Below, one piece after another: positions 1 to 64,000 of a stretch of DNA of 64,000 nucleotides. This stretch comes from Methylobacterium terrae (lineage in GTDB: Bacteria; Pseudomonadota; Alphaproteobacteria; Rhizobiales; Beijerinckiaceae). The translations under genes were made by a program, and so were the position numbers. Below the pieces are notes generated by a model. That model made no database searches. It was not told where the DNA came from and saw only the letters and a list, made by a program, of their open reading frames with translations. The DNA lies in NCBI RefSeq assembly GCF_003173755.1, contig NZ_CP029553.1, positions 2,802,501-2,866,500 of the forward strand, written 5' to 3'. Every line of letters begins with the position of its first letter. Position 1 is the stretch's first letter.

Positions 1-1449
<1,449 letters not shown>

Positions 1450-1725
1450 CTGGACTCCTCGAGGGACCGGCGCCGCGGCGCCGCCCCCCTGTGCCGTCTC
1501 GCGATCGACGGCCCGCATCGCCCCGGCGAGCGGGCCTCGCGAATCGCGCGGCTGTTTCGTTTCGAGGCGTATGCTGCGTCACAAGCGTAAAGTGGCCCTT
1601 AACGCCAATGGAAGGTTACCGGCGCGCGAGACGCGGGCCCGCAATCGGAACGGCCTCGGTTGATCGCGGGCCGGTCGGGGCCGATATGTCCTCCCGCACC
1701 GTTTGCCCCGAGAGGAACATCGTCC

Positions 1726-3594
1726 ATGCCGCTGAGTGCCGCCGCGCCGTCGGACAGCGCCCTGAGCACCGCCAAGGCCACGGCCCGCGCCGTCGATCTC
1801 GGGCCGCTGCCGGAATGGGACCTCACGGACCTCTATGCCGGCCTCGACGACCCGGCTTTCGCCGACGACATGGCCGCGGCCGAGGCCGAGTGCCGCGCCT
1901 TCGCCGAGAGCTACCGCGGCCGGATCGCCGCGCTCGCCGCGGGCGGGGACGCGACCGACCGCCTCGGCACCGCGGTCGCCGCCTACGAGGCGATCGAGGA
2001 TCGGCTGGGCCGGCTGATGTCCTATGCCGGCCTCGTCTATTCGGGCGACACCACCGATCCGGCCCGGGCGAAGTTCTACGGCGACACCCAGGAGCGCCTG
2101 ACCACGTCGGCGAGCGACCTCCTGTTCTTCACCCTGGAGCTCAACCGGGTCGAGGATGCGCTGATCGATCAGGCCGCCGCCCACCCGCCGCTCGCGCGCT
2201 ACCGTCCCTGGCTCGAGGATATCCGCCGCGAGAAGCCGCACCAGCTCAGCGACGAGGCGGAGAAGCTCTTCCTCGAGAAGTCGGTGACCGGGCGCGCGGC
2301 CTGGAACCGGCTGTTCGACGAGACCATCGCCTCCCTGCGCTTCCCCCTGCGCGGCGAGGAACTGACGCTCGAGCCGACCCTCAACAAGCTCCAGGACGCC
2401 GACGAGACCGTGCGCCGCGACGCGGCGGGGGCGCTGAGCACCGTGTTCCGGGCGAACCTGCGGGTGTTCACGCTCATCACCAACACGCTCGCCAAGGACA
2501 AGGAGATCTCCGACCGCTGGCGCGGCTTCACCGACGTCTCGGATGCCCGCCACCTCGCCAACCGGGTCGAGCGCGACACCGTCGAGGCCCTCGTCGCCGC
2601 CGTGCAGGCGGCCTATCCGCGCCTGTCGCACCGCTACTACACGCTGAAGGCGCGGTGGTTCGGCCGGGACGACCTGGCCTACTGGGACCGCAACGCGCCG
2701 CTGCCGAAGGTCGAGCAGCGCACCATCCCCTGGGCGGAGGCGCGCGAGACCGTGCTGTCGGCCTACGGCGCCTTCTCGCCGAGAATGGCCGAGATCGCCC
2801 GGCGCTTCTTCGACGGGGGCTGGATCGACGCGCCGGTGCGGCCCGGCAAGGCGCCGGGCGCCTTCGCCCACCCGACCGTGCCCTCGGCCCATCCCTTCGT
2901 GCTCGTCAACTACCAGGGCAAGCCGCGGGACGTGATGACCCTCGCCCACGAGCTCGGCCACGGCGTGCACCAGGTGCTGGCGGGCCCGAACGGGGCGCTC
3001 ATGGCCCCGACGCCGCTGACGCTCGCCGAGACCGCCAGCGTGTTCGGCGAGATGCTGACCTTCCGGCGCGTGCTGGAGGCGACCACCGACCCGGTGCAGC
3101 GCCGGGCGATGCTGGCCGCCAAGGTCGAGGACATGATCAACACGGTGGTGCGCCAGATCGCGTTCTACGCCTTCGAGCGCAAGGTCCACCTCGCCCGCCG
3201 CGAGGGCGAGCTGACGTCCGACAGGATCAACGCACTGTGGATGTCGGTGCAGGCCGAGAGCTTAGGGCCGGCGATCCGCCTCGACGAGGGCTACGAGCCG
3301 TACTGGGCCTACATCCCGCACTTCATCCACTCGCCGTTCTACGTCTACGCCTACGCCTTCGGCGACTGCCTGGTGAACTCGCTCTACGGCGTCTACCAGC
3401 GGGCGAGCGGCGACCCGGCGGCGGAAGGTGCCTTCGTCGAGCGCTACTTCGCGCTGCTCTCGGCGGGCGGCAGCAAGCCCTACGGCGAACTCCTGGCGCC
3501 GTTCGGACTGGATGCCCGCGATCCGGCCTTCTGGCAGATCGGCCTGTCGATGATCGAGGGGATGATCGCCGAGCTGGAGGCGATGGAGGCGTAG
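1726..3594 (+). CDS. pepF: oligoendopeptidase F (M3 family zinc metallopeptidase)
   Basis: Cytoplasmic peptidase of 622 residues that degrades short peptides. The zinc site HELGHGVHQ (HExxH) is visible about two thirds along, with the third ligand in the downstream ETASVFGE. The length matches the M3B PepF family. The frame is open upstream of 1726, but that ATG is chosen because the protein aligns from there and AGAGGAAC lies a short distance upstream. There is no signal peptide. It stands alone between the divergent response regulator and the transporter gene at 3698. A GC-rich inverted repeat at 3618-3645 follows the stop. Confidence 0.93.
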   Translation: MPLSAAAPSDSALSTAKATARAVDLGPLPEWDLTDLYAGLDDPAFADDMAAAEAECRAFAESYRGRIAALAAGGDATDRLGTAVAAYEAIEDRLGRLMSYAGLVYSGDTTDPARAKFYGDTQERLTTSASDLLFFTLELNRVEDALIDQAAAHPPLARYRPWLEDIRREKPHQLSDEAEKLFLEKSVTGRAAWNRLFDETIASLRFPLRGEELTLEPTLNKLQDADETVRRDAAGALSTVFRANLRVFTLITNTLAKDKEISDRWRGFTDVSDARHLANRVERDTVEALVAAVQAAYPRLSHRYYTLKARWFGRDDLAYWDRNAPLPKVEQRTIPWAEARETVLSAYGAFSPRMAEIARRFFDGGWIDAPVRPGKAPGAFAHPTVPSAHPFVLVNYQGKPRDVMTLAHELGHGVHQVLAGPNGALMAPTPLTLAETASVFGEMLTFRRVLEATTDPVQRRAMLAAKVEDMINTVVRQIAFYAFERKVHLARREGELTSDRINALWMSVQAESLGPAIRLDEGYEPYWAYIPHFIHSPFYVYAYAFGDCLVNSLYGVYQRASGDPAAEGAFVERYFALLSAGGSKPYGELLAPFGLDARDPAFWQIGLSMIEGMIAELEAMEA

Positions 3595-3617
3595 GCCGGC
3601 CGTCATCGAGGTGTCTT

Positions 3618-3645
3618 GCCCGGCCCCTAGCGGAGGCGGCCGGGC
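3618..3645 (+). terminator. possible hairpin terminator after pepF
   Basis: Inverted repeat GCCCGGCC (3618-3625) and GGCCGGGC (3638-3645) with a 12-base loop, 23 bases after the pepF stop. There is no T-run, so it may only stall polymerase or protect the 3' end. Confidence 0.35.
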
Positions 3646-3697
3646 GCGGCATCCCCGGGTTGCGTCCTATCGGGTTGCGGGGACGAAGGACGCCCGG

Positions 3698-4717
3698 ATG
3701 GCCCCTCTCCTCAGCGACGAGCCCGCCCTGCCGGGCCTGATCTGGGCGATGCGGTTCGACGCGTCGGGCCGCGGGCGCATGGTCGGGCCCGGCGAGGAGA
3801 TCCCGGCGCTCGGCCGCTTCGGCGAGGGCTTCGTCTGGCTGCACGTCAACCTCAACGACGCCCGGATGCCGGGCCTCGTGGCGGAAGGGCGCCTCGGCCC
3901 GCCGGACCTCGCGGCCGCGGCGTTCTCCAGCGATCCGCACCAGCGGGTCACGATCGAGGACGGGCAGATCGGCGGCGTCATCGCCGACCTCGCCCGGGAC
4001 TCCGAGGCGCCGGAGCGGCTGCCGGACGCGGCCGGCCGCCTGCACTTCGTGCTCGGGCCGAACGTCCTCGTCAGCGGGCGGCGTCACCCGATCGTCGGCC
4101 CCGACGCGGTGCGCGAGGCGGTGGCCGAGGGACGGGCCCTCGCCGGCCCGGTGGCGCTGCTGGAGACGCTGATCGGCCGGGTCGCGGCCGCGATCGGCGC
4201 GCGGGGCGCCGCCCTGTCGGAGCGCCTCGACGGGATCGAGGATCACATCCTCGACGAGCGCATCCGCGACGAGACCCGCCAGCTCGGCCCGATCCGCCGC
4301 GACGCGGTGCGGCTGCACCGCCAGCTCAACGGCCTGCGGGCGGTGTTCCACCGCCTGGAGGAGGACGGCGAGGACCTGGCCGAGGAGACGCGCGAGGCGG
4401 CCGCCCGCATCGCCCAGCGCCTCGACGCGCTCGACCGCGACATGGTGGTGCTGGCCGAGCGCAGCCGGCTGCTGCAGGAGGAATTGTCGGCGCTCCTCGC
4501 CCGCCAGTCCAACCGCCAGCTCCAGACCCTGTCGGTCCTGACCGCGCTCTTCCTGCCGCCGACCCTGGTCACCGGCCTGTTCGGCATGAACACCAAGGGC
4601 CTGCCCTTGGCCGAGTGGGACGACGGCTCGAGCGTCGCGATGCTGATCGCCGCGCTGTCGGCGGCGGCGGCCTTCCTGCTGATCCGCCGGCTCGGGCTCG
4701 GCGGGCAGAAGGGGTGA
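3698..4717 (+). CDS. CorA/ZntB-family divalent cation transporter
   Basis: Inner-membrane metal channel or transporter of 339 residues. The long soluble N-terminal part (about residues 1-270) is rich in charged helices. It is followed by the family signature FGMNTKG and two C-terminal transmembrane segments ending in a short basic tail. The GMN motif is diagnostic of CorA-like pentameric channels, and the divergent sequence around it fits ZntB better than a magnesium CorA. The start at 3698 follows GAAGGA at good spacing. It converges with the EamA gene, with only four bases between the stops. The transported ion cannot be read from sequence. Confidence 0.87.
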   Translation: MAPLLSDEPALPGLIWAMRFDASGRGRMVGPGEEIPALGRFGEGFVWLHVNLNDARMPGLVAEGRLGPPDLAAAAFSSDPHQRVTIEDGQIGGVIADLARDSEAPERLPDAAGRLHFVLGPNVLVSGRRHPIVGPDAVREAVAEGRALAGPVALLETLIGRVAAAIGARGAALSERLDGIEDHILDERIRDETRQLGPIRRDAVRLHRQLNGLRAVFHRLEEDGEDLAEETREAAARIAQRLDALDRDMVVLAERSRLLQEELSALLARQSNRQLQTLSVLTALFLPPTLVTGLFGMNTKGLPLAEWDDGSSVAMLIAALSAAAAFLLIRRLGLGGQKG

Positions 4718-4721
4718 CGGT

Positions 4722-5624
4722 TCACGCCCTCTTGCGGCGCCCGGAGGTCTCCGCCACCGCGATCCCGCCGACGACCAGGGCGAGGGCCGCCGCCTCGACG
4801 AGGCCGAAGGGCTCGCCCACCAGCCCCACCGCCATGACCGCCCCGAAGACTGGCACCAGGTTGTTGAACAGGCCGGCGCGGTTCGGGCCGATCGTCTCGA
4901 CCCCGCGCATGTAGGCGAGCTGGGCGACCAGCGACGGCCCGAGCGCCGTGAAGGCGATTAGTGCCCAGCCGGGGAGGCCCGGCCAGAGAACCCGGCCGCT
5001 CGCCCATTCGCCGAGGAGGAGCGGCATCGAGGTCGCCCAGGCCGCGACCGCCATGGCGGCGAAGAAGGCGAGCGCCGGCACCGCCGGCCGCGAGGGGAGG
5101 GCGACCGTGTAGCCGGCGTAGAACAGGCAGGCGAGCCCCACCAGGAGGTCGCCGCGGTTGAGGTCGAGGGCGGCGAGCCGGGCGAGGTCGCCGTGGCTGG
5201 CCACCAGCACCACCCCGGCGAGCGTGACGGCCGATCCGAGGACCTGGCCCGGCCGCACCGCGACGCCGCGCACGAGGAAGTTGAGGACGAGCACCAGGAC
5301 CGGGATCGTCCCCTCGATCAGCGACAGGTTGACCGCGCTCGTCAGCGCCCCCGCCTCGTAGGTCAGCGCGTTGAACCCGGTATAGCCGACGCCGCCCATC
5401 AGCAGGATCATCGGCCAGTGCGCCAGGAGCGCGCGCCGGTGCGCCCAGGTCTCGCGCCCGGCGAGCGCCGCGATCGCCGTGAGCGCGATCGACCAGCGCA
5501 GGGCGACCAGCGCCTGCGGCGAGACGAGGCCGACCGCGACCTTGCTCGCCACCGCGTTGCCGGCCCAGAGCAGGGTCGCGAAGGTCAGGAGCGCGTAGGC
5601 CGTCGCGGCCGACCTCTCCCTCAC
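4722..5624 (-). CDS. EamA/DMT-family transporter
   Basis: Inner-membrane exporter-type protein of 300 residues with about ten hydrophobic helices arranged as two EamA repeats. It opens with LLTFATLLWAGNAVASKVAV, typical of the first helix of drug/metabolite transporters. The start is a GTG at 5624 that overlaps the stop of the upstream hydrolase gene in a GTGA junction, so the two are almost certainly co-transcribed and translationally coupled. The C-terminus is short and basic (GRRKRA). The substrate is unknown. Pairing with an esterase suggests export of, or protection from, an ester-type metabolite, but that is inference. Confidence 0.88.
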   Translation of the reverse strand: MRERSAATAYALLTFATLLWAGNAVASKVAVGLVSPQALVALRWSIALTAIAALAGRETWAHRRALLAHWPMILLMGGVGYTGFNALTYEAGALTSAVNLSLIEGTIPVLVLVLNFLVRGVAVRPGQVLGSAVTLAGVVLVASHGDLARLAALDLNRGDLLVGLACLFYAGYTVALPSRPAVPALAFFAAMAVAAWATSMPLLLGEWASGRVLWPGLPGWALIAFTALGPSLVAQLAYMRGVETIGPNRAGLFNNLVPVFGAVMAVGLVGEPFGLVEAAALALVVGGIAVAETSGRRKRA

Positions 5625-6571
5625 GCCAGCGCCATCAGGAACCGTTCGATCAGCTCCAGGGCCCGCTGGGTCATGGCGAGGTTGTAGCGGATGAAGACGT
5701 GGCAACCGCCGGTATAGACGGCCGTGTAGCCGCCATTGTTGGCCGCGGCCCAGCGCATCGACATGAACAGGGTGTCGTCGAGGAGCGGATCGCGGGTGCC
5801 GACGGAGAACAGGGCCGGAGGCAGGCCGGCGAGATCGGCGTAGAGCGGCGACACGTCCGGCGAGCGCCGGGCGACGCCCTCGGGCACGAAGCCGTCGGCG
5901 AAGCGGCGGATGTCGGTGGAGTTGAGGACGAGGCGCTCGTCGCCCCAGTTGCGGGCGCTCGCGGTGACGCCGAGGTCGTAGAGGCCCGAGAACAGGTTGG
6001 CGCCCCGGAAGGCCTTGGGCAGCCGGTGCCGGTCGCGCAGGCGCAGGAGCGTCATCACGCTCAGATGCGCACCGACCGATTCGCCGCCGATCGTCAGCGC
6101 CTCGACCCCGAACAGCTTGCGGCCCTCGTGGTAGAGCCAGAGCGCCGCCGCCTCGCAATCGTCGATCGGGGCCGGGTAGGGGTGCTCGGGCGCCAGCCGG
6201 TACTCGACCGAGATGCAGACGAAGCCGCAGCGCTCCGCGATGCGCTCGAGCCAGGGATCCTGCTCGTCGGACCCGCCCCAGACCCAACCGCCGGAATGAA
6301 CGTGCAGGTAGGCGCCCCGGGCCTTCCGCTGCGGCCGGATCACCCGGAGCGCGAGCGGCCCGGCGGGGCCGGGGATCGTCATCGTCTCGGCCCGGGCGCT
6401 GCGGGGCATCGCCGGGTAGGCGGTGCTGCCGCGCCGGCGGCGCTCGCGCACCTCGGCCACCGGCATGGACCAGGGGTCCGGGGCCCGGGCCTGGGCGGCG
6501 ATGATCTCCCGGTTCAGCCGCTCGGCGTCGGGATCTGCTTTCGCCGGGTCGAAGAGCGCGTGGTCGATCAT
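5621..6571 (-). CDS. alpha/beta hydrolase, hormone-sensitive-lipase-like esterase
   Basis: Predicted cytoplasmic carboxylesterase of 316 residues. The oxyanion-hole motif appears as HVHSGGWVWGG (a variant HSGG). The nucleophile elbow is GESVG, the acid lies in TRDPLLDD, and the catalytic histidine is in GGCHVF near the C-terminus. These are the landmarks of the fold-3/HSL family. The ATG at 6571 is preferred over the open frame upstream, which is proline and arginine rich and unlike the family. Its 3' end overlaps the EamA gene, so the two form a small operon. Confidence 0.88.
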   Translation of the reverse strand: MIDHALFDPAKADPDAERLNREIIAAQARAPDPWSMPVAEVRERRRRGSTAYPAMPRSARAETMTIPGPAGPLALRVIRPQRKARGAYLHVHSGGWVWGGSDEQDPWLERIAERCGFVCISVEYRLAPEHPYPAPIDDCEAAALWLYHEGRKLFGVEALTIGGESVGAHLSVMTLLRLRDRHRLPKAFRGANLFSGLYDLGVTASARNWGDERLVLNSTDIRRFADGFVPEGVARRSPDVSPLYADLAGLPPALFSVGTRDPLLDDTLFMSMRWAAANNGGYTAVYTGGCHVFIRYNLAMTQRALELIERFLMALA

Positions 6572-6838
6572 GCTCGGGGTATCAATCTCGCGGCGCGGCG
6601 CCGCCGGTGCGGGCGGCGGAGCGTCTCGGGGTTGCGGGCGGGCCGCCGTCCGGCCCGGCATCGGCTGTCTGGCATCTTGGGATAATCCGCGAAGGTTGCC
6701 ATCTCAGGTCCGGATTGCCAAACGGTGCAATGCGCCGGGCCGCGCCGGGTTTCGTCCGATATGTGACAAATCGGCAACGGTCGGGTGGCGTATCGCAGCG
6801 GTCGGGCCGGATCCGCAGCGTCAGGGTCGCGAGGAAGC

Positions 6839-7216
6839 ATGAGCGAGCAGAGATTCCGCCGTCCCTTCGGGCAAAACTCCTCCGGCCAGGATCCCTACGG
6901 CCAGGGACCCGCGGGCTTCGATCCCGGTCCCGGCGGGTACCGGGAGGGCCGGTCCTCGGGGCTGCACCGCTTCCTCGGCGGCTCGCCCGGGGCGGTGCTG
7001 GTGCGGCTGGTGTTCCTGTCGCTCCTCGTCGGGGCCGGCATGGCGATGCTCGGGGTCACGCCCGGGCTCCTGTTCGCCCAGGCCTACGACACGATCCAGT
7101 CGCTGATGGCGCTGGGCTTCGAGACCTTCCACGATGCCGGCCGCTGGTTCGTCGCGGGCGCCGTCGTGGTGGTGCCGCTCTGGCTCCTGTCGCGCCTGTT
7201 CGCCCGCGGCCGCTGA
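6839..7216 (+). CDS. small membrane protein, DUF6460-like
   Basis: A 125-residue protein with a glycine, glutamine and proline-rich N-terminus (about residues 1-42) and then hydrophobic segments. The first segment, RLVFLSLLVGAGMAMLGVTP, resembles the short DUF6460 repeat of alphaproteobacterial proteins. A second hydrophobic segment lies near the C-terminus and ends in a basic tail. The ATG at 6839 follows GAGGAAGC. It lies 14 bases ahead of the MATE gene and is probably co-transcribed with it. The function is unknown and the domain name is a recollection, not a search result. Confidence 0.7.
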   Translation: MSEQRFRRPFGQNSSGQDPYGQGPAGFDPGPGGYREGRSSGLHRFLGGSPGAVLVRLVFLSLLVGAGMAMLGVTPGLLFAQAYDTIQSLMALGFETFHDAGRWFVAGAVVVVPLWLLSRLFARGR

Positions 7217-7230
7217 ACGGGAACGCCGCG

Positions 7231-8604
7231 ATGACGCCCGCCGCCGCGAGCCCGAGAGGCGCGAGCCCGGAGATCACGCATCGGCGCATCCTCGCGCTCG
7301 CCGTGCCGATGACGCTCGCCAACGTGACGACGCCGCTCCTCGGCCTCGTCGGCACGGCGGCGGTCGGGCGGCTCGGCGACGCGGCGCTCCTCGGCGCGCT
7401 GGCGCTCGGGGCGGTGATCTTCGACTACCTGTTCTGGACCTTCGGCGCGCTGCGGATGGCGACCGCCGGGCTCACCGCGCAAGCCGCCGGGGCGGGCGAT
7501 CCGAGCGAGATCGACCGGACCCTGGCCCGGGCGCTGGCGGTGGCGCTGGCGGTCGGCCTCGTCATGGTGGCGTTGCAGGGCCCGCTCGCGGCGGCGGCCT
7601 TCCGGCTGTTCGGGGCGAGCCCGGCGGTGAACGCGGCGCTCGCCGGCTACTTCTCGGTGCGGATCTGGTGCGCGCCGTTCACGCTGGCGAACTACGCCAT
7701 CCTCGGCTCGACCCTCGGGCGCGGCCGCACCGATCTCGGCCTCGGCCTGCAGGTGGCGATCAACGCCGTCAACGTGGCGCTCACCCTCGTCCTCGTCCTC
7801 GGGCTCGGCACCGGCGTCGCCGGGGCGGCGCTCGCCACGGTGCTGGCGGAGGTCGCCGGGACCGTCCTCGGCCTCCTGGTGCTGCGCCGCCTCGGCGCCC
7901 GGCCCTGGCGCGTGCCGTTCCCCGAGATCGTCGAGCGCGCCGGCCTCACCCGGATGCTCGCGGTCAACGGCGACGTGATGGTGCGGACCCTGGCGCTGAT
8001 CACCGCGCTCGCCCTGTTCTCGGGCCTCGGCGCGCGGGAGGGCGACGTGACGCTGGCGGCCAACGCCGTGCTGCAGAACCTCTTCCTCGTCGGCAGCTTC
8101 TTCCTCGACGGCTTCGCCACCGCGGCGGAGGTCCTGTGCGGCCAGGCGCTCGGCGCCCGCGACGAGGGCGCCTTCCGGGGCGCGGTGCGGCTGTCCCTAG
8201 GGTGGTGCCTCGGCTTCGCGCTCGCGGTCTCGGGCCTGTTCCTGGCTGTCGGCGGTCCCTTCGTCGACGCGGTCACCACCGCGCCGGAGGTGCGGGCCTT
8301 CGCGCGCGACTACCTCGTCTACGCAGCCCTGACGCCCCTCGCGGCGGCCGCCGCCTTCGCGTTCGACGGCGTCTATGTCGGGGCGACCTGGACCCGGGCG
8401 ATGCGCAACCTGATGCTGGCGGCGCTCGCCGTCGACGCCGCGGTGCTGGCGCTGACGCGGGAGCTGGGCAATACCGGCCTGTGGCTCGCGATGCTGGCCT
8501 TCCTGGCGGCGCGCGGCCTCGGCCAGGCCCTGCTCTACCCGCGGCTCGCGGCCGGTGCCTTCCCGCATCCGCGGGCCGGGCTCGCGGGGGAGGGGGCGCG
8601 ATGA
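7231..8604 (+). CDS. MATE-family multidrug/toxin efflux transporter
   Basis: Inner-membrane cation-coupled antiporter of 457 residues with about twelve helices in two halves. ITHRRILALAVPMTLANVTT at the N-terminus and the LRMATAGLTAQA stretch are characteristic of the DinF/NorM branch. The ATG at 7231 starts just before the first conserved residues. Its stop overlaps the start of the GFA-family gene (ATGA at 8601), which indicates translational coupling. The substrate cannot be inferred. Confidence 0.92.
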   Translation: MTPAAASPRGASPEITHRRILALAVPMTLANVTTPLLGLVGTAAVGRLGDAALLGALALGAVIFDYLFWTFGALRMATAGLTAQAAGAGDPSEIDRTLARALAVALAVGLVMVALQGPLAAAAFRLFGASPAVNAALAGYFSVRIWCAPFTLANYAILGSTLGRGRTDLGLGLQVAINAVNVALTLVLVLGLGTGVAGAALATVLAEVAGTVLGLLVLRRLGARPWRVPFPEIVERAGLTRMLAVNGDVMVRTLALITALALFSGLGAREGDVTLAANAVLQNLFLVGSFFLDGFATAAEVLCGQALGARDEGAFRGAVRLSLGWCLGFALAVSGLFLAVGGPFVDAVTTAPEVRAFARDYLVYAALTPLAAAAAFAFDGVYVGATWTRAMRNLMLAALAVDAAVLALTRELGNTGLWLAMLAFLAARGLGQALLYPRLAAGAFPHPRAGLAGEGAR

Positions 8605-8999
8605 TCACCGGCGGATGCCGCTGCGGCGCGGTGCGCTACGAGGCGCACGGGGAGCCCTGGAACCGCACGGTGTGCCACTGTGCCGATTGCCGCGGCAGCA
8701 CGGGCGCGCCGATGGTCGGCTGGATCACCGTGCGGCGGGAGCATTGCCGCTTCGCCGCCGGCGCCCCGGCCTGGTCCCGCTCGAGCCCGCGGGCGGAGCG
8801 CGCCTTCTGCCCCGCTTGCGGCACGCACCTCGCCTACCGGGCCGACGACCTGCTGGACGAGATCGACCTGACCATGGCGAGCCTCGACGACCCGGAACGC
8901 TACCCGCCCGACGACCACGTCTGGGTCTCGCGCCGCCTGTCCTGGGTCGCCCTGCCGGTCGGGCTTCCGGCCCATCCGACGGCGCGGGACGAGGCCTGA
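8601..8999 (+). CDS. GFA-family (Gfa/CENP-V) zinc protein
   Basis: A 132-residue protein of the family named after glutathione-dependent formaldehyde-activating enzyme. Zinc ligands are seen as CRCG near the N-terminus, CHCADC at about residues 25-30 and CPACG at about residues 70-74, the usual arrangement. Most family members have no proven reaction, and true formaldehyde activation should not be assumed. It overlaps the MATE gene by ATGA and is probably expressed with it. Confidence 0.88.
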   Translation: MITGGCRCGAVRYEAHGEPWNRTVCHCADCRGSTGAPMVGWITVRREHCRFAAGAPAWSRSSPRAERAFCPACGTHLAYRADDLLDEIDLTMASLDDPERYPPDDHVWVSRRLSWVALPVGLPAHPTARDEA

Positions 9000-9049
9000 A
9001 CCCCCGCCGCCGCTCCACGAGACGAGTCCCGCGAGATGAACCCCGCAGC

Positions 9050-9868
9050 ATGACGACGGCGGACGCGACCGTGCTCCCCGAGAGCCCGTACCTGGTGCCC
9101 CGCCCGGTCGAGGACCTGGCGGAGTGCACCTTCAACCACACCATCGACCTGCCCGGGCACGGCACCGTGCCGGGCGCCTGGGACCTGCGGGCGGGGCTCG
9201 ACGACTACCTCGGCGGCGTCGCGGTGGCGGGCAAGCGCGTGCTCGATTTCGGCGCCACCAGCGGCTTCCTCGGCTTTGCCATGGAGGCGCGGGGCGCCGA
9301 GGTGGTGGCCTACGACTTCGCCGGCGAGGCGTGCTGGGAGATGGTGCCGTATCCCGATTTCGAGCGCGCGGTGATCGCCCCGGAGATCCGCAACCACCTG
9401 CGCCGGTTCGAGAGCGCCTGGTGGTACGCCCACGCGGCGCTGAACTCGCGGGCGCGGCGGGCGGGGGGCTCGCTCTACGACGTGCCGGAGGCGATCGGCC
9501 CGGTCGACGTCGCGGTGTTCGGGACCGCGCTGACGCGCCTGCGCGACCCGTTCAGGGCCCTCCACGGCGCCCTGCGGCTGACCCGCGAGACCGTGGTGGT
9601 GACCGAGATGCTGCCGAAGTCGCTGCAGTTCCTGCGCTTCGTGCCGCGGAGCTTCGGCCTGCCGATGTTCCTGCTGCCCCGCAGCGACCAGCGCATCCGC
9701 TTCGACGCCTGGTGGACCATCGCGCCGACGACGATGCAGGAACTGCTCGCGATCCTGGGCTTCGGCGAGTCGGCGGTGACGTATCACCGCCAGTCGCTGC
9801 TCGGGCAGAAGCGGCTCTGCTACACGGTGGTGGCCCGGCGCACCGAGCCGACCAATCCGGAATTGTGA
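9050..9868 (+). CDS. class I SAM-dependent methyltransferase
   Basis: A 272-residue cytoplasmic protein. The SAM-binding motif I is clear in RVLDFGATSGFLGFAMEARG, followed by the acidic end of strand 2 in VVAYDF. The C-terminal half contains no further domain that I recognise. The acceptor substrate is unknown. It starts 50 bases after the GFA gene in the same direction and may belong to that transcript. The ATG at 9050 is the first in-frame start with a sensible N-terminus. Confidence 0.82.
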   Translation: MTTADATVLPESPYLVPRPVEDLAECTFNHTIDLPGHGTVPGAWDLRAGLDDYLGGVAVAGKRVLDFGATSGFLGFAMEARGAEVVAYDFAGEACWEMVPYPDFERAVIAPEIRNHLRRFESAWWYAHAALNSRARRAGGSLYDVPEAIGPVDVAVFGTALTRLRDPFRALHGALRLTRETVVVTEMLPKSLQFLRFVPRSFGLPMFLLPRSDQRIRFDAWWTIAPTTMQELLAILGFGESAVTYHRQSLLGQKRLCYTVVARRTEPTNPEL

Positions 9869-9902
9869 AGCGGCGGCACGGGTATTTCGGACAGTCGGCG
9901 CC

Positions 9903-10976
9903 TCACGCCGTCCGCGCCAGCTCCTCGGCGTCGCGCCCGACGACCGCATCGAGGCTCCGGATCCCCTCCCGCTCCATCCGCCGCAGCAGCCCGGCCTTGA
10001 TCTCGCCGACGAGGCCCGGGCCGGCATAGACCAGGGCGGAGTAGAGCTGGATCAGGCTGGCGCCGGCCCGGATCTTGGTCCAGGCGGCCTCCGCCGAATC
10101 GACCCCGCCGACGCCGATCAGCGGCAGCTCGCGCCCGACGCGCAGGGAGGCCTCGGCGAGGAGCCGGGTCGCGGGCGAGAACAGCGGCCGGCCCGACAGG
10201 CCCCCGGTCTCGGCCCGGGAGGCCCCCTTGAGGCTCGACGGCCGCGCCACGGTGGTGTTGGACACGACGAGGGCGTCGATGCCCCTGCGCCGCGCGGTGG
10301 CGGTCATCGCGTCGAGGCCGTCGAGGCCGATATCGGGGGCGATCTTGAGCAGGATCGCGGTGCCGGCGCCCGCTTCGTCCCGGGCCGCGACCACGCGGGC
10401 GAGCAGGTCGTCGAGGAAGGCCTCGCCCTGGAGGTCGCGCAGGCCCGGCGTGTTGGGCGAGGAGACGTTGACGGTGATGAAGTCGACGAGGCCCGTCAGG
10501 CCGCGGGTGCAGGCGACGTAGTCGGCCAGCCGATCGGTCGCGTCCTTGTTGGCGCCGATGTTGACCCCGACGATCCCCGGCCGGTTGCGCCTCGCGACGA
10601 GCCGCGCCCGCACGACGTCGAGCCCCTCGCTGTTGAGGCCGAAGCGGTTGATCACCGCGCCGTCCTCCGGCAGCCGGAACACCCGCGGACGCGGATTGCC
10701 GGGCTGCGGCCGGGGCACCACGCCGCCGACCTCGACGAAGCCGAAGCCGAGCCCGAGCAGCGCGTCGGGCGCCTGCGCGCCCTTGTCGAACCCCGCGGCC
10801 AGGCCGACCGGGTTGGGGAAGGTCCGCGATATAACGGTTAGGCAGAGACGGGGATCGTCGGCGGGCGGATCCCGCAAGGGGAGCCGGGCGAGGGCCCCCA
10901 CGGTCAGGCCGTGGGCGGTCTCCGCGTCGAGGGCGTGCAGCAGGGGGCGGACGAGCGGGAAGAGGGCCGGAATCAC
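9903..10976 (-). CDS. pyrD: dihydroorotate dehydrogenase (quinone), class 2
   Basis: Membrane-associated FMN enzyme that oxidises dihydroorotate to orotate with quinone in pyrimidine synthesis. Visible landmarks are the N-terminal amphipathic helix typical of class 2, [21 protein letters not shown], the catalytic-serine region [10 protein letters not shown], and the FMN phosphate motif [15 protein letters not shown] with [11 protein letters not shown]. The length of 357 residues fits. The start is a GTG at 10976 because AAGGG lies six bases upstream; a TTG at 10982 overlapping the DUF952 stop is the alternative. It is coupled to the DUF952 gene, a neighbour pair common in Rhizobiales. Confidence 0.95.
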
Positions 10977-10978
10977 GA

Positions 10979-11326
10979 TCAACCCTTGATGGAATCTGGG
11001 AAAACATGGCCGCCGCCGGGTCCGGTCGCGAGCGGCGCGACGCTCCGGACGGCCGAGAGCGGCAGCGGGCCGTAGAGGTGCGGGAACAGCGCGCCGCCCC
11101 GGGACGGCTCGTAGCGCAGGGCATCCCCGAGCGCCGTCTCGTCGACCGCGATCAGGAGCAGATTATCCTGTCCCGAGAAGTGCTTGGCAGCCGTCTCGGC
11201 GAGCTGCGACGCGGTCGAGAAGTGGATGAACCCGTCCGCCAGATCGACGGGTGCGCCGTCGAGGCGGCCGGCGGCCTCGGCCTCGCGCCACAGGGGAAGG
11301 GGGCAGATCTTGTAGATGAGGGGCAT
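10979..11326 (-). CDS. DUF952 family protein
   Basis: A 115-residue soluble protein with the family hallmarks: an N-terminal IYKICP, the central [28 protein letters not shown], and FPHLYGPL near the C-terminus. No activity is established for the family. It lies directly upstream of pyrD on the same strand with overlapping stop and start, so the two are expressed together. It is divergent from the S24-type regulator at 11475. Confidence 0.87.
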
Positions 11327-11474
11327 GGTCGCCGCGGACCTCCTCGGCGGGGGGACGGGCGAGCGATAGCGGCGCCGGGAGGAACCGGCAACGCCGTTGC
11401 CTTTCGGTGAGGGTTCGGTAGTTTACATTTGTTAGTTCGGCGGTGGACACCGCCACGCGTCAGGCCAGGTCCCC

Positions 11475-12101
11475 ATGCTGTCCCACGAGCGAATCTGGTC
11501 CGCGATCGATCACCTCGCCCAGCGTCACAACCTGACGGCGTCCGGGCTCGCCAAGCGCGCCGGCCTCGACGCGACGAGCTTCAACCGCTCGAAGCGGATC
11601 AGCCCCGACGGCCGCAAGCGCTGGCCCTCGACCGAATCGGTCGCCAAGATCCTGGCCGCCACCGGCGCCTCGCTCGAGGACTTCCTGCGCCTGGTCGAGC
11701 CGAAGGCCTCCGAGACCCGCAGCGTGGTGCCGCTGATCCCGAGCGAGAGCGCGACGGGCCAGATCGGCGCCAACGGCCTGCCGGGCAACGGCGCCGCGGT
11801 TCACGAGATGGAGCTGCCGGGCCTCGGACAGGAACGCTGCTTTGCCATCGAGGCCCGGGGCGGCGCCCTGACCCCGCTCTACCGGGACGGCGACGTGCTG
11901 GTGGTCTCGCCCACCGCCGCGATGCGCAAGGGCGACCGGGTGGTGACGTGCCTGGGCGGCGGCGGCATCCTGGCGGCGGAGCTGAAGCGGCGCACCGCGC
12001 GGGCGGCCGAGCTGAGCGGTCCCCTGCCCGGCGAGCCCGACCTGGTGATCCCGGCCGACGAGATCGCCTGGATGGCCCGGGTGATGTGGGTGCGCCAGTA
12101 G
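11475..12101 (+). CDS. XRE/S24-type transcriptional regulator lacking the peptidase dyad
   Basis: A 208-residue LexA/cI-like repressor architecture. The N-terminal helix-turn-helix spans about residues 7-65 (LAKRAGLDATSFNRSKR), followed by an S24 dimerisation domain at about residues 115-205. In relatives as I remember them, the S24 fold reads GDSMxPLYRDGD and, further on, an AKEL-like lysine. Here the equivalents are GGALTPLYRDGD and LAAEL, so both the serine (residue 131) and the lysine (about 168) are alanine. If that alignment is right, the protein cannot self-cleave and acts as a constitutive or ligand-modulated repressor. It is divergent from DUF952-pyrD, which it might regulate. Confidence 0.85.
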   Translation: MLSHERIWSAIDHLAQRHNLTASGLAKRAGLDATSFNRSKRISPDGRKRWPSTESVAKILAATGASLEDFLRLVEPKASETRSVVPLIPSESATGQIGANGLPGNGAAVHEMELPGLGQERCFAIEARGGALTPLYRDGDVLVVSPTAAMRKGDRVVTCLGGGGILAAELKRRTARAAELSGPLPGEPDLVIPADEIAWMARVMWVRQ

Positions 12102-12104
12102 CCC

Positions 12105-15100
12105 CTATTCCGCCGCCTGGCGGCCGCGCCACTGGGTCAGCAGGGCGCGCAGGGCTGCCGGCTTGAGCGGCTTGCCGAGCACCTGAACCCGCTGCGCCGC
12201 GGCGGCATCGCGCATGTCGGGCGAGCGGTCGGCAGTCAGGAGCACCGCCGGGATGTCGGCGGCGAGCGCCGCCCGCAGGGACGCGATCAGGTCGAGGCCG
12301 GTCCCCCGGTCGAGGTGGTAATCGGCCACGATCACGTCGGGGCGCAGGCGTCCGCCGAGAACCAGGGCGAGCGCCTCGCTGAGCGAGCCGGCGGTGTGCA
12401 GCGCGCAGCCCCAGCTGCCGACGAGCACCCGCATCCCGTCGACGATCGCCGGCTCGTTGTCGACCGCGAGCACGGTGAGGCCGGCGAGCGGCACGAGGGC
12501 CGGGCGCGGCGCCTCGCCCTGGGTCTCGAGGGCCGGCCGCAACGGCGCGCCCGGCACCGCCACCGAGAAGGCCGAGCCGCGGCCGGGGGTCGAGGCGAGG
12601 GTCACCGGATGGTCGAGGAGCCGCGCCGTCCGCTCGACGATCGACAGGCCGAGGCCGAGCCCGCGGGCGACCCGCGCCCCCTGGTCGAGGCGCTGGAACT
12701 CGCGGAAGACGAGCTTCTGCTGGGCGGCCGGGATGCCGAGGCCGGTGTCGCACACCTTCAGCACCACCCGGTCGCCCTGCCTCCGGGCGCCCACCAGCAC
12801 GCGTCCCTTCGGGGTGTACTTGATCGCGTTCGAGACGAGGTTGTGCAGGAGCCGGCGCAGCAATTGCCGGTCCGAGCGCAGGGCGAGGGACGAGGGCAGG
12901 ACGGTGAGGTCCAGGCCCTTCTCCTGCGCCATCGGGCCGAACTCGCGCTGCACCTGGCGGAAGAGGTCCGACACCCGCACGATCGAGAGCTGGGGCTTCA
13001 GCGCCCCGGTATCGAGGCGCGAGATCTCGAGAAGCGCGGTCAGGATCTCCTCGACGGCGTCGAGGGAGGCGTCGACGTTCTCGGCGAGCGTCGGGTCGGT
13101 GCCCCGGTCGCGCTCGACGAGGGCGCTGGCATAGAGCCGCGCCGCGTTGAGCGGCTGGAGGATGTCGTGGCTGGCGGCAGCCAGGAAGCGTGTCTTCGAG
13201 GCGTTGGCCTCGTCGGCCTCGGCCTTGGCGCGGGTCAGCGCCGCGTTGAGGCGGGTCAGTTCCTCGGTGCGCTCGCGCACCCGGGTCTCGAGCTCCTCGT
13301 TGAGGCGGGTGCGGGCCTCCTCGGCGGCGACCGAATCGGTCACGTCGGTGTAGGTCGCCACCACGCCGCCGTTCGGCAGCAGGTTGGCGCGGATCTCGAT
13401 CACCCGGCCGCTCGGATGCAGCCGCAGGCGCTGCGGGCCGGATTCGAGCCGGAAGGCGGCGATGCGCTCGCGCACCAGGGTGTCGGCGTCCCGCGCCCCG
13501 TAGGCGCCGCGGCCGGCGTTGAAGCGCACGATCGCCTCCAGTCCGATCCCGGTCTGGATCATCTCCGGCGGCAGATCGTAGAGGTCGGCGAAGGCGCGGT
13601 TCCAGACGATCAGCTTCATGTCGCGGTCGAAGACCGTGATGCCCTGCTTGGCGTGGTCGAGGCCGTGCTGGAGGACGTCGCGGCTGTACTGGAACGCCGC
13701 CGAGGCGTCGTCGAGGAGCTTGAGCGCGGCCTTCGGCGAGACGTTGCGCCGGCGCAGCAGCAGCGACAGCGCGAGCCGGGCCGACGAGGCCCCGATCGCC
13801 GAGGCGAGCAGGTGCTCGGCGTGGCGCAGTTCCGGCAGCCCCGCCACCGCGTCGTCCCGGAGGGGCAAGCGCCCCTGTCCCTGCGCGAACTCCTCGAAGG
13901 CCCGCACCGCCCGCTCCTCGCCGAGGAAGCGCGCCACGGTGGCGCGGAGCTCGGCCAGCGTCACGGCGCTGCGAAACAGCCGGAAGCTCGGCGCGACGGG
14001 GCCGGCCTCGTCGAAGCCCGAGACCTGCCCGAACGCCTCGGCCTGCAGGCGCTCGATCGCGGTCGGCGGGCGCAGGAGCGAGAAGCCGACATAGGCGAGC
14101 GTGTTGAGGCCGAGGCTCCACAGCGTGCCGTGGACGAGGCGGGGGAAGTCGTCGACCCCCATCAGGGCCGTCGGGCTCAAGGAGCCGATGCCGAACGGCC
14201 CGTCGGCGATCAGCGCGGCCGCCCAGCCGTCGCCGGTGACGAGGCTCGGCAGGAGCAGGGTGTAGAGCCAGACCGCGAACCCGACCGTCAGCCCCGCGGC
14301 GGCGCCGGTGCCGGTGCCGCGGCCCCAGTAGAGCGCGCCGACGAAGGCCGGGCCGATCTGCGCCACCGCCGCGAAGGACAGGAGCCCGATCGAGGCCAGC
14401 GCCACCTCGCCGGCGACCCGCGAATAGGCGTAGGCCACCAGCACCACCGCGACGATCGCGACGCGGCGCACCGCCAGCACGTAGCCGCCGAGGTCCGGAG
14501 CCCCGGTCTCGGGGGCGGCGCCCGCCACCAGGTTGCGCCGGCGCAGGGAGACCGGGATGACGAGGTGGTTCGAGATCATGATCGCCACGGCGACCGATTC
14601 GACGATCACCATCGCGGTCGCCGCCGAGAGGCCGCCGATGAAGGCGATGAGGGCGATGCCGTCGGCCCGCTCGTGCAGCGGCAGGGCCAGCACGGTCATG
14701 TCGCGCTGCACCGTGCCCTCCGGGAACAGCGCGAGGCCGGCGAGCGCCAGGGGCACCACGAACAGGTTGATGAGCACGAGGTAGAGCGGGAAGGTCCAGG
14801 CCGCCCGGCCGACATCGGCGACCGACCGGTTCTCCACCACCGCCATGTGGAACTGGCGCGGCAGCAGCAGCACCGCCGCCGCCGAGAGCAGGGTCTGCAC
14901 GATCAGCGTCGAGGGGCCGGAGGTCTGGCCGGCGAGGGTACCGAGGCCGTGCACCGCGCTCGAGGCCGCCGGCAGGTCGCGCAGCATCCAGCCGACGACG
15001 AAGCCGCCGACCGTGAGGAAGGCGAGGAGCTTGACGAGGGATTCGAGCGCCACCGCCAGGGTCAGCCCGTCCTGGTGCTCGGTGGCGTCGGCGTGGCGGG

Positions 15101-15641
15101 TGCCGAAGGCGACCGCGAAGCCCGCGAGCACGAGCGCCACGAACAGCCCGAGATCGCCCAGCATGCCGGCCGGCGCGCCGATGCCGTCGGTGGCGCGCAG
15201 GAAGACCTGGAGCGAGGCCGCCACCGCCCGCAATTGGAGGGCGATGTAGGGCACGGCGCCCACCACCGAGATCAGGCAGACGAGCGCCGCGATGCGCTCG
15301 CTCTTGCCGTAGCGGGCGGCGATGAAGTCGGCGATCGAGGTCGAGTTCTGGGCCTTGGCGATCCGCACCACCCGGACGACCAGGCGGTAGCCGAGGCCGA
15401 CCACCAGGATCGGGCCGACATAGATGGTGAGGAAGTCGAGGCCGGCATGGCTCGCGAGGCCGACCGAGCCGAAGAAGGTCCAGGAGGTGCAGTAGACCGC
15501 GAGCGACAGGGCGTAGATCGTCGGCCGCACCCGTGCGTCGCGCATCAGGGTCCGCCCGGCCACGTCGCCCCAATGGGCCACCGCGAACAGGGCGCAGATG
15601 TAGACGAGGGCCGCCAGCACCACCGTCCAGCCCGCGATCAT
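12105..15641 (-). CDS. hybrid sensor histidine kinase with sodium:solute symporter, PAS and receiver domains
   Basis: A 1178-residue inner-membrane sensor. The N-terminal ~500 residues form an SSF symporter domain with about 13 helices (SLAVYCTSWTFFGSVGLASH is typical). A PAS domain follows at about 660-770 (GITVFDRDMKLIVWNRAF), then a coiled segment. The H box is ASHDILQPLNAARL (histidine near 824), the ATPase N box NLVSNAIKYTP is near 938, and the C-terminal receiver spans about 1055-1178 with VDNEP, aspartate in VIVADYHLD (near 1103) and lysine in LGKPLKP (near 1154). This is the NahK/ErcS'-like layout, in which a transporter-like module probably senses a solute. No partner regulator is adjacent. 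Confidence 0.93.
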   Translation of the reverse strand: MIAGWTVVLAALVYICALFAVAHWGDVAGRTLMRDARVRPTIYALSLAVYCTSWTFFGSVGLASHAGLDFLTIYVGPILVVGLGYRLVVRVVRIAKAQNSTSIADFIAARYGKSERIAALVCLISVVGAVPYIALQLRAVAASLQVFLRATDGIGAPAGMLGDLGLFVALVLAGFAVAFGTRHADATEHQDGLTLAVALESLVKLLAFLTVGGFVVGWMLRDLPAASSAVHGLGTLAGQTSGPSTLIVQTLLSAAAVLLLPRQFHMAVVENRSVADVGRAAWTFPLYLVLINLFVVPLALAGLALFPEGTVQRDMTVLALPLHERADGIALIAFIGGLSAATAMVIVESVAVAIMISNHLVIPVSLRRRNLVAGAAPETGAPDLGGYVLAVRRVAIVAVVLVAYAYSRVAGEVALASIGLLSFAAVAQIGPAFVGALYWGRGTGTGAAAGLTVGFAVWLYTLLLPSLVTGDGWAAALIADGPFGIGSLSPTALMGVDDFPRLVHGTLWSLGLNTLAYVGFSLLRPPTAIERLQAEAFGQVSGFDEAGPVAPSFRLFRSAVTLAELRATVARFLGEERAVRAFEEFAQGQGRLPLRDDAVAGLPELRHAEHLLASAIGASSARLALSLLLRRRNVSPKAALKLLDDASAAFQYSRDVLQHGLDHAKQGITVFDRDMKLIVWNRAFADLYDLPPEMIQTGIGLEAIVRFNAGRGAYGARDADTLVRERIAAFRLESGPQRLRLHPSGRVIEIRANLLPNGGVVATYTDVTDSVAAEEARTRLNEELETRVRERTEELTRLNAALTRAKAEADEANASKTRFLAAASHDILQPLNAARLYASALVERDRGTDPTLAENVDASLDAVEEILTALLEISRLDTGALKPQLSIVRVSDLFRQVQREFGPMAQEKGLDLTVLPSSLALRSDRQLLRRLLHNLVSNAIKYTPKGRVLVGARRQGDRVVLKVCDTGLGIPAAQQKLVFREFQRLDQGARVARGLGLGLSIVERTARLLDHPVTLASTPGRGSAFSVAVPGAPLRPALETQGEAPRPALVPLAGLTVLAVDNEPAIVDGMRVLVGSWGCALHTAGSLSEALALVLGGRLRPDVIVADYHLDRGTGLDLIASLRAALAADIPAVLLTADRSPDMRDAAAAQRVQVLGKPLKPAALRALLTQWRGRQAAE

Positions 15642-15739
15642 CGGCGTCGTCCATCCCGGGCCCGGGCGGGGGCCCGGGCATCGCTCGTCTCCGGGGCTTT
15701 AGAGCATGTCGGGGCCGGTGCGCGACCCCGGTCTCGTTC

Positions 15740-15913
15740 TCAGCCGTGGCAGGCGCAGCCGGCGTGGTCGCAGCCGGCATGGTGGGGATGGCCCTCGGCG
15801 CATTCCTCGCAGCAGAAGGCCTTGCCGTCGCGCGACACCGCCTTGGCCACCGGGACCATGCAGACGCAATCCTCGCAGGCGCACTTCACCGTCTCGACGT
15901 TCGTGCCGGTCAT
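15740..15913 (-). CDS. bacterial metallothionein
   Basis: A 57-residue metal-storage protein with ten cysteines and five histidines. Clusters CACEDCVC (11-18), CCEEC (34-38), GHPHHAGCDH (41-50) and GCACHG (52-57) match the prokaryotic metallothionein (SmtA/BmtA) type that binds zinc or cadmium in the cytoplasm. Its ATG at 15913 overlaps the stop of the upstream SmtB-like regulator (ATGA), so the two are translationally coupled. Expression is expected to be induced by excess metal through that repressor. The gene is short and easily missed by automatic calling. Confidence 0.9.
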   Translation of the reverse strand: MTGTNVETVKCACEDCVCMVPVAKAVSRDGKAFCCEECAEGHPHHAGCDHAGCACHG

Positions 15914-16248
15914 CGTTCTCGCTCCTCGTCCGGTTGGCGGGCATGCTCGTGCGGTTCGGTGAAGTGGGCGACCATGGCGCCCACCACGTCGCGCACGTGA
16001 TCGTCGTCGATCGCGTAGGCGACGTTCCGGCCGGCGCGCACCGCCCGCAGGATGCGGGCGGTGCGCAGCAGGCGCAGGTGGTGCGAGGTCAGCGACTGCG
16101 ACAGGCCGAGGGCCTCGCCGATCTCGCCGACCGTCCGGTCCGCCTCCAGGCAGGCCAGCACGATGCGCAGGCGGTTCGGCTCGCCGAGGAGCCGGAAGAC
16201 CTCCGCCACGTCACCGACCTGCTCGGACGACAGGACCCGCACGCCCAT
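15910..16248 (-). CDS. SmtB/ArsR-family metal-sensing repressor
   Basis: A 112-residue winged-helix repressor with a recognition region LGLSQSLTSHHLRLL and a wing RAGRNVAYAI. The last helix carries the exact alpha5 zinc-site spacing D-x-H-x10-H-x2-E (D82, H84, H95, E98 from the 16248 start) known in SmtB and CzrA. The alpha3 cysteine site of cadmium/arsenic sensors is absent, so zinc is the likely inducer. The start may be ATG 16248 or GTG 16242, which has the better-spaced GAGG. An upstream ATG at 16278 falls inside the predicted operator. It forms an operon with the metallothionein gene that follows. Confidence 0.88.
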   Translation of the reverse strand: MGVRVLSSEQVGDVAEVFRLLGEPNRLRIVLACLEADRTVGEIGEALGLSQSLTSHHLRLLRTARILRAVRAGRNVAYAIDDDHVRDVVGAMVAHFTEPHEHARQPDEERER

Positions 16249-16258
16249 CCTCACATCA

Positions 16259-16282
16259 ACACATGAACATGTCTTCATGTAT
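16259..16282 (-). promoter_or_regulatory. predicted SmtB-type operator of the repressor-metallothionein operon
   Basis: Inverted repeat ACATGAA (16261-16267) and TTCATGT (16274-16280), spaced by six bases, lies 11-32 bases upstream of the repressor start. It resembles the TGAA-N-TTCA core of SmtB/ArsR operators. Its position fits autorepression that metal binding would relieve. Confidence 0.65.
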
Positions 16283-16346
16283 TTCCGCCGCCGGGACAGA
16301 TGTCAAGGAGCCGGGGAGCGTGACGGGGGAGCGACCGGGCCGTGCG

Positions 16347-17639
16347 TCACCCCCGCAGGGCTGCCTCGACGCCCGCGGCGATCTCCAGGAGCCGCCGGTC
16401 CTGGCCGTGGCGGGCGAGCAGCATCAGGCCGACGGGCTTGCCCCGGCCCGGGATCGGCAGCGAGATTCCGGTGAGGTCGAACAGGTTCCCCACCATCGTG
16501 TTGCGCAGCATCAGGAGGTTGAGGCGGGCGAAGGCGGCGTCGTCCCGTTCCACCGCGGCGATGGCGGGCGCGGGAATCGCGGTCGCCGGCAGGGCCAGCA
16601 CGTCGAGGGGGGCGAGGCGCTCGTCGCCGGCCTCGATCAGCGCGGCGCGGGTGCGCATCATCCGGATATAGGCCGCCGCCGTCACGGTGCGGCCGCGGCT
16701 GATGCGGGCGTGGACCCGCGGGTCGAAGGCGGCCTCCTCGGCGTCGAGCCAGTCGGCGTGGATCTCCGCCGCCTCGACCGCGGCGATCGGGCCGGCCGCC
16801 GTCGCCTCGGCCATGCGGCCGAGAAGGTCGTCGAACGGCGTGTCGCCGATCCGCGCGCCGGCGGCGCTCAACGACGACAGGGCCGCCTCGAAGGCTTGCG
16901 CCACCGCCGGGTCGGTTTCGGTGAACAGGAGGCCGCGGGGCACGCCGATCCGCAGGTCGCGCAACGGCGCGGCCGCGAGCGGGCGAACGTCCTCGCCGGC
17001 CATGACGGCGTCGGCCGCCGCGCAGGCTTCGACCGAGCGCGCGAGCGGCCCGATCGAATCGAGCGAGGGCGAGAGCGGGAAGGCGCCGGCGAGCGGCACC
17101 CGGCGGGCGGTGGGCTTGAAGCCGACGACGCCGTTGAGGGCCGCCGGGATGCGGACCGAGCCGCCGGTATCGGTGCCGATGGCGATGTCGGAGGTGCCGA
17201 GCGCCGCCGAGACGCCCGCCCCCGAGGACGAGCCGCCCGGCACCAGGCTCGGATCGGCGGCATTGCCCGGATGGCCCCAGTGCGGGTTGAGGCCGAGCCC
17301 CGAGAAGGCGAACTCGGACATGTTGGTCTTGCCCACGATCACCGCGCCGGCCCGGCGCAGGCGGGCGACCACGGGGGCGTCCCGGAGCGCGGCGTCGGCC
17401 TTGCGGCGGAGCGAGGAGCCGGCGGTGGTCGCCTCGCCCTGGACGTCGAACAGGTCCTTGATCGACACGATGGTGCCGTCGAGCGCGCCCAGCGACAGGC
17501 CGGCCTCGCGCCGCGCATCGGCCGCGTCGGCGGCGGCGCGGGCCGCCTCCGGATAGAGCTTGGTGAAGACGTGGCGGCTCGCCGGCTCCTCGATCAGCGC
17601 GAGGCGGCGCTCCAGATCGTCGCGAACGGTGCTCATCAT
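16347..17639 (-). CDS. amidase-signature family hydrolase
   Basis: A 430-residue amidase with a complete Ser-cisSer-Lys triad: K61 in VSIKDLFD, S137 in the GGSSSGAG loop and S161 in DTGGSVRIPA. The region PxKPTARRVPL is as expected. The substrate amide is unknown, and the protein is not obviously GatA because no gatB or gatC is nearby. The ATG at 17639 overlaps the stop of the upstream membrane protein (ATGA), so it is the last gene of a four-gene operon that begins with an MFS transporter. The context suggests hydrolysis of an imported amide. Confidence 0.9.
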   Translation of the reverse strand: MMSTVRDDLERRLALIEEPASRHVFTKLYPEAARAAADAADARREAGLSLGALDGTIVSIKDLFDVQGEATTAGSSLRRKADAALRDAPVVARLRRAGAVIVGKTNMSEFAFSGLGLNPHWGHPGNAADPSLVPGGSSSGAGVSAALGTSDIAIGTDTGGSVRIPAALNGVVGFKPTARRVPLAGAFPLSPSLDSIGPLARSVEACAAADAVMAGEDVRPLAAAPLRDLRIGVPRGLLFTETDPAVAQAFEAALSSLSAAGARIGDTPFDDLLGRMAEATAAGPIAAVEAAEIHADWLDAEEAAFDPRVHARISRGRTVTAAAYIRMMRTRAALIEAGDERLAPLDVLALPATAIPAPAIAAVERDDAAFARLNLLMLRNTMVGNLFDLTGISLPIPGRGKPVGLMLLARHGQDRRLLEIAAGVEAALRG

Positions 17640-18505
17640 TCGGTCTCCAGGGATGGCGCAGGGTGGCGCGCCCGCGCGCGGCTGAACAGCAGGATCCCGC
17701 CGTTCCAGCCGACATTGATCAGAAGGGCGAGCGACAGGGCCGGGGCCGGCCCGAGCCGTTCGACCGTGAGGGCGAGGGCGACGAGGGCCGCCACGAAGCC
17801 GAGGAGCCCCGGCAGGCTCAGGACCAGCACCGTCGCGGTCGCCGCCCCGCCGATGCGCGGATGCAGGATCACCGCCAGGCTCACCATCACGACCGGCGCG
17901 AAGGCGAGGAGGCCGGCCGCCCCCGGGCCCGCGAGCCGCCCGGCGAGGATCACCGCGACGACGAGCGTCATGACGATGCCGGCCCGGACCAGGACGTCGC
18001 CCGCCCGCCGCGGACGGGCCGGCAGCGGGCCCTCGACGCGCAGCGACCGGCAGGCGAGGATGCAGGCGAGGACCACCAGGATCGCGAGCGCGACCGCGCC
18101 TCCCAAGCCGCCGCCCGAGCCGCCGCCCGAGCCGCCTCCGATCCGGGCGAGCCCGAGCGCGGCGGCGATCCAGACCGCGAGCGCCGCGGCGAGCGAGGCC
18201 GCGACCCCGCGCCGGCGGGCCATGGCGGCATAGGCCGCGATGAACAGGGCGGTGGCGGCGATGGCCGGCAGGCTCGCCACCGCGCTGTCGCGCAGGAAGC
18301 CTGCATCGTGGTCGAGGGCGAGGAAGACGTAGGCGGGACCGGCCGAGACCGGCAGGGTCGCGATCATGGCGCCGACGAGCGGCCCGGCGCGCTCGACCGC
18401 GAGCGAGGCGACGACCACGATCGCGGCGCTCGTCAGCATCTTGGCGAGGAGCGCCGCCCAGAAGGCGGCGTCCCCGATCCCCGCGAGGGCGGTCGCGGCT
18501 CCCAT
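17636..18505 (-). CDS. multi-pass membrane protein of unknown function
   Basis: A 289-residue protein with roughly eight to ten hydrophobic helices and no motif that I recognise. A GGGSGGGSGGGLGG linker at about residues 122-135 separates two halves; its codons form a short tandem repeat in the DNA (around 18105-18145), a likely site of length variation. It starts eight bases after the DUF2848 gene and overlaps the amidase, so it is part of that operon. It could be a second transporter for the pathway, but that is a guess. Confidence 0.72.
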   Translation of the reverse strand: MGAATALAGIGDAAFWAALLAKMLTSAAIVVVASLAVERAGPLVGAMIATLPVSAGPAYVFLALDHDAGFLRDSAVASLPAIAATALFIAAYAAMARRRGVAASLAAALAVWIAAALGLARIGGGSGGGSGGGLGGAVALAILVVLACILACRSLRVEGPLPARPRRAGDVLVRAGIVMTLVVAVILAGRLAGPGAAGLLAFAPVVMVSLAVILHPRIGGAATATVLVLSLPGLLGFVAALVALALTVERLGPAPALSLALLINVGWNGGILLFSRARARHPAPSLETE

Positions 18506-18512
18506 CGCGGCG

Positions 18513-19193
18513 TCAGGCCACCACGGGCAGGACGGCGATGTCGTAGGCGTGGGCGAGCCTGCGCTTCAACACCGGATCCTCCAGTTCCATCTCGAAGCGG
18601 TCGGCCGGGCGGATGCCGCCGATCGCTCCCAGGGTCCCGCCGAACATCACCGTGCCGGGGGGCAGGTCCGGACCGCCGGGCCGGCGTGCGAGCAGATCGC
18701 CCGGGGTGCGGAGCGCGGTCAGGCGTCCCTCCTGGTACAGCACCCGCTCGCCCGCGATGGTGGCGTAGGCCCGCAGCACCAGCTCGTCCCAGTGCGGCTC
18801 GACCTCGTCGAGGCGCCACAGGCCGGTGCCGACCGGCTTGCCGCACATCTGCTTGGAGAGCGCGATGCCGACCGTCTCGGCCTTGCGGTCGGTGTGGTCG
18901 GAGCCGAGCCCGAGCCACAGGCCGTCGGCGAGCGACACGATCACCGGCTCGGCCTCGCCGGAGGAATCGGGTCCCAGCACCTCGAGGCGGTCCGCTTGCG
19001 TCAGCGTCGCGGCGGCGGCCCGGTAGTAGACCGGGACGGAGGAGGGCGGCGGCACGCCGATCGCTGCCAGCTCGTCGATGTGGTGGCGGATCGCCGCCTC
19101 GTCCCGCCCGGCCCAGCCGGCGATCACCAGGGCCTCGGGCGAGAGCGCGATCGTGTCCCGGCGCCCGGCAGCGTCGCGATGGAAGGTCAGCAT
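18513..19193 (-). CDS. DUF2848 family protein
   Basis: A 226-residue soluble protein of the DUF2848 family, which I recall as related to fumarylacetoacetate-hydrolase-fold enzymes. Characteristic pieces are WAGRDEAAIRHHIDEL, the acidic LGLGSDHTDRKAE, SKQMCGKPVG and FGGTLGAIGGI. The ATG at 19193 follows ACAAGGA closely. An upstream ATG at 19214 overlaps the MFS stop by ATGA and is the alternative. It is encoded between the transporter and the membrane protein of a probable catabolic operon, where a C-C or ester hydrolase role on an organic acid would fit. The reaction is unproven. Confidence 0.8.
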   Translation of the reverse strand: MLTFHRDAAGRRDTIALSPEALVIAGWAGRDEAAIRHHIDELAAIGVPPPSSVPVYYRAAAATLTQADRLEVLGPDSSGEAEPVIVSLADGLWLGLGSDHTDRKAETVGIALSKQMCGKPVGTGLWRLDEVEPHWDELVLRAYATIAGERVLYQEGRLTALRTPGDLLARRPGGPDLPPGTVMFGGTLGAIGGIRPADRFEMELEDPVLKRRLAHAYDIAVLPVVA

Positions 19194-19210
19194 GGTTCCT
19201 TGTCTCCCGT

Positions 19211-20542
19211 TCATTCGGCCGGCGCCAGATCGGCGGCGCCCTCGCGCCAGCGGGCGAAGCCGATCACCAGGATGCCGGCCAGGAGCTCCAGGCCGGCGAC
19301 GAAGTACAGGCCGTTGCTCGACGTGCCGGTCAGCGTGTTCGACAGGCCGACCACGTAGGGCGCGACGAAGCCCGCGAGGTTGCCGATCGAGTTGATCGCC
19401 GCGATGGCGCCCGCCGCGGCGGTGCCCGCCAGGAAGGTCTGCGGCAGCGACCAGAAGACCGGGAAGGCGGCGAGGATGCCGACCGCCGCGACCGTGAGGG
19501 CGAGGAAGGCCATGACCGCGTGGCCGATCAGCGCCCCGGTGGCGGCGAGACCCGCCGCGGCGATCAGGCTGGCGATCGCGCAGTGCAGCCGGCGCTCGCC
19601 GGTGCGGTCGGAATGCGCGCCGGTCCACACCATCGCGATCGTGCCGGCGATGAACGGCACCGCGGCGAGTAAGCCGATCGCGATCGCGCCCGTCACGCCG
19701 ATCTCCTTGATGATCGAGGGCGTCCAGAACGCGATCGTGGCGTTGCCGCTGACGATGCAGAAGTAGATCAGCGCGCAGAGCCAGACCCGGCCGTCGCGGA
19801 GCGCGGCCTTGAAGCTCGCCTCCTTGCCGGCGGCGCGCCCTTCCGCCTCGACGATCGCCGTCATCGCGGCGGCGACCTCCGGCTTGAGCCAGGCCGCGTC
19901 CTTCGGCCGGTCGGGCAGGAAGGCCAGCACCGCGGCGCCGGCGATCAGCGAGGGGATACCCTCGAGGATGAACAGCCACTGCCAGTTGGCCAGCCCCGAG
20001 ACGCCCCCCATCGTGCCCATGATCAGCCCGGCGAGCGGGCCGCCGACCACGCCCGCGATGGCGAAGGAGGTCATGAACAGGCCGTTGATGCGCGAGCGCT
20101 TCGCGCTCGGGAACCAGTAGGTCAGGTAGAGCACGACGCCGGGGAAGAACCCGGCCTCGAACACCCCGAGCAGGAAGCGGATGGCGTAGAACGCCCATTC
20201 CGACTGCACGAAGGCGAGGCTCATCGACGCGAGCCCCCACAGGATGGTGATCCGTGCCAGCGTCTTGCGGGCGCCGATGCGCTCCAGCAGCAGGTTGCTC
20301 GGCACCTCGAACAGGAAGTAGCCGATGAAGAAGATGCCGGCGCCGAAGCCGTAGACCGCCTCGCTGAACTTGAGGTCGGACAGCATCTGCAGCTTGGCGA
20401 AGCCGACGTTCACCCGGTCGATCCAGGCCAGGATGAACAGGAAGACCAGGAACGGGATCAGCCGGAGCGTCGCCCGGCGATAGCCCTCGTCCAACTCTCC
20501 GACGCCCAATCCTTGCGCGCTCACCGTATCCACCCTCGACAT
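19211..20542 (-). CDS. MFS transporter, anion:cation symporter type
   Basis: Inner-membrane importer of 443 residues with twelve helices. The N-terminal AWIDRVNVGFAKLQM and the loop after helix 2 (FEVPSNLLLERIGARK) are typical of the ACS family that imports tartrate, phthalate, galactarate and similar organic anions. The ATG at 20542 is the first sensible start. It is the first gene of the operon MFS, DUF2848, membrane protein, amidase, and is divergent from a GntR regulator with a palindrome in the shared promoter region. The substrate is likely a carboxylate, but its identity is not visible. Confidence 0.9.
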   Translation of the reverse strand: MSRVDTVSAQGLGVGELDEGYRRATLRLIPFLVFLFILAWIDRVNVGFAKLQMLSDLKFSEAVYGFGAGIFFIGYFLFEVPSNLLLERIGARKTLARITILWGLASMSLAFVQSEWAFYAIRFLLGVFEAGFFPGVVLYLTYWFPSAKRSRINGLFMTSFAIAGVVGGPLAGLIMGTMGGVSGLANWQWLFILEGIPSLIAGAAVLAFLPDRPKDAAWLKPEVAAAMTAIVEAEGRAAGKEASFKAALRDGRVWLCALIYFCIVSGNATIAFWTPSIIKEIGVTGAIAIGLLAAVPFIAGTIAMVWTGAHSDRTGERRLHCAIASLIAAAGLAATGALIGHAVMAFLALTVAAVGILAAFPVFWSLPQTFLAGTAAAGAIAAINSIGNLAGFVAPYVVGLSNTLTGTSSNGLYFVAGLELLAGILVIGFARWREGAADLAPAE

Positions 20543-20600
20543 CGCTCTTCTCCCGCGGTCCGCGAACCGGCCGCCCGGCGTGTGGTTCAGCAAGTACCAT

Positions 20601-20620
20601 GCCTGTGATATTTCACAAGC
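20601..20620. promoter_or_regulatory. palindromic operator in the MFS/GntR divergent promoter
   Basis: GCCTGTGATATTTCACAAGC is a near-perfect 20-base palindrome with TGTGA/TCACA arms (20604-20617) and only one unpaired outer position. It lies between the divergent MFS operon and the GntR gene, in locally AT-richer DNA. It is probably the binding site of the GntR regulator; a CRP-like site is less likely because the spacer is four bases. Confidence 0.6.
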
Positions 20621-20679
20621 CGTTCCAAGCGGGGCGTGCCCCGTGGTAAGGGGCTGGGCAGTCGAGCGGAGCTTTGTCG

Positions 20680-21327
20680 GTGGCGCAAACGCGTGCAGGA
20701 ACGTGCCCAATCGTGTCGCAGAACGAGCGCGCCTACCGGCGGCTCAAGGACGACATCGTCGCGTTGCGGCTGAAGCCCGGCGACGCCCTGAACGAGGCGG
20801 GCCTGTGCGCGGAGCTGGGTCTCGGCCGCACGCCGGTGAACCAGGCCCTGCACCGGCTGATGCACGAGGGGCTGGTGCGGATCCTGCCGCGCAAGGGCGT
20901 GCTGGTGCAGCCGCTCTCGATGGACGAATTCGCCCACCTGATCGAGGTGCGCCGGCTGACCGAGCCTCCTTGCGCGGCGCTCGCCGCGACGCGGATCGGG
21001 CCCGACGTCCTGGAACAGCTCGACGCCGTGCTGGCCGCCAGGACCGACGACCTCGACGCGATCCTCGACTCGGACCGACGCTTCCACGCGCTGATCGCCG
21101 AGGCCTCGGGCAACCGGGTCCTCGCCGAGGTGCTGGCCGGGCTGCACGGGCGCTCGGTGCGGTTCTGGGCGCTCTCGCTCGCCACCGGCCAGCACCTCGT
21201 CGAGGTGGCCGAGGAGCACGCCGTCATCCTGGACGCGCTGCGGCGGCGCGACGCGCCGGCGGCGGCGGCGGCGATGACCGCCCACATCGATTCCTTCGCC
21301 CGGACCCTGGCGTCGCGGCTGGGGTGA
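20680..21327 (+). CDS. GntR-family regulator with FCD ligand domain
   Basis: A 215-residue FadR-subfamily repressor. The N-terminal winged helix (about residues 15-80) contains ELGLGRTPVNQALHRLMHEGLV. The C-terminal FCD domain shows the metal/ligand residues of the family in DSDRRFHALIAEASGN, EEHAVILDAL and the late TAHI. The start is taken as GTG 20680, with GGAG eight bases upstream; TTG 20674 is possible. It is divergent from the MFS-amidase operon and upstream of a CitE-like gene, so it probably controls both using a small carboxylate as effector. Confidence 0.88.
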   Translation: MAQTRAGTCPIVSQNERAYRRLKDDIVALRLKPGDALNEAGLCAELGLGRTPVNQALHRLMHEGLVRILPRKGVLVQPLSMDEFAHLIEVRRLTEPPCAALAATRIGPDVLEQLDAVLAARTDDLDAILDSDRRFHALIAEASGNRVLAEVLAGLHGRSVRFWALSLATGQHLVEVAEEHAVILDALRRRDAPAAAAAMTAHIDSFARTLASRLG

Positions 21328-21382
21328 CGGGAGGCTCGCCCCGGGGCATAGATGCGCCGCCATCCGGGGAGTCACGCGACCG

Positions 21383-22252
21383 ATGACCGACATCCGCCCC
21401 CGCCGCAGCGCCCTCATGGTGCCGGCCACCGCGACCGCCCTCGCGGCGGCAAGGGCCGAGCCCGCCGATGCCCTGATCCTCGACCTCGCCGATTCGCTCT
21501 CTCCCGCCGACAAGGAGGCGGGGCGGGGTCTCCTCGCGGCCGCCCTGCGCGAGGGCGGCTTCTCCGCCGCCGAGGTGGTGGTGCGGGTCAACGGCCTCGA
21601 CACGCCCTGGGGCGAGGCCGACCTCGCGGCGGTGGCCGAGGGAGGGCCCGACGCCGTGCTGGTGCCGCGGGTCGAGGAGCCGGAGGACCTCGCCGGCATC
21701 GGCAGCCGCCTGCGCCGCCTCCACGCGCCCGAGCGGGTCCGGCTCTGGGCCTGCCTCGACACGCCGCTCGGCATCCTCTGCGCCGAGGCGGTGGCGAGCG
21801 CGGTGCGCGACGTCGATGCGCGGCTCGCCTGCCTCGTCGTCGATGCCGGGGCGCTCGCCCGCGAGGGGCAGCTGCCGTCGGGCGCACCCGAGGCGGGCCC
21901 GCTCCTGGCCTGGCTCGCCACGGCGCTCGCCGCCGCCCGCGCCCACGACCTCGACGTGCTGCTCGACCCCGCCGACCGCCTCGATATCGGCCGCGTTCGC
22001 GGCCTCGGCTTCGACGGGGCGGTGGTGGCCTCGCCCGCCGGCGCCCGCCGCGCCGAGGCGGCTTTCGCGCCGGACGCCGACTCGCTCGCGGCGGCCCGGG
22101 CCCTGGTGGCGGCCTTCGACGCGCCGGAGCACCGCGGTCAGGCGGGGATCGCCCATCTCGGCCGCACGATCCTGCGGCGCGAGGCCGACGAGGCGCGCCG
22201 GCTCGTGGCCCTCGCCGAGGCGGTGGCGCTCCGCCCGGGCCGCTCCGCATGA
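21383..22252 (+). CDS. HpcH/HpaI aldolase, citrate-lyase beta (CitE-like) protein
   Basis: A 289-residue CitE-like TIM-barrel protein. It has an N-terminal RRSALMVPATA, then DALILDLADSLSPADK, VVRVNGLDTPWG and PDAVLVPRVEEPEDL, and the C-terminal GFDGAVVASPAGARRAEAAF. Family members cleave or hydrolyse acyl-CoA thioesters such as malyl-CoA or citryl-CoA with Mg2+. An exact substrate cannot be given. The acidic residue normally in the DxED region appears as DLAD here, and the enzyme may be divergent. It is followed with ATGA overlap by the dUTPase-like gene. Confidence 0.82.
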   Translation: MTDIRPRRSALMVPATATALAAARAEPADALILDLADSLSPADKEAGRGLLAAALREGGFSAAEVVVRVNGLDTPWGEADLAAVAEGGPDAVLVPRVEEPEDLAGIGSRLRRLHAPERVRLWACLDTPLGILCAEAVASAVRDVDARLACLVVDAGALAREGQLPSGAPEAGPLLAWLATALAAARAHDLDVLLDPADRLDIGRVRGLGFDGAVVASPAGARRAEAAFAPDADSLAAARALVAAFDAPEHRGQAGIAHLGRTILRREADEARRLVALAEAVALRPGRSA

Positions 22253-22743
22253 GCGGCCCCGATTTGAGTGAGCTCGACGTCGCGGTGCGGATCCTCGATT
22301 CCCGCCTGCCGGGCTGGGGCTTTCCCCGTTGGGGCTCCTCGCTCGCGGCCGGGCTCGACCTCCACGCCTGTCTCGACGCGCCCGCGATCCTGGCGCCGCA
22401 GGGCCCGCCGCTGCTGATCCCGGCGGGCTTCGCCCTGGCGATCCGCGATTCCCGCTGGTGCGCGATGGTCTATCCGCGCTCCGGCCTCGGCCACCGCGAG
22501 GGGCTGGTGCTCGGCAACACCGTCGGGGTGATCGACGCCGATTACGAGGGCCCGCTGATGATCTCGGCCTGGAACCGCAACCCGCCGGGACACGCGCCGG
22601 TCACCGTGCAGCCGGGGGAGCGCATCGCGCAGCTCGTCTTCACCCGGGTGGCGCGCCCGTCCCTGCGGGTCGTCGACGCATTCCCGGAGGCCGAGGACGG
22701 GGCCCGCGGCGTCGGCGGCTTCGGCTCCACCGGCCGCGGCTGA
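22249..22743 (+). CDS. dut: dUTP diphosphatase-like protein
   Basis: A 164-residue trimeric-dUTPase-fold protein that would hydrolyse dUTP to dUMP and pyrophosphate. All five motifs are present: AAGLDLHA (1), PRSGLG (2), GVIDADYEGP (3), GERIAQLVF (4) and RGVGGFGSTG (5). The N-terminus has a tryptophan-containing insertion (LPGWGFPRWGS) that differs from the E. coli enzyme. The start ATG overlaps the preceding stop (ATGA). Co-expression with a CitE-like lyase looks incidental. Confidence 0.88.
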   Translation: MSGPDLSELDVAVRILDSRLPGWGFPRWGSSLAAGLDLHACLDAPAILAPQGPPLLIPAGFALAIRDSRWCAMVYPRSGLGHREGLVLGNTVGVIDADYEGPLMISAWNRNPPGHAPVTVQPGERIAQLVFTRVARPSLRVVDAFPEAEDGARGVGGFGSTGRG

Positions 22744-22751
22744 GGACCCGG

Positions 22752-23258
22752 GTGGACGCGCTCGCGCCCCATCCGGCCGGCCCGCACCGGCTCGCGGGTT
22801 CGGTGCTGGCGCCGCCGCGCCTCGTCCTCGCGGTGGCCGCGATGGTCGACATCGCGCTGCACGCCAGGCCCCAGCCGGTGAGCGCCAAGGCGCTGGCCGT
22901 CCGCCACGCCCTGCCGCCGCGCCACCTCGAGGCGGTGCTCCAGGCGCTGGTGCATCACGGCCTGCTCAAGGGCCTGCGGGGGCCGCACGGGGGCTACGAG
23001 CTCGCCCGCGAGCGGCGCCGCATCAGCGCCGGCGACATCGCCCGGGCGGTGCTCGGAACGGGCGCCCCGGGGAGCACCGCAGCGAGCCCCGGCGCCGCGC
23101 CCGACTCCCTCGCCGACCTCGTCGTCGCGCCCCTGGTGGCGGAAGCCGCCGGGGCCTACCTTGCGGCACTCGATTCGGTGACGGTCGAGGATCTCTGCGG
23201 CCGGGCGGAGGCGGCCCAGGTCGCGGGTCCGCGGGCCGGCCCCGATTTCACGATCTAA
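22752..23258 (+). CDS. Rrf2-like winged-helix regulator
   Basis: A 168-residue Rrf2-type DNA-binding protein: helices in about residues 22-75, and the wing GLRGPHGGYELARERRRISAGDIARAV, which is diagnostic. The Fe-S cysteine cluster of IscR/NsrR is absent (one late cysteine only), so it does not sense through a cluster. The start is GTG 22752 preceded by GAGGA. It lies nine bases after the dUTPase gene and is probably co-transcribed with it. The target genes are unknown. Confidence 0.8.
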   Translation: MDALAPHPAGPHRLAGSVLAPPRLVLAVAAMVDIALHARPQPVSAKALAVRHALPPRHLEAVLQALVHHGLLKGLRGPHGGYELARERRRISAGDIARAVLGTGAPGSTAASPGAAPDSLADLVVAPLVAEAAGAYLAALDSVTVEDLCGRAEAAQVAGPRAGPDFTI

Positions 23259-23431
23259 GCATTCTGGCCACGACCCCGGCGATAGAGAGGAGAACTCATT
23301 CGCGATCAAGGTGTTGCGTCGAACGACAGGTTAGTGTCGAACGGCTCCGGTCGTGTCGAAACTTAAAGAACGCTTTATCAAATTGCGGCAGTTTGAGCCA
23401 TCATCCGGTGCGGAAAGGAACTCCGGGGACC

Positions 23432-24481
23432 ATGACCAACGCAGCCGATCCCGCCGTCGTGGTCGTCACGGCCCGGCCCGACCCCGGCGGGCTGACGCGG
23501 CTGTTCGCGGCGGGCGTCCCGGTCCTCGCCGTGCCGGAAGCGCAGGCCGCCCTCGGCGCCCTCGCGCAGCGCGCGGCGGACCTCGTGCTGATCGAGGCCG
23601 GCCCCGGCCTCGACGCGACCGCGCTGATCCGCTCCTTGCGCCTGCGGCCCCACCTCGCCCACACCTCGATCCTGCTGATCGCCGACGGCGACCCGGCGGA
23701 GACCCGCCGCCGGGCGCTCGAGGCCGGTGCCACCGACGTGGTGCTGCCGCCCCTCGACGCCTCGGACCTGTCCCTGCGCGGCCGCAACCTGATCGCGCTG
23801 TCCCGCGCGCAGGACGCGGTGGAGAGCCAGGCCCGGACGCTCGCCCGCGAGGTGGAGCGCGCCGCGGCCGAGAGCCAGGAGCGCGAGCGCGAGATCATCC
23901 GCCGCCTGATGCTGGCCGCCGAGTTCCGCGACGACCAGGCCGGCGACCACCTGACGCGCGTCGCCGGCTGCGTGCTCGCCATCGCGGACGGGCTCGGCCT
24001 GTCGGAGGAGGAGGGGAACGACATCGCACTCGCCTCCACCATGCACGACATCGGCAAGATCGGCGTCGCCGACTCGATCCTGCACAAGCCCGGGCCGCTG
24101 ACCGAGCCCGAGCGCTGCGAGATGATGCAGCACGCGCTGCGCGGCTACCGCATGCTGCACGACAGCCCGTCGCGCCTGCTGCGCCTCGCCGCCGAGATCG
24201 CGCTCACCCACCACGAGCGCTGGGACGGCGCCGGCTACCCGCAAGGCCTCAAGGGCGCCGAGATCCCGCTGCCCGGCCGCATCACCGCCGTCGCCGACGT
24301 GTTCGACGCCCTGATCTCGGCCCGGGTCTACAAGCCCGGCTGGCCGTTGGAGCGGGCGCGGCGGTTCCTCGAGGAGCAGTCGGGGGCGCATTTCGACCCG
24401 GATTGCGTCGCCGCCTTCCTGTCGCGGTGGGAGGACGTGGTGGCGCTGGTGGAGGAGCGGCCGGCGGATCGGGCGGCGTGA
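23432..24481 (+). CDS. HD-GYP cyclic-di-GMP phosphodiesterase with degenerate receiver
   Basis: A 349-residue RpfG-like protein. The N-terminal receiver-like domain (1-125) has glutamate E55 where the phospho-acceptor aspartate is expected (LVLIEAGPG), and VVLPP where the conserved lysine-proline should be, so phosphorylation is unlikely. A coiled linker spans about 125-160. The HD-GYP domain (160-345) is complete: HD at 205-206 in MHDIGKIG and HHERWDGAGYP at 260-270. It should hydrolyse c-di-GMP. The ATG at 23432 follows GGAAAGGAA at moderate spacing. It stands alone. Confidence 0.9.
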   Translation: MTNAADPAVVVVTARPDPGGLTRLFAAGVPVLAVPEAQAALGALAQRAADLVLIEAGPGLDATALIRSLRLRPHLAHTSILLIADGDPAETRRRALEAGATDVVLPPLDASDLSLRGRNLIALSRAQDAVESQARTLAREVERAAAESQEREREIIRRLMLAAEFRDDQAGDHLTRVAGCVLAIADGLGLSEEEGNDIALASTMHDIGKIGVADSILHKPGPLTEPERCEMMQHALRGYRMLHDSPSRLLRLAAEIALTHHERWDGAGYPQGLKGAEIPLPGRITAVADVFDALISARVYKPGWPLERARRFLEEQSGAHFDPDCVAAFLSRWEDVVALVEERPADRAA

Positions 24482-24493
24482 GGCGAGGGGCGC

Positions 24494-25134
24494 TCACCGC
24501 CCCATCGTGCCGGGCTCGCCCTCGAACGGTCCAACGAATCTCCTCGCGATCCAGCCGCCGTAGAAGCCGCCCAGCTGCGGCGCGACCCGCTCCTCGCCGA
24601 CGAAGCCGCCGTCCATCGGCCCGGCATGGAACGCGACGTGACCGGCGAGCGCCGCGAAGGCTGCGGTCGGCGCCGGGCAAGCCCGGGCCGCCCGCTCCGC
24701 CCAGCCCCGCGTTCCGATCACGTCCAATGCCGCCGCACCGTCGAACGGATCCGTTCGAGGGCGCTGGCTAAGCCCGAACGGACGTCGGCGCTGATGCGCC
24801 GGACGCCTTGGTATCCCGGCCGCCTTGGTATCGACGTGTCGATGCCAAGGCGCGAGGGTATAAGTCGGCGGCCCGCCCCTTCCATTCGCAGACCGAATCG
24901 CTGCCGGCCGCAAACCAGCGCTCCCGGCACGATGTCCGCGGGATGCAGGCAGTAGGTCGGCGAGCGGGACGTCTCCAGCACGCGCCAGCCCCGCACCGCG
25001 TCGGCGATGATGATCCCGCCAAGCACGACGCGCAGCCGTTCCGGCACCGGTTCTAGGCGGGGTGGACGGGGATGGTCCCAGACGCTTTCCTGGCCGGTGC
25101 CGGCTGGATCGGGATCGGAGCGGCCTCGCTGCAT
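24494..25134 (-). pseudogene. DUF427 gene broken by frameshift and palindromic insertion
   Basis: Three reading frames on the minus strand carry successive pieces of one DUF427 protein. The N-terminal part (ESVWDHPRPPRLEPVPERLR, then GIIIADAVRGWRVLETS) starts at an ATG at 25134. A one-base shift near 24920 moves SVCEWKGRAA into the next frame. The C-terminal part (FAALAGHVAFHAGPMDGG, then QLGGFYGGWIARRFVGPF) is in a third frame up to 24494. Between the second and third pieces lies about 110-120 bases of nested palindromes (24741-24852) that does not match the family. The normal gene would be about 180-190 codons. It lies just downstream of the FRG gene. Confidence 0.82.
24741..24852. repeat. 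nested-palindrome element inside the DUF427 pseudogene
   Basis: Four structures sit side by side: the perfect 18-base palindrome TCGAACGGATCCGTTCGA (24741-24758); the hairpin CGGCGC-TGAT-GCGCCG (24786-24801); a direct copy CGCCTTGGTATC (24804-24815); and a 32-base hairpin with arms at 24821-24835 and 24838-24852 differing at one pair. The block interrupts DUF427 homology, so it looks like an inserted palindromic (REP/MITE-like) element. I see no other copy in the window. Confidence 0.6.
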
Positions 25135-25182
25135 CTTGGACCCTCGTCGCGTGGTGCATCGCATGCCGGCACGCGACGGGGT

Positions 25183-26310
25183 TCACTGCTCCCGAAACCG
25201 CTTGGGAGCGCCTTCGAGCTCGGCCAGATCAAGTTCCAAGGTCGTTCCATCTTGTTCTATCATGGCCCCTACGGTGAACGCTCCATAAGACCAAGTTTTC
25301 AGCTCGGCTTTTCCATCTTTTGGCGATATTTTTCTGATAGGATTCTTGAAACTGTCATGAAGATAAAAGACCACTTTGCCAGTCAGCTTCTTCTCCGTTT
25401 CCGATGTGAGCAGCAGATTGGTTTGGTACCAATCTTGCTCGATTTCTCTGACCTTTGCAGTCAGCGCCCATCCATTGCGGCGCGGCAGCAAGCCCCACTG
25501 ACCCTTCTGGGGATCACGCGGATTTATCTTCGTCTTGGGTATTTCGGTTTCAGTCGACACGCGCTGTACCCTGGAAGGCGTGCCATCCCCGCCGGGCGGA
25601 CCCTGAAACGGCGGGCGCGGCATCAGCCGAAAGCCCTGCAGGGCGACCAAGCGACGGGACAATCCATCGAGATCGGGAAATATGGATGCGTGATGAAATC
25701 CCAAAGTATCGAGCTTTCGACGAAAATCCATCTTAGTTGCTTTATCGATGATGATTTGCGTGATGCCTGGAGGACGATATGTGGCCTCTGGATCGGGATG
25801 AATGGTGAACAGTCCACGTTGCGAAACGAGTCGGGGTGTCACGTATCCTGGATAAAAGAACGCGACCTCCTTCACCGCAAATGGATCGGCGCCGAGATCA
25901 CGAGCCTCGAGGGGTCTTGGTGCGATGTAAATTCCGGCATCTTCATCATCATTGCCCCAAATTGCAAAAAATAGTGAGACATACGGGGACTCTGACCAGT
26001 CCAATAGTCTCGTGGGTATCCCATAATGTTGCGCCAAAGCCAGCCACTCCCACATATCGACGGGCCGGCTCGACAGCATTGGGATCGACTCGCGTCTGAA
26101 CTGCGCAAAGATCTCTTGCTCCTGGGGCAAGAAGCTGGTGCCACCGCGGGCACGACCGATTGTTGGCACGAGACCGTAGCGCGCCGACGTTACGCCCCGA
26201 AATAACCAGGTGCCATCAAGATGTATTTCGATCTCCTTCTGCAAATCAGACCAATTTTCGACTCGGACTCTCGGCCAAATTGGAATGGCATCCTCAGCTT
26301 TTATTGACAT
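25183..26310 (-). CDS. FRG-domain protein with C-terminal pYEATS-like domain
   Basis: A 375-residue cytoplasmic protein. The N-terminal FRG domain (about 20-220) shows the naming motif in WLFRGVTSARYGLVPTIGR (FRG at 37-39) and the family block QHYGIPTRLLDW (94-105). A linker of about 60 residues is rich in proline and arginine. The last ~90 residues (VVFYLHDSFKNPIRKIS, then SYGAFTVGAMIEQDGTTLEL) match the prokaryotic YEATS-like domain that occurs fused to effector domains in conflict-system proteins. The ATG at 26310 has AAGGAG six bases upstream. Codon and base use are clearly less GC-rich than the neighbours, which points to recent transfer. No partner gene is adjacent. Confidence 0.82.
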   Translation of the reverse strand: MSIKAEDAIPIWPRVRVENWSDLQKEIEIHLDGTWLFRGVTSARYGLVPTIGRARGGTSFLPQEQEIFAQFRRESIPMLSSRPVDMWEWLALAQHYGIPTRLLDWSESPYVSLFFAIWGNDDEDAGIYIAPRPLEARDLGADPFAVKEVAFFYPGYVTPRLVSQRGLFTIHPDPEATYRPPGITQIIIDKATKMDFRRKLDTLGFHHASIFPDLDGLSRRLVALQGFRLMPRPPFQGPPGGDGTPSRVQRVSTETEIPKTKINPRDPQKGQWGLLPRRNGWALTAKVREIEQDWYQTNLLLTSETEKKLTGKVVFYLHDSFKNPIRKISPKDGKAELKTWSYGAFTVGAMIEQDGTTLELDLAELEGAPKRFREQ

Positions 26311-27000
26311 AGATTGCTCCTTATTATCTTGCGTGACGCGACGAAGATGCAGACGGGGCAATAATGCGTATCGACAACGCTGCGACATGGGCCGTTCTGG
26401 TGGAGGCCGAATCGGCTCTGCTGCCGACATCGATAATCTGATTCGAGCGATCATCGCCGATGGGTGCAGCGATTTCTAGTAAATTAATGCGGAATAGCCG
26501 TACCGCTTGTTTGACGAGGTTGGGGCGAGCAACTCGCGTTGACCAGGCGTTGGATGAGACCGGGCGCAGGCCTGACATGCCGCCGTCCATGGATCTTTGA
26601 CCGAAGCCCCGTAACGCCACTGCGCTTCAAGCTGGTCGAAGGCCTCAGGCGCCCTCGCATTCGAGTTGATTCATCAAGCTCAAAGCAGGCTTCAGGATGA
26701 AGCTGAGGATTTGGTTTGTGCTATTTACAATATTGCGGATGATTCTGGGAAATTTATAATTCATAATTTATAGTTGAGTTTTTATCTGTAATTTTAATTC
26801 ATTATATAATCATACATTTTTATGATTACGGCAACGCACTCAATTCACAGATAAAACGTCAGCACGCACTCTGACTGTATACCAACCATTATGCCAGATG
26901 GTCTGCGAGACTATGCCTGAGAGTAGAGGCGGCAACCCTCTCGCACTGGTAAAGGCCGACGGTCGTTCACGCCATAGCCCTTTCAAGTCCGCAATCATGA
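26311..27000. other. AT-rich intergenic region upstream of the FRG gene
   Basis: About 700 bases without a supportable gene. 26690-26890 is strikingly AT-rich for this genome (runs such as TTTATAATTCATAATTTATA) and looks like foreign DNA or the far end of an inserted segment. 26480-26670 has an open minus-strand stretch without a start codon that may be a gene remnant. The promoter of the FRG gene should lie in the first few hundred bases. Confidence 0.5.
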
Positions 27001-27024
27001 GGCCGGGGCGCTGGCGCCCCGGCC
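27001..27024 (-). terminator. hairpin terminator of the fab operon
   Basis: A perfect inverted repeat, GGCCGGGGCGC and GCGCCCCGGCC with a two-base loop, begins 13 bases after the fabI stop. No T-run follows, as is common for GC-rich genomes. Confidence 0.5.
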
Positions 27025-27036
27025 CCGCATCACCCC

Positions 27037-27864
27037 TCAGGCGTCAGTCACCCCCGCCGCATCCTGCGCCTTCAGCACGTCCGGGCGCGGCATCGAGATG
27101 ATGTTGTAGCCCGAATCGACGAAGTGGACCTCGCCGGTGACGCTGCCCGACAGCGGCGACAGCAGGTAGAGGGCCGAGCCGCCGATATCGTCGAGGTTGG
27201 CGGTGCGGCGAAGCGGGGCGTGGGCGGCCTGGTGGTTGTACATCAGGCGGGCATCGGCGATGCCGGCGCCGGCGAGCGTGCGGACCGGGCCGGCCGAGAG
27301 GGCGTTGACCCGGATCCCTTGCGGGCCGAGATCGGCCGCGAGGTAGCGCACCGAGGCCTCGAGCGCCGCTTTCGCGAGGCCCATGACGTTGTAGTTCGGC
27401 ATGACGCGGGTCGCGCCGCCATAGGTGAGCGTCAGCAGGGCGCCGCCGGGGCGCATCCGCCTGGCCGCCCGCTGCGCCACCTCGGTGAACGAGAAGCACG
27501 AGATCACCATCGTGCGGGAAAAGTTCTCCCGGGTGGTGACGTCGACGTAGCGGCCCTTGAGCTGCGACTTGTCGGAGAAGCCGATGGCGTGGACGACGAA
27601 GTCCAGCCCCTCGGGCCAGGCCTCGTCGAGGGCCGCGAAGGTCGCGTCGACGGTGCCCAGGTCCTCGACGTCGCAGGGGAAGACCAGCGAGGAGCCGAGG
27701 GTCCCGGCCAGCGGCCCGACCCGGCGGCCCAGCGCCTCGCCCTGGTAGGTGAAGGCCAGTTCGGCGCCCTGGCCTGCCAGGGCCCGGGCGATGCCCCAGG
27801 CGATGGAGTGGTCGTTCGCGACGCCCATCACGAGCCCGCGCTTGCCTGCCATCAAACCCGTCAC
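27037..27864 (-). CDS. fabI: enoyl-[acyl-carrier-protein] reductase (NADH)
   Basis: Short-chain dehydrogenase of 275 residues that reduces trans-2-enoyl-ACP in the last step of each fatty-acid elongation cycle. It shows the FabI N-terminus GKRGLVMGVANDHSIAWGIA and the catalytic Tyr-x6-Lys as YNVMGLAK, and it ends in a long C-terminal tail. The start is GTG 27864 with GGAGGA six bases upstream; ATG 27852 is the alternative but is poorly spaced. It is the last gene of fabA-fabB-fabI. FabI is the triclosan/isoniazid-class target. Confidence 0.94.
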   Translation of the reverse strand: MTGLMAGKRGLVMGVANDHSIAWGIARALAGQGAELAFTYQGEALGRRVGPLAGTLGSSLVFPCDVEDLGTVDATFAALDEAWPEGLDFVVHAIGFSDKSQLKGRYVDVTTRENFSRTMVISCFSFTEVAQRAARRMRPGGALLTLTYGGATRVMPNYNVMGLAKAALEASVRYLAADLGPQGIRVNALSAGPVRTLAGAGIADARLMYNHQAAHAPLRRTANLDDIGGSALYLLSPLSGSVTGEVHFVDSGYNIISMPRPDVLKAQDAAGVTDA

Positions 27865-27941
27865 GCCCGATCCTCCGCTGTCATGGATGGACCGGGCGTT
27901 TACGCGGCGGGCGGGCTCCTGTCCACGCCGCGGCGGGGGTA

Positions 27942-29168
27942 TCAGGCGTCGACGTGCTTGAGCACCAGCGTGGCGTTGGTGCCGCCGAAGCCGAACGAGT
28001 TGCTGAGCACGTGGCCGAGCGTCGCGTCGTCCTTGCGGGCGCGCAGGATCGGCATGTCGGCGAAGGCCGGGTCGAGCTCGTCGATGTGGGCGCTCTCGCA
28101 GATGAAGCCGTTGTTCATCATCAGCAGCGAGTAGATCGCCTCCTGCACGCCGGTGGCGCCGAGCGAGTGGCCGGTCAGCGACTTGGTGGCGGCGATCGGC
28201 GGGCAGGACTCGCCGGTCCCGAACACCTCGCGGATCGCCTCGATCTCCTTGTCGTCGCCGACGGGGGTCGAGGTCGCGTGGGGATTGATGTAGTCGATCT
28301 TCGCGCCCTTCAGGCCCTCGATCGCCTGGCGCATGCAGCGCACCGCGCCCTCGCCGGACGGCGCCACCATGTCGTGGCCGTCCGAGGTGGCACCGTAGCC
28401 CGCGACCTCGCCGTAGATGCGCGCGCCGCGGGCGCGGGCATGCTCCAGCTCCTCCAGCACCAGCACGCCGGCGCCGCCCGCGATGACGAAGCCGTCCCGC
28501 GCCTTGTCGTAGGCGCGCGAGGCCCGCGAGGGGGTGTCGTTGTACTTCGAGGACATCGCCCCCATGGCGTCGAACAGGACCGACAGGGTCCAGTCCAGCT
28601 CCTCGCAGCCGCCGGCGAAGATGATGTCCTGGCGCCCGCCCTGGATGATCTCGGCGGCGTTGCCGATGCAGTGGTTCGAGGTCGCGCAGGCCGACGAGAT
28701 CGAGTAGTTCACGCCCCGGATCTTGAACCAGGTCGCCAGCGTCGCCGACGCCGTCGAGGACATCGCCTTCGGCACCGCGAAGGGTCCGACGCGCTTCGGC
28801 CCCTTGGCGCGGGCGATGTCGGCCGCCTCGACGAGCGCCCGGGTCGAGGGACCGCCCGAGCCCATGATGATGCCGGTGCGCTCGTGAGAGACCTCGGCCT
28901 GCTCGAGGCCGGCATCGCGGATCGCCTGCTCCATCGCGACGTGGTTCCAGGCGGTGCCGCCGCCGTGGAAGCGCATCGCGCGCCGGTCCACGACCTCCTC
29001 CGCGTCGAGGGTGGGCGCGCCCTGGACCTGGCTGCGGAAGCCGTGGGCCGCGAAGTCCTCGGCGCGCGAGATGCCGGACCGCGCCTCGCGCAGGGACGCC
29101 AGCACCTCCTGGGTGGAATTGCCGATGGACGAGACGATGCCCATCCCGGTGATCGCCACACGCCTCAT
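27942..29168 (-). CDS. fabB: 3-oxoacyl-ACP synthase I
   Basis: Condensing enzyme of 408 residues that extends acyl-ACP with malonyl-ACP and, with FabA, is needed for unsaturated fatty acids. The active-site cysteine lies in [11 protein letters not shown], the two histidines in [11 protein letters not shown] and [12 protein letters not shown], and the C-terminal GFGGTNA closes the thiolase fold. The ATG at 29168 begins the usual [13 protein letters not shown]. It lies between fabA and fabI on the same strand. Confidence 0.95.
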
Positions 29169-29355
29169 GATCGTCGGAACCCTCCGGAGCGGCGCCGTGG
29201 GAACGTGCGCCCGCGGGCGTTCTCGCCACGCGGGTGTCACCTAGGCGCTCGATGCCGCAATCTCAACCGCCCACCGGGGGAAAGGGTCCCGGCGGGCCTT
29301 CGCCCGCACCCGGCGGGCCTCAGAGCCCGCACAGGGCGGGACCGGTGCCGGGGCT

Positions 29356-29910
29356 TCAGCCGCCCGCGGGGGCCGCAGCCTGGAACAGGCCGACGCGCAG
29401 GTCCTTGGCCTCGTAGACGCGCTCGCCGTCGGCCTCGAGCCAGCCGTCGGCGATGCCCAGCACCAGGCGGCCCTGGCGCACCCGCTTCAGGTCGACGCCG
29501 TAGACCACTTTCTTGACGCTCGGCAGCACCTGGCCGGCGAGCTTCACCTCGCCGACGCCGAGCGCCCGGCCGCGGCCCGCGGAGCCGAGCCAGCCGAGGT
29601 GGAAGCCCACCATCTGCCACAGGGCGTCGAGGCCGAGGCAGCCCGGCATCACGGGGTCGCCCTGGAAGTGGCAGGGGAAGAACCAGAGATCGGGCCGCAC
29701 GTCGAGCTCGGCCACGACGTGGCCCTTGCCGTAGGCGCCGCCGTCGCGGCCGATCGAGGTGATGCGGTCGAACATCAGCATCGGCGGCAGCGGCAGCTGG
29801 GCGTTGCCGACGCCGAACATCTCGCCGCGGCCGCAGGCCAGCAGGTCCTCGTAGGAGAAGTGCGAGGGCCGGCTCGGGGCGTCGGGGGCGGAGGTCTGGT
29901 CGGCGGACAT
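29356..29910 (-). CDS. fabA: 3-hydroxydecanoyl-ACP dehydratase/isomerase
   Basis: A 184-residue hotdog-fold enzyme that dehydrates 3-hydroxydecanoyl-ACP and isomerises it to the cis-3 form, the branch point to unsaturated fatty acids. The catalytic histidine is in [20 protein letters not shown], and [11 protein letters not shown] follows as in the family. The ATG at 29910 is chosen although the frame is open upstream. It is the first gene of the fabA-fabB-fabI operon and divergent from irr across 234 bases, an arrangement I associate with Rhizobiales. No clear iron-control box is visible between them. Confidence 0.95.
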
Positions 29911-30144
29911 GTGCGGGGCGAATTCCTCGTGTGCGATGCCGCCGACGTACCGCAGGGTACCGGAAGCGGCGGGGTGGCGCCTCGTTAACACAGGCCCCGG
30001 GACTGTTCAAAGCCGACCGAAGGCCCTAGTCTGTAACGCTTCTGATCTGCGCCTCGACGGCCGCGGTCGGGTTGCGGGGCGGGGGCGGGACGCCTATAAC
30101 GGCGCTTATCATTGTCGCCGTCTAACGAGTCGATAGTTCCGCTG

Positions 30145-30645
30145 ATGAACGATCTGTCGCCCCTGCGCGCCGTGCTCGGCGCCCGCGTCCCGGCCCTCGA
30201 GACCGGCGCCGCCGGTCAGCGGCGCGGCTGCCCGCTCTCGGAGCTGCGCGACCGTCTGCGCCGCGCCGGCCTGCGGCCGACCCGGCAGCGCCTGTCCCTC
30301 GGCTGGCTGCTGTTCGGCAAGGGCGACCGTCACCTCACCGCCGAGATGCTGTACGACGAGGCGATGCGGGCGAAGGTCCCGGTCTCGCTCGCGACCGTCT
30401 ACAACACGCTGCACCAGTTCACCGAGGCCGGCCTGCTGCGCCAGCTCGCGCTCGACGGCTCCAAGGCCTATTTCGACACCAACCCGAGCGAGCACCACCA
30501 CTTCTTCCTGGAGGAGGAGGGACAGGTGCTCGACATGCCGGATTGCGGCATCACCGTCGATTCGCTGCCCCAGGCCCCCGAGGGCATGGAGATCGCCGGC
30601 GTCGAGGTGATCGTGCGCCTGCGCCGCCGGACCGGCCGGGCCTGA
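30145..30645 (+). CDS. irr: Irr-type iron/heme response regulator (Fur family)
   Basis: A 166-residue Fur-family regulator that represses or activates iron and heme genes when iron is low and is degraded on heme binding. A Cys-Pro heme-type motif (GCPLSEL, cysteine 29) precedes the DNA-binding domain (RLRRAGLRPTRQRLSLGWLL). HLTAEMLYDEA and the triple histidine SEHHHFF (117-119) are Irr hallmarks. The C-terminal zinc cysteines of Fur are missing. The ATG at 30145 fits. It is followed by a strong terminator. Confidence 0.9.
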   Translation: MNDLSPLRAVLGARVPALETGAAGQRRGCPLSELRDRLRRAGLRPTRQRLSLGWLLFGKGDRHLTAEMLYDEAMRAKVPVSLATVYNTLHQFTEAGLLRQLALDGSKAYFDTNPSEHHHFFLEEEGQVLDMPDCGITVDSLPQAPEGMEIAGVEVIVRLRRRTGRA

Positions 30646-30679
30646 CACCGAGCCGTTCCCAAGTCTTCTCGCACGCTTT

Positions 30680-30720
30680 CGAGAAGGCCCGCGCTCCTGC
30701 CCGGAGCGCGGGCCTTCTCG
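30680..30720 (+). terminator. strong bidirectional hairpin terminator after irr
   Basis: Perfect 18-base arms with a five-base loop (GAGAAGGCCCGCGCTCC at 30681-30697 pairs with 30703-30719, plus one outer pair), followed by GTTTCG. It sits between the converging irr and SH3 genes and can serve both. Confidence 0.85.
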
Positions 30721-30768
30721 TTTCGCGTGGACCGGAGACAGGGCGGTGCGACCCGCCCGGCTCCCGCG

Positions 30769-31398
30769 TCACTCCACCTTCTCGTCCGGGTAGACGCCCC
30801 AGAGCCGGTCCTGGCGCATGTAGCCGTCGACGTCGCCGCGCTTCTGCGGCAGCGCCACGATGAGGCGGCACCAGGTCTTGTCGCAGGTCTTCACGCTGGC
30901 GATCACCCCGGCCTGGAGCTGGGCCACGACGCCGCTGCCTGCATCGGCCCGGTCGTAAAGCGGCACCGGCGCGCCCTTGTCGGCACCGCGGTTGAGCACC
31001 ACGGCGGTGCGCCGGCCCGACAGCAGGGAGTGCAGCACCCAGCCCTCGGTGCCCTCGGAATCGCGAATGCGGCGCCAGGTCTCGTACTCGGCGATGATCT
31101 CGACCGGCAGGCCGGCGCGCTGGAACACCCACAGGGTGCGGTGGTCCTTGGACGGCCCCTCGCGCAGGTTCACCCGGTCGGTCTTCAGGCTGACGTAGCG
31201 CGGCAGCGGCAGCTTCGTCGCCGGACCGATCGTGACGCCGATCTCGCCGGGGGCGGGATTGGCGGCCGGGGCGGGCGGCGCGGCGGCCGCCGGCCCGGCG
31301 AGGACCAGGGTGGCCGAGAGCAGGGCGGCCGAGAGCAGGGCGGGCAGGAGCGTGGCCGAACGGAGAGTGGCGGGGATCTGGCGCGGGTGGAGCATCAC
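30769..31398 (-). CDS. secreted SH3-domain protein
   Basis: A 209-residue protein with a signal peptide (hydrophobic stretch TLLPALLSAALLSATLVLAG, cleavage near AAAA) and bacterial SH3-type repeats. VSLKTDRVNLREGPSKDHR and WVFQRAGLPVEIIAEYETW are typical of the SH3_4 family; the second copy covers VVLNRGADKGAPVPLYDRA. It is a periplasmic protein probably binding peptidoglycan. The signal-peptide codons contain two adjacent copies of a 15-base repeat, giving ALLSA-ALLSA. The function is otherwise unknown. Confidence 0.82.
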   Translation of the reverse strand: MMLHPRQIPATLRSATLLPALLSAALLSATLVLAGPAAAAPPAPAANPAPGEIGVTIGPATKLPLPRYVSLKTDRVNLREGPSKDHRTLWVFQRAGLPVEIIAEYETWRRIRDSEGTEGWVLHSLLSGRRTAVVLNRGADKGAPVPLYDRADAGSGVVAQLQAGVIASVKTCDKTWCRLIVALPQKRGDVDGYMRQDRLWGVYPDEKVE

Positions 31399-31681
31399 GA
31401 TCGGTCTCCCATCCGGTGGCGCGCGGGCCGCGGCGCGGATTGTCTTCCGGTCGGCCTCTGCTAGAGAAGCCGCCGGACGTCGGGCCCCGGCCGGATCGAG
31501 GGGTGCGTAACCGCCCCTATCGCCGACGCATGGTTAACGGGGCGTAACGACGCCTGTGGCCTGCACGAAGGCGGGGCTTTTCGTCGGGTCGCCGCGTCGC
31601 CTATCGTGCGGCGCTAAGCGTCGCGTCGCGTGTCGCGCGGGCCGGCCGGAATCGGGGCCGTCCGCGGGCGAGGGAGGGGTC

Positions 31682-32683
31682 ATGTCGTTGAAGCGCAAGC
31701 CGCTCGTGGTGGTCACCCGGCGCCTGCCGGACGTCGTGGAGACGCGGATGCGCGAATTGTTCGACGCGCGCCTCAACCACGAGGATACGCCCCTGACGGG
31801 CGGCGCCCTGGCGCAGGCCCTGCAGGAGGCCGACGTGCTGGTGCCGACGGTCACGGACGAGATCGACGCCTCGCTCCTCGCCCAGGCCGGGCCGAACCTG
31901 CGCCTGATCGCCAATTTCGGCAACGGCGTCGACCACATCGACGTCGGGGTGGCGCTCCAGCGCGGCATCACGGTCACCAACACGCCGGGCGTGCTGACCG
32001 AGGACACTGCCGACATGACCATGGCGCTGATCCTCTCGGTGGCGCGCCGGGTCACCGAGGGCGCCCGGATCATCCCGGACGACGCCTGGACCGGCGGCTG
32101 GTCGCCGACCTGGATGCTCGGCCGCCGCATCACCGGCAAGCGCCTCGGCATCGTCGGCATGGGCCGCATCGGCCAGGCGCTGGCGCGGCGCGCCAAGGCC
32201 TTCGGCCTCTCGATCCACTACCACAACCGCCGCCGCGTCGGCGCCCGGATCGAGAGCGACCTCGAGGCGACCTACTGGGAGTCCCTCGACCAGATGCTGG
32301 CGCGGGTCGACATCGTGTCGGTCAACTGCCCGCACACCCCGGCCACCTACCACCTGCTCTCGGCCCGGCGCCTGAAGCTGCTCAAGCCCGAGGCGGTGGT
32401 GGTCAACACCGCCCGCGGCGAGGTGATCGACGAGACCGCGCTCGCCCGCCTGATCGAGGTCGGCGACATCGCGGGCGCCGGCCTCGACGTGTTCGAGCAG
32501 GAGCCGGCGGTGAGCCCGCGCCTCGTCAAGCTGGCCAAGGCCGGCAAGGTCGTGCTGCTGCCCCACATGGGCTCGGCCACCCACGAGAGCCGCGTCGACA
32601 TGGGCGAGAAGGTCATCATCAACATCAAGACCTTCCTCGACGGCCACCGGCCGCCGGACCGGATCCTGCCCAGCATGCTGTGA
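31682..32683 (+). CDS. D-2-hydroxyacid dehydrogenase (glyoxylate/hydroxypyruvate reductase type)
   Basis: NAD(P)-dependent reductase of 333 residues. It shows the substrate loop NFGNGVDHID, the Rossmann motif GIVGMGRIGQALARRAKAFG, the catalytic arginine in VNTARGEVID, glutamate in DVFEQEP and histidine in LLPHMGSATHESR. This is the GyaR/D-glycerate-dehydrogenase branch, which reduces glyoxylate or hydroxypyruvate. It could feed the serine cycle in a methylotroph, but whether it is the main hydroxypyruvate reductase cannot be told. The ATG at 31682 lies after a GAGGG. Confidence 0.92.
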   Translation: MSLKRKPLVVVTRRLPDVVETRMRELFDARLNHEDTPLTGGALAQALQEADVLVPTVTDEIDASLLAQAGPNLRLIANFGNGVDHIDVGVALQRGITVTNTPGVLTEDTADMTMALILSVARRVTEGARIIPDDAWTGGWSPTWMLGRRITGKRLGIVGMGRIGQALARRAKAFGLSIHYHNRRRVGARIESDLEATYWESLDQMLARVDIVSVNCPHTPATYHLLSARRLKLLKPEAVVVNTARGEVIDETALARLIEVGDIAGAGLDVFEQEPAVSPRLVKLAKAGKVVLLPHMGSATHESRVDMGEKVIINIKTFLDGHRPPDRILPSML

Positions 32684-32690
32684 GGCGGGC

Positions 32691-32714
32691 GCGCCCGGCC
32701 GCGAGGCCGGGCGC
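32691..32714. terminator. bidirectional hairpin between converging genes
   Basis: GCGCCCGGCC and GGCCGGGCGC with the loop GCGA lie between the stop of the dehydrogenase gene and the stop of the osmC-like gene. The position fits a shared terminator. Confidence 0.6.
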
Positions 32715-32725
32715 CTCCGCGCGTC

Positions 32726-33151
32726 TCAGCCCTGAAGCGTCGCCTTCAGGCTGATCTTGGCGTTGAGCACCTTCGAGACCGGGCAGTTTTTCTCGGCGAC
32801 CCCGGCGAGCTCGTCGAACTTCGCCTGGTCGATGCCCGGGATCCTGGCCGTCAGGGTCAGGGCCGAGGCCGTGATGGTGAAGCCGTCGCCGTCCTTCTCC
32901 AGGCTCACCACGGCCTCCGTGCGCAGCTCGTCGGCGGTGAAGCCGGCGCCCTGGAGCTGGAAGGCCAGCGCCATGGTGAAGCAGCCGGCATGGGCCGCTG
33001 CGATCAGCTCCTCGGGGTTGGTGCCCGGCTCGTTCTCGAAGCGGGTGTTGAAGCCGTAGGGGTTGCTCGACAGCACGCCCGACTGGGTCGTCAGCTGGCC
33101 CTTGCCGTCCTTGCCGCTGCCCTGCCAAACGGCGTTCGCCTTGCGGTTCAT
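32726..33151 (-). CDS. OsmC-family peroxiredoxin
   Basis: A 141-residue thiol peroxidase that reduces organic hydroperoxides. The peroxidatic cysteine is in AAAHAGCFTMAL and the resolving cysteine in EKNCPVSKVLNA, with the conserved N-terminal AVWQGSGKDGKGQL. The length and motif spacing fit OsmC rather than Ohr. The ATG at 33151 begins MNRKANAVW. It is convergent with the dehydrogenase gene. Confidence 0.92.
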   Translation of the reverse strand: MNRKANAVWQGSGKDGKGQLTTQSGVLSSNPYGFNTRFENEPGTNPEELIAAAHAGCFTMALAFQLQGAGFTADELRTEAVVSLEKDGDGFTITASALTLTARIPGIDQAKFDELAGVAEKNCPVSKVLNAKISLKATLQG

Positions 33152-33233
33152 GCTCGTCTCCCGTGATTTGGAGGCCGACCCGGCCCCGAACGCGGCGGCG
33201 CCGTCCCGGCGCCCGCTCCGGGCCACAGGTAGG

Positions 33234-33869
33234 TCACGGTCCGAGAAGATCATCCTCGGTCTCGGCATCGATCACCCGTCGGGCGAGGGTGAACGAGAAC
33301 CCGGCCCGCGCCATCACGGCGAGGTCGCGCTCGCGGGCGGCGGCCCGGGCGGCGGGCTGCCGGTACGGCCCGAGGCGGCGGCGCCTGGCATAGGCGCGGG
33401 CGGCCTCGTCCTCGCCCCCCTCTTCCTCCCCGGCGAGCGCGGCGCCCACGGTGTCGCGGTCGACGCCCTTGGCGGCGAGCTTTGCGCCGATCGCCCGCGC
33501 CGAGCCGCCGCGGCGGCGCAAGGAGCGCACCTTGGCGGATGCGAAGGCGGCGTCGTCGACGAGGCCGGCGCCGAGCGCCCGGGCGACCGTCGCCTCGACC
33601 ATTTCCGAGAAATCGTCCGGCGCCTCGCCGCGCAGGCGGCAGCGGGTCTCGACCCGGCGCTTCAGCACCCGGCGCAGCATCTCCGCCGAGGCGCCGTAGC
33701 GCTCCAGGTAGTACAGGGCCGCCCGCTCGAGATAGGCCGGGGTGATCGGCCGCGCCGCCCTCAAACCGCCATCGCGGCCGGGTTGATCGGCGACGTCCCG
33801 GATCGCCTCCGTCCCGGCGGGGGCGTCCGCCCCGGGCCCGTGCGAGGGGTGATGCCGGCGTTTCTGCAC
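33234..33869 (-). CDS. recX: regulatory protein RecX
   Basis: Modulator of RecA filaments, helical and three-repeat. It shows PITPAYLERAALYYLERYGAS, the leucine-rich first repeat, the basic LRRRGGSARAIGAKLAAKGVD, and the terminal GFSFTLARRVID. The likely start is GTG 33869 (211 residues, GAAGAAGGA upstream), which puts the start inside the divergent TAXI gene by 18 bases. A TTG at 33764 (176 residues) would avoid the overlap and is nearer the usual length. The SOS regulator and recA are not nearby. Confidence 0.85.
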   Translation of the reverse strand: MQKRRHHPSHGPGADAPAGTEAIRDVADQPGRDGGLRAARPITPAYLERAALYYLERYGASAEMLRRVLKRRVETRCRLRGEAPDDFSEMVEATVARALGAGLVDDAAFASAKVRSLRRRGGSARAIGAKLAAKGVDRDTVGAALAGEEEGGEDEAARAYARRRRLGPYRQPAARAAARERDLAVMARAGFSFTLARRVIDAETEDDLLGP

Positions 33870-35273
33870 AAGCGTGAATCCTTCTTCCTCCTGGTGGCCC
33901 TCGCCCTCGGGGCGGTGGCCGGCGCGGTGCTCTACCTGTCGCGGCCGACGACCTTGCGGGTCGCGGTGGGCCCGCGCGACCGGGTCGAATCCCACCTGAT
34001 CCAGGCCTATGCCGACGCGCTCGCCCGCGCCCGCGAGGATATACGCCTGAAGGTCGTGCACTACGACGACGTGCGCGACAGCGCCGCGGCCCTCCAGAGC
34101 GGCCGGGCCGACCTCGCGGTGGTGCGGCCCGACGTGCGCCTGCCCGAGAACGGGTTGACCCTCGCGGTGCTGCACGACGAGGCCCTGGTGGTGGCCGCTC
34201 CCCCGGATTCCGGCATCCAGGCCTTCCCGGACCTCGCCGGCAAGCGGCTCGGCCTCGTCGCCCATCACGGCGCCGACCAGCCGCTCGTCGCGAGCCTCCT
34301 CGCCTACTACGCCCTGACGCCGGCGCCCGCAGGCAGCGCGCCGGCCGCGGCCGATCCCGGCGGCGCGGGGCCGGCCGCCGCCGGCAGCGTCGCCCTGGTG
34401 CCGCTCAGGGCCGCCGAGGTCGCGGCGGCGCTCGCCGAGCACCGGATCGACGCCGCCGCGGTGATCGCCGCGCCCTCGACGAAGGCCGCCGCCCAGGTGG
34501 TGCAGGCGGTGGAGGCCGCCACGCCCGGCCGCGGCGCGACGATCGTGGCGATTCCCGACGGCGAGGCGATCGTGCAGCGCCTGCCGGAACTGCAGGCCGT
34601 AACCATCGCGGCCGGCACCTTCGGGGGGCGGCCGAAGCGGCCGGACGAGGACGTCAAGACCGTCGGCGCCTCCTACCGGCTGATGGCCCGCGCCTCGTTG
34701 AGCCGCGACACCGCCGCGAGCGTGACCCAGCACCTGTTCGAGCTGCGCTCGCGCCTCGCCGCGATGGTGCCGACCGCCAACCTGATGAAGGCGCCCGACT
34801 TCGACAGCGCCGCAGAGGCGACGAGCGCCCGCCTGCCGATCCATCCGGGCGCCGTCGACTATTACGAGCGCGAGCAGCAGACCTTCCTCCAGCGCTACGA
34901 GGACTGGGTCTACCTGGTGGCGTTCTTCGGCGGCGGCCTCGGCTCGGCGGTGGCCTGGCTCGGCCAGCGCCTCGCCCGCGAGCAGCGCGCCCGCGTCGAC
35001 GCCGTCCTCGATCGCCTGCTGGCGATCCTGATGGAGGCGCGGGCGACGCAGGACCCGGCCGCCCTCGAGGCCCTGGCGGTCGAGATCGACGGCCTCGTCA
35101 TCGACGTGGTGCGCCACGCGCGCGCCCATTCCACCGACATCCGCACGATGAGCGCCCTGATCCTGGCGGTCGACGCCGCACGCGCCGCGGTGGCCGATTG
35201 CCGGCGCGACGGGACGCCGATGCGGGAGCGGACGGGGCGGGTCCTGTCGCTGCATCCGGCGGGCGGGGTTTGA
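33852..35273 (+). CDS. TAXI-family solute-binding protein, membrane anchored
   Basis: A 473-residue protein with an uncleaved N-terminal hydrophobic anchor (SFFLLVALALGAVAGAVLYL). It has a periplasmic TAXI-type binding domain (about 35-330, with an Ala/Gly/Pro-rich insertion near 155-178) and a second transmembrane segment (about 358-375, WVYLVAFFGGGLGSAVAWLG), followed by a cytoplasmic helical tail. It lacks TRAP membrane subunits nearby, so it may act as a sensor or scaffold instead of a transporter component. The start ATG 33852 is preceded by GAGGGG. Confidence 0.8.
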   Translation: MPAFLHKRESFFLLVALALGAVAGAVLYLSRPTTLRVAVGPRDRVESHLIQAYADALARAREDIRLKVVHYDDVRDSAAALQSGRADLAVVRPDVRLPENGLTLAVLHDEALVVAAPPDSGIQAFPDLAGKRLGLVAHHGADQPLVASLLAYYALTPAPAGSAPAAADPGGAGPAAAGSVALVPLRAAEVAAALAEHRIDAAAVIAAPSTKAAAQVVQAVEAATPGRGATIVAIPDGEAIVQRLPELQAVTIAAGTFGGRPKRPDEDVKTVGASYRLMARASLSRDTAASVTQHLFELRSRLAAMVPTANLMKAPDFDSAAEATSARLPIHPGAVDYYEREQQTFLQRYEDWVYLVAFFGGGLGSAVAWLGQRLAREQRARVDAVLDRLLAILMEARATQDPAALEALAVEIDGLVIDVVRHARAHSTDIRTMSALILAVDAARAAVADCRRDGTPMRERTGRVLSLHPAGGV

Positions 35274-35573
35274 CGCCCAAGGGTTCGTAAGGTCGGTCAT
35301 CATCGCGAGGGCGCGTTGGGCGAGGGTGCCTCGGGCGAGAGCACCCCGGCCGGATGCTTGAGGAAGGCCGAAATCGGCCGGTCTCCGATCTCGATCTCGT
35401 TCGCCGGTACCCTGACGGACGCGTCGGCCCGTCGGGGGCGTCCACGATCGGCTGGCGGCGGCCGGCGGGCGGTCGCCTGACCGGCGAGCTTCCAGCATCC
35501 GCTGCACCCGGACATTGCGGACGGGACGCGCGCGTCCCGCGCCTCGCGGCATGATTCCGGGCTTGCGCTTCAC
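35274..35573. other. intergenic region with palindrome, no supportable gene
   Basis: About 300 bases without a convincing gene on either strand. A perfect 18-base palindrome, CGGGACGCGCGCGTCCCG, lies at 35522-35539 and may act as a terminator or attenuator. A short minus-strand frame (35300-35515) has no recognisable protein character. Confidence 0.4.
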
Positions 35574-35589
35574 ATAAGTGTCTGCTTAT
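35574..35589 (+). promoter_or_regulatory. predicted ArsR operator
   Basis: Inverted repeat ATAAG-N6-CTTAT in AT-richer DNA, nine bases ahead of the ArsR start codon. It probably overlaps the promoter or ribosome-binding site and serves autoregulation. Confidence 0.5.
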
Positions 35590-35597
35590 CTATTGCC

Positions 35598-35912
35598 ATG
35601 GTCGAGGACGACATCTTCCGGGCCCTGGCGGACCCCACCCGACGCGCGATCTTCGAGAAGCTCGCGCACGGGCGCATGAACGCCAGCGCACTCCGCCAGG
35701 GCATGGCGATCAGCCAGCCGGCGATGTCCCAGCACCTCGCCGTGCTGCGGGGCGCCGGGCTCGTGCGCGAGGAGCGGCAGGGTCGGTTCGTGAACTACGA
35801 CGTCGATCCGGAAGGGGTGGCGCTCATCGCGCAGTGGCTGGCGAAGTACCGCGCCTACTGGCCCGCCCGCATCGACGCGCTCAAGGCCGTGCTGAAGGAG
35901 ATGGACCAGTGA
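35598..35912 (+). CDS. ArsR-family regulator (SdpR type)
   Basis: A 104-residue winged-helix repressor: FRALADPTRRAIFEKLAHGRM at the N-terminus, AISQPAMSQHLAVLRGAGLV as the recognition helix and RQGRFVNYDV as the wing. There are no metal-binding cysteine or histidine sets, so it belongs to the SdpR/CyeR-like branch that often pairs with SRPBCC proteins. Its stop overlaps the GTG start of the SRPBCC gene (GTGA), so the two are coupled. Confidence 0.9.
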   Translation: MVEDDIFRALADPTRRAIFEKLAHGRMNASALRQGMAISQPAMSQHLAVLRGAGLVREERQGRFVNYDVDPEGVALIAQWLAKYRAYWPARIDALKAVLKEMDQ

Positions 35913-36265
35913 GCGACGCGGCGTGCGACGAGCCCGGCCCCGGAATCGATCAGACCTACGAGCTAGGCGAGCCGCCCGAGAAGGTCTGGCGCGCGGTCAG
36001 CATCCCGGCGCTTCGGGAGCACTGGCTGCCCGGGGCGGCGCTGGCCGCGCCCGAACCGGTCGCCGTCACGCCCGGGGAAGAGGTCAGCTACCGGATGCGC
36101 GAGGCCGCCCCGCCGCATCTCGAGAGCACGGTGACGTTCCGCATCGCCCCGAACGGCACGGGCGGCACCTGCCTGCGCGTCGTTCATGAACTGACGGATG
36201 CCCGGTTCGCGCACCCGACGAAAGCCGCCGCGAACGGCAACGCACCCTTGCTGCGCGCCGCCTGA
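35909..36265 (+). CDS. SRPBCC-domain protein, probably C-terminally truncated
   Basis: A 118-residue AHSA1/SRPBCC protein starting at GTG 35909, coupled to the ArsR gene. The N-terminal [22 protein letters not shown] and the middle strands [27 protein letters not shown] are normal. After DARF the sequence ([18 protein letters not shown]) lacks the long C-terminal helix that closes the fold in relatives of about 140-160 residues. It is therefore probably a decayed or frameshifted copy. If functional, it would bind a hydrophobic ligand. Confidence 0.72.
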
Positions 36266-36311
36266 CGCGGCTCGTCTCAACGCTCAATCCCCGAAAGATC
36301 GGAGGTCGCCG

Positions 36312-36923
36312 ATGCGCGACACGATGCAACTCGTCCCCATGGTCGTCGAGCAGTCCAGCCGCGGGGAGCGGTCCTTCGACATCTATTCCCGCCTCCTGCG
36401 CGAGCGCATCGTCTTCCTCAACGGAGAGGTGAACGACGCGGTCTCGACGCTGGTCTGCGCCCAGCTCCTGTTCCTGGAGGCGGAGAACCCGACGAGGCCG
36501 ATCCACCTCTACATCAACTCGCCGGGCGGCGTCGTCACGAGCGGCTTTGCCATGTACGACACCATGCGCCACATCCGCGCGCCGGTGCACACGCTGTGCA
36601 TGGGGATGGCCTACTCGATGGGCTCGTTCCTGCTGATGGCCGGCGAGCCCGGGGAGCGGGCCGTGCTGCCCAACGCCAGCATCCTCGTCCACCAGCCGCT
36701 CGGGGGATACAAGGGACAGGCATCCGACATCCTCATCCACGCCCAGGAGACGCTGCGAACCAAGCAGCGCATGACGCGGCTCTACGCCGAGCATTGCGGG
36801 CGGTCCTACGAGGAGTTCGAGCGCGCCATGGACCGCGACCGCTTCATGACGGCGGAGGAGGCGCTCGACTGGGGCCTCGTCGACCGCATCCTTCCCCCGG
36901 CGCGGACGGGCGGCCTCGCGTAG
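36312..36923 (+). CDS. clpP: ATP-dependent Clp protease proteolytic subunit, paralogue
   Basis: Serine peptidase of 203 residues that forms the ClpP barrel. The catalytic serine lies in [14 protein letters not shown], the histidine in [17 protein letters not shown] and the aspartate in [18 protein letters not shown]; the triad is complete. SMG is preceded by AY instead of the usual AA. No clpX or tig gene is adjacent, so this is likely an extra copy. It follows the ArsR/SRPBCC pair in the same direction. Confidence 0.92.
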
Positions 36924-37030
36924 GCGGCATGACCTAACAGGGCCGAGCCTGCGGCGGCCGCATTGCCGCGGAAAACCAGGCCCGGACAGCGCGTCGGCGC
37001 GCGTGCCCGATCACGTCGAGGATCGTCACG

Positions 37031-37270
37031 ATGCCCGTCTCCGTGAGCGGCGTGCGGCTCTTCGTGGATGTCGCGAACTTCGGCCTCGTGCCGGACGGCG
37101 ACGCCATGCGCGAGAAGCCGACGCTCCTCATGCCGCACGGTGGACCGGGCCGGGACCACGCCGGCGTCACGGAGGCGCTCCCGGTCTTTGACTTCGCAGC
37201 ACGGTCTCTCGACGAACCGGGCTCCACTTCGTCGAAGACTGCTCCGGTCCCGCGCGCAGGCCTCAGGTGA
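37031..37270 (+). pseudogene. proline iminopeptidase remnant (N-terminal fragment)
   Basis: The frame opens with VSVSGVRLFVDVANFGLVPD and REKPTLLMPHGGPGRDH, which is the N-terminus of alpha/beta-hydrolase proline iminopeptidases (normally about 290 residues, LLLLHGGPG). After GGPGRDH the similarity stops, and the frame ends after about 30 unrelated residues. No catalytic serine, aspartate or histidine region remains. It is a decayed 5' fragment that runs into the 3' end of the MFS gene. Confidence 0.65.
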
Positions 37271-38489
37271 TGAGGTGGTCCCGCCGCCGCAGGGCCGGAA
37301 ACAGCCGGCCCCACAGGGCCGCCACCGCCAGCGTCGCCACGCCGCCGACCACCACCGCCGGCACCGCCCCGATGAAGGCCGCGAGCGCGCCGGATTCGAA
37401 CTCGCCGAGCTCGTTCGAGGCGCCGATGAACACGGTGTTGACCGCCGCGACCCGGCCGCGCATCGCGTCCGGCGTCTCGCCCTGGACGAGGCTCTGGCGC
37501 ACGTAGACGCTGACCATGTCGGCCGCGCCGGTGACGAACAGGCAGGCCATGGAGAGGGGCAGCGAGGTCGAGAGGCCGAAGCCCACCGTGGCGAGGCCGA
37601 ACACCCCGACGGCGATCAGGAGGCGCGGCCCGACCCGGCGGGTGAGGGGACGCTGAGCGAGGACGATCGCGGTCGCGACCGAGCCGAGCGCCGGCATGCT
37701 GCGCAGGAGCCCGAGGCCGAGGGGACCGACGAACAGCACCTCCTGGGCGAAGATCGGCAGCAGGGCGGTGGCGCCGCCGAGCAGCACCGCCACGAGGTCG
37801 AGGGTGATGGCGCCGAGCACCACCGGCTGCGAGCGGATGTAGGTGAGGCCGGCGAGCAGGGTGGACCAGGTCACGGCCGGCCGGGTGGTGCTCGCGGCGG
37901 GCCGCGGCCGGATGCCGATGACGCTCGCCGCGGCGAGGCCGAAACAGGCCGCCGCGAGGCCGAACACCACCGCGGGCCCGAGGGCGTAGAGCAGGCCGCC
38001 CAGCGCCGGGCCGGTGACGGACGCGCTCTGCCAGAGCGAGGAGTTGAGGGCGATGGCGCTGCCGAACTGCTCGCGCGGCACCAGCGTCGGCAGCAGCGCC
38101 TGGCTCGCCGGGTTGGCGAAGGCGCGGGCGGTGCCGACGATCACCATGAGGGCGTAGACCGGCCAGACCGGCGCCGCTCCGTGGGCGGCGAGCGCCATCA
38201 GGGCGAGGCCGGACATCGCCAGCAGCCCGTAGGCGATCGCCGCGACCCGTCGCCGGTCGTAGGTGTCGGCGACGTGGCCGGTGATCAGCGCCCCGAGCAT
38301 CGCCGGCGCGAAGCTCGCGAGCCCGACGAAGCCGAGCGCCAGCGCGCTGCGGGTGAGATCGTAGACGAACCACCCCACAGCCACCGCCTGCATCTGGTAG
38401 GCGAGGCCGGTGAGGAAGCGGGCGCCGCCGAAGAGCCGGAAGTCGCGATTGCGGAAGAGCGTCCAGCCGGACGGGGCGGGGGAGAGCAT
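37263..38489 (-). CDS. MFS transporter, EntS-like
   Basis: A 408-residue inner-membrane protein with about twelve helices. FRNRDFRLFGGARFLTGLAYQM at the N-terminus, the DRRRV loop after helix 2 (GHVADTYDRRRVAAIAYG) and RGRVAAVNTVFIGASNELGEFESG in the second half are typical of the EntS/MFS_3 exporter group, often siderophore or macrolide exporters. The substrate is not evident. It lies 66 bases downstream of kpsE on the same strand. Confidence 0.87.
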   Translation of the reverse strand: MLSPAPSGWTLFRNRDFRLFGGARFLTGLAYQMQAVAVGWFVYDLTRSALALGFVGLASFAPAMLGALITGHVADTYDRRRVAAIAYGLLAMSGLALMALAAHGAAPVWPVYALMVIVGTARAFANPASQALLPTLVPREQFGSAIALNSSLWQSASVTGPALGGLLYALGPAVVFGLAAACFGLAAASVIGIRPRPAASTTRPAVTWSTLLAGLTYIRSQPVVLGAITLDLVAVLLGGATALLPIFAQEVLFVGPLGLGLLRSMPALGSVATAIVLAQRPLTRRVGPRLLIAVGVFGLATVGFGLSTSLPLSMACLFVTGAADMVSVYVRQSLVQGETPDAMRGRVAAVNTVFIGASNELGEFESGALAAFIGAVPAVVVGGVATLAVAALWGRLFPALRRRDHLIT

Positions 38490-38555
38490 GGTCGTTCCGT
38501 GCCCGCCGGACCTGAGCGGCGGGAAGCTGGGGGAGGGGCCGCCCCGGGGCCGGGG

Positions 38556-39797
38556 TCAGGCGAGGAGCTTGCGGGTCAGGACCGCGAGGCCGAAGGCGAG
38601 GGCCGAGACCGCGACCGAAATGGCGATGAAGAGCGTGCGCCGCGGCTGCTGGGACGATTCCGCCCGGACCGGCTCGACGATCATGCTGAAGAACTCGATC
38701 TGCCGGTCGGCGATCATCCGCGAGCGCTCCCGCGCGGCGATCGTCGCGGCGTAGTACTTCTCGGCGGTCTTGCGCTCGGCGTCCAGCTCCTCGAACTTGG
38801 TGAGCGTGGCCGAGAGCACCCGGCGCTGCGCCGGGTCCTGGTTGGCGGCCTCGCGCTCGATGCGGGCGATGGTGTCGTCGAGCTGCGCGATCTGCGCCTT
38901 GATATCCTGGACGCCGCGGCTGTCGTCGCGCAGGTCGCGCTGGAGCAGGCTGAGCTTGACCGCCAGGTTGATCCGCTGGGTGCGGATCTCCGCGATCACC
39001 TTCAGGTTGGCTTCGTTGGTCTTCTGGGCGTCGAGCACCCCGTCGCGGTTGCGCAGGTCGCGCACCGCGAGGTGCAGCTTGGTCAGCCGCTCCTCGGCGC
39101 GCTTCATCTCGCGCTCGCTCTCCGCCAGGGCGTCGTTGCGGGCCCGTTCCGTGAGCTGGTTGACCAGCCGCTCGCTCTCGCCGAGCACCGCCCGGGTCAG
39201 CTTGAGCGAATCGTCGGGATCGAAGGCGTTGACCGTGACCTCGATCAGGCCGGACGACTCGACGCCGACCTTGACCCGCTCGCTCCAGTAGCGGGCGAGC
39301 TTCTCGACCGGCTTCTCCGGATCGAAGCGGGAATAGCGGTCGATGTCGTCGCGCGAGAACATCTGCCGCAGCGGCAGGGTGCGCTCGAGCACCTCGACCA
39401 TCGTCCGGCTCTTGATGTACTCGCCGACGATCATCGAATCCTGGGCGATCATCTGGGCTGGGACGCTCGAGGTGGTGCCGACCGCGTCGGGCGTCGCCTT
39501 CTCGGCTCCGCCGATCGCCGGCCGCAGGGCGAAGCGCGCCTCGGTCACGTAGCGGTCCGACAGGTAGAAGCCGAAGAACGCGGTGCTGCCCACGGACGGG
39601 AGCACGAACAGGAACAGGCATAGGAGCGGGGTGACGATGTCCCGGCGCCGCTGCGCCCGGATCGTCCGGATCGTGCTCTTGTTCGGGTTCGAGAAGCGCG
39701 ACACCCGCGCCGCCTGCCGCAGGGCCTCGCCGATCAACCGGGAACGGTCGGCGGGGCTGAGCGCCTTGCCTTCCGGATTGCGGGCGTCGATCGTCAT
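38556..39797 (-). CDS. kpsE: capsule polysaccharide export inner-membrane protein, KpsE-like
   Basis: A 413-residue polysaccharide co-polymerase of the PCP-3/KpsE type: a cytoplasmic N-terminus, one helix at about 55-78 (LLCLFLFVLPSVGSTAFFGF), and a periplasmic part with SDRYVTEARFALRP and long coiled coils (about 200-340). A second helix lies at the C-terminus (LFIAISVAVSALAFGLAVL). It would link the inner-membrane ABC exporter to the outer-membrane channel. It is encoded downstream of kpsT, but the permease gene kpsM and the channel gene kpsD are not in this stretch. Confidence 0.85.
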   Translation of the reverse strand: MTIDARNPEGKALSPADRSRLIGEALRQAARVSRFSNPNKSTIRTIRAQRRRDIVTPLLCLFLFVLPSVGSTAFFGFYLSDRYVTEARFALRPAIGGAEKATPDAVGTTSSVPAQMIAQDSMIVGEYIKSRTMVEVLERTLPLRQMFSRDDIDRYSRFDPEKPVEKLARYWSERVKVGVESSGLIEVTVNAFDPDDSLKLTRAVLGESERLVNQLTERARNDALAESEREMKRAEERLTKLHLAVRDLRNRDGVLDAQKTNEANLKVIAEIRTQRINLAVKLSLLQRDLRDDSRGVQDIKAQIAQLDDTIARIEREAANQDPAQRRVLSATLTKFEELDAERKTAEKYYAATIAARERSRMIADRQIEFFSMIVEPVRAESSQQPRRTLFIAISVAVSALAFGLAVLTRKLLA

Positions 39798-39900
39798 GGC
39801 GGAGAGTTCCGGCTGAGGGCGGAGCCGGGGCGCGGGGCGCGCCGTCCGGCAGGGAACACGGGGAGATCGGGAGCGGATGGGAAAGGGGACGGCGCCGCGC

Positions 39901-40554
39901 TCACTGGTTGAGGCGCTGGTAGACCTCGATCGCGTCGTTGACGTCCGGATAGATCACGGCGCGGCCGTTCGCCAGCACGATCCCCTGCTGGGCGTAGTCC
40001 CGGATCGTGTCCATCGAGTGCGAGCACATGATGATGTCGGCATTCGCCCGCCGCTGGCCCCACACCTCCTCGCAGCGCTTGGCAAAGCGCGCGTCGCCGA
40101 CGCCGGTGATCTCGTCGACGATGTAGCAATCGAAGGGGATCGCCATGCTCATGCCGAAGGCGAGGCGGGCGCCCATGCCCGAGGAGTAGTTGCGGATCGG
40201 CACGTTGATGTAGTCGCCGAGCTCGGCGAAATCCTCCACGAAGGCCAGCACCCGGCGCGGATCCTCGCCGTGGATGCGCGCGACGAAGATCACGTTCTCT
40301 CGGCCCGTCATCAACGGGTGGAAGCCGCCCGCGAAGCCGAGCGGCCAGGAGATGCGGGTGGTGCGGATCACGCGGCCCTTGGTGGGCAGCTCGCAGCCGG
40401 CCAGCAACCGCAAGGTGGTCGACTTGCCGGCGCCGTTGATGCCCAGGATGCCGTAGCTCACCCCGGGCTTCAGGGTCAGCGACGCCTGATCGAGGATGGT
40501 GCGACGGTATCCGTCCGTCTTGTAGATCTTGGTGACGTTGTCGAGGCGGATCAT
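39901..40554 (-). CDS. kpsT: capsule export ABC transporter ATP-binding protein, KpsT-like
   Basis: A 217-residue ATPase of the polysaccharide ABC exporter family. It shows Walker A GINGAGKSTT, the signature YSSGMGARL, Walker B CYIVDEITG and the switch histidine in IMCSHSMDTI. FPHLY-like loops are absent; GFAGGFHPLMTGRENV is typical of KpsT/Wzt. It powers export of lipid-linked capsule chains. The KpsM permease is expected in the same operon but is not visible within about 700 bases upstream, so it must be elsewhere or lost. Confidence 0.9.
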   Translation of the reverse strand: MIRLDNVTKIYKTDGYRRTILDQASLTLKPGVSYGILGINGAGKSTTLRLLAGCELPTKGRVIRTTRISWPLGFAGGFHPLMTGRENVIFVARIHGEDPRRVLAFVEDFAELGDYINVPIRNYSSGMGARLAFGMSMAIPFDCYIVDEITGVGDARFAKRCEEVWGQRRANADIIMCSHSMDTIRDYAQQGIVLANGRAVIYPDVNDAIEVYQRLNQ

Positions 40555-40936
40555 CGGCGGGAAGGCACGCTCGAAAGGGCTGCGGCCGCCGTCCGGGCGG
40601 GCGACGGGCGGGCCGGGTGGCCTGTCCGATCATGCGCCGAGCCGGCATCCGCACGGTTAACGAGGCCGGCCGCAACGGCCGGCGGGCTCGGACCTAGGCG
40701 GAAAAAGCGGCGAATCTGAGAAGGAGCGCCTCGGCCGGGCCTACCGGCACCGTCCTCAGGCGCAACGCTGCCTTCTGCTCGGCCGAGCGGCAGTGCCGGG
40801 ATGATCGCCTGCCGTTCCCCTCCGGGGCGTCCCGGGGGCCCGGCGGGGCGAAAGCCGGAACGACCGGGAGGGCGTCGCCTCCGTCGCGAGGGCGGCAACG
40901 GTCTCTTAACCATTCCATGCCCACCGTCCCGGGCAC
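40555..40936. other. gene-free region upstream of kpsT
   Basis: About 380 bases in which I see no convincing gene. It should hold the promoter of the kpsT-kpsE transcript. Open frames in it are arginine/proline-rich products of GC bias. Confidence 0.4.
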
Positions 40937-40961
40937 GAAAAAGCCGGGGCGAACCCCGGCT
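40937..40961 (-). terminator. Rho-independent terminator of the 59-residue protein gene
   Basis: AGCCGGGG (40942-40949) pairs with CCCCGGCT (40954-40961) around a four-base loop. Read on the minus strand, TTTTT follows immediately. It is 33 bases after the stop of the minus-strand small gene. Confidence 0.85.
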
Positions 40962-40993
40962 CTGCGTCATGCCGAACGGGCGAGCGTTGCCGC

Positions 40994-41173
40994 TCAGCCC
41001 AGGTTCAGCCGATCGACCTTGGTCCCCGAGCTGCGCAGCGATTCCGGGATGGCCGAGAAGTCGGAGTAGCCCGCCTCGCGCGCCATCGCGTCGAGGGCCT
41101 GCTGCTCGTTCTCGGCGCCGCCGGTCCAGAGAATGGCCCCGGTCGCAGCTTGTCTCACCTGGAAGATGGCCAT
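40994..41173 (-). CDS. 59-residue conserved-looking hypothetical protein
   Basis: A small soluble protein starting MAIFQVRQAATGAILWTGG, followed by the helical ENEQQALDAMAREAGY and ending KVDRLNLG. Its own terminator follows and a ribosome-binding-site-like GGGAGGA is upstream, so I consider it real despite its size. No family is recognised; the residue pattern resembles small proteins that I associate with Methylobacterium, and this is only an impression. Confidence 0.7.
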   Translation of the reverse strand: MAIFQVRQAATGAILWTGGAENEQQALDAMAREAGYSDFSAIPESLRSSGTKVDRLNLG

Positions 41174-41277
41174 GAAACACGTCCTCCCACTGAAGCCTTA
41201 ATCCGGACATCTAACGTGCGCCGGTCGGTGGAGGTTGCGACGGATCGGACGTTGCGGGAAGGCGTCCCTTGGGTGTA

Positions 41278-41297
41278 GAGAATGAACGTTCATTCTC
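41278..41297. promoter_or_regulatory. perfect palindrome overlapping the TetR start codon
   Basis: GAGAATGAACGTTCATTCTC is a perfect 20-base palindrome, and the ATG at 41282 lies inside it. It is the likely binding site of the TetR protein encoded here, giving autoregulation of the efflux operon. Confidence 0.7.
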
Positions 41298-41980
41298 AAG
41301 CCGAGCGCCGCGTGCCGTCCCAATCCAGCCCCGCCCGCCTCGATTCGACCGAGGAGCGCCGCACCCGCATCCTCGATGCGGCGGAGGCCTGCTTCGTCCG
41401 TGACGGCTTCCACCGTGCCACGATGCACGACGTGGCGGCGGAGGCCGGCATGAGCCCGGGCAACCTCTACCGCTACTTCCCGTCGAAGGACGCGATCGTG
41501 GCCGGCCTCGCCGAGCGCGACCGCGCCGCCGTGGCCGAGGATTTTTCCGGCATCGAGGCGCATCCGGACATGATGCAGGCCTTCGCGGTCCTGGCGCGGC
41601 GCCACCTCGCCGAGGCGCCGGCCGAGAAGGCCGTGCTCTGCCTCGAGATGTGGGCCGAGGCGACCCGCAACCCCGCCATGGCGGCGATCTGCCGGGATTT
41701 CGAGCGCGAGATCGCGGCGCGGCTGTCCAGCCTCTACCGCCGGGCTCAAGAGCGGGCCGAGGCGCCGGCGCCCGGCGCCGACCCGGAGGCGCTCGCCCGC
41801 CTCGCCATGGTGATGGCCGACGGCATCATGGTCCGCCGCGCGCTCTCGCCAGATTTCACCCCCGGCCCGATCATCGACGCCATGCTGACCCTGATCGGCG
41901 CGGCGCTCGACGGCCGCTTCGACCCGACGGGGACGGCCTCGGCCGAATCCTCGCTTGCCAACCCGGAACCCGCCCGATGA
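41282..41980 (+). CDS. TetR-family regulator of the RND efflux operon
   Basis: A 232-residue repressor. The helix-turn-helix is clear in RILDAAEACFVRDGFHRATM and HDVAAEAGMSPGNLYRYFPS (about 28-72). The ligand-binding domain is unremarkable. The ATG at 41282 lies in the operator; a later GTG at 41312 would leave the helix-turn-helix intact and free the operator, so the true start is uncertain. Its stop overlaps the adaptor gene start (ATGA). It presumably represses the three-gene operon until a pump substrate binds. Confidence 0.9.
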   Translation: MNVHSQAERRVPSQSSPARLDSTEERRTRILDAAEACFVRDGFHRATMHDVAAEAGMSPGNLYRYFPSKDAIVAGLAERDRAAVAEDFSGIEAHPDMMQAFAVLARRHLAEAPAEKAVLCLEMWAEATRNPAMAAICRDFEREIAARLSSLYRRAQERAEAPAPGADPEALARLAMVMADGIMVRRALSPDFTPGPIIDAMLTLIGAALDGRFDPTGTASAESSLANPEPAR

Positions 41981-43191
41981 CCCGCCCCCGTCGCCTCGCC
42001 GGTTTCCTGGCCGCCCTCGCCCTCGCCGCCGGCCCGGCTCGCGCCGCCGAGACCCTGCCCTCGGCCGGTCCCGTGGTCGCGACCGCCCCGGCGCCCGCCG
42101 TCACCGTCGCGGTCGCCGCCGAGCGCGAGATCGTCGAGCGCGCCGTCGTCACCGGCAGCCTGGTGCCGCGGGACGAGATCCTGGTCTCGCCGGAGATCGA
42201 GGGAAGCCGCATCACCGAATTGCTGGTGGAGGAGGGCGACCGGGTCGCCAAGGGCGCGGTGCTGGCCCGGCTCTCGCGCGAGATGATCGACACCCAGCTC
42301 GCCCAGAACGCCGCCGCCATCGCCCGCGCCGAGGGCGCGGTCGCGCAGGCCCGCAGCACCATCGTGCAGGCCGAGGCCGCGCAGGTCGAGGCCTCGCTGT
42401 CGCTGGAGCGCGCGCAGTCGCTGGCCAAGACCGGCAACGCCACCGCGGCGGTGCTGGAGCAGCGAGAATCGGCGGCCAAGGGCGCGGACGGCAAGCTGTC
42501 GGCCGCCCGCAACGGGCTCGCCATCGCGCAGGCCGACCTCGCCCAGGCCCGGGCGCAGCGGGCCGAGCTCGACCTGAAGCTCGCCCGCACCGAGATCCGG
42601 GCGCCGGAGGGCGGCATCGTCAGCCGCCGCACCGCCCGGGTCGGCGCGACGGCGACCGCCGCCGCCGAGCCGCTGTTCCGGCTGATCGCCCGCGGCGAGA
42701 TCGAGCTCGAGGGCGAGGTGCCGGAGACCGGCCTCGCGCGGCTGCGCCCCGGCGCTCCCGCGAACCTCGACCTCGACACGCCGGACGGGCCGGTCTCGGT
42801 CTCGGGCCGCGTGCGCGTCGTCTATCCGGAGATCGACCGGGCGACGCGGCTCGGCAAGGTCCGCATCAGGCTCGAGGCCGATCCGCGCCTGCGCATCGGC
42901 GCCTTCGCCCGCGGCGCGGTCGAGGCGGCGCGCCGCACCGGCGTGGCCGTGCCGCTGGCTTCCGTGGTCTACGGTCCGTCGGGCCCGACCGTGCTGGTGG
43001 TCTCCGGCGAGCGGGTCGAGGCCCGCACGATCCGCACCGGCCTCTCGGCCGGCGGCTTCATCGAGGCCCGCGACGGGGTCAAGGCCGGGGAGGCCGTGGT
43101 GGCGCGGGCCGGCAGCTTCCTGCGCGACGGCGACCGGGTCCGCCCGATCTACCCGGCGATGCCCGCCACCGCCGAGGCCGGGCGTCCTTGA
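41977..43191 (+). CDS. RND efflux periplasmic adaptor (membrane fusion protein)
   Basis: A 404-residue HlyD/AcrA-type adaptor with a signal peptide (LAGFLAALALAAGPARAAE). It has a barrel-sandwich domain around VSPEIEGSRITELLVEEGDRVAKG and RTEIRAPEGGIVSRRTARVG, an alanine/glutamine-rich helical hairpin between them (about 100-195), and a beta-barrel after 220. It bridges the inner-membrane pump and an outer-membrane channel, which is not encoded here. It is coupled upstream to tetR. Its 3' end is the first copy of a small tandem hairpin repeat. Confidence 0.9.
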   Translation: MTRPRRLAGFLAALALAAGPARAAETLPSAGPVVATAPAPAVTVAVAAEREIVERAVVTGSLVPRDEILVSPEIEGSRITELLVEEGDRVAKGAVLARLSREMIDTQLAQNAAAIARAEGAVAQARSTIVQAEAAQVEASLSLERAQSLAKTGNATAAVLEQRESAAKGADGKLSAARNGLAIAQADLAQARAQRAELDLKLARTEIRAPEGGIVSRRTARVGATATAAAEPLFRLIARGEIELEGEVPETGLARLRPGAPANLDLDTPDGPVSVSGRVRVVYPEIDRATRLGKVRIRLEADPRLRIGAFARGAVEAARRTGVAVPLASVVYGPSGPTVLVVSGERVEARTIRTGLSAGGFIEARDGVKAGEAVVARAGSFLRDGDRVRPIYPAMPATAEAGRP

Positions 43192-43258
43192 CGCCCCCTT
43201 CTTGATTCTCGGGCGTCCTTGACGCCCCCCTTCCCGATTCCCAGGCGTCCCTGACGCC
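43181..43258 (+). repeat. three tandem hairpin repeats after the adaptor gene
   Basis: GGCGTCCTTGACGCC occurs at 43181-43195 and 43212-43226, and GGCGTCCCTGACGCC at 43244-43258, spaced 31 and 32 bases with similar spacers (TTCxxGATTC). Each copy is a GGCGTC/GACGCC hairpin. The first copy contains the adaptor stop codon, so the array arose by tandem duplication of the gene's 3' end. It may tune expression between adaptor and pump. Confidence 0.75.
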
Positions 43259-43296
43259 CTCGCCCTTCGCTCTCCTCTCCTGACCGGGTCCGCTCG

Positions 43297-46200
43297 ATGC
43301 GCCTGAACGTCTCCGCCTGGGCGATCCGCAAGCCGATCCCCTCGATCGTGCTCTTCCTGGTGCTCGGGCTGCTCGGGATCGTGAGCTTCCGCAGCCTGCC
43401 GATCACCCGATTCCCCAACATCGACATCCCGATCGTCTCGGTGACGGTGACGCAGGCCGGCGCCGCGCCAAGCGAGCTCCAGACCCAGGTCACCAAGTGG
43501 GTCGAGGACGCGGTGGCGGGGGTGAAGGGCGTCAAGCACATCATCTCGTCGATCACCGAGGGGACCTCGACGACGACGATCGAGTTCCGCCTCGAGGTGA
43601 ACACCGACCGCGCCGTCAACGACGTCAAGGACGCGATCGCCAAGGTCCGGATGAACCTGCCCCGGACGATCGACGAGCCGATCATCGCCCGGGTCGAGAT
43701 CGCCGGCCTGCCGATCATGGTCTACGGCGCCTCCGCGCCCGCGATGACGCCCGAGGACCTGTCGTGGTTCGTCGACGACGTGGTGGCGCGCCAGATCCAG
43801 GGCCTGCGCGGCGTCGGCGGCGTCGAGCGCCTCGGCGGCGTCGCCCGCGAGGTCCGGGTGACCCTGAAGCCCGACCGGCTGCTCGCACTCGGCATCACCG
43901 CGGCGGACGTGAACCGGCAATTGCGCCTGACCTCCGCCGACATGGCCGGCGGCCGGGCCGAGATCGGCGGCCAGGAACAGTCGATCCGCACGCTCGCCGC
44001 CTCCTCGACCCTCGACACCCTCGCGGCGACCTCGATCGCGCTGCCGGGCGGGCGCAAGGTTCGGCTCGACGACCTCGCCACCCTGAGCGACGGCGCCGAG
44101 GAGCCCCGCACCTTCGCCCGCCTCAACGGCCAGCCCGTCGTCGCCTTCGCGATCTCGCGGGCGAACGGCGCCAGCGACGCCTCGGTGAGCGAGGTGGTGG
44201 TCAAGAAGATCGAGGAGTTGGGGAAGGACTATCCGGGCGTCCACTTCGACCGGATCGATTCCTCGGTCACCAACACCATCGGCAACTACGAATCCGCCAT
44301 GCACAGCCTGGTGGAGGGCGCAGCGCTGGCGGTGCTGGTGGTGTTCCTGTTCCTGCGCGACTGGCGCGCGACGCTGATCGCCGCGGTGGCGCTGCCGCTC
44401 TCGGTCTTCCCGACCTTCTGGGCGATGAGCGCGATGGGCTTCTCGCTCAACGCGGTGAGCCTGCTCGCCATCACCCTCGTCACCGGCATCCTGGTCGACG
44501 ACGCGATCGTCGAGATCGAGAACATCGTCCGCCACATGCGGCTCGGCAAGTCGCCCTACCGCGCGGCGATCGAGGGCGCCGACGAGATCGGGCTCGCCGT
44601 CATCGCCATCACCGCGACGCTGATCGCGATCTTCGCGCCCGTGTCGTTCATGGGCGGCATCGCCGGCCAGTACTTCAAGCAGTTCGGCCTCACCATCGCG
44701 GCGGCCGTCTTCATGTCGCTGCTCGTCGCCCGCCTCATCACCCCGATGATGGCCGCCTACTTCCTGCGCGACCACGGCCACCACGAGGAGCGCGACGGCC
44801 CGGTGATGCGGCTCTACAACCGCGTCGTGCTGTGGTCGGTGCGGCACAAATACGTGACGCTGGTCGTCGGCCTCGCCCTCTTCGCCGCCTCGATCATGTC
44901 CACCGGCCTCCTGCCCGCCGGCTTCCTGCCGAAGGAGGACGCCGCCCGCACCCTGATGGTGGTCGAACTGCCCCCGGGGGCGCGGCTCGACGACACGATC
45001 GCGGTCACCGACCGGATCGCCCAGCGCCTGCGCACCCTGCCGGAGGTGCGCTCGGTCTTCGTCGACGGCGGCCGCCAGCTGCCGGGCAAGAAGGAAGTGC
45101 GGCTCGCCACCTTCACCGTCAACCTGACGCCGAAGAACGCCCGCGCCCGCAAGCAGGCCGACGTGGAGGCGGCGATCATGGACCTGATGCGCGACGAGGC
45201 CGACGTGCGGTACTGGTCCCTGCGCGAGGGCGGCCAGCGCGACTTCACGCTCATCGTCGCCGGCAGCGATACCGCCCAGGTGACCGAGGTGGCGGACAGG
45301 ATGCAGCGCGAGGTCGCGGCCCTGCCGAACCTCGTCAACGTGATGTCGACCGCGCCCCTCGACCGGACCGAGGTCCGGATCCGGCCGAAGGCCGGGGTCG
45401 CCGCCGATCTCGGCGTCTCGACCGACACCATCGCCGAGACGGTGCGGGTCGGGACGATCGGCGACATCGGCCAGAACCTCGCCAAGTTCAACGCCACCGA
45501 CCGGCAGATCCCGATCCGGGTGCAGCTGCCGATGAGCTTGCGCGGCGACCTCCCGGCGCTCGAGAGCCTGAAGGTGCCGGCGAAGAACGGGGCGTCCGTG
45601 CCGCTCTCGGCGGTGGCCGATATCAGCCTCGGCCGCGGGCCGACCGCGATCGACCGCTACGACCGCGCCGTGCGGGTGGCGCTGGAGGCCAACATGCAGG
45701 GCTCGGACGCGCTCGGCGAGCAGATCAAGCTCGCGATGAACGTGCCGACGGCCCGCAACCTGCCGCCCGGCGTCAGCTTGCGCCAGACCGGCGACGCCGA
45801 GGTGATGGGCGAGGTGTTCGAGGGCTTCGCGCTGGCGATGGGCGCCGGCCTGATGATGGTGCTCGGCGTCCTGATCCTGCTCTTCGCCTCGTTCTTCCAG
45901 CCGCTGACCATCCTGTTCTCGCTGCCGCTCTCGATCGGCGGCGCGATCCTCGGCCTCCTGATCTTCAACCGGCCGATCTCGATGCCGGTGGTGATCGGCA
46001 TCCTGATGCTGATGGGCGTGGTGACCAAGAACGCGATCATGCTGGTCGATTTCGCCGTCGAGGAGATGGCCCGCGGCGTCGACCGCGTCACCGCCATCAC
46101 CCAGGCCGGCGCCAAGCGTGCCCGCCCGATCGTGATGACGACGATCGCCATGGCGGCCGGCATGGTGCCGAGCGCGATGGCCTTCGGCATCGGGGGCGAG

Positions 46201-46398
46201 TTCCGCTCGCCCATGGCGATCGCGGTCATCTCGGGCCTGATCGTCTCGACGCTTCTGTCGCTGCTGTTCGTGCCGGCGATCTTCCTCCTGATGGACGACC
46301 TGTCGCGCCTGATGGGCCGGCTGTTCGGGCGCTTCGTCGGCGCGGTGGACGAGCCGCCGGGGCACGAGGGGACGCATCGGCCGGCGGCGGCGGAGTAG
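43297..46398 (+). CDS. RND-family efflux pump inner-membrane subunit
   Basis: Proton-driven exporter of 1033 residues with the HAE/AcrB layout: helix 1 near the N-terminus, a large periplasmic loop, helices 2-6 (GILVDDAIVEIENIVRHM carries the proton-relay aspartates of helix 4), a second loop, then helices 7-12 ending around FVPAIFLLMDDL. AWAIRKPIPSIVLFLVLGLL opens the protein. It forms an operon with tetR and the adaptor. Substrates are not predictable; the sequence is nearer the generic hydrophobic-compound pumps than heavy-metal CusA. Confidence 0.93.
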   Translation: MRLNVSAWAIRKPIPSIVLFLVLGLLGIVSFRSLPITRFPNIDIPIVSVTVTQAGAAPSELQTQVTKWVEDAVAGVKGVKHIISSITEGTSTTTIEFRLEVNTDRAVNDVKDAIAKVRMNLPRTIDEPIIARVEIAGLPIMVYGASAPAMTPEDLSWFVDDVVARQIQGLRGVGGVERLGGVAREVRVTLKPDRLLALGITAADVNRQLRLTSADMAGGRAEIGGQEQSIRTLAASSTLDTLAATSIALPGGRKVRLDDLATLSDGAEEPRTFARLNGQPVVAFAISRANGASDASVSEVVVKKIEELGKDYPGVHFDRIDSSVTNTIGNYESAMHSLVEGAALAVLVVFLFLRDWRATLIAAVALPLSVFPTFWAMSAMGFSLNAVSLLAITLVTGILVDDAIVEIENIVRHMRLGKSPYRAAIEGADEIGLAVIAITATLIAIFAPVSFMGGIAGQYFKQFGLTIAAAVFMSLLVARLITPMMAAYFLRDHGHHEERDGPVMRLYNRVVLWSVRHKYVTLVVGLALFAASIMSTGLLPAGFLPKEDAARTLMVVELPPGARLDDTIAVTDRIAQRLRTLPEVRSVFVDGGRQLPGKKEVRLATFTVNLTPKNARARKQADVEAAIMDLMRDEADVRYWSLREGGQRDFTLIVAGSDTAQVTEVADRMQREVAALPNLVNVMSTAPLDRTEVRIRPKAGVAADLGVSTDTIAETVRVGTIGDIGQNLAKFNATDRQIPIRVQLPMSLRGDLPALESLKVPAKNGASVPLSAVADISLGRGPTAIDRYDRAVRVALEANMQGSDALGEQIKLAMNVPTARNLPPGVSLRQTGDAEVMGEVFEGFALAMGAGLMMVLGVLILLFASFFQPLTILFSLPLSIGGAILGLLIFNRPISMPVVIGILMLMGVVTKNAIMLVDFAVEEMARGVDRVTAITQAGAKRARPIVMTTIAMAAGMVPSAMAFGIGGEFRSPMAIAVISGLIVSTLLSLLFVPAIFLLMDDLSRLMGRLFGRFVGAVDEPPGHEGTHRPAAAE

Positions 46399-46638
46399 GG
46401 GCCGCCCCGCGCCGCCCCCACGGGTGGGAAGGTTCCCGTGAGCCTCCCGCCTGCCGGCGAAGCGTCCGGCACTGTCCGTGCCCCGAAGATCCGGCTTCCG
46501 GGAGGCGTTCAACCCTGCGGCGCAGCAAGCCTATCTGCAAGCAACGGGTTCAGCGACAACCCTCACCATGGACGAATTGTAACGGAACCGCGCAGAATTC
46601 GCGCGTGTTGATCGATCTCTGACCAAGAGGAAGAGGCC

Positions 46639-46842
46639 ATGATCAAGCCGCTGATATCCACCGCTTTGTGCGCCGCCTGCCTGCTCTCCGTGACCCCGGT
46701 CTTCGCCGCCGAGAACACGATCCCGCAGGGCAAGCGGGATGAGATGTCGCAGAAATATACCGAGCAGCAGGTCAGGCAGCAGAACAAAGAGAACAGAGAG
46801 GCCAATCGCAACGTCGACAGCCTGATCACGAACCGAAAGTAG
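46639..46842 (+). CDS. small exported protein of unknown function
   Basis: A 67-residue protein with a classic signal peptide (MIKPLISTALCAACLLSVTP, cleavage after VFAA). It has a mature part of about 43 polar residues rich in Gln, Asn, Lys and Arg (QKYTEQQVRQQNKENREANR). A good AAGAGGAAGAGG precedes the ATG. The base composition is lower in GC than the flanks. No family is recognised. It stands alone between the pump and a repeat. Confidence 0.68.
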   Translation: MIKPLISTALCAACLLSVTPVFAAENTIPQGKRDEMSQKYTEQQVRQQNKENREANRNVDSLITNRK

Positions 46843-46870
46843 CGCAGCAGGGCCGGACCCGCACTCCGAC

Positions 46871-46989
46871 CTCATCCCGAGGTGTCGGTCGATGGCAGAT
46901 CGGCCGACCTCGCAGGAGGCCTCCAGGAGTCTCGACCGTTCCTGGAGCCCTCCTTCGAGGCCCACCTGTATGGGCGCCTCAGGATGAGG
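46871..46989. repeat. palindromic intergenic repeat
   Basis: Outer arms CTCATCCCGAGG (46871-46882) and CCTCAGGATGAG (46977-46988) are inverted with one mismatch. Inner arms CTCCAGGA (46921-46928) and TCCTGGAG (46940-46947) nest inside. The CTCATCC...GGATGAG ends match a palindromic repeat type frequent between genes of Hyphomicrobiales. It separates the small exported protein from trpE. Confidence 0.7.
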
Positions 46990-47046
46990 CCGCGGGCAGG
47001 ACGGGTCCGGAGGCGTACGATCCGGGTTCTCGGTACGAGGACAGTG

Positions 47047-48561
47047 CTACTGCCCCCGCCGCGCCTGTGCGGCGAAGCGCACCGCTTCCTCGGCCGCGCG
47101 GAACAGCGCCTTGGCCTTGTTGACGCATTCCTGCTGCTCGGAGGCCGGATCGGAATCGTGCACGATGCCGGCCCCCGCCTGGACGTGCATCCGGCCGTCC
47201 TTGACGATCGCGGTGCGCAGAACGATGCAGGTGTCCATCTGGCCGTCGGCGCCGAAATAGCCGATGCAGCCGCCGTAGGGCCCGCGCTTCTCGCGCTCCA
47301 GTTCGTCGATGATCTGCATCGCCCGGACCTTCGGGGCGCCCGAGACCGTGCCGGCGGGAAAGCCCGCGGCCAGCGCCGAAATGGCGTCGTGCCGGGGGTC
47401 GAGGCGGCCCTCGACGTTCGACACGATGTGCATGACCTGGCTGTAGAATTCGAGGAAGAACGAATCCGTCACCCGCACGCTGCCGATCTCGGCGACGCGG
47501 CCGACGTCGTTGCGGCCGAGGTCGAGCAGCATCAGGTGCTCGGAGCGCTCCTTCGGATCGGCCAGCAGCTCGTCGGCGAGCGCCCGGTCCTCCTCCGGCG
47601 TCGCGCCGCGGCGGCGCGTGCCGGCGATCGGCCGGATCGTCACCGCGCCGTCGCGCACCCGCACCAGGATCTCGGGCGACGAGCAGACGATCTGGAAGTC
47701 GCCGAAATCGAGGTAGCACAGGAACGGCGCCGGATTGACCCGGCGGAGCGCCCGGTAGAGCGCCAGCGGCTGCAAGGTGAAGGGCGATTCGAAGCGCTGC
47801 GACAGCACCACCTGGAAGATGTCGCCGGCCGCGATGTATTCCTTGGCGCGGGCGACCATGCCGAGGAAGTCGTCGGGGGCGATGTTCGAGACCTGGGCGG
47901 GCGCCGGGACCTCGGTCGGGTTCTGCCGCGCCTCGACCGGCAGCGGGCCCTCCAGCGCGTCGGCGGCGCACTCGAGCCGCGCCACCGCCGCCTCGTAGGC
48001 GGCCCTCGCCGAGAGGCCGGCGACGGGGCGGATCGGCGCCACGAGCGCGATCTCGTCGCGCACCGCGTCGAACACCACCATCACGGTCGGGCGGACCAGG
48101 ATCGCGTCCGGCACCCCGATCGGGTCGGGATGGGGGGCGTCGAGGCGCTCCATCTCCCGCACCATGTCGTAGCCGAGATAGCCGAACAGGCCCGCCGCCA
48201 TCGGGGGCAGCCCGGCTTCCGCCGGGATCGCGCTCTCGGCGATCAGCGCCCGCAGGCTGTCGAGCGGGCCCGCGTCCTCGCCCGTAAAGGCGGCGAGGTC
48301 GGGAGCCGACGCGCGCTCGGCCCGGCCGTTGGCGCAGCGCCAGATCAGGTCGGGGTCGAGGCCGATCATCGAGTAGCGGCCGCGCACCGCGCCGCCCTCG
48401 ACCGATTCGAGCAGGAAGGCGGCGCCCTCGCGGCCCGCCTTCAGCTTCAGGAAGGCGGCGACCGGCGTCTCGAGATCGGCCACCAGGGTCGCGCGCAGCA
48501 GGACCGGGCGGCCCGCCGCGTAGGCTGCCGCCGCGATCTCGGGGGAGGGGGCGACGAGCAT
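47047..48561 (-). CDS. trpE: anthranilate synthase component I
   Basis: First enzyme of tryptophan synthesis, converting chorismate to anthranilate with ammonia from TrpG. The protein has 504 residues. The feedback site LLESVEGG is present near residue 50. Chorismate-binding-domain signatures include FQVVLSQRFESPF, PIAGTRRRG, ERSEHLMLLDLGRNDVGRV and the late GAGIVHDSDP. Its ATG shares one base with the ppiD stop (TGATG), so the two are coupled. trpG and trpDC are not adjacent. Confidence 0.95.
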   Translation of the reverse strand: MLVAPSPEIAAAAYAAGRPVLLRATLVADLETPVAAFLKLKAGREGAAFLLESVEGGAVRGRYSMIGLDPDLIWRCANGRAERASAPDLAAFTGEDAGPLDSLRALIAESAIPAEAGLPPMAAGLFGYLGYDMVREMERLDAPHPDPIGVPDAILVRPTVMVVFDAVRDEIALVAPIRPVAGLSARAAYEAAVARLECAADALEGPLPVEARQNPTEVPAPAQVSNIAPDDFLGMVARAKEYIAAGDIFQVVLSQRFESPFTLQPLALYRALRRVNPAPFLCYLDFGDFQIVCSSPEILVRVRDGAVTIRPIAGTRRRGATPEEDRALADELLADPKERSEHLMLLDLGRNDVGRVAEIGSVRVTDSFFLEFYSQVMHIVSNVEGRLDPRHDAISALAAGFPAGTVSGAPKVRAMQIIDELEREKRGPYGGCIGYFGADGQMDTCIVLRTAIVKDGRMHVQAGAGIVHDSDPASEQQECVNKAKALFRAAEEAVRFAAQARRGQ

Positions 48562-50465
48562 CAGTACTCGCCGCCGATGGCGCGCCGGAACGCGGCGTCG
48601 TTGACCGAGACTCCGGCCTGCTTCTGGACGTCGGCGATGTACTGGGCCAGGATGTCGTCGGCGAGCGCCGTCCGGTACTGCTGCTCGACCGCGACCGCGC
48701 TCGCCGCACTCGGCACGAAGGCCGGCACGGTGGCGCTCGTCACCCGGAACACCACCCGGGCGACGCCCTCGCCGGAGGCGGCGCCGGACTTGCCCACCGG
48801 GGTGGCGAAGACGCGCGCGACGCCCTCGGCGCTCAACCCGTCGCGGCCCCGACCGCGGGAGAGGTCGGAGACGGTCCTGGCCTCCTGGCCGAGGGACTTC
48901 GCCACCTCCTCGATCGCCTCGCCCTTGTCGAGCCGCTCGGTCGCCTCGCGCGCCTTGGCAGCGAGCCGGCGGGAGACCTCGTCGGTCTTCCACTGCGCCT
49001 CGACGGCGTCGCGGACCTCGGCCAGCGGCTTGTCGTGGGCCGGGTCGATCTTGGTGACGTCGTACCAGACGTAGCCGCCCGAGCGGGTGCGCAAGGCCTC
49101 GTTGTCGGCGCCCATGTCGCTGCGGAAGATCGCCGCCAGCGTCGCGTCCTTGTCGGGAATCGCCTCGACGGCCTTGCCCTGCGGGTCGCGCCCCTGCGCG
49201 TCCACCGCCGGAACCGTGACGAGGGCCAGGCCCTGCTCGCGGGCGATGTCGGCGAGCGGCTTGGCGCCGGCGCGCTGGTCCTCGATCGTGTCGTGGACCT
49301 TTTCCAGCCCGTCGCGGGCCTTCTCGAGGGCGATCTCCCGGCGGACCTCGCCTGCGACGTCCTCGAACGGCTTGCGCGCCGCCGGCTGCACCGCGGTCAC
49401 GCGCAGGAGCACGGTCCCGAACCGGCCCTTGACCGGCTCGCCGACGGCGTTCGCCTCGGCCGCGAAGGCGGCATCCGCCACCGCGGGGTCGAACAGCTCG
49501 GACTTGGTGAAGGTGCCGAGGTCGAGCGCCTTGGCGTCGAGGCCGCGCTCGGTCGCGACCTGGTCGAAGGTGACCTCGCCGCTGCGGATGCGGGCGAGGG
49601 CCGCCGCGGCGTCGGCGTCGTTCGGGAATACGATCTGCTGGATCGAGCGCTTCTCAGGCGTCCCGAACTTCGTCTGCTCGCTCTCGTAGCGGGCGCGCGC
49701 CTCCGCGTCGGTCACGGCGTCGGGCTTCGCCAGGGTCGCCGGATCGAGGACGAGCAGGTTCACGCTGCGGTACTCGGGCGCCCGGAACGCGCTCTTGCGG
49801 TCGTTGTAGAAGGTCGTGACCTGCTCGTCGGTCGGGGCCGGGATCTCCCCGGCGGCCGCCTCCGGCAGGGTGAAGGTCGCGGCGGCGCGCCGCTCGGCGG
49901 TGTAGCGGTGGATCGCCTCGCGGGCGGCGAGCGAGACCGGCAGCTCGGCGGTGATCGCCTCGGCGAGCTGGAGGCGGGCGGCCACCGCGCGCTGCTCCTG
50001 CACGAAGCCCTGCTCGGTCAGGCCGGCCTGGCGCAGGGTGTCGCGGAAGGTGTTGACGTCGAAGGCGCCGTTCGGGCCCTTGAAGGCCGGCTCGTCCTGG
50101 ATCAGCCGCACCACCGCGGAATCGGGGATGCGAAGCCCCAGATCCTTGGTCTTCTGGTCGAGGGAGGCCTCGGTGATGAGCTGGGCCAGGACCTGCCGGT
50201 CGAGGCCGAGCGCCTTGGCCTGGTCCGGCGTGATCGGCCGGCGGCTCTGGCGCGACAGGCGCTGGAGCTGGTTCTGGTAGGCGGTGCGCAGGGCCTCGGC
50301 CGGGATCTGCGTGCTGCCGACGGTGGCGACCGCGTTGCTGCCGCCGCCGCGGAAGATGTCGCCGATGCCGAAGATGGCGAGGCCCGCGATCAGGAGGCCG
50401 AACACCACCGTCACCACGATCTTGCCGAGCCAGCTCTGGCTGGCGGCGCGGAACCCCTGGAGCAT
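48561..50465 (-). CDS. ppiD: peptidyl-prolyl isomerase PpiD-type periplasmic chaperone
   Basis: A 634-residue SurA/PpiD-like protein: one N-terminal transmembrane anchor (about 12-36, [20 protein letters not shown]), a SurA-type N-domain (to about 190), a parvulin domain at about 240-370 ([20 protein letters not shown], with [20 protein letters not shown]), and a long C-terminal helical part. It assists folding of exported proteins at the inner membrane. The ATG at 50465 begins the usual [15 protein letters not shown]. The ppiD-trpE pair is common in this order. The upstream neighbour tpiA is divergent. Confidence 0.93.
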
Positions 50466-50659
50466 CGCGATCCTCGAAAACCGTGGGGCACCTCCCCGCG
50501 AGGGGATGCCCGGATCCGGCCGCGATACCGCATATGCGCCGCAAGGCAAAGAGCGGCGCTCCCCGGCGGGTTTGCCGCCCGGCGGCGGACCTGTTACCGG
50601 CGACGCCTGTCCATGAGATTCCTGTCCATGAGACGCCTGTCAAAGATCGGGGGAGACCC

Positions 50660-51421
50660 ATGACGACCGAACGGCCGCGCCCGCTGGTGGCGGGAAACTG
50701 GAAGATGAACGGCCTCCGGGCCTCGCTGACGGTGGCCGAGGCGGTCCGCGACGGCCTCGATGCCGGGCTGGCGCAGCGCATCGACGTGCTGGTCTGCCCG
50801 CCCGCGACGCTGGTCGGCGCGACCGCCGCGGCGCTCGAGGGTTCGGCCGTCAAGGTCGGCGGCCAGGACGTCCATGCCGAGGCGAGCGGCGCCTATACGG
50901 GCAACGTCTCGGCCGAGATGCTGGCCGATGCCGGCGCGACCTACACGATCGTCGGCCATTCCGAGCGCCGCGCCTACCACCGCGAGAGCGATGCCGACAT
51001 CCGCGCCAAGGCGCTGGCCGCCCGTCGCGCCGGCCTCGTGGCGATCATCTGCGTCGGCGAGACCCGCGAGGAGCGCGAGGCCGGCCGGACCCTCGAGGTC
51101 GTGCGCGGCCAGCTCGCCGGCTCCCTGCCCGAGGGCGCCACGGCCGCCGACACGGTGATCGCCTACGAGCCGGTCTGGGCGATCGGCACCGGGCTGACCC
51201 CGACGGTGGAGGACGTCGCCGAGGTCCACGCGCTGATCCGCCGGGAACTCGAGGCGCGGCTCGGCGCCGAGGGCGCCAAGGTGCGGATCCTCTACGGCGG
51301 CTCGGTGAAGCCCTCGAACGCGGCCGAGCTGATGGGCGTCGCCAATGTCGACGGGGCGCTCGTCGGCGGCGCGAGCCTGAAGGCGGAGGACTTCTTGGGG
51401 ATCGCGGCGGCGTATCGCTGA
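50660..51421 (+). CDS. tpiA: triose-phosphate isomerase
   Basis: Glycolytic enzyme of 253 residues that interconverts dihydroxyacetone phosphate and glyceraldehyde 3-phosphate. The lysine is in AGNWKMNG, the histidine in VGHSERR, the catalytic glutamate in [11 protein letters not shown] and the phosphate loop in [12 protein letters not shown]. The ATG at 50660 has GGGGGAGACC upstream. It overlaps by ATGA the end of a 16-codon frame (50613-50663) that contains a duplicated CCTGTCCATGAGA unit. It is followed by repeats and the prophage scar; secG, the usual neighbour, is not seen. Confidence 0.96.
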
Positions 51422-51740
51422 GGCGCGCCGCCGACGACTCTCGCCCGCGCTCCCACCTCACAGGATGATCCCGGGGCTCGCCGTAGGCGTGAACCCGGGG
51501 TCCATAGCCCGCCAAGGCCGAAGAACGAGGCGGATCGCGTCCAATCTCCTGCATCGTCGGCGGTTCTGGATCCCGGTTTCCGCTTCGCGGCTCCGGGATG
51601 ACGCGGAGAATGCGAGAGATCTCAGGAGGCGCACCGGCGAACGACAGTATTGGGCGCCGTCCACGGCCGATGTCCGGCGCCGTCACCGGCGGCCGCGATC
51701 CGCCGGGCGCACGGATAGAGCGCCAAATCCCCGCGGGCCC
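51422..51740. repeat. palindromic repeats between tpiA and the att scar
   Basis: ATCCCGG (51570-51576) pairs with CCGGGAT (51593-51599) around TTTCCGCTTCGCGGCT, a REP-like hairpin. CCCGGGG occurs twice at 51470 and 51494, flanking GCCGTAGGCG. No gene is seen. Confidence 0.55.
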
Positions 51741-51787
51741 TGGTGGGCGGTGACGGGCTCGAACCGCCGACCCTCTCGGTGTAAACG
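51741..51787 (-). other. attachment-site scar: 3' half of tRNA-Val(UAC)
   Basis: The minus-strand sequence from the anticodon loop GTTTACACCGAG through GGTCGGCGGTTCGAGCCC to the CCA end GTCACCGCCCACCA is the 3' half of tRNA-Val with anticodon UAC. The 5' half is missing: the upstream bases (GGACGCACCACC) do not form the D-arm or acceptor strand. This is the duplicated attB half left after site-specific integration. The prophage lies to its right, and the complete tRNA gene should be at the other end, outside the window. Confidence 0.85.
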
Positions 51788-52137
51788 GGTGGTGCGTCCA
51801 GAGCTTCCCTGTGCAGCCCTCGGCGTGCGATAGCCCTCCCCCGCTTTTGTTCTCGTTTGGTCCCCTGGTTTCTGGGGGATATCTGGGGGCTCCCCGGTTT
51901 GCGGGCGCCCGATCCGCTTAGGTCTAACGCATGCCCGCGCCCGACGCCGCCATACCACCCACCGTCCTCACCTGGTCCCGCGGCCTCGCCAGCCTGTCGC
52001 CGGGCGTCGTCCCGTGCCGCGGGCTGCGCCCCGACGAAAATCGCGGCGATCGCCCACGAAGGGGAGTGGACACGTACATATAAAAAACGTACAAGGATCG
52101 CACGGGGCAGCGCCCCACTTGCCCGGGAGACGATCCG
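51788..52137. promoter_or_regulatory. prophage left-end region with direct repeats and putative promoter
   Basis: No gene is supportable here. TCTGGGGGATA and TCTGGGGGCT form a tandem near the att scar and may be integrase arm sites. ACGTACA occurs at 52072-52078 and 52087-52093, 15 bases apart around an A-rich stretch, about 50 bases before the first gene, where a repressor operator or promoter would be. GGGAGA lies before the GTG at 52138. Confidence 0.45.
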
Positions 52138-52728
52138 GTGACCCAGACCCAAGCCGCCATCACCGCTCTTGATGTCCTCGGCACCGCTGAGGCTGGCGGC
52201 GCCAAAGCCAAAATCCAGACCGGATCGACGGTCGCCAGCGTGGCCGCGCTCTACGCCAGCCAGGCCGAGAAGCATCGCGGCTTCAAGGGCGCCTCCGCCG
52301 CCCGGCGCGCGGCCTCCTGCCAGAGCGTCGCCGACTTGCTTGCCCGCCTGTCGAAGGACGGACCGGAGGCGACCGACGGCCCGGTCATCACCTCCGCCGT
52401 CTCGGACAAGCAGCTCGAGCACGCCGAGCGCGTCGGTCTCCCGTCCTTCGTGCGCGGCTTCAAGGGCTGGCTCGCCCAGGCCGAGGGCCTGCGCGGCGAG
52501 AGCGGGATCGACGGCGCCGCTCTCGCCGCCGGCATCGCGGCGGTCCGTGCCAAGGCCGAGGCCGGCTTCCCGGCTGGTGTCTACCTCGACCTTCAGGGCA
52601 CCAGCGGCTTCGGGACCGCGCCGATCTGGCAGGACGTGCTCCTGGCTGCGCTCGCGGTCCGCATCGGCATGGCCGACGATGCGGAGCCGAGGCACCTGGC
52701 GACCGCCCGCCGCATCGGCCTCGCGTGA
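52138..52728 (+). CDS. prophage protein of unknown function (196 residues)
   Basis: A soluble, alanine-rich protein that I do not recognise. It starts at GTG 52138 after GGGAG. The N-terminal half is helical (AALYASQAEKHRGFKG, SCQSVADLLARLSKD), and the C-terminal part contains GVYLDLQGTSGFGTAPIWQD and a last helix. Codon use is GC-rich like the host. It is the first gene of a compact plus-strand series that runs to 54782, with seven bases to the next gene. The position next to the att site suggests early or regulatory functions. Confidence 0.7.
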   Translation: MTQTQAAITALDVLGTAEAGGAKAKIQTGSTVASVAALYASQAEKHRGFKGASAARRAASCQSVADLLARLSKDGPEATDGPVITSAVSDKQLEHAERVGLPSFVRGFKGWLAQAEGLRGESGIDGAALAAGIAAVRAKAEAGFPAGVYLDLQGTSGFGTAPIWQDVLLAALAVRIGMADDAEPRHLATARRIGLA

Positions 52729-52735
52729 GGCCGCC

Positions 52736-53776
52736 GTGTCGCTCCTCGTCCGCCTCGACGACCAGTGGCCGCACGCGATGCAGCATCCGCGCTGGTGGAG
52801 CAGCCTGACCGAGGATAGCTGGATGGTCGGCTCGCCCGACGAGCTCGCGGCCACGGCCGGCCCGGGCGTGATGCTGGTCTGGGCGGGCGGGCGCTGGTGC
52901 CCGATCGGACCGGGCGACTCCTTCGCCCACGTCTACCGCATCGCCCCGCCGCTCACGTCCGAGCAGGTCGCGATCCTGTGGCGGGACGCGCACGAGCGCG
53001 TCGCCATGTGCCTTCGGGCGGGGCATCCGGAGGGCATCCCGGGCGGACCGCTCGCGCAGATCGGCGGCTGGTCGGTCGGCAGCCGGGCGCCCTATGGCGA
53101 TCCCGACCAAAGCGTGGCCCCGCCTCAGGACGCGGAATACGATCGCTTAGCCATCGGGCACGTCCAGCGGGATCGGCAGGGCTGGGCCTGGATGGGCGAT
53201 TTCGCGATGCACCACTATTGGTGGCGCATCATGGGCCGGGTCGTCATCAAGGTCTGGGTGAAGGACGACGGCCAGGCCCGCCGGCGGCTGAAGCAGCGCT
53301 TCCGCAAGGTGCGTCCGGACGGGCGCGGTGCCTGGGATCTGCGCCAGACCGTGACGCACGCCATGATGGCCGAGTGGGTCGCCCGCGAGGCTGCCGAAGC
53401 GGCGGCGCTGGCGCGGCGGACAGCGATCGAGCGGCAGCGCTTCGAGGACGCGGCGGCCTTCTCGGGGCTGCCCGACATGGTCTCGGCCTCATCTCGAGAT
53501 CCCGACATCTGGGTCATCGTGGGTGGGCCGCCGGTGACCGAGACGCACAAGGCGGCCGTCCGGCGCATCGGCACCCTGCTTCGCCCCCTCGGCGCATGCT
53601 GGACCGGATCGCACTTCTCTCTGCCGCGCACCGTGCGTGTGCTCGACGGTCTGCTCCGGATCGACCGGGAGCTTCAGGCCGTGGCCGGACGCGGGCGATA
53701 CGTCCCGCCCCGCCGCCCCGGCGAGCCGGCGCGCACCGACAGCGATTACCTACGCTCCTGGGGAGGGCAGCCATGA
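52736..53776 (+). CDS. prophage protein of unknown function (346 residues)
   Basis: The start is GTG 52736. The tryptophan-rich N-terminus (PHAMQHPRWWSSLTEDSWMV) resembles no domain that I can name. A basic helical segment (GQARRRLKQRFRKVR) lies in the middle, and the C-terminal part has DIWVIVGGPPVTETHKAAVR and FSLPRTVRVLDGLLRIDREL. The basic stretch could bind nucleic acid. Its stop overlaps the next start (ATGA), so the series is translationally coupled. Confidence 0.7.
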   Translation: MSLLVRLDDQWPHAMQHPRWWSSLTEDSWMVGSPDELAATAGPGVMLVWAGGRWCPIGPGDSFAHVYRIAPPLTSEQVAILWRDAHERVAMCLRAGHPEGIPGGPLAQIGGWSVGSRAPYGDPDQSVAPPQDAEYDRLAIGHVQRDRQGWAWMGDFAMHHYWWRIMGRVVIKVWVKDDGQARRRLKQRFRKVRPDGRGAWDLRQTVTHAMMAEWVAREAAEAAALARRTAIERQRFEDAAAFSGLPDMVSASSRDPDIWVIVGGPPVTETHKAAVRRIGTLLRPLGACWTGSHFSLPRTVRVLDGLLRIDRELQAVAGRGRYVPPRRPGEPARTDSDYLRSWGGQP

Positions 53777-54540
53777 CCGTCTACGCCGATACCGCGCGGC
53801 TGCATGCCGACCTGCTGGCCGCCCTCCCGGATCAGCCGGACCTTGATGCGCTATTTGCCCAAGGCCGCGCGAGCGGCCTGCGGATCACGCGGGAGGCCGG
53901 CGCGGCGCGGGGCGAGCTCGAGACCATACGTCTGCGGATGCGCGAGATCACCGCCGACTGGCTGATGGCGGCGCGTGAGGCCGATGCGGTGGTGGTGGTG
54001 CCGAAGGCCGAGCCTGACATGCCGCGGCGCATCGGCCTTGCCGGCTACGTGGACGGCATCCCGGCGCACTACGGCCTGCCGCGGTCCACGGACGACGAGA
54101 TCCGGGCGATCCTGCGCGCTCACCACGTCCTGCCGATCCTCGACGGTGTCGGGCTGCCCCTGCCGCCCGCCGCCCGCCGCTTGGCCGAGCTGGATGATGC
54201 GATCGTGGAGACGCCCGCGGAGGTGACCTCACCCTCTCGGCAGATCTCGCAGAGGCGCCGCCCGATGTCCGGCGACGAGCTTCGAGACGCCAGGCGCATC
54301 CTCGGCGAGCGCCTGGGCCTCTCTCGTCCGCTCTACTGCAGCGAGATCGGCGCGGCGCTCGACCTGACGGGCCGCGATCTCGGCCAGGCGGTGACCAAGT
54401 GGGAGAAGACGGACGGCCCCTCCGGGCCGGCTGCGACCGCGATCCGGGGGTGGCTGAGGGAGACCGAGCGCGGCTCCGCCCCGCCGGAGCTTGCCGAGGC
54501 GGTAGGGCTTGATGTGGCAGAGGAGCGGGTCGCATCATGA
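53773..54540 (+). CDS. prophage protein with C-terminal helix-turn-helix
   Basis: A 255-residue protein. The first ~150 residues are not recognisable. The C-terminal ~75 residues look like an XRE-type DNA-binding domain: ELRDARRILGERLGLSRPLY, SEIGAALDLTGRDLGQAVTK, WEKTDGPSGPAATAIRGWL, similar to the helix-turn-helix of plasmid and phage regulators that end in an AI..WL helix. It may be a phage regulator acting on the left promoter region. It overlaps both neighbours by ATGA. Confidence 0.68.
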   Translation: MTVYADTARLHADLLAALPDQPDLDALFAQGRASGLRITREAGAARGELETIRLRMREITADWLMAAREADAVVVVPKAEPDMPRRIGLAGYVDGIPAHYGLPRSTDDEIRAILRAHHVLPILDGVGLPLPPAARRLAELDDAIVETPAEVTSPSRQISQRRRPMSGDELRDARRILGERLGLSRPLYCSEIGAALDLTGRDLGQAVTKWEKTDGPSGPAATAIRGWLRETERGSAPPELAEAVGLDVAEERVAS

Positions 54541-54782
54541 CCGGCGGCGAGGCCTACAAGCAGAAGCTCCTCACAGACGACGGGCTGGACGCGGCGATCT
54601 CGGCCTATCTCGCCGACCCGTCGAAGCCGACCGTGCTCGAGATCGGGAAGGGGAGCCTCGACGTCGCCGCGGCCGTCCTGGCGCATCCGTGGTCGGCTGG
54701 TGAGCTGGCGGTGGAGGATGCAACGCCGGCCCGGCGGCGGAATGCGGTGAGGACCGCGATCCTGCTTGGGAGGTTGGCGTGA
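54537..54782 (+). CDS. small prophage protein (81 residues)
   Basis: A soluble, mostly helical protein. Its C-terminal half (AVLAHPWSAGELAVEDATPA, RRRNAVRTAILLGRLA) is clearly related to the 42-residue product of the gene at 55470 beyond the SGNH gene. Its start overlaps the preceding stop (ATGA) and its stop overlaps the SGNH GTG. No family is recognised. Confidence 0.62.
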   Translation: MTGGEAYKQKLLTDDGLDAAISAYLADPSKPTVLEIGKGSLDVAAAVLAHPWSAGELAVEDATPARRRNAVRTAILLGRLA

Positions 54783-55447
54783 CATGGCTCATCTTCGGCG
54801 ACAGCCACATAGGTGCATTTCGGCATGCCGCAGAAAGCGGCTGGATCACGCGTCCATGCGAATTTTTTGAGGTTGGTGGGGCTACTGCTATAGGATTGCG
54901 CAACCCGAACAGTCAGACCCATGCTCTTGAGATATTCTCCTCACACTTAATGCCGGCCCGGCCCGACGCTATACCTGTCCTGCAGCTCGGCGAGGTCGAT
55001 TGCGGTTTCGTAATATGGTGGCGTGCTGATAAGCTGGGAGAAGGGGTCGAAGCGCAACTTTATGCTTCTATCAACGCCCACTTGGGCTATGTGGACCAAC
55101 TTATCGCTAGTGGTTATTCGCAGGTAGTCTTGACTGGCGCGGTGCCGCCGACCATTCAGGATGGGCAGGACTGGGGTGAAATTGCCAATATGCGCCGTGA
55201 GGTGACCACATCGATAGCGGAGCGGACTGAGTTGACCCATCGCTATAATGCCCTCCTGAAAAATGGCGCTCAAAATAGAAACTGCCCTTTCGTTGATATT
55301 ACCCCAGCGCTACTTGATCCGGCGACTGGCGTATTAGCGGACCACTATAGATCAGATGACCCAAACGACCACCATTTGCATAGCGCACGGGCTGGCAAGC
55401 TTTGGGCTGAAGCTTTGAACCGGATTGAGGCTTCGGCCGCTACTTAG
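54779..55447 (+). CDS. SGNH/GDSL-hydrolase-like cargo protein, low GC
   Basis: A 222-residue protein with the SGNH landmarks: the N-terminal LIFGDSHIGA (serine of block I), GG near residue 33, QLGEVDCGF where block III asparagine would be, and DPNDHHLH near the C-terminus (Asp-His pair). It could be an esterase acting on a glycan or lipid, but block III is atypical. It starts at GTG 54779, overlapping the previous stop. The base composition is far lower in GC than both flanks, so it is a recent insert, probably a prophage cargo gene. Confidence 0.7.
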   Translation: MTWLIFGDSHIGAFRHAAESGWITRPCEFFEVGGATAIGLRNPNSQTHALEIFSSHLMPARPDAIPVLQLGEVDCGFVIWWRADKLGEGVEAQLYASINAHLGYVDQLIASGYSQVVLTGAVPPTIQDGQDWGEIANMRREVTTSIAERTELTHRYNALLKNGAQNRNCPFVDITPALLDPATGVLADHYRSDDPNDHHLHSARAGKLWAEALNRIEASAAT

Positions 55448-55469
55448 GCGGCGAGCAGGAGTTTGAGCG

Positions 55470-55598
55470 ATGGCGTCCGCCTACTCCGCCGTCCTGGCCC
55501 ACGCCTACGCCGTCGAGGTGCTGGCGCGGGAGGGCGTGACGGGGCCGCAGCGGCGGCACGCGGTGAAGACGGCGGTCCTGTTGGCGCCGGTCGGATGA
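55470..55598 (+). CDS. 42-residue relative of the 81-residue protein
   Basis: A small protein (AVLAHAYAVEVLAREGVTGP, QRRHAVKTAVLLAPVG) that matches the C-terminal half of the product at 54537 in order and spacing. It lies on the far side of the low-GC SGNH gene, so the pair brackets it. It may be a truncated duplicate or the displaced remainder of an older copy. A further 23-codon frame overlaps its stop (55595) but has little support. Confidence 0.5.
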   Translation: MASAYSAVLAHAYAVEVLAREGVTGPQRRHAVKTAVLLAPVG

Positions 55599-55742
55599 GC
55601 GTCCCGGCCTATCTCGCCCTCACCTCCACCCTGGTCCTATCCTGCGCCCGGGGTGCGGTGGCGTGATCGAGGCGGGCGGCGCGGCGCCTCGACGATAGGA
55701 AGCGCTGGTGACCCACCCTCCTGCCGATCCCGAGCCCCTGCG

Positions 55743-56060
55743 TCATTTGTCTGAGGGCTCGCCGTGCCTTGAGGCCACGGCCGACATGGGGGAAGCATCG
55801 CTCGAAATCAGTCCTGAAGTATAATTCAGCGCAACGGATCTTACTATGCTGAAATCTAATCTAAACAGCAACAGTCCTGTCTTATCTGTTACATCCATAT
55901 GAAAATCGTCATGCCAGTCAATTAATTTCGCATTCGATTGTAATATTTCACCCATGTAACGTATCGCATGCGACTGTGCATCTTGCCAATTAGGTAATTC
56001 TGCACCCTCAGGATCGAGAACAGCGGCGCTATCAAAAACATGAAAGTAGAAGCGAGGCAT
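55743..56060 (-). CDS. DUF6894 family protein
   Basis: A 105-residue protein with the family start MPRFYFHVFD, then LDPEGAELPNWQDAQSHAIRY and the end strands FHMDVTDKTGLLLFRLDFS. DUF6894 proteins occur in many copies in Methylobacterium and related genera; their role is unknown. The start ATG 56060 matches the family. The base composition is lower in GC than the neighbours. It runs opposite to the left prophage genes. Confidence 0.8.
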   Translation of the reverse strand: MPRFYFHVFDSAAVLDPEGAELPNWQDAQSHAIRYMGEILQSNAKLIDWHDDFHMDVTDKTGLLLFRLDFSIVRSVALNYTSGLISSDASPMSAVASRHGEPSDK

Positions 56061-56289
56061 TTTTGCTCCAGCCGATAAATGGCGGGAGCCAACGCTCTCA
56101 CTCATAGACGTGCCAATTAATCGTTGTCTACGATTGCCGTCGATCTAACACACCGGCCGATGCCGCGCTCACCCTTTTGTTACGCAGATTGATTTCTGTC
56201 CTTTATGTCGCACCCTGCGAGAAGTTGATCGGTTTGGGGGCGTCCGCATTCCGCGCTGAGGCCCGCTGGGCCACAACGATGCGAAGGCT

Positions 56290-56805
56290 TCATTGGATGA
56301 TCGCGCTGACCCTCGGCACCTCGCTCAGCCGTGTCGTGAAACGCGGCGAGCGCATCTCGAACTTCGTCGACCAGGTGCGCTTCTCGACGAGCCCCGCCCG
56401 CGCCGGCACCACGGCGCCGCGGCCGAACCGGCTGTTGCAGGCATCCATCGCTGCCATCAACGCGCCAGACTTCTCCCGGTCGAAGTTGTCGAACAGCGGG
56501 CGGGGCGCCTCGTCGAGCGGCACGAGGTCGGTTGTCACCAGCCCGGCCTTGCTGTAGCGCCAAGGCGTCGGCCCCTGCTCACGCCAGGTCATTGCCACGC
56601 CGCGGATCGCCGCATCGATCAGATGGCGACTGTCGTTCGTCGCTTCCGGCAGATGCACCACCTTCGAGGCCGAGCGCATCGGCTCGCCGCGGTCGTGCTC
56701 GCTGGTGTGATAGAAGACCGTGACAGCCGAGACCGCCAGCCCGTCGCGCCGCAACTTCTCGCCGAGGCGCGTCGCGTGGGCCGCCACCGCCTGCTCAAGC
56801 ACCGT
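56290..56805 (-). pseudogene. umuC fragment (C-terminal part of error-prone polymerase Y)
   Basis: The minus-strand frame keeps the little-finger and C-terminal region of UmuC: EQAVAAHATRLGEKLRRDGL, VTVFYHTSEH, EATNDSRHLIDAAIRGVAMT, WRYSKAGLVTTDLVPLDEAP, ALMAAMDACNSRFGRGAVV and the end SPRFTTRLSEVP. The catalytic palm with its acidic residues (more than half the protein) is missing. Homology stops abruptly near 56805, where an unrelated plus-strand remnant begins. It cannot be an active polymerase. Confidence 0.8.
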
Positions 56806-56814
56806 CCGCTCGGC

Positions 56815-56976
56815 GATGCGCTCAAGCGCGCCGAGGCGATCGCCAGTCGGATGCCGGGCGCGGCGGCCCTGCGGATCGTCGCGGACGACGAGACAGGCGA
56901 GCTGGAGAGCGCGACGATCCTCGGCCAGTTCGGCGAGGTGCCGGAGGACTTCGCGGAGCAGGTCAGTGGCGGGTGA
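56815..56976 (+). pseudogene. 5'-truncated hypothetical gene fragment
   Basis: The plus-strand frame ALKRAEAIASRMPGAAALRI and VADDETGELESATILGQFGE then EVPEDFAEQVSGG reads like the C-terminal half of a small conserved protein. Its 5' part is absent because it abuts the umuC fragment, which faces the other way. No start codon fits. Confidence 0.45.
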
Positions 56977-57410
56977 CGGCGCGCGCACGAAAAACCCGCC
57001 GCGGCGGGGAGCCGGGCGGGCCAGTCGGATCGAACATGCCCCAATGAGGGCTCCACAACCTTGCGGTGTCATGGCTCGATCCACCACCTCCGAAAATGCA
57101 TGGTGCTGGCGCGTTACGCTCAAGGCGATGTGCAAGGGATCGGAGGCGTCCTGACTGGCGGCAGAGGATGCCGCTGGTCCTCGTCATCGGCCGGGACGTG
57201 TCGTGGCCGGATGGGTGGGAGGAGCGAGGAGCCGCCGTCGCCACCCTTGGGTGTATCATGAGCGCTACAGATTGAAGTTTTCCGATCTTATCTCGGAAAC
57301 GCTCATCCTCCTACGGCCTAAGACAATTGACCTATCCGCGGAGTCAAGCCAGGAGGATTGTGCACGACGCTTACGTTTTGCGTGGGCGATGAACTCCGGG
57401 GGGAAAATCA
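56977..57410. other. intergenic region upstream of the Hint protein
   Basis: No firm gene. A 35-codon frame at 57168-57275 (MPLVLVIGRDVSWPDG) may be a remnant. An inverted repeat TTTCCGA-N7-TCGGAAA lies near 57284-57304 in AT-richer DNA, and GGGGGGAAAA precedes the ATG at 57411. Confidence 0.4.
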
Positions 57411-58460
57411 ATGGCGGCCGGTATCGGGAGCAATCCATTTTTCCAGTATCAATATTTCAACGCCGCCAATGTGGCATCGGTTCAGGCACTAGCTTATTCA
57501 AACAGTGGCTCAGGGTCTGCAACTTTCAGCGCCCTAAATTCTAAATACGGGACATATAAACAGTACGCTCTGAACAATCAGGGGGAGGACACGAGATATC
57601 TCTACGGAGTAAACGCAGACGGCACCAATACCTATATCGGCCTTCTATCTACACCCTCGACGGTGATCGGCGTTCAGCGCATTGGAATTACGCAGCTGGA
57701 TACGCGCGATCTGTTCCTGCTTCAGAGCACAAGCGGTGATACGGTCGCTTTTTCGAATAACCCGATCACTCCCGGCAGTTCGGTGACGTTCACTCCGCAG
57801 CAGGGCGATTACATCGCGCCGGTGTGCTTCACGACCGGCACCCTGATCCGCACCGCCCGCGGCGAGGTCGCCGTCGAGGACCTGCGGGTCGGCGACCGCG
57901 CCGTCACCGCCTCCGGCGCCCTTCGTCCGATCGTCTGGATCGGGCATCGCGCCATCGCGGCCGCCGGTCCGCTCCTGCCGCACGACCAGCAGCCGGTCCG
58001 CATCCGCGCCGGCGCCTTCGGGGCCGGGCTCCCGGCCCGTGACCTGCGCCTCTCGCCCGGCCACCCGGTCCTCGTCGGCGCCGAGGCCGGGAACGAGGGC
58101 GGCCACCTCGTGCCGGTGATGTGCCTGATCAACGGCACCACCATCGCCCGCGAGCCGGTGGCGGCCGTCACCTACTGGCACGTCGAGCTCGACAGCCACG
58201 ACATCCTGCTCGCCGAGGGGCTTCCCGCCGAGAGCTATCTCGACTGGGGCGACCGGCCGTTCTTCACCGAAGGCTCCGATCACGCGCTCCACAACCCCGA
58301 CTTCGTCGTGCCGGGTCTCGCCGCCCGCTGCCGGCCGGTGGCGGTCGACGGGCCGGTGGTCGAGGCCGAGCGGGCGCGCCTGTCGGGCGTGTTCGCGGCG
58401 GCTCTGGGAGCCGACTGCGCCTGGGACGAGGCCGAGCGCTTTACCTGGGTCGCTGCGTAG
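57411..58460 (+). CDS. Hint-domain (Hedgehog/intein-type) protein with foreign N-terminus
   Basis: A 349-residue protein. Residues 1-138 are rich in Ser, Asn, Tyr and Gly (QYQYFNAANVASVQALAYSN) and coded with much lower GC. The Hint domain starts at the catalytic cysteine in CFTTGTLIRTARGEVAVEDL (about residue 138), followed by GDRAVTASG, a histidine-containing LSPGHPVLV block, and a GC-rich C-terminal part that is well conserved in secreted bacterial Hint_2 proteins. Hint domains can self-cleave at that cysteine. The terminal asparagine-type splicing residues are not obvious, so cleavage without splicing is expected. Confidence 0.8.
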   Translation: MAAGIGSNPFFQYQYFNAANVASVQALAYSNSGSGSATFSALNSKYGTYKQYALNNQGEDTRYLYGVNADGTNTYIGLLSTPSTVIGVQRIGITQLDTRDLFLLQSTSGDTVAFSNNPITPGSSVTFTPQQGDYIAPVCFTTGTLIRTARGEVAVEDLRVGDRAVTASGALRPIVWIGHRAIAAAGPLLPHDQQPVRIRAGAFGAGLPARDLRLSPGHPVLVGAEAGNEGGHLVPVMCLINGTTIAREPVAAVTYWHVELDSHDILLAEGLPAESYLDWGDRPFFTEGSDHALHNPDFVVPGLAARCRPVAVDGPVVEAERARLSGVFAAALGADCAWDEAERFTWVAA

Positions 58461-58469
58461 GCCCAGAGA

Positions 58470-58504
58470 CAAGAAAGCCCCGCTCGGCGACTGCCGGCGG
58501 GGCT
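58470..58504 (-). terminator. terminator of the prophage late operon
   Basis: AGCCCCGC (58476-58483) and GCGGGGCT (58497-58504) pair, with an inner CGGC/GCCG. On the minus strand TTTCTT follows directly. It lies about 65 bases after the stop of the last lysis-region gene and also faces the Hint gene end. Confidence 0.8.
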
Positions 58505-58570
58505 GAAGGTCGTCTCGGGGTCTCGATGAAGTCGCTGGTCAACGGTCCGGCGACGCAGAGGGTTCCCAGG

Positions 58571-59095
58571 TCAGCCCAGGCCCTGGCCGAAGATCGCACC
58601 CGCTTCGGTCCATCGATCGATCGCGTAGCTCGCCAGCACCATCATGAAGATGGCGACCGCAACCACAGCGCCCCACCGGATCCAACGCTGCGGCGGCACC
58701 CGCTCCTCGCCGATCGCCTCATCGGCGATCAGGTGGAAGTAGGCACCACAGGCAACCAGGAAGAGGCCATAGGCCACGATCGTGGAGTTCGCGAGCCACA
58801 TCGGCTGATCAAGCCAGCGCCACACGATCGACCACCAGCGCCCGAGCTGCGTTCCCGCCCAGGACAGGAAGATGCCGAGCGCCAGCCAGTGGACCTTGTT
58901 GAGCGGCAGGCGACCGAACACGATGTCCCGGGTGGTCGTGAAGTAGGCCACGCACACCCCGGCCGCGAGCGCGACGATGGCGGCATTCAGGATCCCGATC
59001 AGGGTCTCGGCGTCGAAGACCAGAGCCGCGCCCAGGAACAACGCGTTGGGCAGCACGAACAGCAGGGACAGGCGTGACGTGAGGATGTGCTTCAT
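58571..59095 (-). CDS. prophage membrane protein (174 residues)
   Basis: A protein with about five hydrophobic helices (LSLLFVLPNALFLGAALVF, AAIVALAAGVCVAYF, HWLALGIFLSWAGTQ, TIVAYGLFLVACGAYF, VAVAIFMMVLASYAID). It has no recognised motif. It is the last gene of the late operon, starting with an ATGA overlap, and ends just before a terminator. A lysis-accessory or superinfection-related role is possible but unproven. Confidence 0.7.
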   Translation of the reverse strand: MKHILTSRLSLLFVLPNALFLGAALVFDAETLIGILNAAIVALAAGVCVAYFTTTRDIVFGRLPLNKVHWLALGIFLSWAGTQLGRWWSIVWRWLDQPMWLANSTIVAYGLFLVACGAYFHLIADEAIGEERVPPQRWIRWGAVVAVAIFMMVLASYAIDRWTEAGAIFGQGLG

Positions 59096-59340
59096 CGATC
59101 CCGTTCCAGGAGAGCGTTGAGAGTGGCGATCTGCCGGTTGCGGTGCTCCACTCGCCGCTCGGCGGCATCGACCGTGACGCGCATGTCCTCGACCCGACGC
59201 TCCTGCTTACGTGCCGCGTTCTCCAGTTCGAGCGCCGACAGCGCGTGGAGTTCTGCGGCACGGCGCAGGTTGGCCCCCGCGTCGGAGCAGCGAGCCGGGA
59301 AGAGGCGGTCGAGAAGCATCTGGATCCTCCGTCGGATCAT
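59092..59340 (-). CDS. small coiled-coil prophage protein
   Basis: An 82-residue, strongly helical and charged protein (ELENAARKQERRVEDMRVTV, DAAERRVEHRNRQIATLNAL). It has no signal peptide or transmembrane segment. It overlaps both neighbours by ATGA. It is located in the lysis region; the role is unknown. Confidence 0.62.
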   Translation of the reverse strand: MIRRRIQMLLDRLFPARCSDAGANLRRAAELHALSALELENAARKQERRVEDMRVTVDAAERRVEHRNRQIATLNALLERDR

Positions 59341-59678
59341 CACGCGCCTCCACGGCAGATCGTGTCGATCCGACGCTGGATCTCGCTCATCCTGTCTCGG
59401 ATCCGCTCGTCGCTGCCCTCCATCTCCTTCTGGAGCAGGGCGAGCATGCGCAGGATCTCGGTCTGCCCGGCACGGATCGCGTTGAGACCAGCGGCTGTCT
59501 CGATGTTGGTGCTGGCTTGGCGCTCCAGCGCAGCCGTGTTGATCTTGGCATCGGAGACCCGGGCCTCCTGGCAGCCCTGCACGAGCTTGTGCAGGTAGAC
59601 GACCACCGCGCACAGCAGGCCTATCGCGCCGTAGGGCCCATAGTCCCTGAGGAGCGCGGCGATCTCGATGCCGGTCAC
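59340..59678 (-). CDS. prophage membrane-anchored coiled-coil protein
   Basis: A 112-residue protein with one N-terminal helix (YGPYGAIGLLCAVVVYLHKL) and a long coiled coil, the shape of an inner-membrane spanin. The start is GTG 59678, directly abutting the preceding stop. Its position after holin and endolysin supports a spanin-like lysis function, but sequence identity to known spanins is not claimed. Confidence 0.6.
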   Translation of the reverse strand: MTGIEIAALLRDYGPYGAIGLLCAVVVYLHKLVQGCQEARVSDAKINTAALERQASTNIETAAGLNAIRAGQTEILRMLALLQKEMEGSDERIRDRMSEIQRRIDTICRGGA

Positions 59679-59873
59679 CTACCGCTTGCCCCATCCGCAC
59701 ACGGCAACGCCCCGGGCGTTGTGCGCCCGGACCTGCCGGCGGGTCTCCGGCGTGTCACGGACGCTGTAGGTGATCGGTCGAGCGGTCTGGCAGAACCGTG
59801 CCGCGTCGACCTGGATCTCGGGACTGGTGCAGGCGAACACGAAGAAGCCCGCGGCGGCGCAGGTGAAGGTCAT
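59679..59873 (-). CDS. small Cys-containing prophage protein, possible outer spanin
   Basis: A 64-residue protein with a short hydrophobic N-terminus containing FACTSPE, which could be a weak lipobox-like site. It is followed by a pattern that I recall from many alphaproteobacterial prophages: FCQTARPITYSVRDTPETRR then HNARGVAVCGWGK. It overlaps the upstream coiled-coil gene by ATGA. It may be an outer-membrane lysis component; the function is unproven. Confidence 0.6.
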   Translation of the reverse strand: MTFTCAAAGFFVFACTSPEIQVDAARFCQTARPITYSVRDTPETRRQVRAHNARGVAVCGWGKR

Positions 59874-60100
59874 GTTCCGTCCTTTCGCAGGAAGGGGTCA
59901 TCGGGATCCTCGGGCGCGGCCGTGGCGGCTTCGGCCGCTGCCTGCGCTTCGGCTTCCTGGTGCTCGGCTTCGCGCCGGCTGTCCTCGGCCTGTGTCTTGG
60001 CACCGAGATCCCGGAAGGCCTTTTCCGCCTCCCGGTTCGCCAGCCACTGCGTGACGATCTTGGCGACGAGGCTGAGCGCCAAGGACAGCCAGCCGGGCAT
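59870..60100 (-). CDS. small prophage membrane/coiled-coil protein
   Basis: A 76-residue protein with an N-terminal hydrophobic helix (WLSLALSLVAKIVTQWLA) and a charged, alanine/glutamate-rich tail (EAEHQEAEAQAAAEAATAAP). It is coupled to the holin gene by ATGA. It is probably a lysis accessory. Confidence 0.62.
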   Translation of the reverse strand: MPGWLSLALSLVAKIVTQWLANREAEKAFRDLGAKTQAEDSRREAEHQEAEAQAAAEAATAAPEDPDDPFLRKDGT

Positions 60101-60366
60101 CAGCCGGTCACCACCTTCGGGCCGGCCGCCTCGGCGATGTGCTGCGAGGTCGTGACGATCTGGGCCACCTGCGGCACGGCCGCGGCGCTCTGCACCAGGG
60201 CGGTGTTGCGGCGGGCGTAGAGGCCCCAGGCGGTCACGGTGATCGTCACGATGGCGCCGGTGACCGCGGTGGCGGTGTCGGCATCAATCCAGCCGCGGCC
60301 GACGGCAATGCCGCCTCCGAACTGCAGGATGGTGCGCAGCAGAGAGGCGATCTGTTCACTGTTCAT
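60100..60366 (-). CDS. phage holin, Pam3-gp28-like
   Basis: An 88-residue protein: NSEQIASLLRTILQFGGGIA, then GRGWIDADTATAVTGAIVTI and a second helix TVTAWGLYARRN. The two-helix layout with the QLGG(G)..GRG.ID motif is the small holin family found in alphaproteobacterial phages. It would form membrane lesions that release the endolysin. It is followed by three overlapping lysis genes. Confidence 0.7.
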   Translation of the reverse strand: MNSEQIASLLRTILQFGGGIAVGRGWIDADTATAVTGAIVTITVTAWGLYARRNTALVQSAAAVPQVAQIVTTSQHIAEAAGPKVVTG

Positions 60367-60533
60367 GACGATGTCCTAATTGTGGGGTGCTCGGCTGGCC
60401 CGGCCGGCGCGGGTATTTGATCGACCTCTGACCCGGACACATTTTAGCGCAGGGCATCAAGGGCTTAGGTCTTGACCGGGTTTTGATCGCCCGGCCGGCG
60501 CGGGTGAACTGCCGCGAAATCTGCGGCGGTTGG

Positions 60534-60794
60534 TCAGCGGGTGCGCCGCCCGCCGAGCGCCTGGCACCGGTCCAGCGCCTCGTTGATCGCCCGCTCGATC
60601 ACGATCTGCATCTTCGTGATCCGCTGCGTCGGGCGCTCGCTGGTCGGCTCGTCGATCAGGGCGTCGATGTGGCGCGCTGCAGCCAGCGCGATCCGGTCGA
60701 CGGGCGGATCCTGCGCGTCGCCGAGGGGCATCGGGCCGGCGATCGGGGCCGGCATGACCGGTTCGTTCGGCGGGATGAGCCGGCGGGCGGGCAT
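60534..60794 (-). CDS. small prophage protein (86 residues)
   Basis: A soluble protein with a proline-rich N-terminus and a helical C-terminus (RITKMQIVIERAINEALDRC). It overlaps the endolysin stop by ATGA and lies before the holin. No family is recognised. Between it and the holin are two copies of CCCGGCCGGCGCGGGT (about 60402 and 60490). Confidence 0.58.
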   Translation of the reverse strand: MPARRLIPPNEPVMPAPIAGPMPLGDAQDPPVDRIALAAARHIDALIDEPTSERPTQRITKMQIVIERAINEALDRCQALGGRRTR

Positions 60795-61366
60795 CACGCA
60801 GCCATCGCCTTCCCGCAGGTCGGGCACTTCGCGGGCGCCGCGGACGCGGGCTCGGCCGCCATAGCGAGCGCCGCCTTACGCACCTCCTCGACCCGGCGCG
60901 ACCAGCCCTTCCCGAACCGCGGCCAGGTCGACAGCTGCCGCAGGAACGCCAGCCGGCCGTCGCACAGGGCGTCGATCAGGTCGGCGGGCTTGTGCCGCGC
61001 CACGGCCGCCAGGGTGAGCGGCCCGAGCGCGCCGTCGTCGGCGATCTGGAGCGCACGCTGCAGCCCGATCACCGCGCGCTTCGGGCCGCTGTTCACCGCG
61101 AAGTCGAACAGGGCGTAGCCCAGGCCGGGCGGAAGGGCGTCGCCCTGGATCGCGTCCCAGAACCGGCGCCGGTAGATCGGCGCGACGGTCGCGACCGTGA
61201 GCGCCTTGACCTCCGCCTTGGTCGCCGGACGGCCGAGCCACAGGCTCAACGTGCCGATCGTCACCCCGAGGTTGGTGGCGCCACCCGGGTCGGCCGGGTC
61301 GTCCACGTAGCCGCCCTCGTGCTTCAGGACGAGCGGAAGCGCCCGCTCGAATGTGCTCGCGGTCAT
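60794..61366 (-). CDS. phage endolysin, glycoside hydrolase family 108
   Basis: A 190-residue muramidase. The GH108 N-terminal motif VLKHEGGYVDDPADPGGATN supplies the catalytic glutamate, and YALFDFAVNSGPKRAVIGLQ is the usual peptidoglycan-binding-side motif. It lacks a signal peptide, so it depends on the holin. The end has CPTCGK, a small metal-type knuckle not required for catalysis. The ATG at 61366 fits the family start. Confidence 0.88.
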   Translation of the reverse strand: MTASTFERALPLVLKHEGGYVDDPADPGGATNLGVTIGTLSLWLGRPATKAEVKALTVATVAPIYRRRFWDAIQGDALPPGLGYALFDFAVNSGPKRAVIGLQRALQIADDGALGPLTLAAVARHKPADLIDALCDGRLAFLRQLSTWPRFGKGWSRRVEEVRKAALAMAAEPASAAPAKCPTCGKAMAA

Positions 61367-61392
61367 CGGGATCTCCAGATTGTCGAGGGGGC

Positions 61393-61701
61393 TTACGCCT
61401 TGGCGAGCGCCCGGCTTGCCGAGGCCCGGGGAGCGCGCGACGGCGAAGGGGCGGGAGCAGGCTCGGCGGCGCCCGGTTCGGAGAGCGGCAGCCGGACGAT
61501 CGCCGCGATTTCCGACAGGGCGATCCCGGGGATCTGCAGCACGGTCTGGCCCGGCTTGTTCTGCTGGCGCAGTTCTAGCGAAGCGATGCTGTTGCCGTCG
61601 CTGCCGATCTTCCACTCTTCGACGCCGTCGATGACGAACGAGCCGCCGGAGCGCAGGAAAAATTGCAGCTTGGCGACCGGCTTGGGGGCGCCGGCGCTCA
61701 C
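61393..61701 (-). CDS. prophage protein of unknown function (102 residues)
   Basis: Starts at GTG 61701, overlapping the previous stop. The beta-rich first part (KLQFFLRSGGSFVIDGVEEW, KIGSDGNSIASLELRQQN) leads to a proline/alanine-rich tail. It is not recognised. It lies between tail genes and endolysin. Confidence 0.6.
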   Translation of the reverse strand: MSAGAPKPVAKLQFFLRSGGSFVIDGVEEWKIGSDGNSIASLELRQQNKPGQTVLQIPGIALSEIAAIVRLPLSEPGAAEPAPAPSPSRAPRASASRALAKA

Positions 61702-61991
61702 GGCAGTACCTCGAGGTTGGCCGTCGCGACCGGGAACTGGATCGTCATGCCCGACGCGTTGACGCCCATCAGGGTCGTCAGCGGCGAGAACTCGGGGTCG
61801 CAGAGCATCACGATACCCACATCGCCCGTCAGGAAATCGCCGGGGATGCCGTCGCGCCGGTCGATCTTGACCCGGTCGCCGGGCTTGAAGGGCGCCTCGC
61901 GGGTGCGCCGCTCGTACTCGGCCTGCACGTGGTCGGCGATCGCCTCCGGGGTGTCGAGCGTGCGCTTCGTGGTCTCGGTCACGGTGATCAT
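61698..61991 (-). CDS. prophage protein of unknown function (97 residues)
   Basis: A soluble protein with an N-terminal helix (TPEAIADHVQAEYERRTREA) and a KOW/SH3-like beta part (FKPGDRVKIDRRDGIPGDF, TGDVGIVML). The GDRVKI pattern suggests a small barrel. It overlaps the next gene by GTGA. Confidence 0.6.
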   Translation of the reverse strand: MITVTETTKRTLDTPEAIADHVQAEYERRTREAPFKPGDRVKIDRRDGIPGDFLTGDVGIVMLCDPEFSPLTTLMGVNASGMTIQFPVATANLEVLP

Positions 61992-62022
61992 GGGGTGGCT
62001 CCGTCAGGGGCAGAGGTGGAAG

Positions 62023-62628
62023 TCAGAGGGCGGCGGCGGCGCGCCACAGCGCGTCGAGCGCCGCGGCGTCGTAGCCGAGGGCGGCGCCGAGCTGCGCGAC
62101 CATGGGGTGGGCACGCTCGAACGAGGTGGCGCCCGACAGCAGCATCCGGGCGGCGAAGCGCTCCGCCTCCGGCAGGCTCGCCACCGCCGCCTCGATGCGC
62201 TCCGGCAGCGTGCCGGTCATGACCGCGGCCAGCGCCTCGTCGGGCGTGATCGCCCCGGCCTGCGCGAGTGCCTGGAAGAACTGCCGATCCGATACCGCCG
62301 GCAGGCCCGCGGCCGGCGCCGGCGCGGCTTGTAGCGCCGCGAGCTGCGCCGCCAGGGCATCGCGCTCCCGCCGCGCGGCCTCCGCCTCGGCCAGCGCCGC
62401 GTCCCGCCCCGCCAGCGCCGCCGCGTCGATCCCCGCCAGCACCGCCGAGAGCGGGAACCCCGCGGCCTCCGCCTGCACCGGGGTCAGCGTGCCAGACTGG
62501 ACGAACTGCGCCTCCCTCGCCCCGGGCGGCGTCACGTACTGGCCCAGCACCACGTGCCAGGCCGGCGGCTCGGCCGAGCCCGCCGGCCGGCCGCGAAACA
62601 GGAACTCGTAGAGGAAGGGCTCGCTCAT
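62023..62628 (-). CDS. tail-associated prophage protein, possible fibre chaperone
   Basis: A 201-residue protein. The N-terminal part FLYEFLFRGRPAGSAEPPAW reads like small tail proteins that begin with a substrate line. The middle is an alanine/glutamate coiled coil (DAALAEAEAARRERDALAAQ), and the end is helical (ERFAARMLLSGATSFERAHP). It follows the tail protein gene, where fibre-assembly proteins usually lie. The assignment is positional. Confidence 0.55.
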   Translation of the reverse strand: MSEPFLYEFLFRGRPAGSAEPPAWHVVLGQYVTPPGAREAQFVQSGTLTPVQAEAAGFPLSAVLAGIDAAALAGRDAALAEAEAARRERDALAAQLAALQAAPAPAAGLPAVSDRQFFQALAQAGAITPDEALAAVMTGTLPERIEAAVASLPEAERFAARMLLSGATSFERAHPMVAQLGAALGYDAAALDALWRAAAAL

Positions 62629-62635
62629 GATGACC

Positions 62636-64000
62636 TCACGCTGCGACAGCGGCTTCGTCGGACAAGCGCCTCCAGGCGCCGTTGGAGTAGCAGGCCAGCA
62701 CGCCGGTGCCGGCCCCGGCCGCCTCACCCGGCTTGCGCGCGTTCGAGGCGAAGACCACCACCCCGACCGTGCCGGCCGGCAGCGTCGCGACCGTGTAGAA
62801 GGCGAGCTGCAAGGTGCCGCCGAGCGTCGTCCCGCCCGTGACGGCCAGGGACATAAGAACCGTTTGGCTGGTCGCCCGGTTAATGACGATAGGACCGCTA
62901 AGGAACCCGCCGCCGTCGCCGTAGGAGAACAGCTTCAGGTTGGCGCCCGAATTGCCGCCTCCGAGCGCATCGCCGAGGCCCCAGCCCCAGTATTGGAGGC
63001 CAGTGTCGTTCGCGAAGCCGACGCCCACGTAGCCCCCGGCCGTGATCGCGCCCCGGGTCTGAATAGCCCCGTTCAGGATCGCGCCCATGAAGGTGGGGAT
63101 GTTCCCGACGCCGAGACCGAGCGCCGTCGCCCCCTGGCCTGCCGTGCCGGTGAGGACGATACGACCTGACGCGCTGGCGTCGGCGATGTCGGCCGAACCC
63201 GACCTGATGACAGGTTTGCCGGACGCGCGGGCGTAGCTCCGCACGCGCCAATTGCCCGACCCATCGGACGTGGCGTGAAAGCAGTCGCCGGCCGCGGTGG
63301 TGATATTCGCCCCGCCCGGCAGCACCAGGCTCGTGGCGTTGTAGGTCAGCACCGCGCCGCCATCCATGATGTGCACCAGGCGCTCGAGGTGCTTGCCGAC
63401 GCCGAAGGACAGAATGGTGGCTGAGCCCGTCACCGCCACCTTGCCGGTCGGCGCCGAGCCGAGGTCGACGGTCGGCGCCGAGGCCATCGTGGCGCTGGCC
63501 TTGCGCAGGTCGGCCCCGCCGGTGGCGAGGTCGATCAGCAGGGCATCGATCGGGGTGGTGCCGTCCGGGTAGGCCCTGAGGGAGACGGTCTCGGTGGTGG
63601 TCTGCGCCGCGCCGGTCGGCGTGTAGGTGAGGGTGCGCTGCTCGACGGCGCCCCAGGTGCGGCCGGAGATAGCGAAGAGCAGGCGCGAGATCGCGCTCGC
63701 GTTATCCTTGTCGAGGGCGACCTGACGCGAGCCGGTGAACAGGTTGGTGAGTGGACTGGTGAGGCGCAGAAGCGCGTTGAGCGTCTGCGTGTAGCTCGCG
63801 ATCAAGTAGTTCGGCGCGGTGCCGTTGAAATCGCGCGTGTCGATCACGAACGCGACTGAGTTGTAGGCTCCCGCCACCGGATCGACCACCGTCAGGGTGC
63901 CGCCCGATGTGCCGCTCGGCGTGACGGTCGCGATAATGTACGCGTCGCCGGTGAGCCGCCCGCGGGCGCCGAGGCTGATCGTCATGCCCGGCAAGACGGT
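62636..64000 (-). CDS. phage tail/fibre protein, 5' end at or beyond window edge
   Basis: At least 454 residues. The frame is open to the right edge, so the true start may be ATG 63985 or lie outside. The sequence is Thr/Ser/Gly/Ala-rich and beta-strand-like (AYIIATVTPSGTSGGTLTVV, GNITTAAGDCFHATSDGSGN), with a C-terminal region typical of tail fibres (GVVVFASNARKPGEAAGAGT, then ACYSNGAWRRLSDEAAVAA). It probably mediates host contact. It starts the visible late operon. Confidence 0.75.
   Translation of the reverse strand, partial: TVLPGMTISLGARGRLTGDAYIIATVTPSGTSGGTLTVVDPVAGAYNSVAFVIDTRDFNGTAPNYLIASYTQTLNALLRLTSPLTNLFTGSRQVALDKDNASAISRLLFAISGRTWGAVEQRTLTYTPTGAAQTTTETVSLRAYPDGTTPIDALLIDLATGGADLRKASATMASAPTVDLGSAPTGKVAVTGSATILSFGVGKHLERLVHIMDGGAVLTYNATSLVLPGGANITTAAGDCFHATSDGSGNWRVRSYARASGKPVIRSGSADIADASASGRIVLTGTAGQGATALGLGVGNIPTFMGAILNGAIQTRGAITAGGYVGVGFANDTGLQYWGWGLGDALGGGNSGANLKLFSYGDGGGFLSGPIVINRATSQTVLMSLAVTGGTTLGGTLQLAFYTVATLPAGTVGVVVFASNARKPGEAAGAGTGVLACYSNGAWRRLSDEAAVAA

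Follow-up and report, generated by a model that had tools for sequence, protein, structure and literature searches.

The window, a 64,000-nucleotide stretch of the Methylobacterium terrae genome, carries on its minus strand an intact gene for a protein of 375 amino acids (25183..26310), which runs from an ATG at 26310 to a stop at 25185-25183 and is preceded, by reading of the sequence, by a ribosome-binding site of its own (AAGGAG, 26322-26317, minus strand). The original prediction, which paired an N-terminal FRG domain with a C-terminal prokaryotic YEATS-like (pYEATS) domain, had the coordinates and the ribosome-binding site right, though it named no strand, and both domain assignments were borne out. 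Pfam FRG (PF08867) matches residues 35-124 (25939-26208, minus strand) with 89.5 bits against a cut-off of 25 (E 2.9e-25), and the motifs F37-R38-G39 and HYGIPTRLLDW (95-105) are present; Pfam pYEATS (PF20305) matches residues 298-362 (25225-25419, minus strand) with 61.8 bits against a cut-off of 26.9 (E 5.6e-17). As modelled, the FRG domain spans residues 8-226 (25633..26289, minus strand) and its fold is nearest to ADP-ribosyltransferases; a disordered linker (residues 227-264, 25519..25632, minus strand; pLDDT < 50) leads to an extended pYEATS module (residues 263-375, 25186..25524, minus strand), in which the predicted structure places a YEATS fold at residues 279-374. In addition, the PADLOC defence-candidate model PDC-S15, which calls for a single protein, matches residues 16-221 (E 1.4e-64); PDC-S15 is a candidate system, still unproven (PMC12482510). 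The protein shares with the FRG family and PDC-S15 scores far above cut-off, the FRG and HYGxPTRLLDW motifs and single-gene candidate status, but adds the C-terminal pYEATS module, whereas its closest FRG-only relatives in the genus (L002-L007, frames of 268-284 amino acids) terminate after FRG. By its sequence, the gene looks like an intact, rare variant of a predicted defence-protein type.

The gene was apparently acquired horizontally, as first proposed, and its composition is indeed atypical of the host (GC 0.53, and 0.56 at third positions, vs 0.71 for the window); moreover, its site holds other genes in congeners. It lies in a 1,888-bp stretch of GC 0.525 (25130..27017, no strand) that finds no match in the corresponding locus of one congener (G012, L062), while a second congener (G015, L061) lacks 24533-27032; both flanks are common to the two loci. 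The site, beside a fabI-like gene, is a variable one: it holds a different gene in each of the three congeners (L061 2394-3131 and L062 about 2472-3200, both on the minus strand), namely, as judged by eye, an L,D-transpeptidase-like gene in one of the other two and a low-GC cupin-like gene in the other. The flanks had been described as a destroyed DUF427 gene and AT-rich non-coding DNA. The neighbouring gene, for which DUF427 is the label given by that description, is interrupted by a dispersed repeat (24703..24869, no strand; delimited by comparison with L062) that has 56 matches listed in its own genome and is missing from this gene in G012. The upstream DNA (26311..27017, no strand) is 50% GC by composition, falling to 27-37% at 26701-26900, where an imperfect inverted repeat of 29 nt spans 26775-26861; no Rfam element was found in 22000-30000, this DNA included, and a consensus scan of 24900-27100 gave no sigma-70-like promoter. 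No tRNA that could serve as an integration site lies within 20000-32000, the insertion shows no convincing flanking repeats, and no integrase was noticed in the nearby frames.

The distribution of the gene is patchy. No full-length match was found in the 98 other relatives (99 genomes scanned, including its own); within the family, 2 of 199 genomes have PF20305, and within the order, the extended module passes the threshold in 7 of 397 genomes and is clear in 5, its own genome being included each time. For FRG itself, the count in the order is 15 of 199 genomes. Among 72,556 plasmid records, 11 carry pYEATS, nine of them conjugative; nine of the eleven records were examined, the Ensifer plasmid, a second S. 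meliloti plasmid and a second place in CP050566.1 being left out. On plasmids, the two longest matches belong to conjugative Rhizobium plasmids; they share 55% and 52% identity with the window protein, and their GC content (55-56%) is ordinary for those plasmids and near the 53% of the window gene. At the DNA level, derivation of the insert from a known plasmid was rejected, as only 314 bp of the gene match one Rhizobium plasmid, at 69%. Carriage of the module by phages was likewise rejected, with none in viral contigs (pattern scan) or phage records; the FRG part by itself has matches in 6 of 50,697 phage records. Homologues in stable core contexts with vertical inheritance were originally named as evidence that would count against the proposal, and half of this picture is seen: four Bradyrhizobium genomes hold FRG-pYEATS at one shared site, which speaks against easy mobility, yet there the gene is more divergent than its neighbours (60-61% identity between L023 and L019 or L020, vs 77-96%) and lower in GC than its surroundings (0.57-0.61 vs 0.65-0.66).

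In predicted fold, the FRG domain comes nearest to ADP-ribosyltransferases. In a fold search with its model, 48 of the 50 matches listed are proteins recognisable as ADP-ribosyltransferases. The model from residue 32 onward superposes on cholera A1 from residue 1 onward, and because the aligned ranges start at these residues, R38 falls at the position of Arg7, a placement that comes from the range starts and not from a printed residue alignment. R38 is nearly invariant in the 23 FRG sequences aligned (the weak matches L079, L080 and L082 being excluded), so the arginine of the first core strand of ADP-ribosyltransferases has its counterpart here. The same alignment contains no invariant or nearly invariant glutamate that could be the catalytic residue of the R-S-E type; Q164 is nearly invariant and, judging from the range ends, would lie in the catalytic-glutamate region. 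Frg as a predicted immune effector is already in print: PMC9503650 places it in the ART superfamily, suggests that it might act as an NADase effector, and also counts it among enzymes making NAD+-derived signals, which makes production of such a signal a further possibility for FRG. No assay of any Frg domain was found in the literature searched, as far as its accessible text goes.

For the C-terminal module, the whole protein was first compared with PDB sequences; YEATS entries headed the matches, albeit only at E >= 0.53, and for this reason the route through the predicted fold was taken. Among the matches listed for the C-terminal model, 49 of 50 carry YEATS-protein names and the fiftieth is a chain of the SRCAP complex; the first 50 Foldseek matches are likewise YEATS-named, except for one chain of a polymerase complex, and BFVD gave nothing at E <= 0.001. 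Since YEATS folds are also recovered from the predicted structure, independently of the profile, the C-terminal match is not a chance one. The conserved unit comprises about 113 residues, from DPxKGxxGG to LELDL...P..FR, and extends beyond the Pfam model; in all 33 loci it forms the C-terminus, with 0-5 residues behind it (the two weakest extended-module matches of the order scan, L042 and L043, were omitted from this set as weak and not C-terminal), and its holders include Pseudomonadota, Bacteroidota, Gemmatimonadota, Planctomycetota and Nitrospirota.

YEATS domains are readers of acylated lysines in human chromatin. Burroughs and Aravind reportedly described pYEATS in 2020 as a predicted sensor; the literature that we searched has no mention of 'pYEATS' or 'prokaryotic YEATS'. 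The bacterial module shares with the eukaryotic readers AF9, ENL, GAS41 and Taf14 the fold, the equivalent of AF9 F59 and an aromatic-Gly pair like the WG motif, but differs in its low identity (15-21% in the matches listed) and in being joined, in a bacterium, to an enzyme-like domain. According to PMC6212594, AF9 sandwiches the amide of the acyl group between two aromatics, F59 and Y78, and the place of the second is taken by a WG motif in most YEATS domains. In the module alignment, F321, aligned to AF9 F59, is kept in 33 of 33 modules, as are S/T320 and G343, and H318 in 32. Position 342, assigned as the Y78 equivalent via the aromatic-Gly motif, is aromatic in 26 of 33 and is tyrosine in all ten FRG-pYEATS proteins, which thus have both halves of the sandwich (F321 and Y342); in the SIR2-pYEATS proteins described below, it is aromatic in 2 of 7 grouped rows, or in 3 of 8 with L089. 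Judged by these residues, the FRG class has the look of a functional reader, which the SIR2 class often lacks, and we regard this split as the most useful new detail of the analysis. In a tree of the 33 modules, a single change parts the FRG from the SIR2 label (support 56/88); the inner branches are mostly weak, the FRG rows do not all group together, and L089, afterwards read as SIR2-pYEATS, lies outside the SIR2 group.

The same module is found behind very different N-termini. FRG occupies this place in ten loci (the window, L019-L025, L044 and L045), among which the Rhodoplanes homologue (L022) is interrupted by an in-frame stop and L025 runs off the end of its contig. SIR2_2 takes it at eight loci, assigned by Pfam at L026, L029, L036 and L046, by similarity or annotation at L035, L083 and L087, and by eye at L089. 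Other pYEATS N-termini have membrane-spanning segments by hydropathy count; one protein (L050) has a Trypsin_2 peptidase and a C-terminal part that matches the extended-module profile, not Pfam pYEATS; and the N-termini at L084, L086 and L088 carry no firm assignment. This swapping of the C-terminal module among FRG, SIR2, membrane and trypsin-like N-termini, together with the matches of several neighbours of pYEATS genes to defence models, favours the effector-plus-sensor logic of the original prediction. The SIR2-pYEATS proteins resemble the window protein in placing the module behind a likely NAD+-consuming effector; they differ in reading HPTF where FRG-pYEATS has HD[S/T]F, and in having a protease within 2.5 kb at six of the eight loci (L026, L029, L035, L046, L083 and L087; none was found at L036 and L089). 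The SIR2-pYEATS protein of congener G035 is nearly identical to that of Methylobacterium sp. WSM2598 (L012 and L036). At L046, L035 and L087, proteins of about 1,030 amino acids adjoin the SIR2-pYEATS genes, with which they likely form a two-gene system; in L046 and L087, Pfam finds in them an LCAT-like hydrolase, a Peptidase_M17_N stretch and a C-terminal CHAT protease. On the M. extorquens CM4 plasmid pCMU01 (L083, 4948-11105), SIR2-pYEATS has an MBL-fold hydrolase and a subtilase next to it, and another gene annotated as SIR2-family lies alongside, as does an IS5-like transposase.

We propose, with a probability of roughly 0.55, that pYEATS gates FRG within one polypeptide and that released FRG acts on NAD+ as an abortive-infection effector. 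In the resting cell, the C-terminal pYEATS, as the sensing and gating part, would hold the FRG effector silent; a change in the ligand bound by pYEATS would release FRG across the flexible linker, and FRG, with its predicted ADP-ribosyltransferase-like fold, would then hydrolyse NAD+, transfer ADP-ribose or make an NAD+-derived signal, stopping the growth of the infected cell or killing it. The ligand may be an acylated lysine or a mimic of one, on a host or phage protein; acyl-lysine is the most likely candidate because the residues with which YEATS readers sandwich an acyl-lysine are retained in the FRG class, a speculative assignment drawn from conserved pocket residues only. The roles of effector and sensor, the NAD+ chemistry and the anti-phage purpose are what we infer from these features.

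The main rival is that the protein is an orphan arm of protease-linked systems, that is, an executioner whose activating protease has been lost or whose linker is cut by a house protease; across the wider family, infection would be sensed by a protease (subtilase, CHAT or caspase) that cuts or recruits effector-pYEATS proteins. We consider this possible, if clearly less probable than gating by pYEATS. It draws on the disordered linker and, above all, on the neighbourhoods. For 28 non-redundant pYEATS genes (the window gene not included), the 108 proteins lying no more than 2 kb away include, by Pfam, nine proteases (four S8 subtilases, three CHAT and two C14 caspase proteins) and four LCAT-like hydrolases; our own protease panel was positive at 10 of the 28 loci, a weak match at L028 not being counted, and at L026 a subtilase lies 2.4 kb from the SIR2-pYEATS gene. 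PADLOC models matched near pYEATS genes include, among the 25 of 32 listed, subtilase, caspase, MBL-fold (LmuA, Avs1a, RTasMBL), Dsr2, UG6 reverse transcriptase, BrxA and PDC-S15; such family tallies count models and not proteins, and some models are generic (mad3 and regulator models also match in the window). For the FRG-only control (17 loci, with 72 proteins in the 2.5 kb around them), proteases were absent from the 25 of 125 families listed, while methylases, GmrSD and other restriction genes do occur around these loci; because that listing covered only part of the families, the control was re-checked with the protease panel, which was built from pYEATS loci and leans towards them, and 0 of 72 proteins matched. 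Comparison of 9 of 28 for pYEATS with 0 of 17 for FRG-only genes gives a Fisher p of 0.008, distances being taken within 2 kb of the gene for the former and within 2.5 kb of the domain match for the latter. From these counts, proteases go with pYEATS, while FRG-only genes are also near defence genes. Dropped before counting were L019, L021 and L023 (same site as L020), L048 and the window itself; L018, L011, L012 and L038-L041 (same genes as other loci); one contig-cut neighbour of L088; and the FRG-only loci L091, L092 and L093. Annotated coordinates were used for plasmid loci having them, because a simple gene caller misread annotated genes.

Against this rival, the protease neighbours belong to SIR2-pYEATS loci and to L084, L086 and L088, and only 2 of the 10 FRG-pYEATS loci have such a protease (L025 being visible on one side only). 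Both are on Rhizobium conjugative plasmids (L044 and L045), where FRG-pYEATS adjoins subtilase and MBL-fold genes, as the rival would expect. At L044 (11122-13072), the subtilase gene beside FRG-pYEATS is split over two frames; in L045 the subtilase gene is a single frame. One of the four Bradyrhizobium loci was included in the Pfam scan and the remainder were compared by clustering; at two of them a protein of 454-455 amino acids precedes FRG-pYEATS (L020 5681-7042 and L021 3137-4501), and the L020 copy matched neither Pfam nor PADLOC. In the window itself, none of the 48 other predicted proteins matches the protease panel, so that no subtilase, CHAT or caspase gene adjoins FRG-pYEATS, and the gene has, as originally stated, no adjoining partner. 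These 48 proteins match only regulator-type PADLOC models (E 1e-10); it is pYEATS genes elsewhere that have neighbours matching defence models. Nor was a dedicated partner in trans found: a subtilase query of the window's own genome gave only two partial matches, none dedicated (575-643 at 46% and 403-611 at 31%), and a CHAT-LCAT query, run without a positive-control genome, gave none, an empty answer that carries no weight of its own. Finally, the conserved pocket is hard to explain if pYEATS is cut off. The window protein thus shares with other PF20305 proteins the domain, its C-terminal place behind an effector-like part and the YEATS fold, but its effector is FRG, and neither a second pYEATS nor a dedicated protease was found in its genome. 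Single copy by both PF20305 and the extended-module profile also leaves recruitment of the EAD kind unsupported for this genome. Kaur et al. 2021 (PMC8195603) describe EADs as acting through homotypic contact with a core protein; the likeness lies in one module appended to many effectors, but an EAD-type system would have a second copy on a core protein, whereas one pYEATS was found in this genome.

The remaining alternatives are less probable. The gene could be a non-immune regulator in which ADP-ribosylation or NAD+ signalling answers the cell's own acylation state, such as acetyl-phosphate or acyl-CoA stress, and its lone state, the conserved reader residues and the stable site in four Bradyrhizobium genomes would suit such a role; we think this improbable, given the patchy spread in the order, the plasmid carriage, the host-atypical GC and the exchange of the module among SIR2, trypsin-like and membrane N-termini. 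Slightly more doubtful still is a recently acquired, useless passenger gene on its way to decay, which the interrupted neighbouring gene and the in-frame stop of the Rhodoplanes homologue might suggest, but against which stand the intact 375-residue frame, the ribosome-binding site and the retention of nearly invariant residues. Least probable is the toxin of a plasmid-maintenance or toxin-antitoxin-like unit that has no antitoxin and is held by pYEATS as a built-in inhibitor: the FRG-like effector domain and the two conjugative Rhizobium plasmids would fit, but clustering of predicted genes of at least 60 amino acids gave no small partner common to FRG-pYEATS loci beyond the common Bradyrhizobium surroundings, and chromosomal homologues persist alone.

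Returning to gating by pYEATS, a bolder version would be a one-protein immune switch, in which YEATS reads lysine acylation gained or lost in phage infection and releases the ART-fold effector on NAD+, much of the SIR2-pYEATS branch having given up the reader pocket in favour of activation by a protease of the subtilase, CHAT or caspase kind. We offer this as a conjecture that is rather unlikely to hold in full; if true, it would mean that a reader of the histone-mark type serves as a bacterial infection sensor. The lone FRG-pYEATS gene may be about the simplest object in which both the use of NAD+ by FRG and the reading of acylation by a bacterial YEATS domain can be tested, and the conserved sandwich of the FRG class makes for a sharp and cheap prediction. 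Elsewhere in the window, a second low-GC patch (54779-56105, frames of GC 0.46-0.54, one of them starting MTWLIFGDSHIG) may be further acquired DNA, and the small membrane proteins encoded at 58574-60366, holin-like by eye, are a possible phage remnant.
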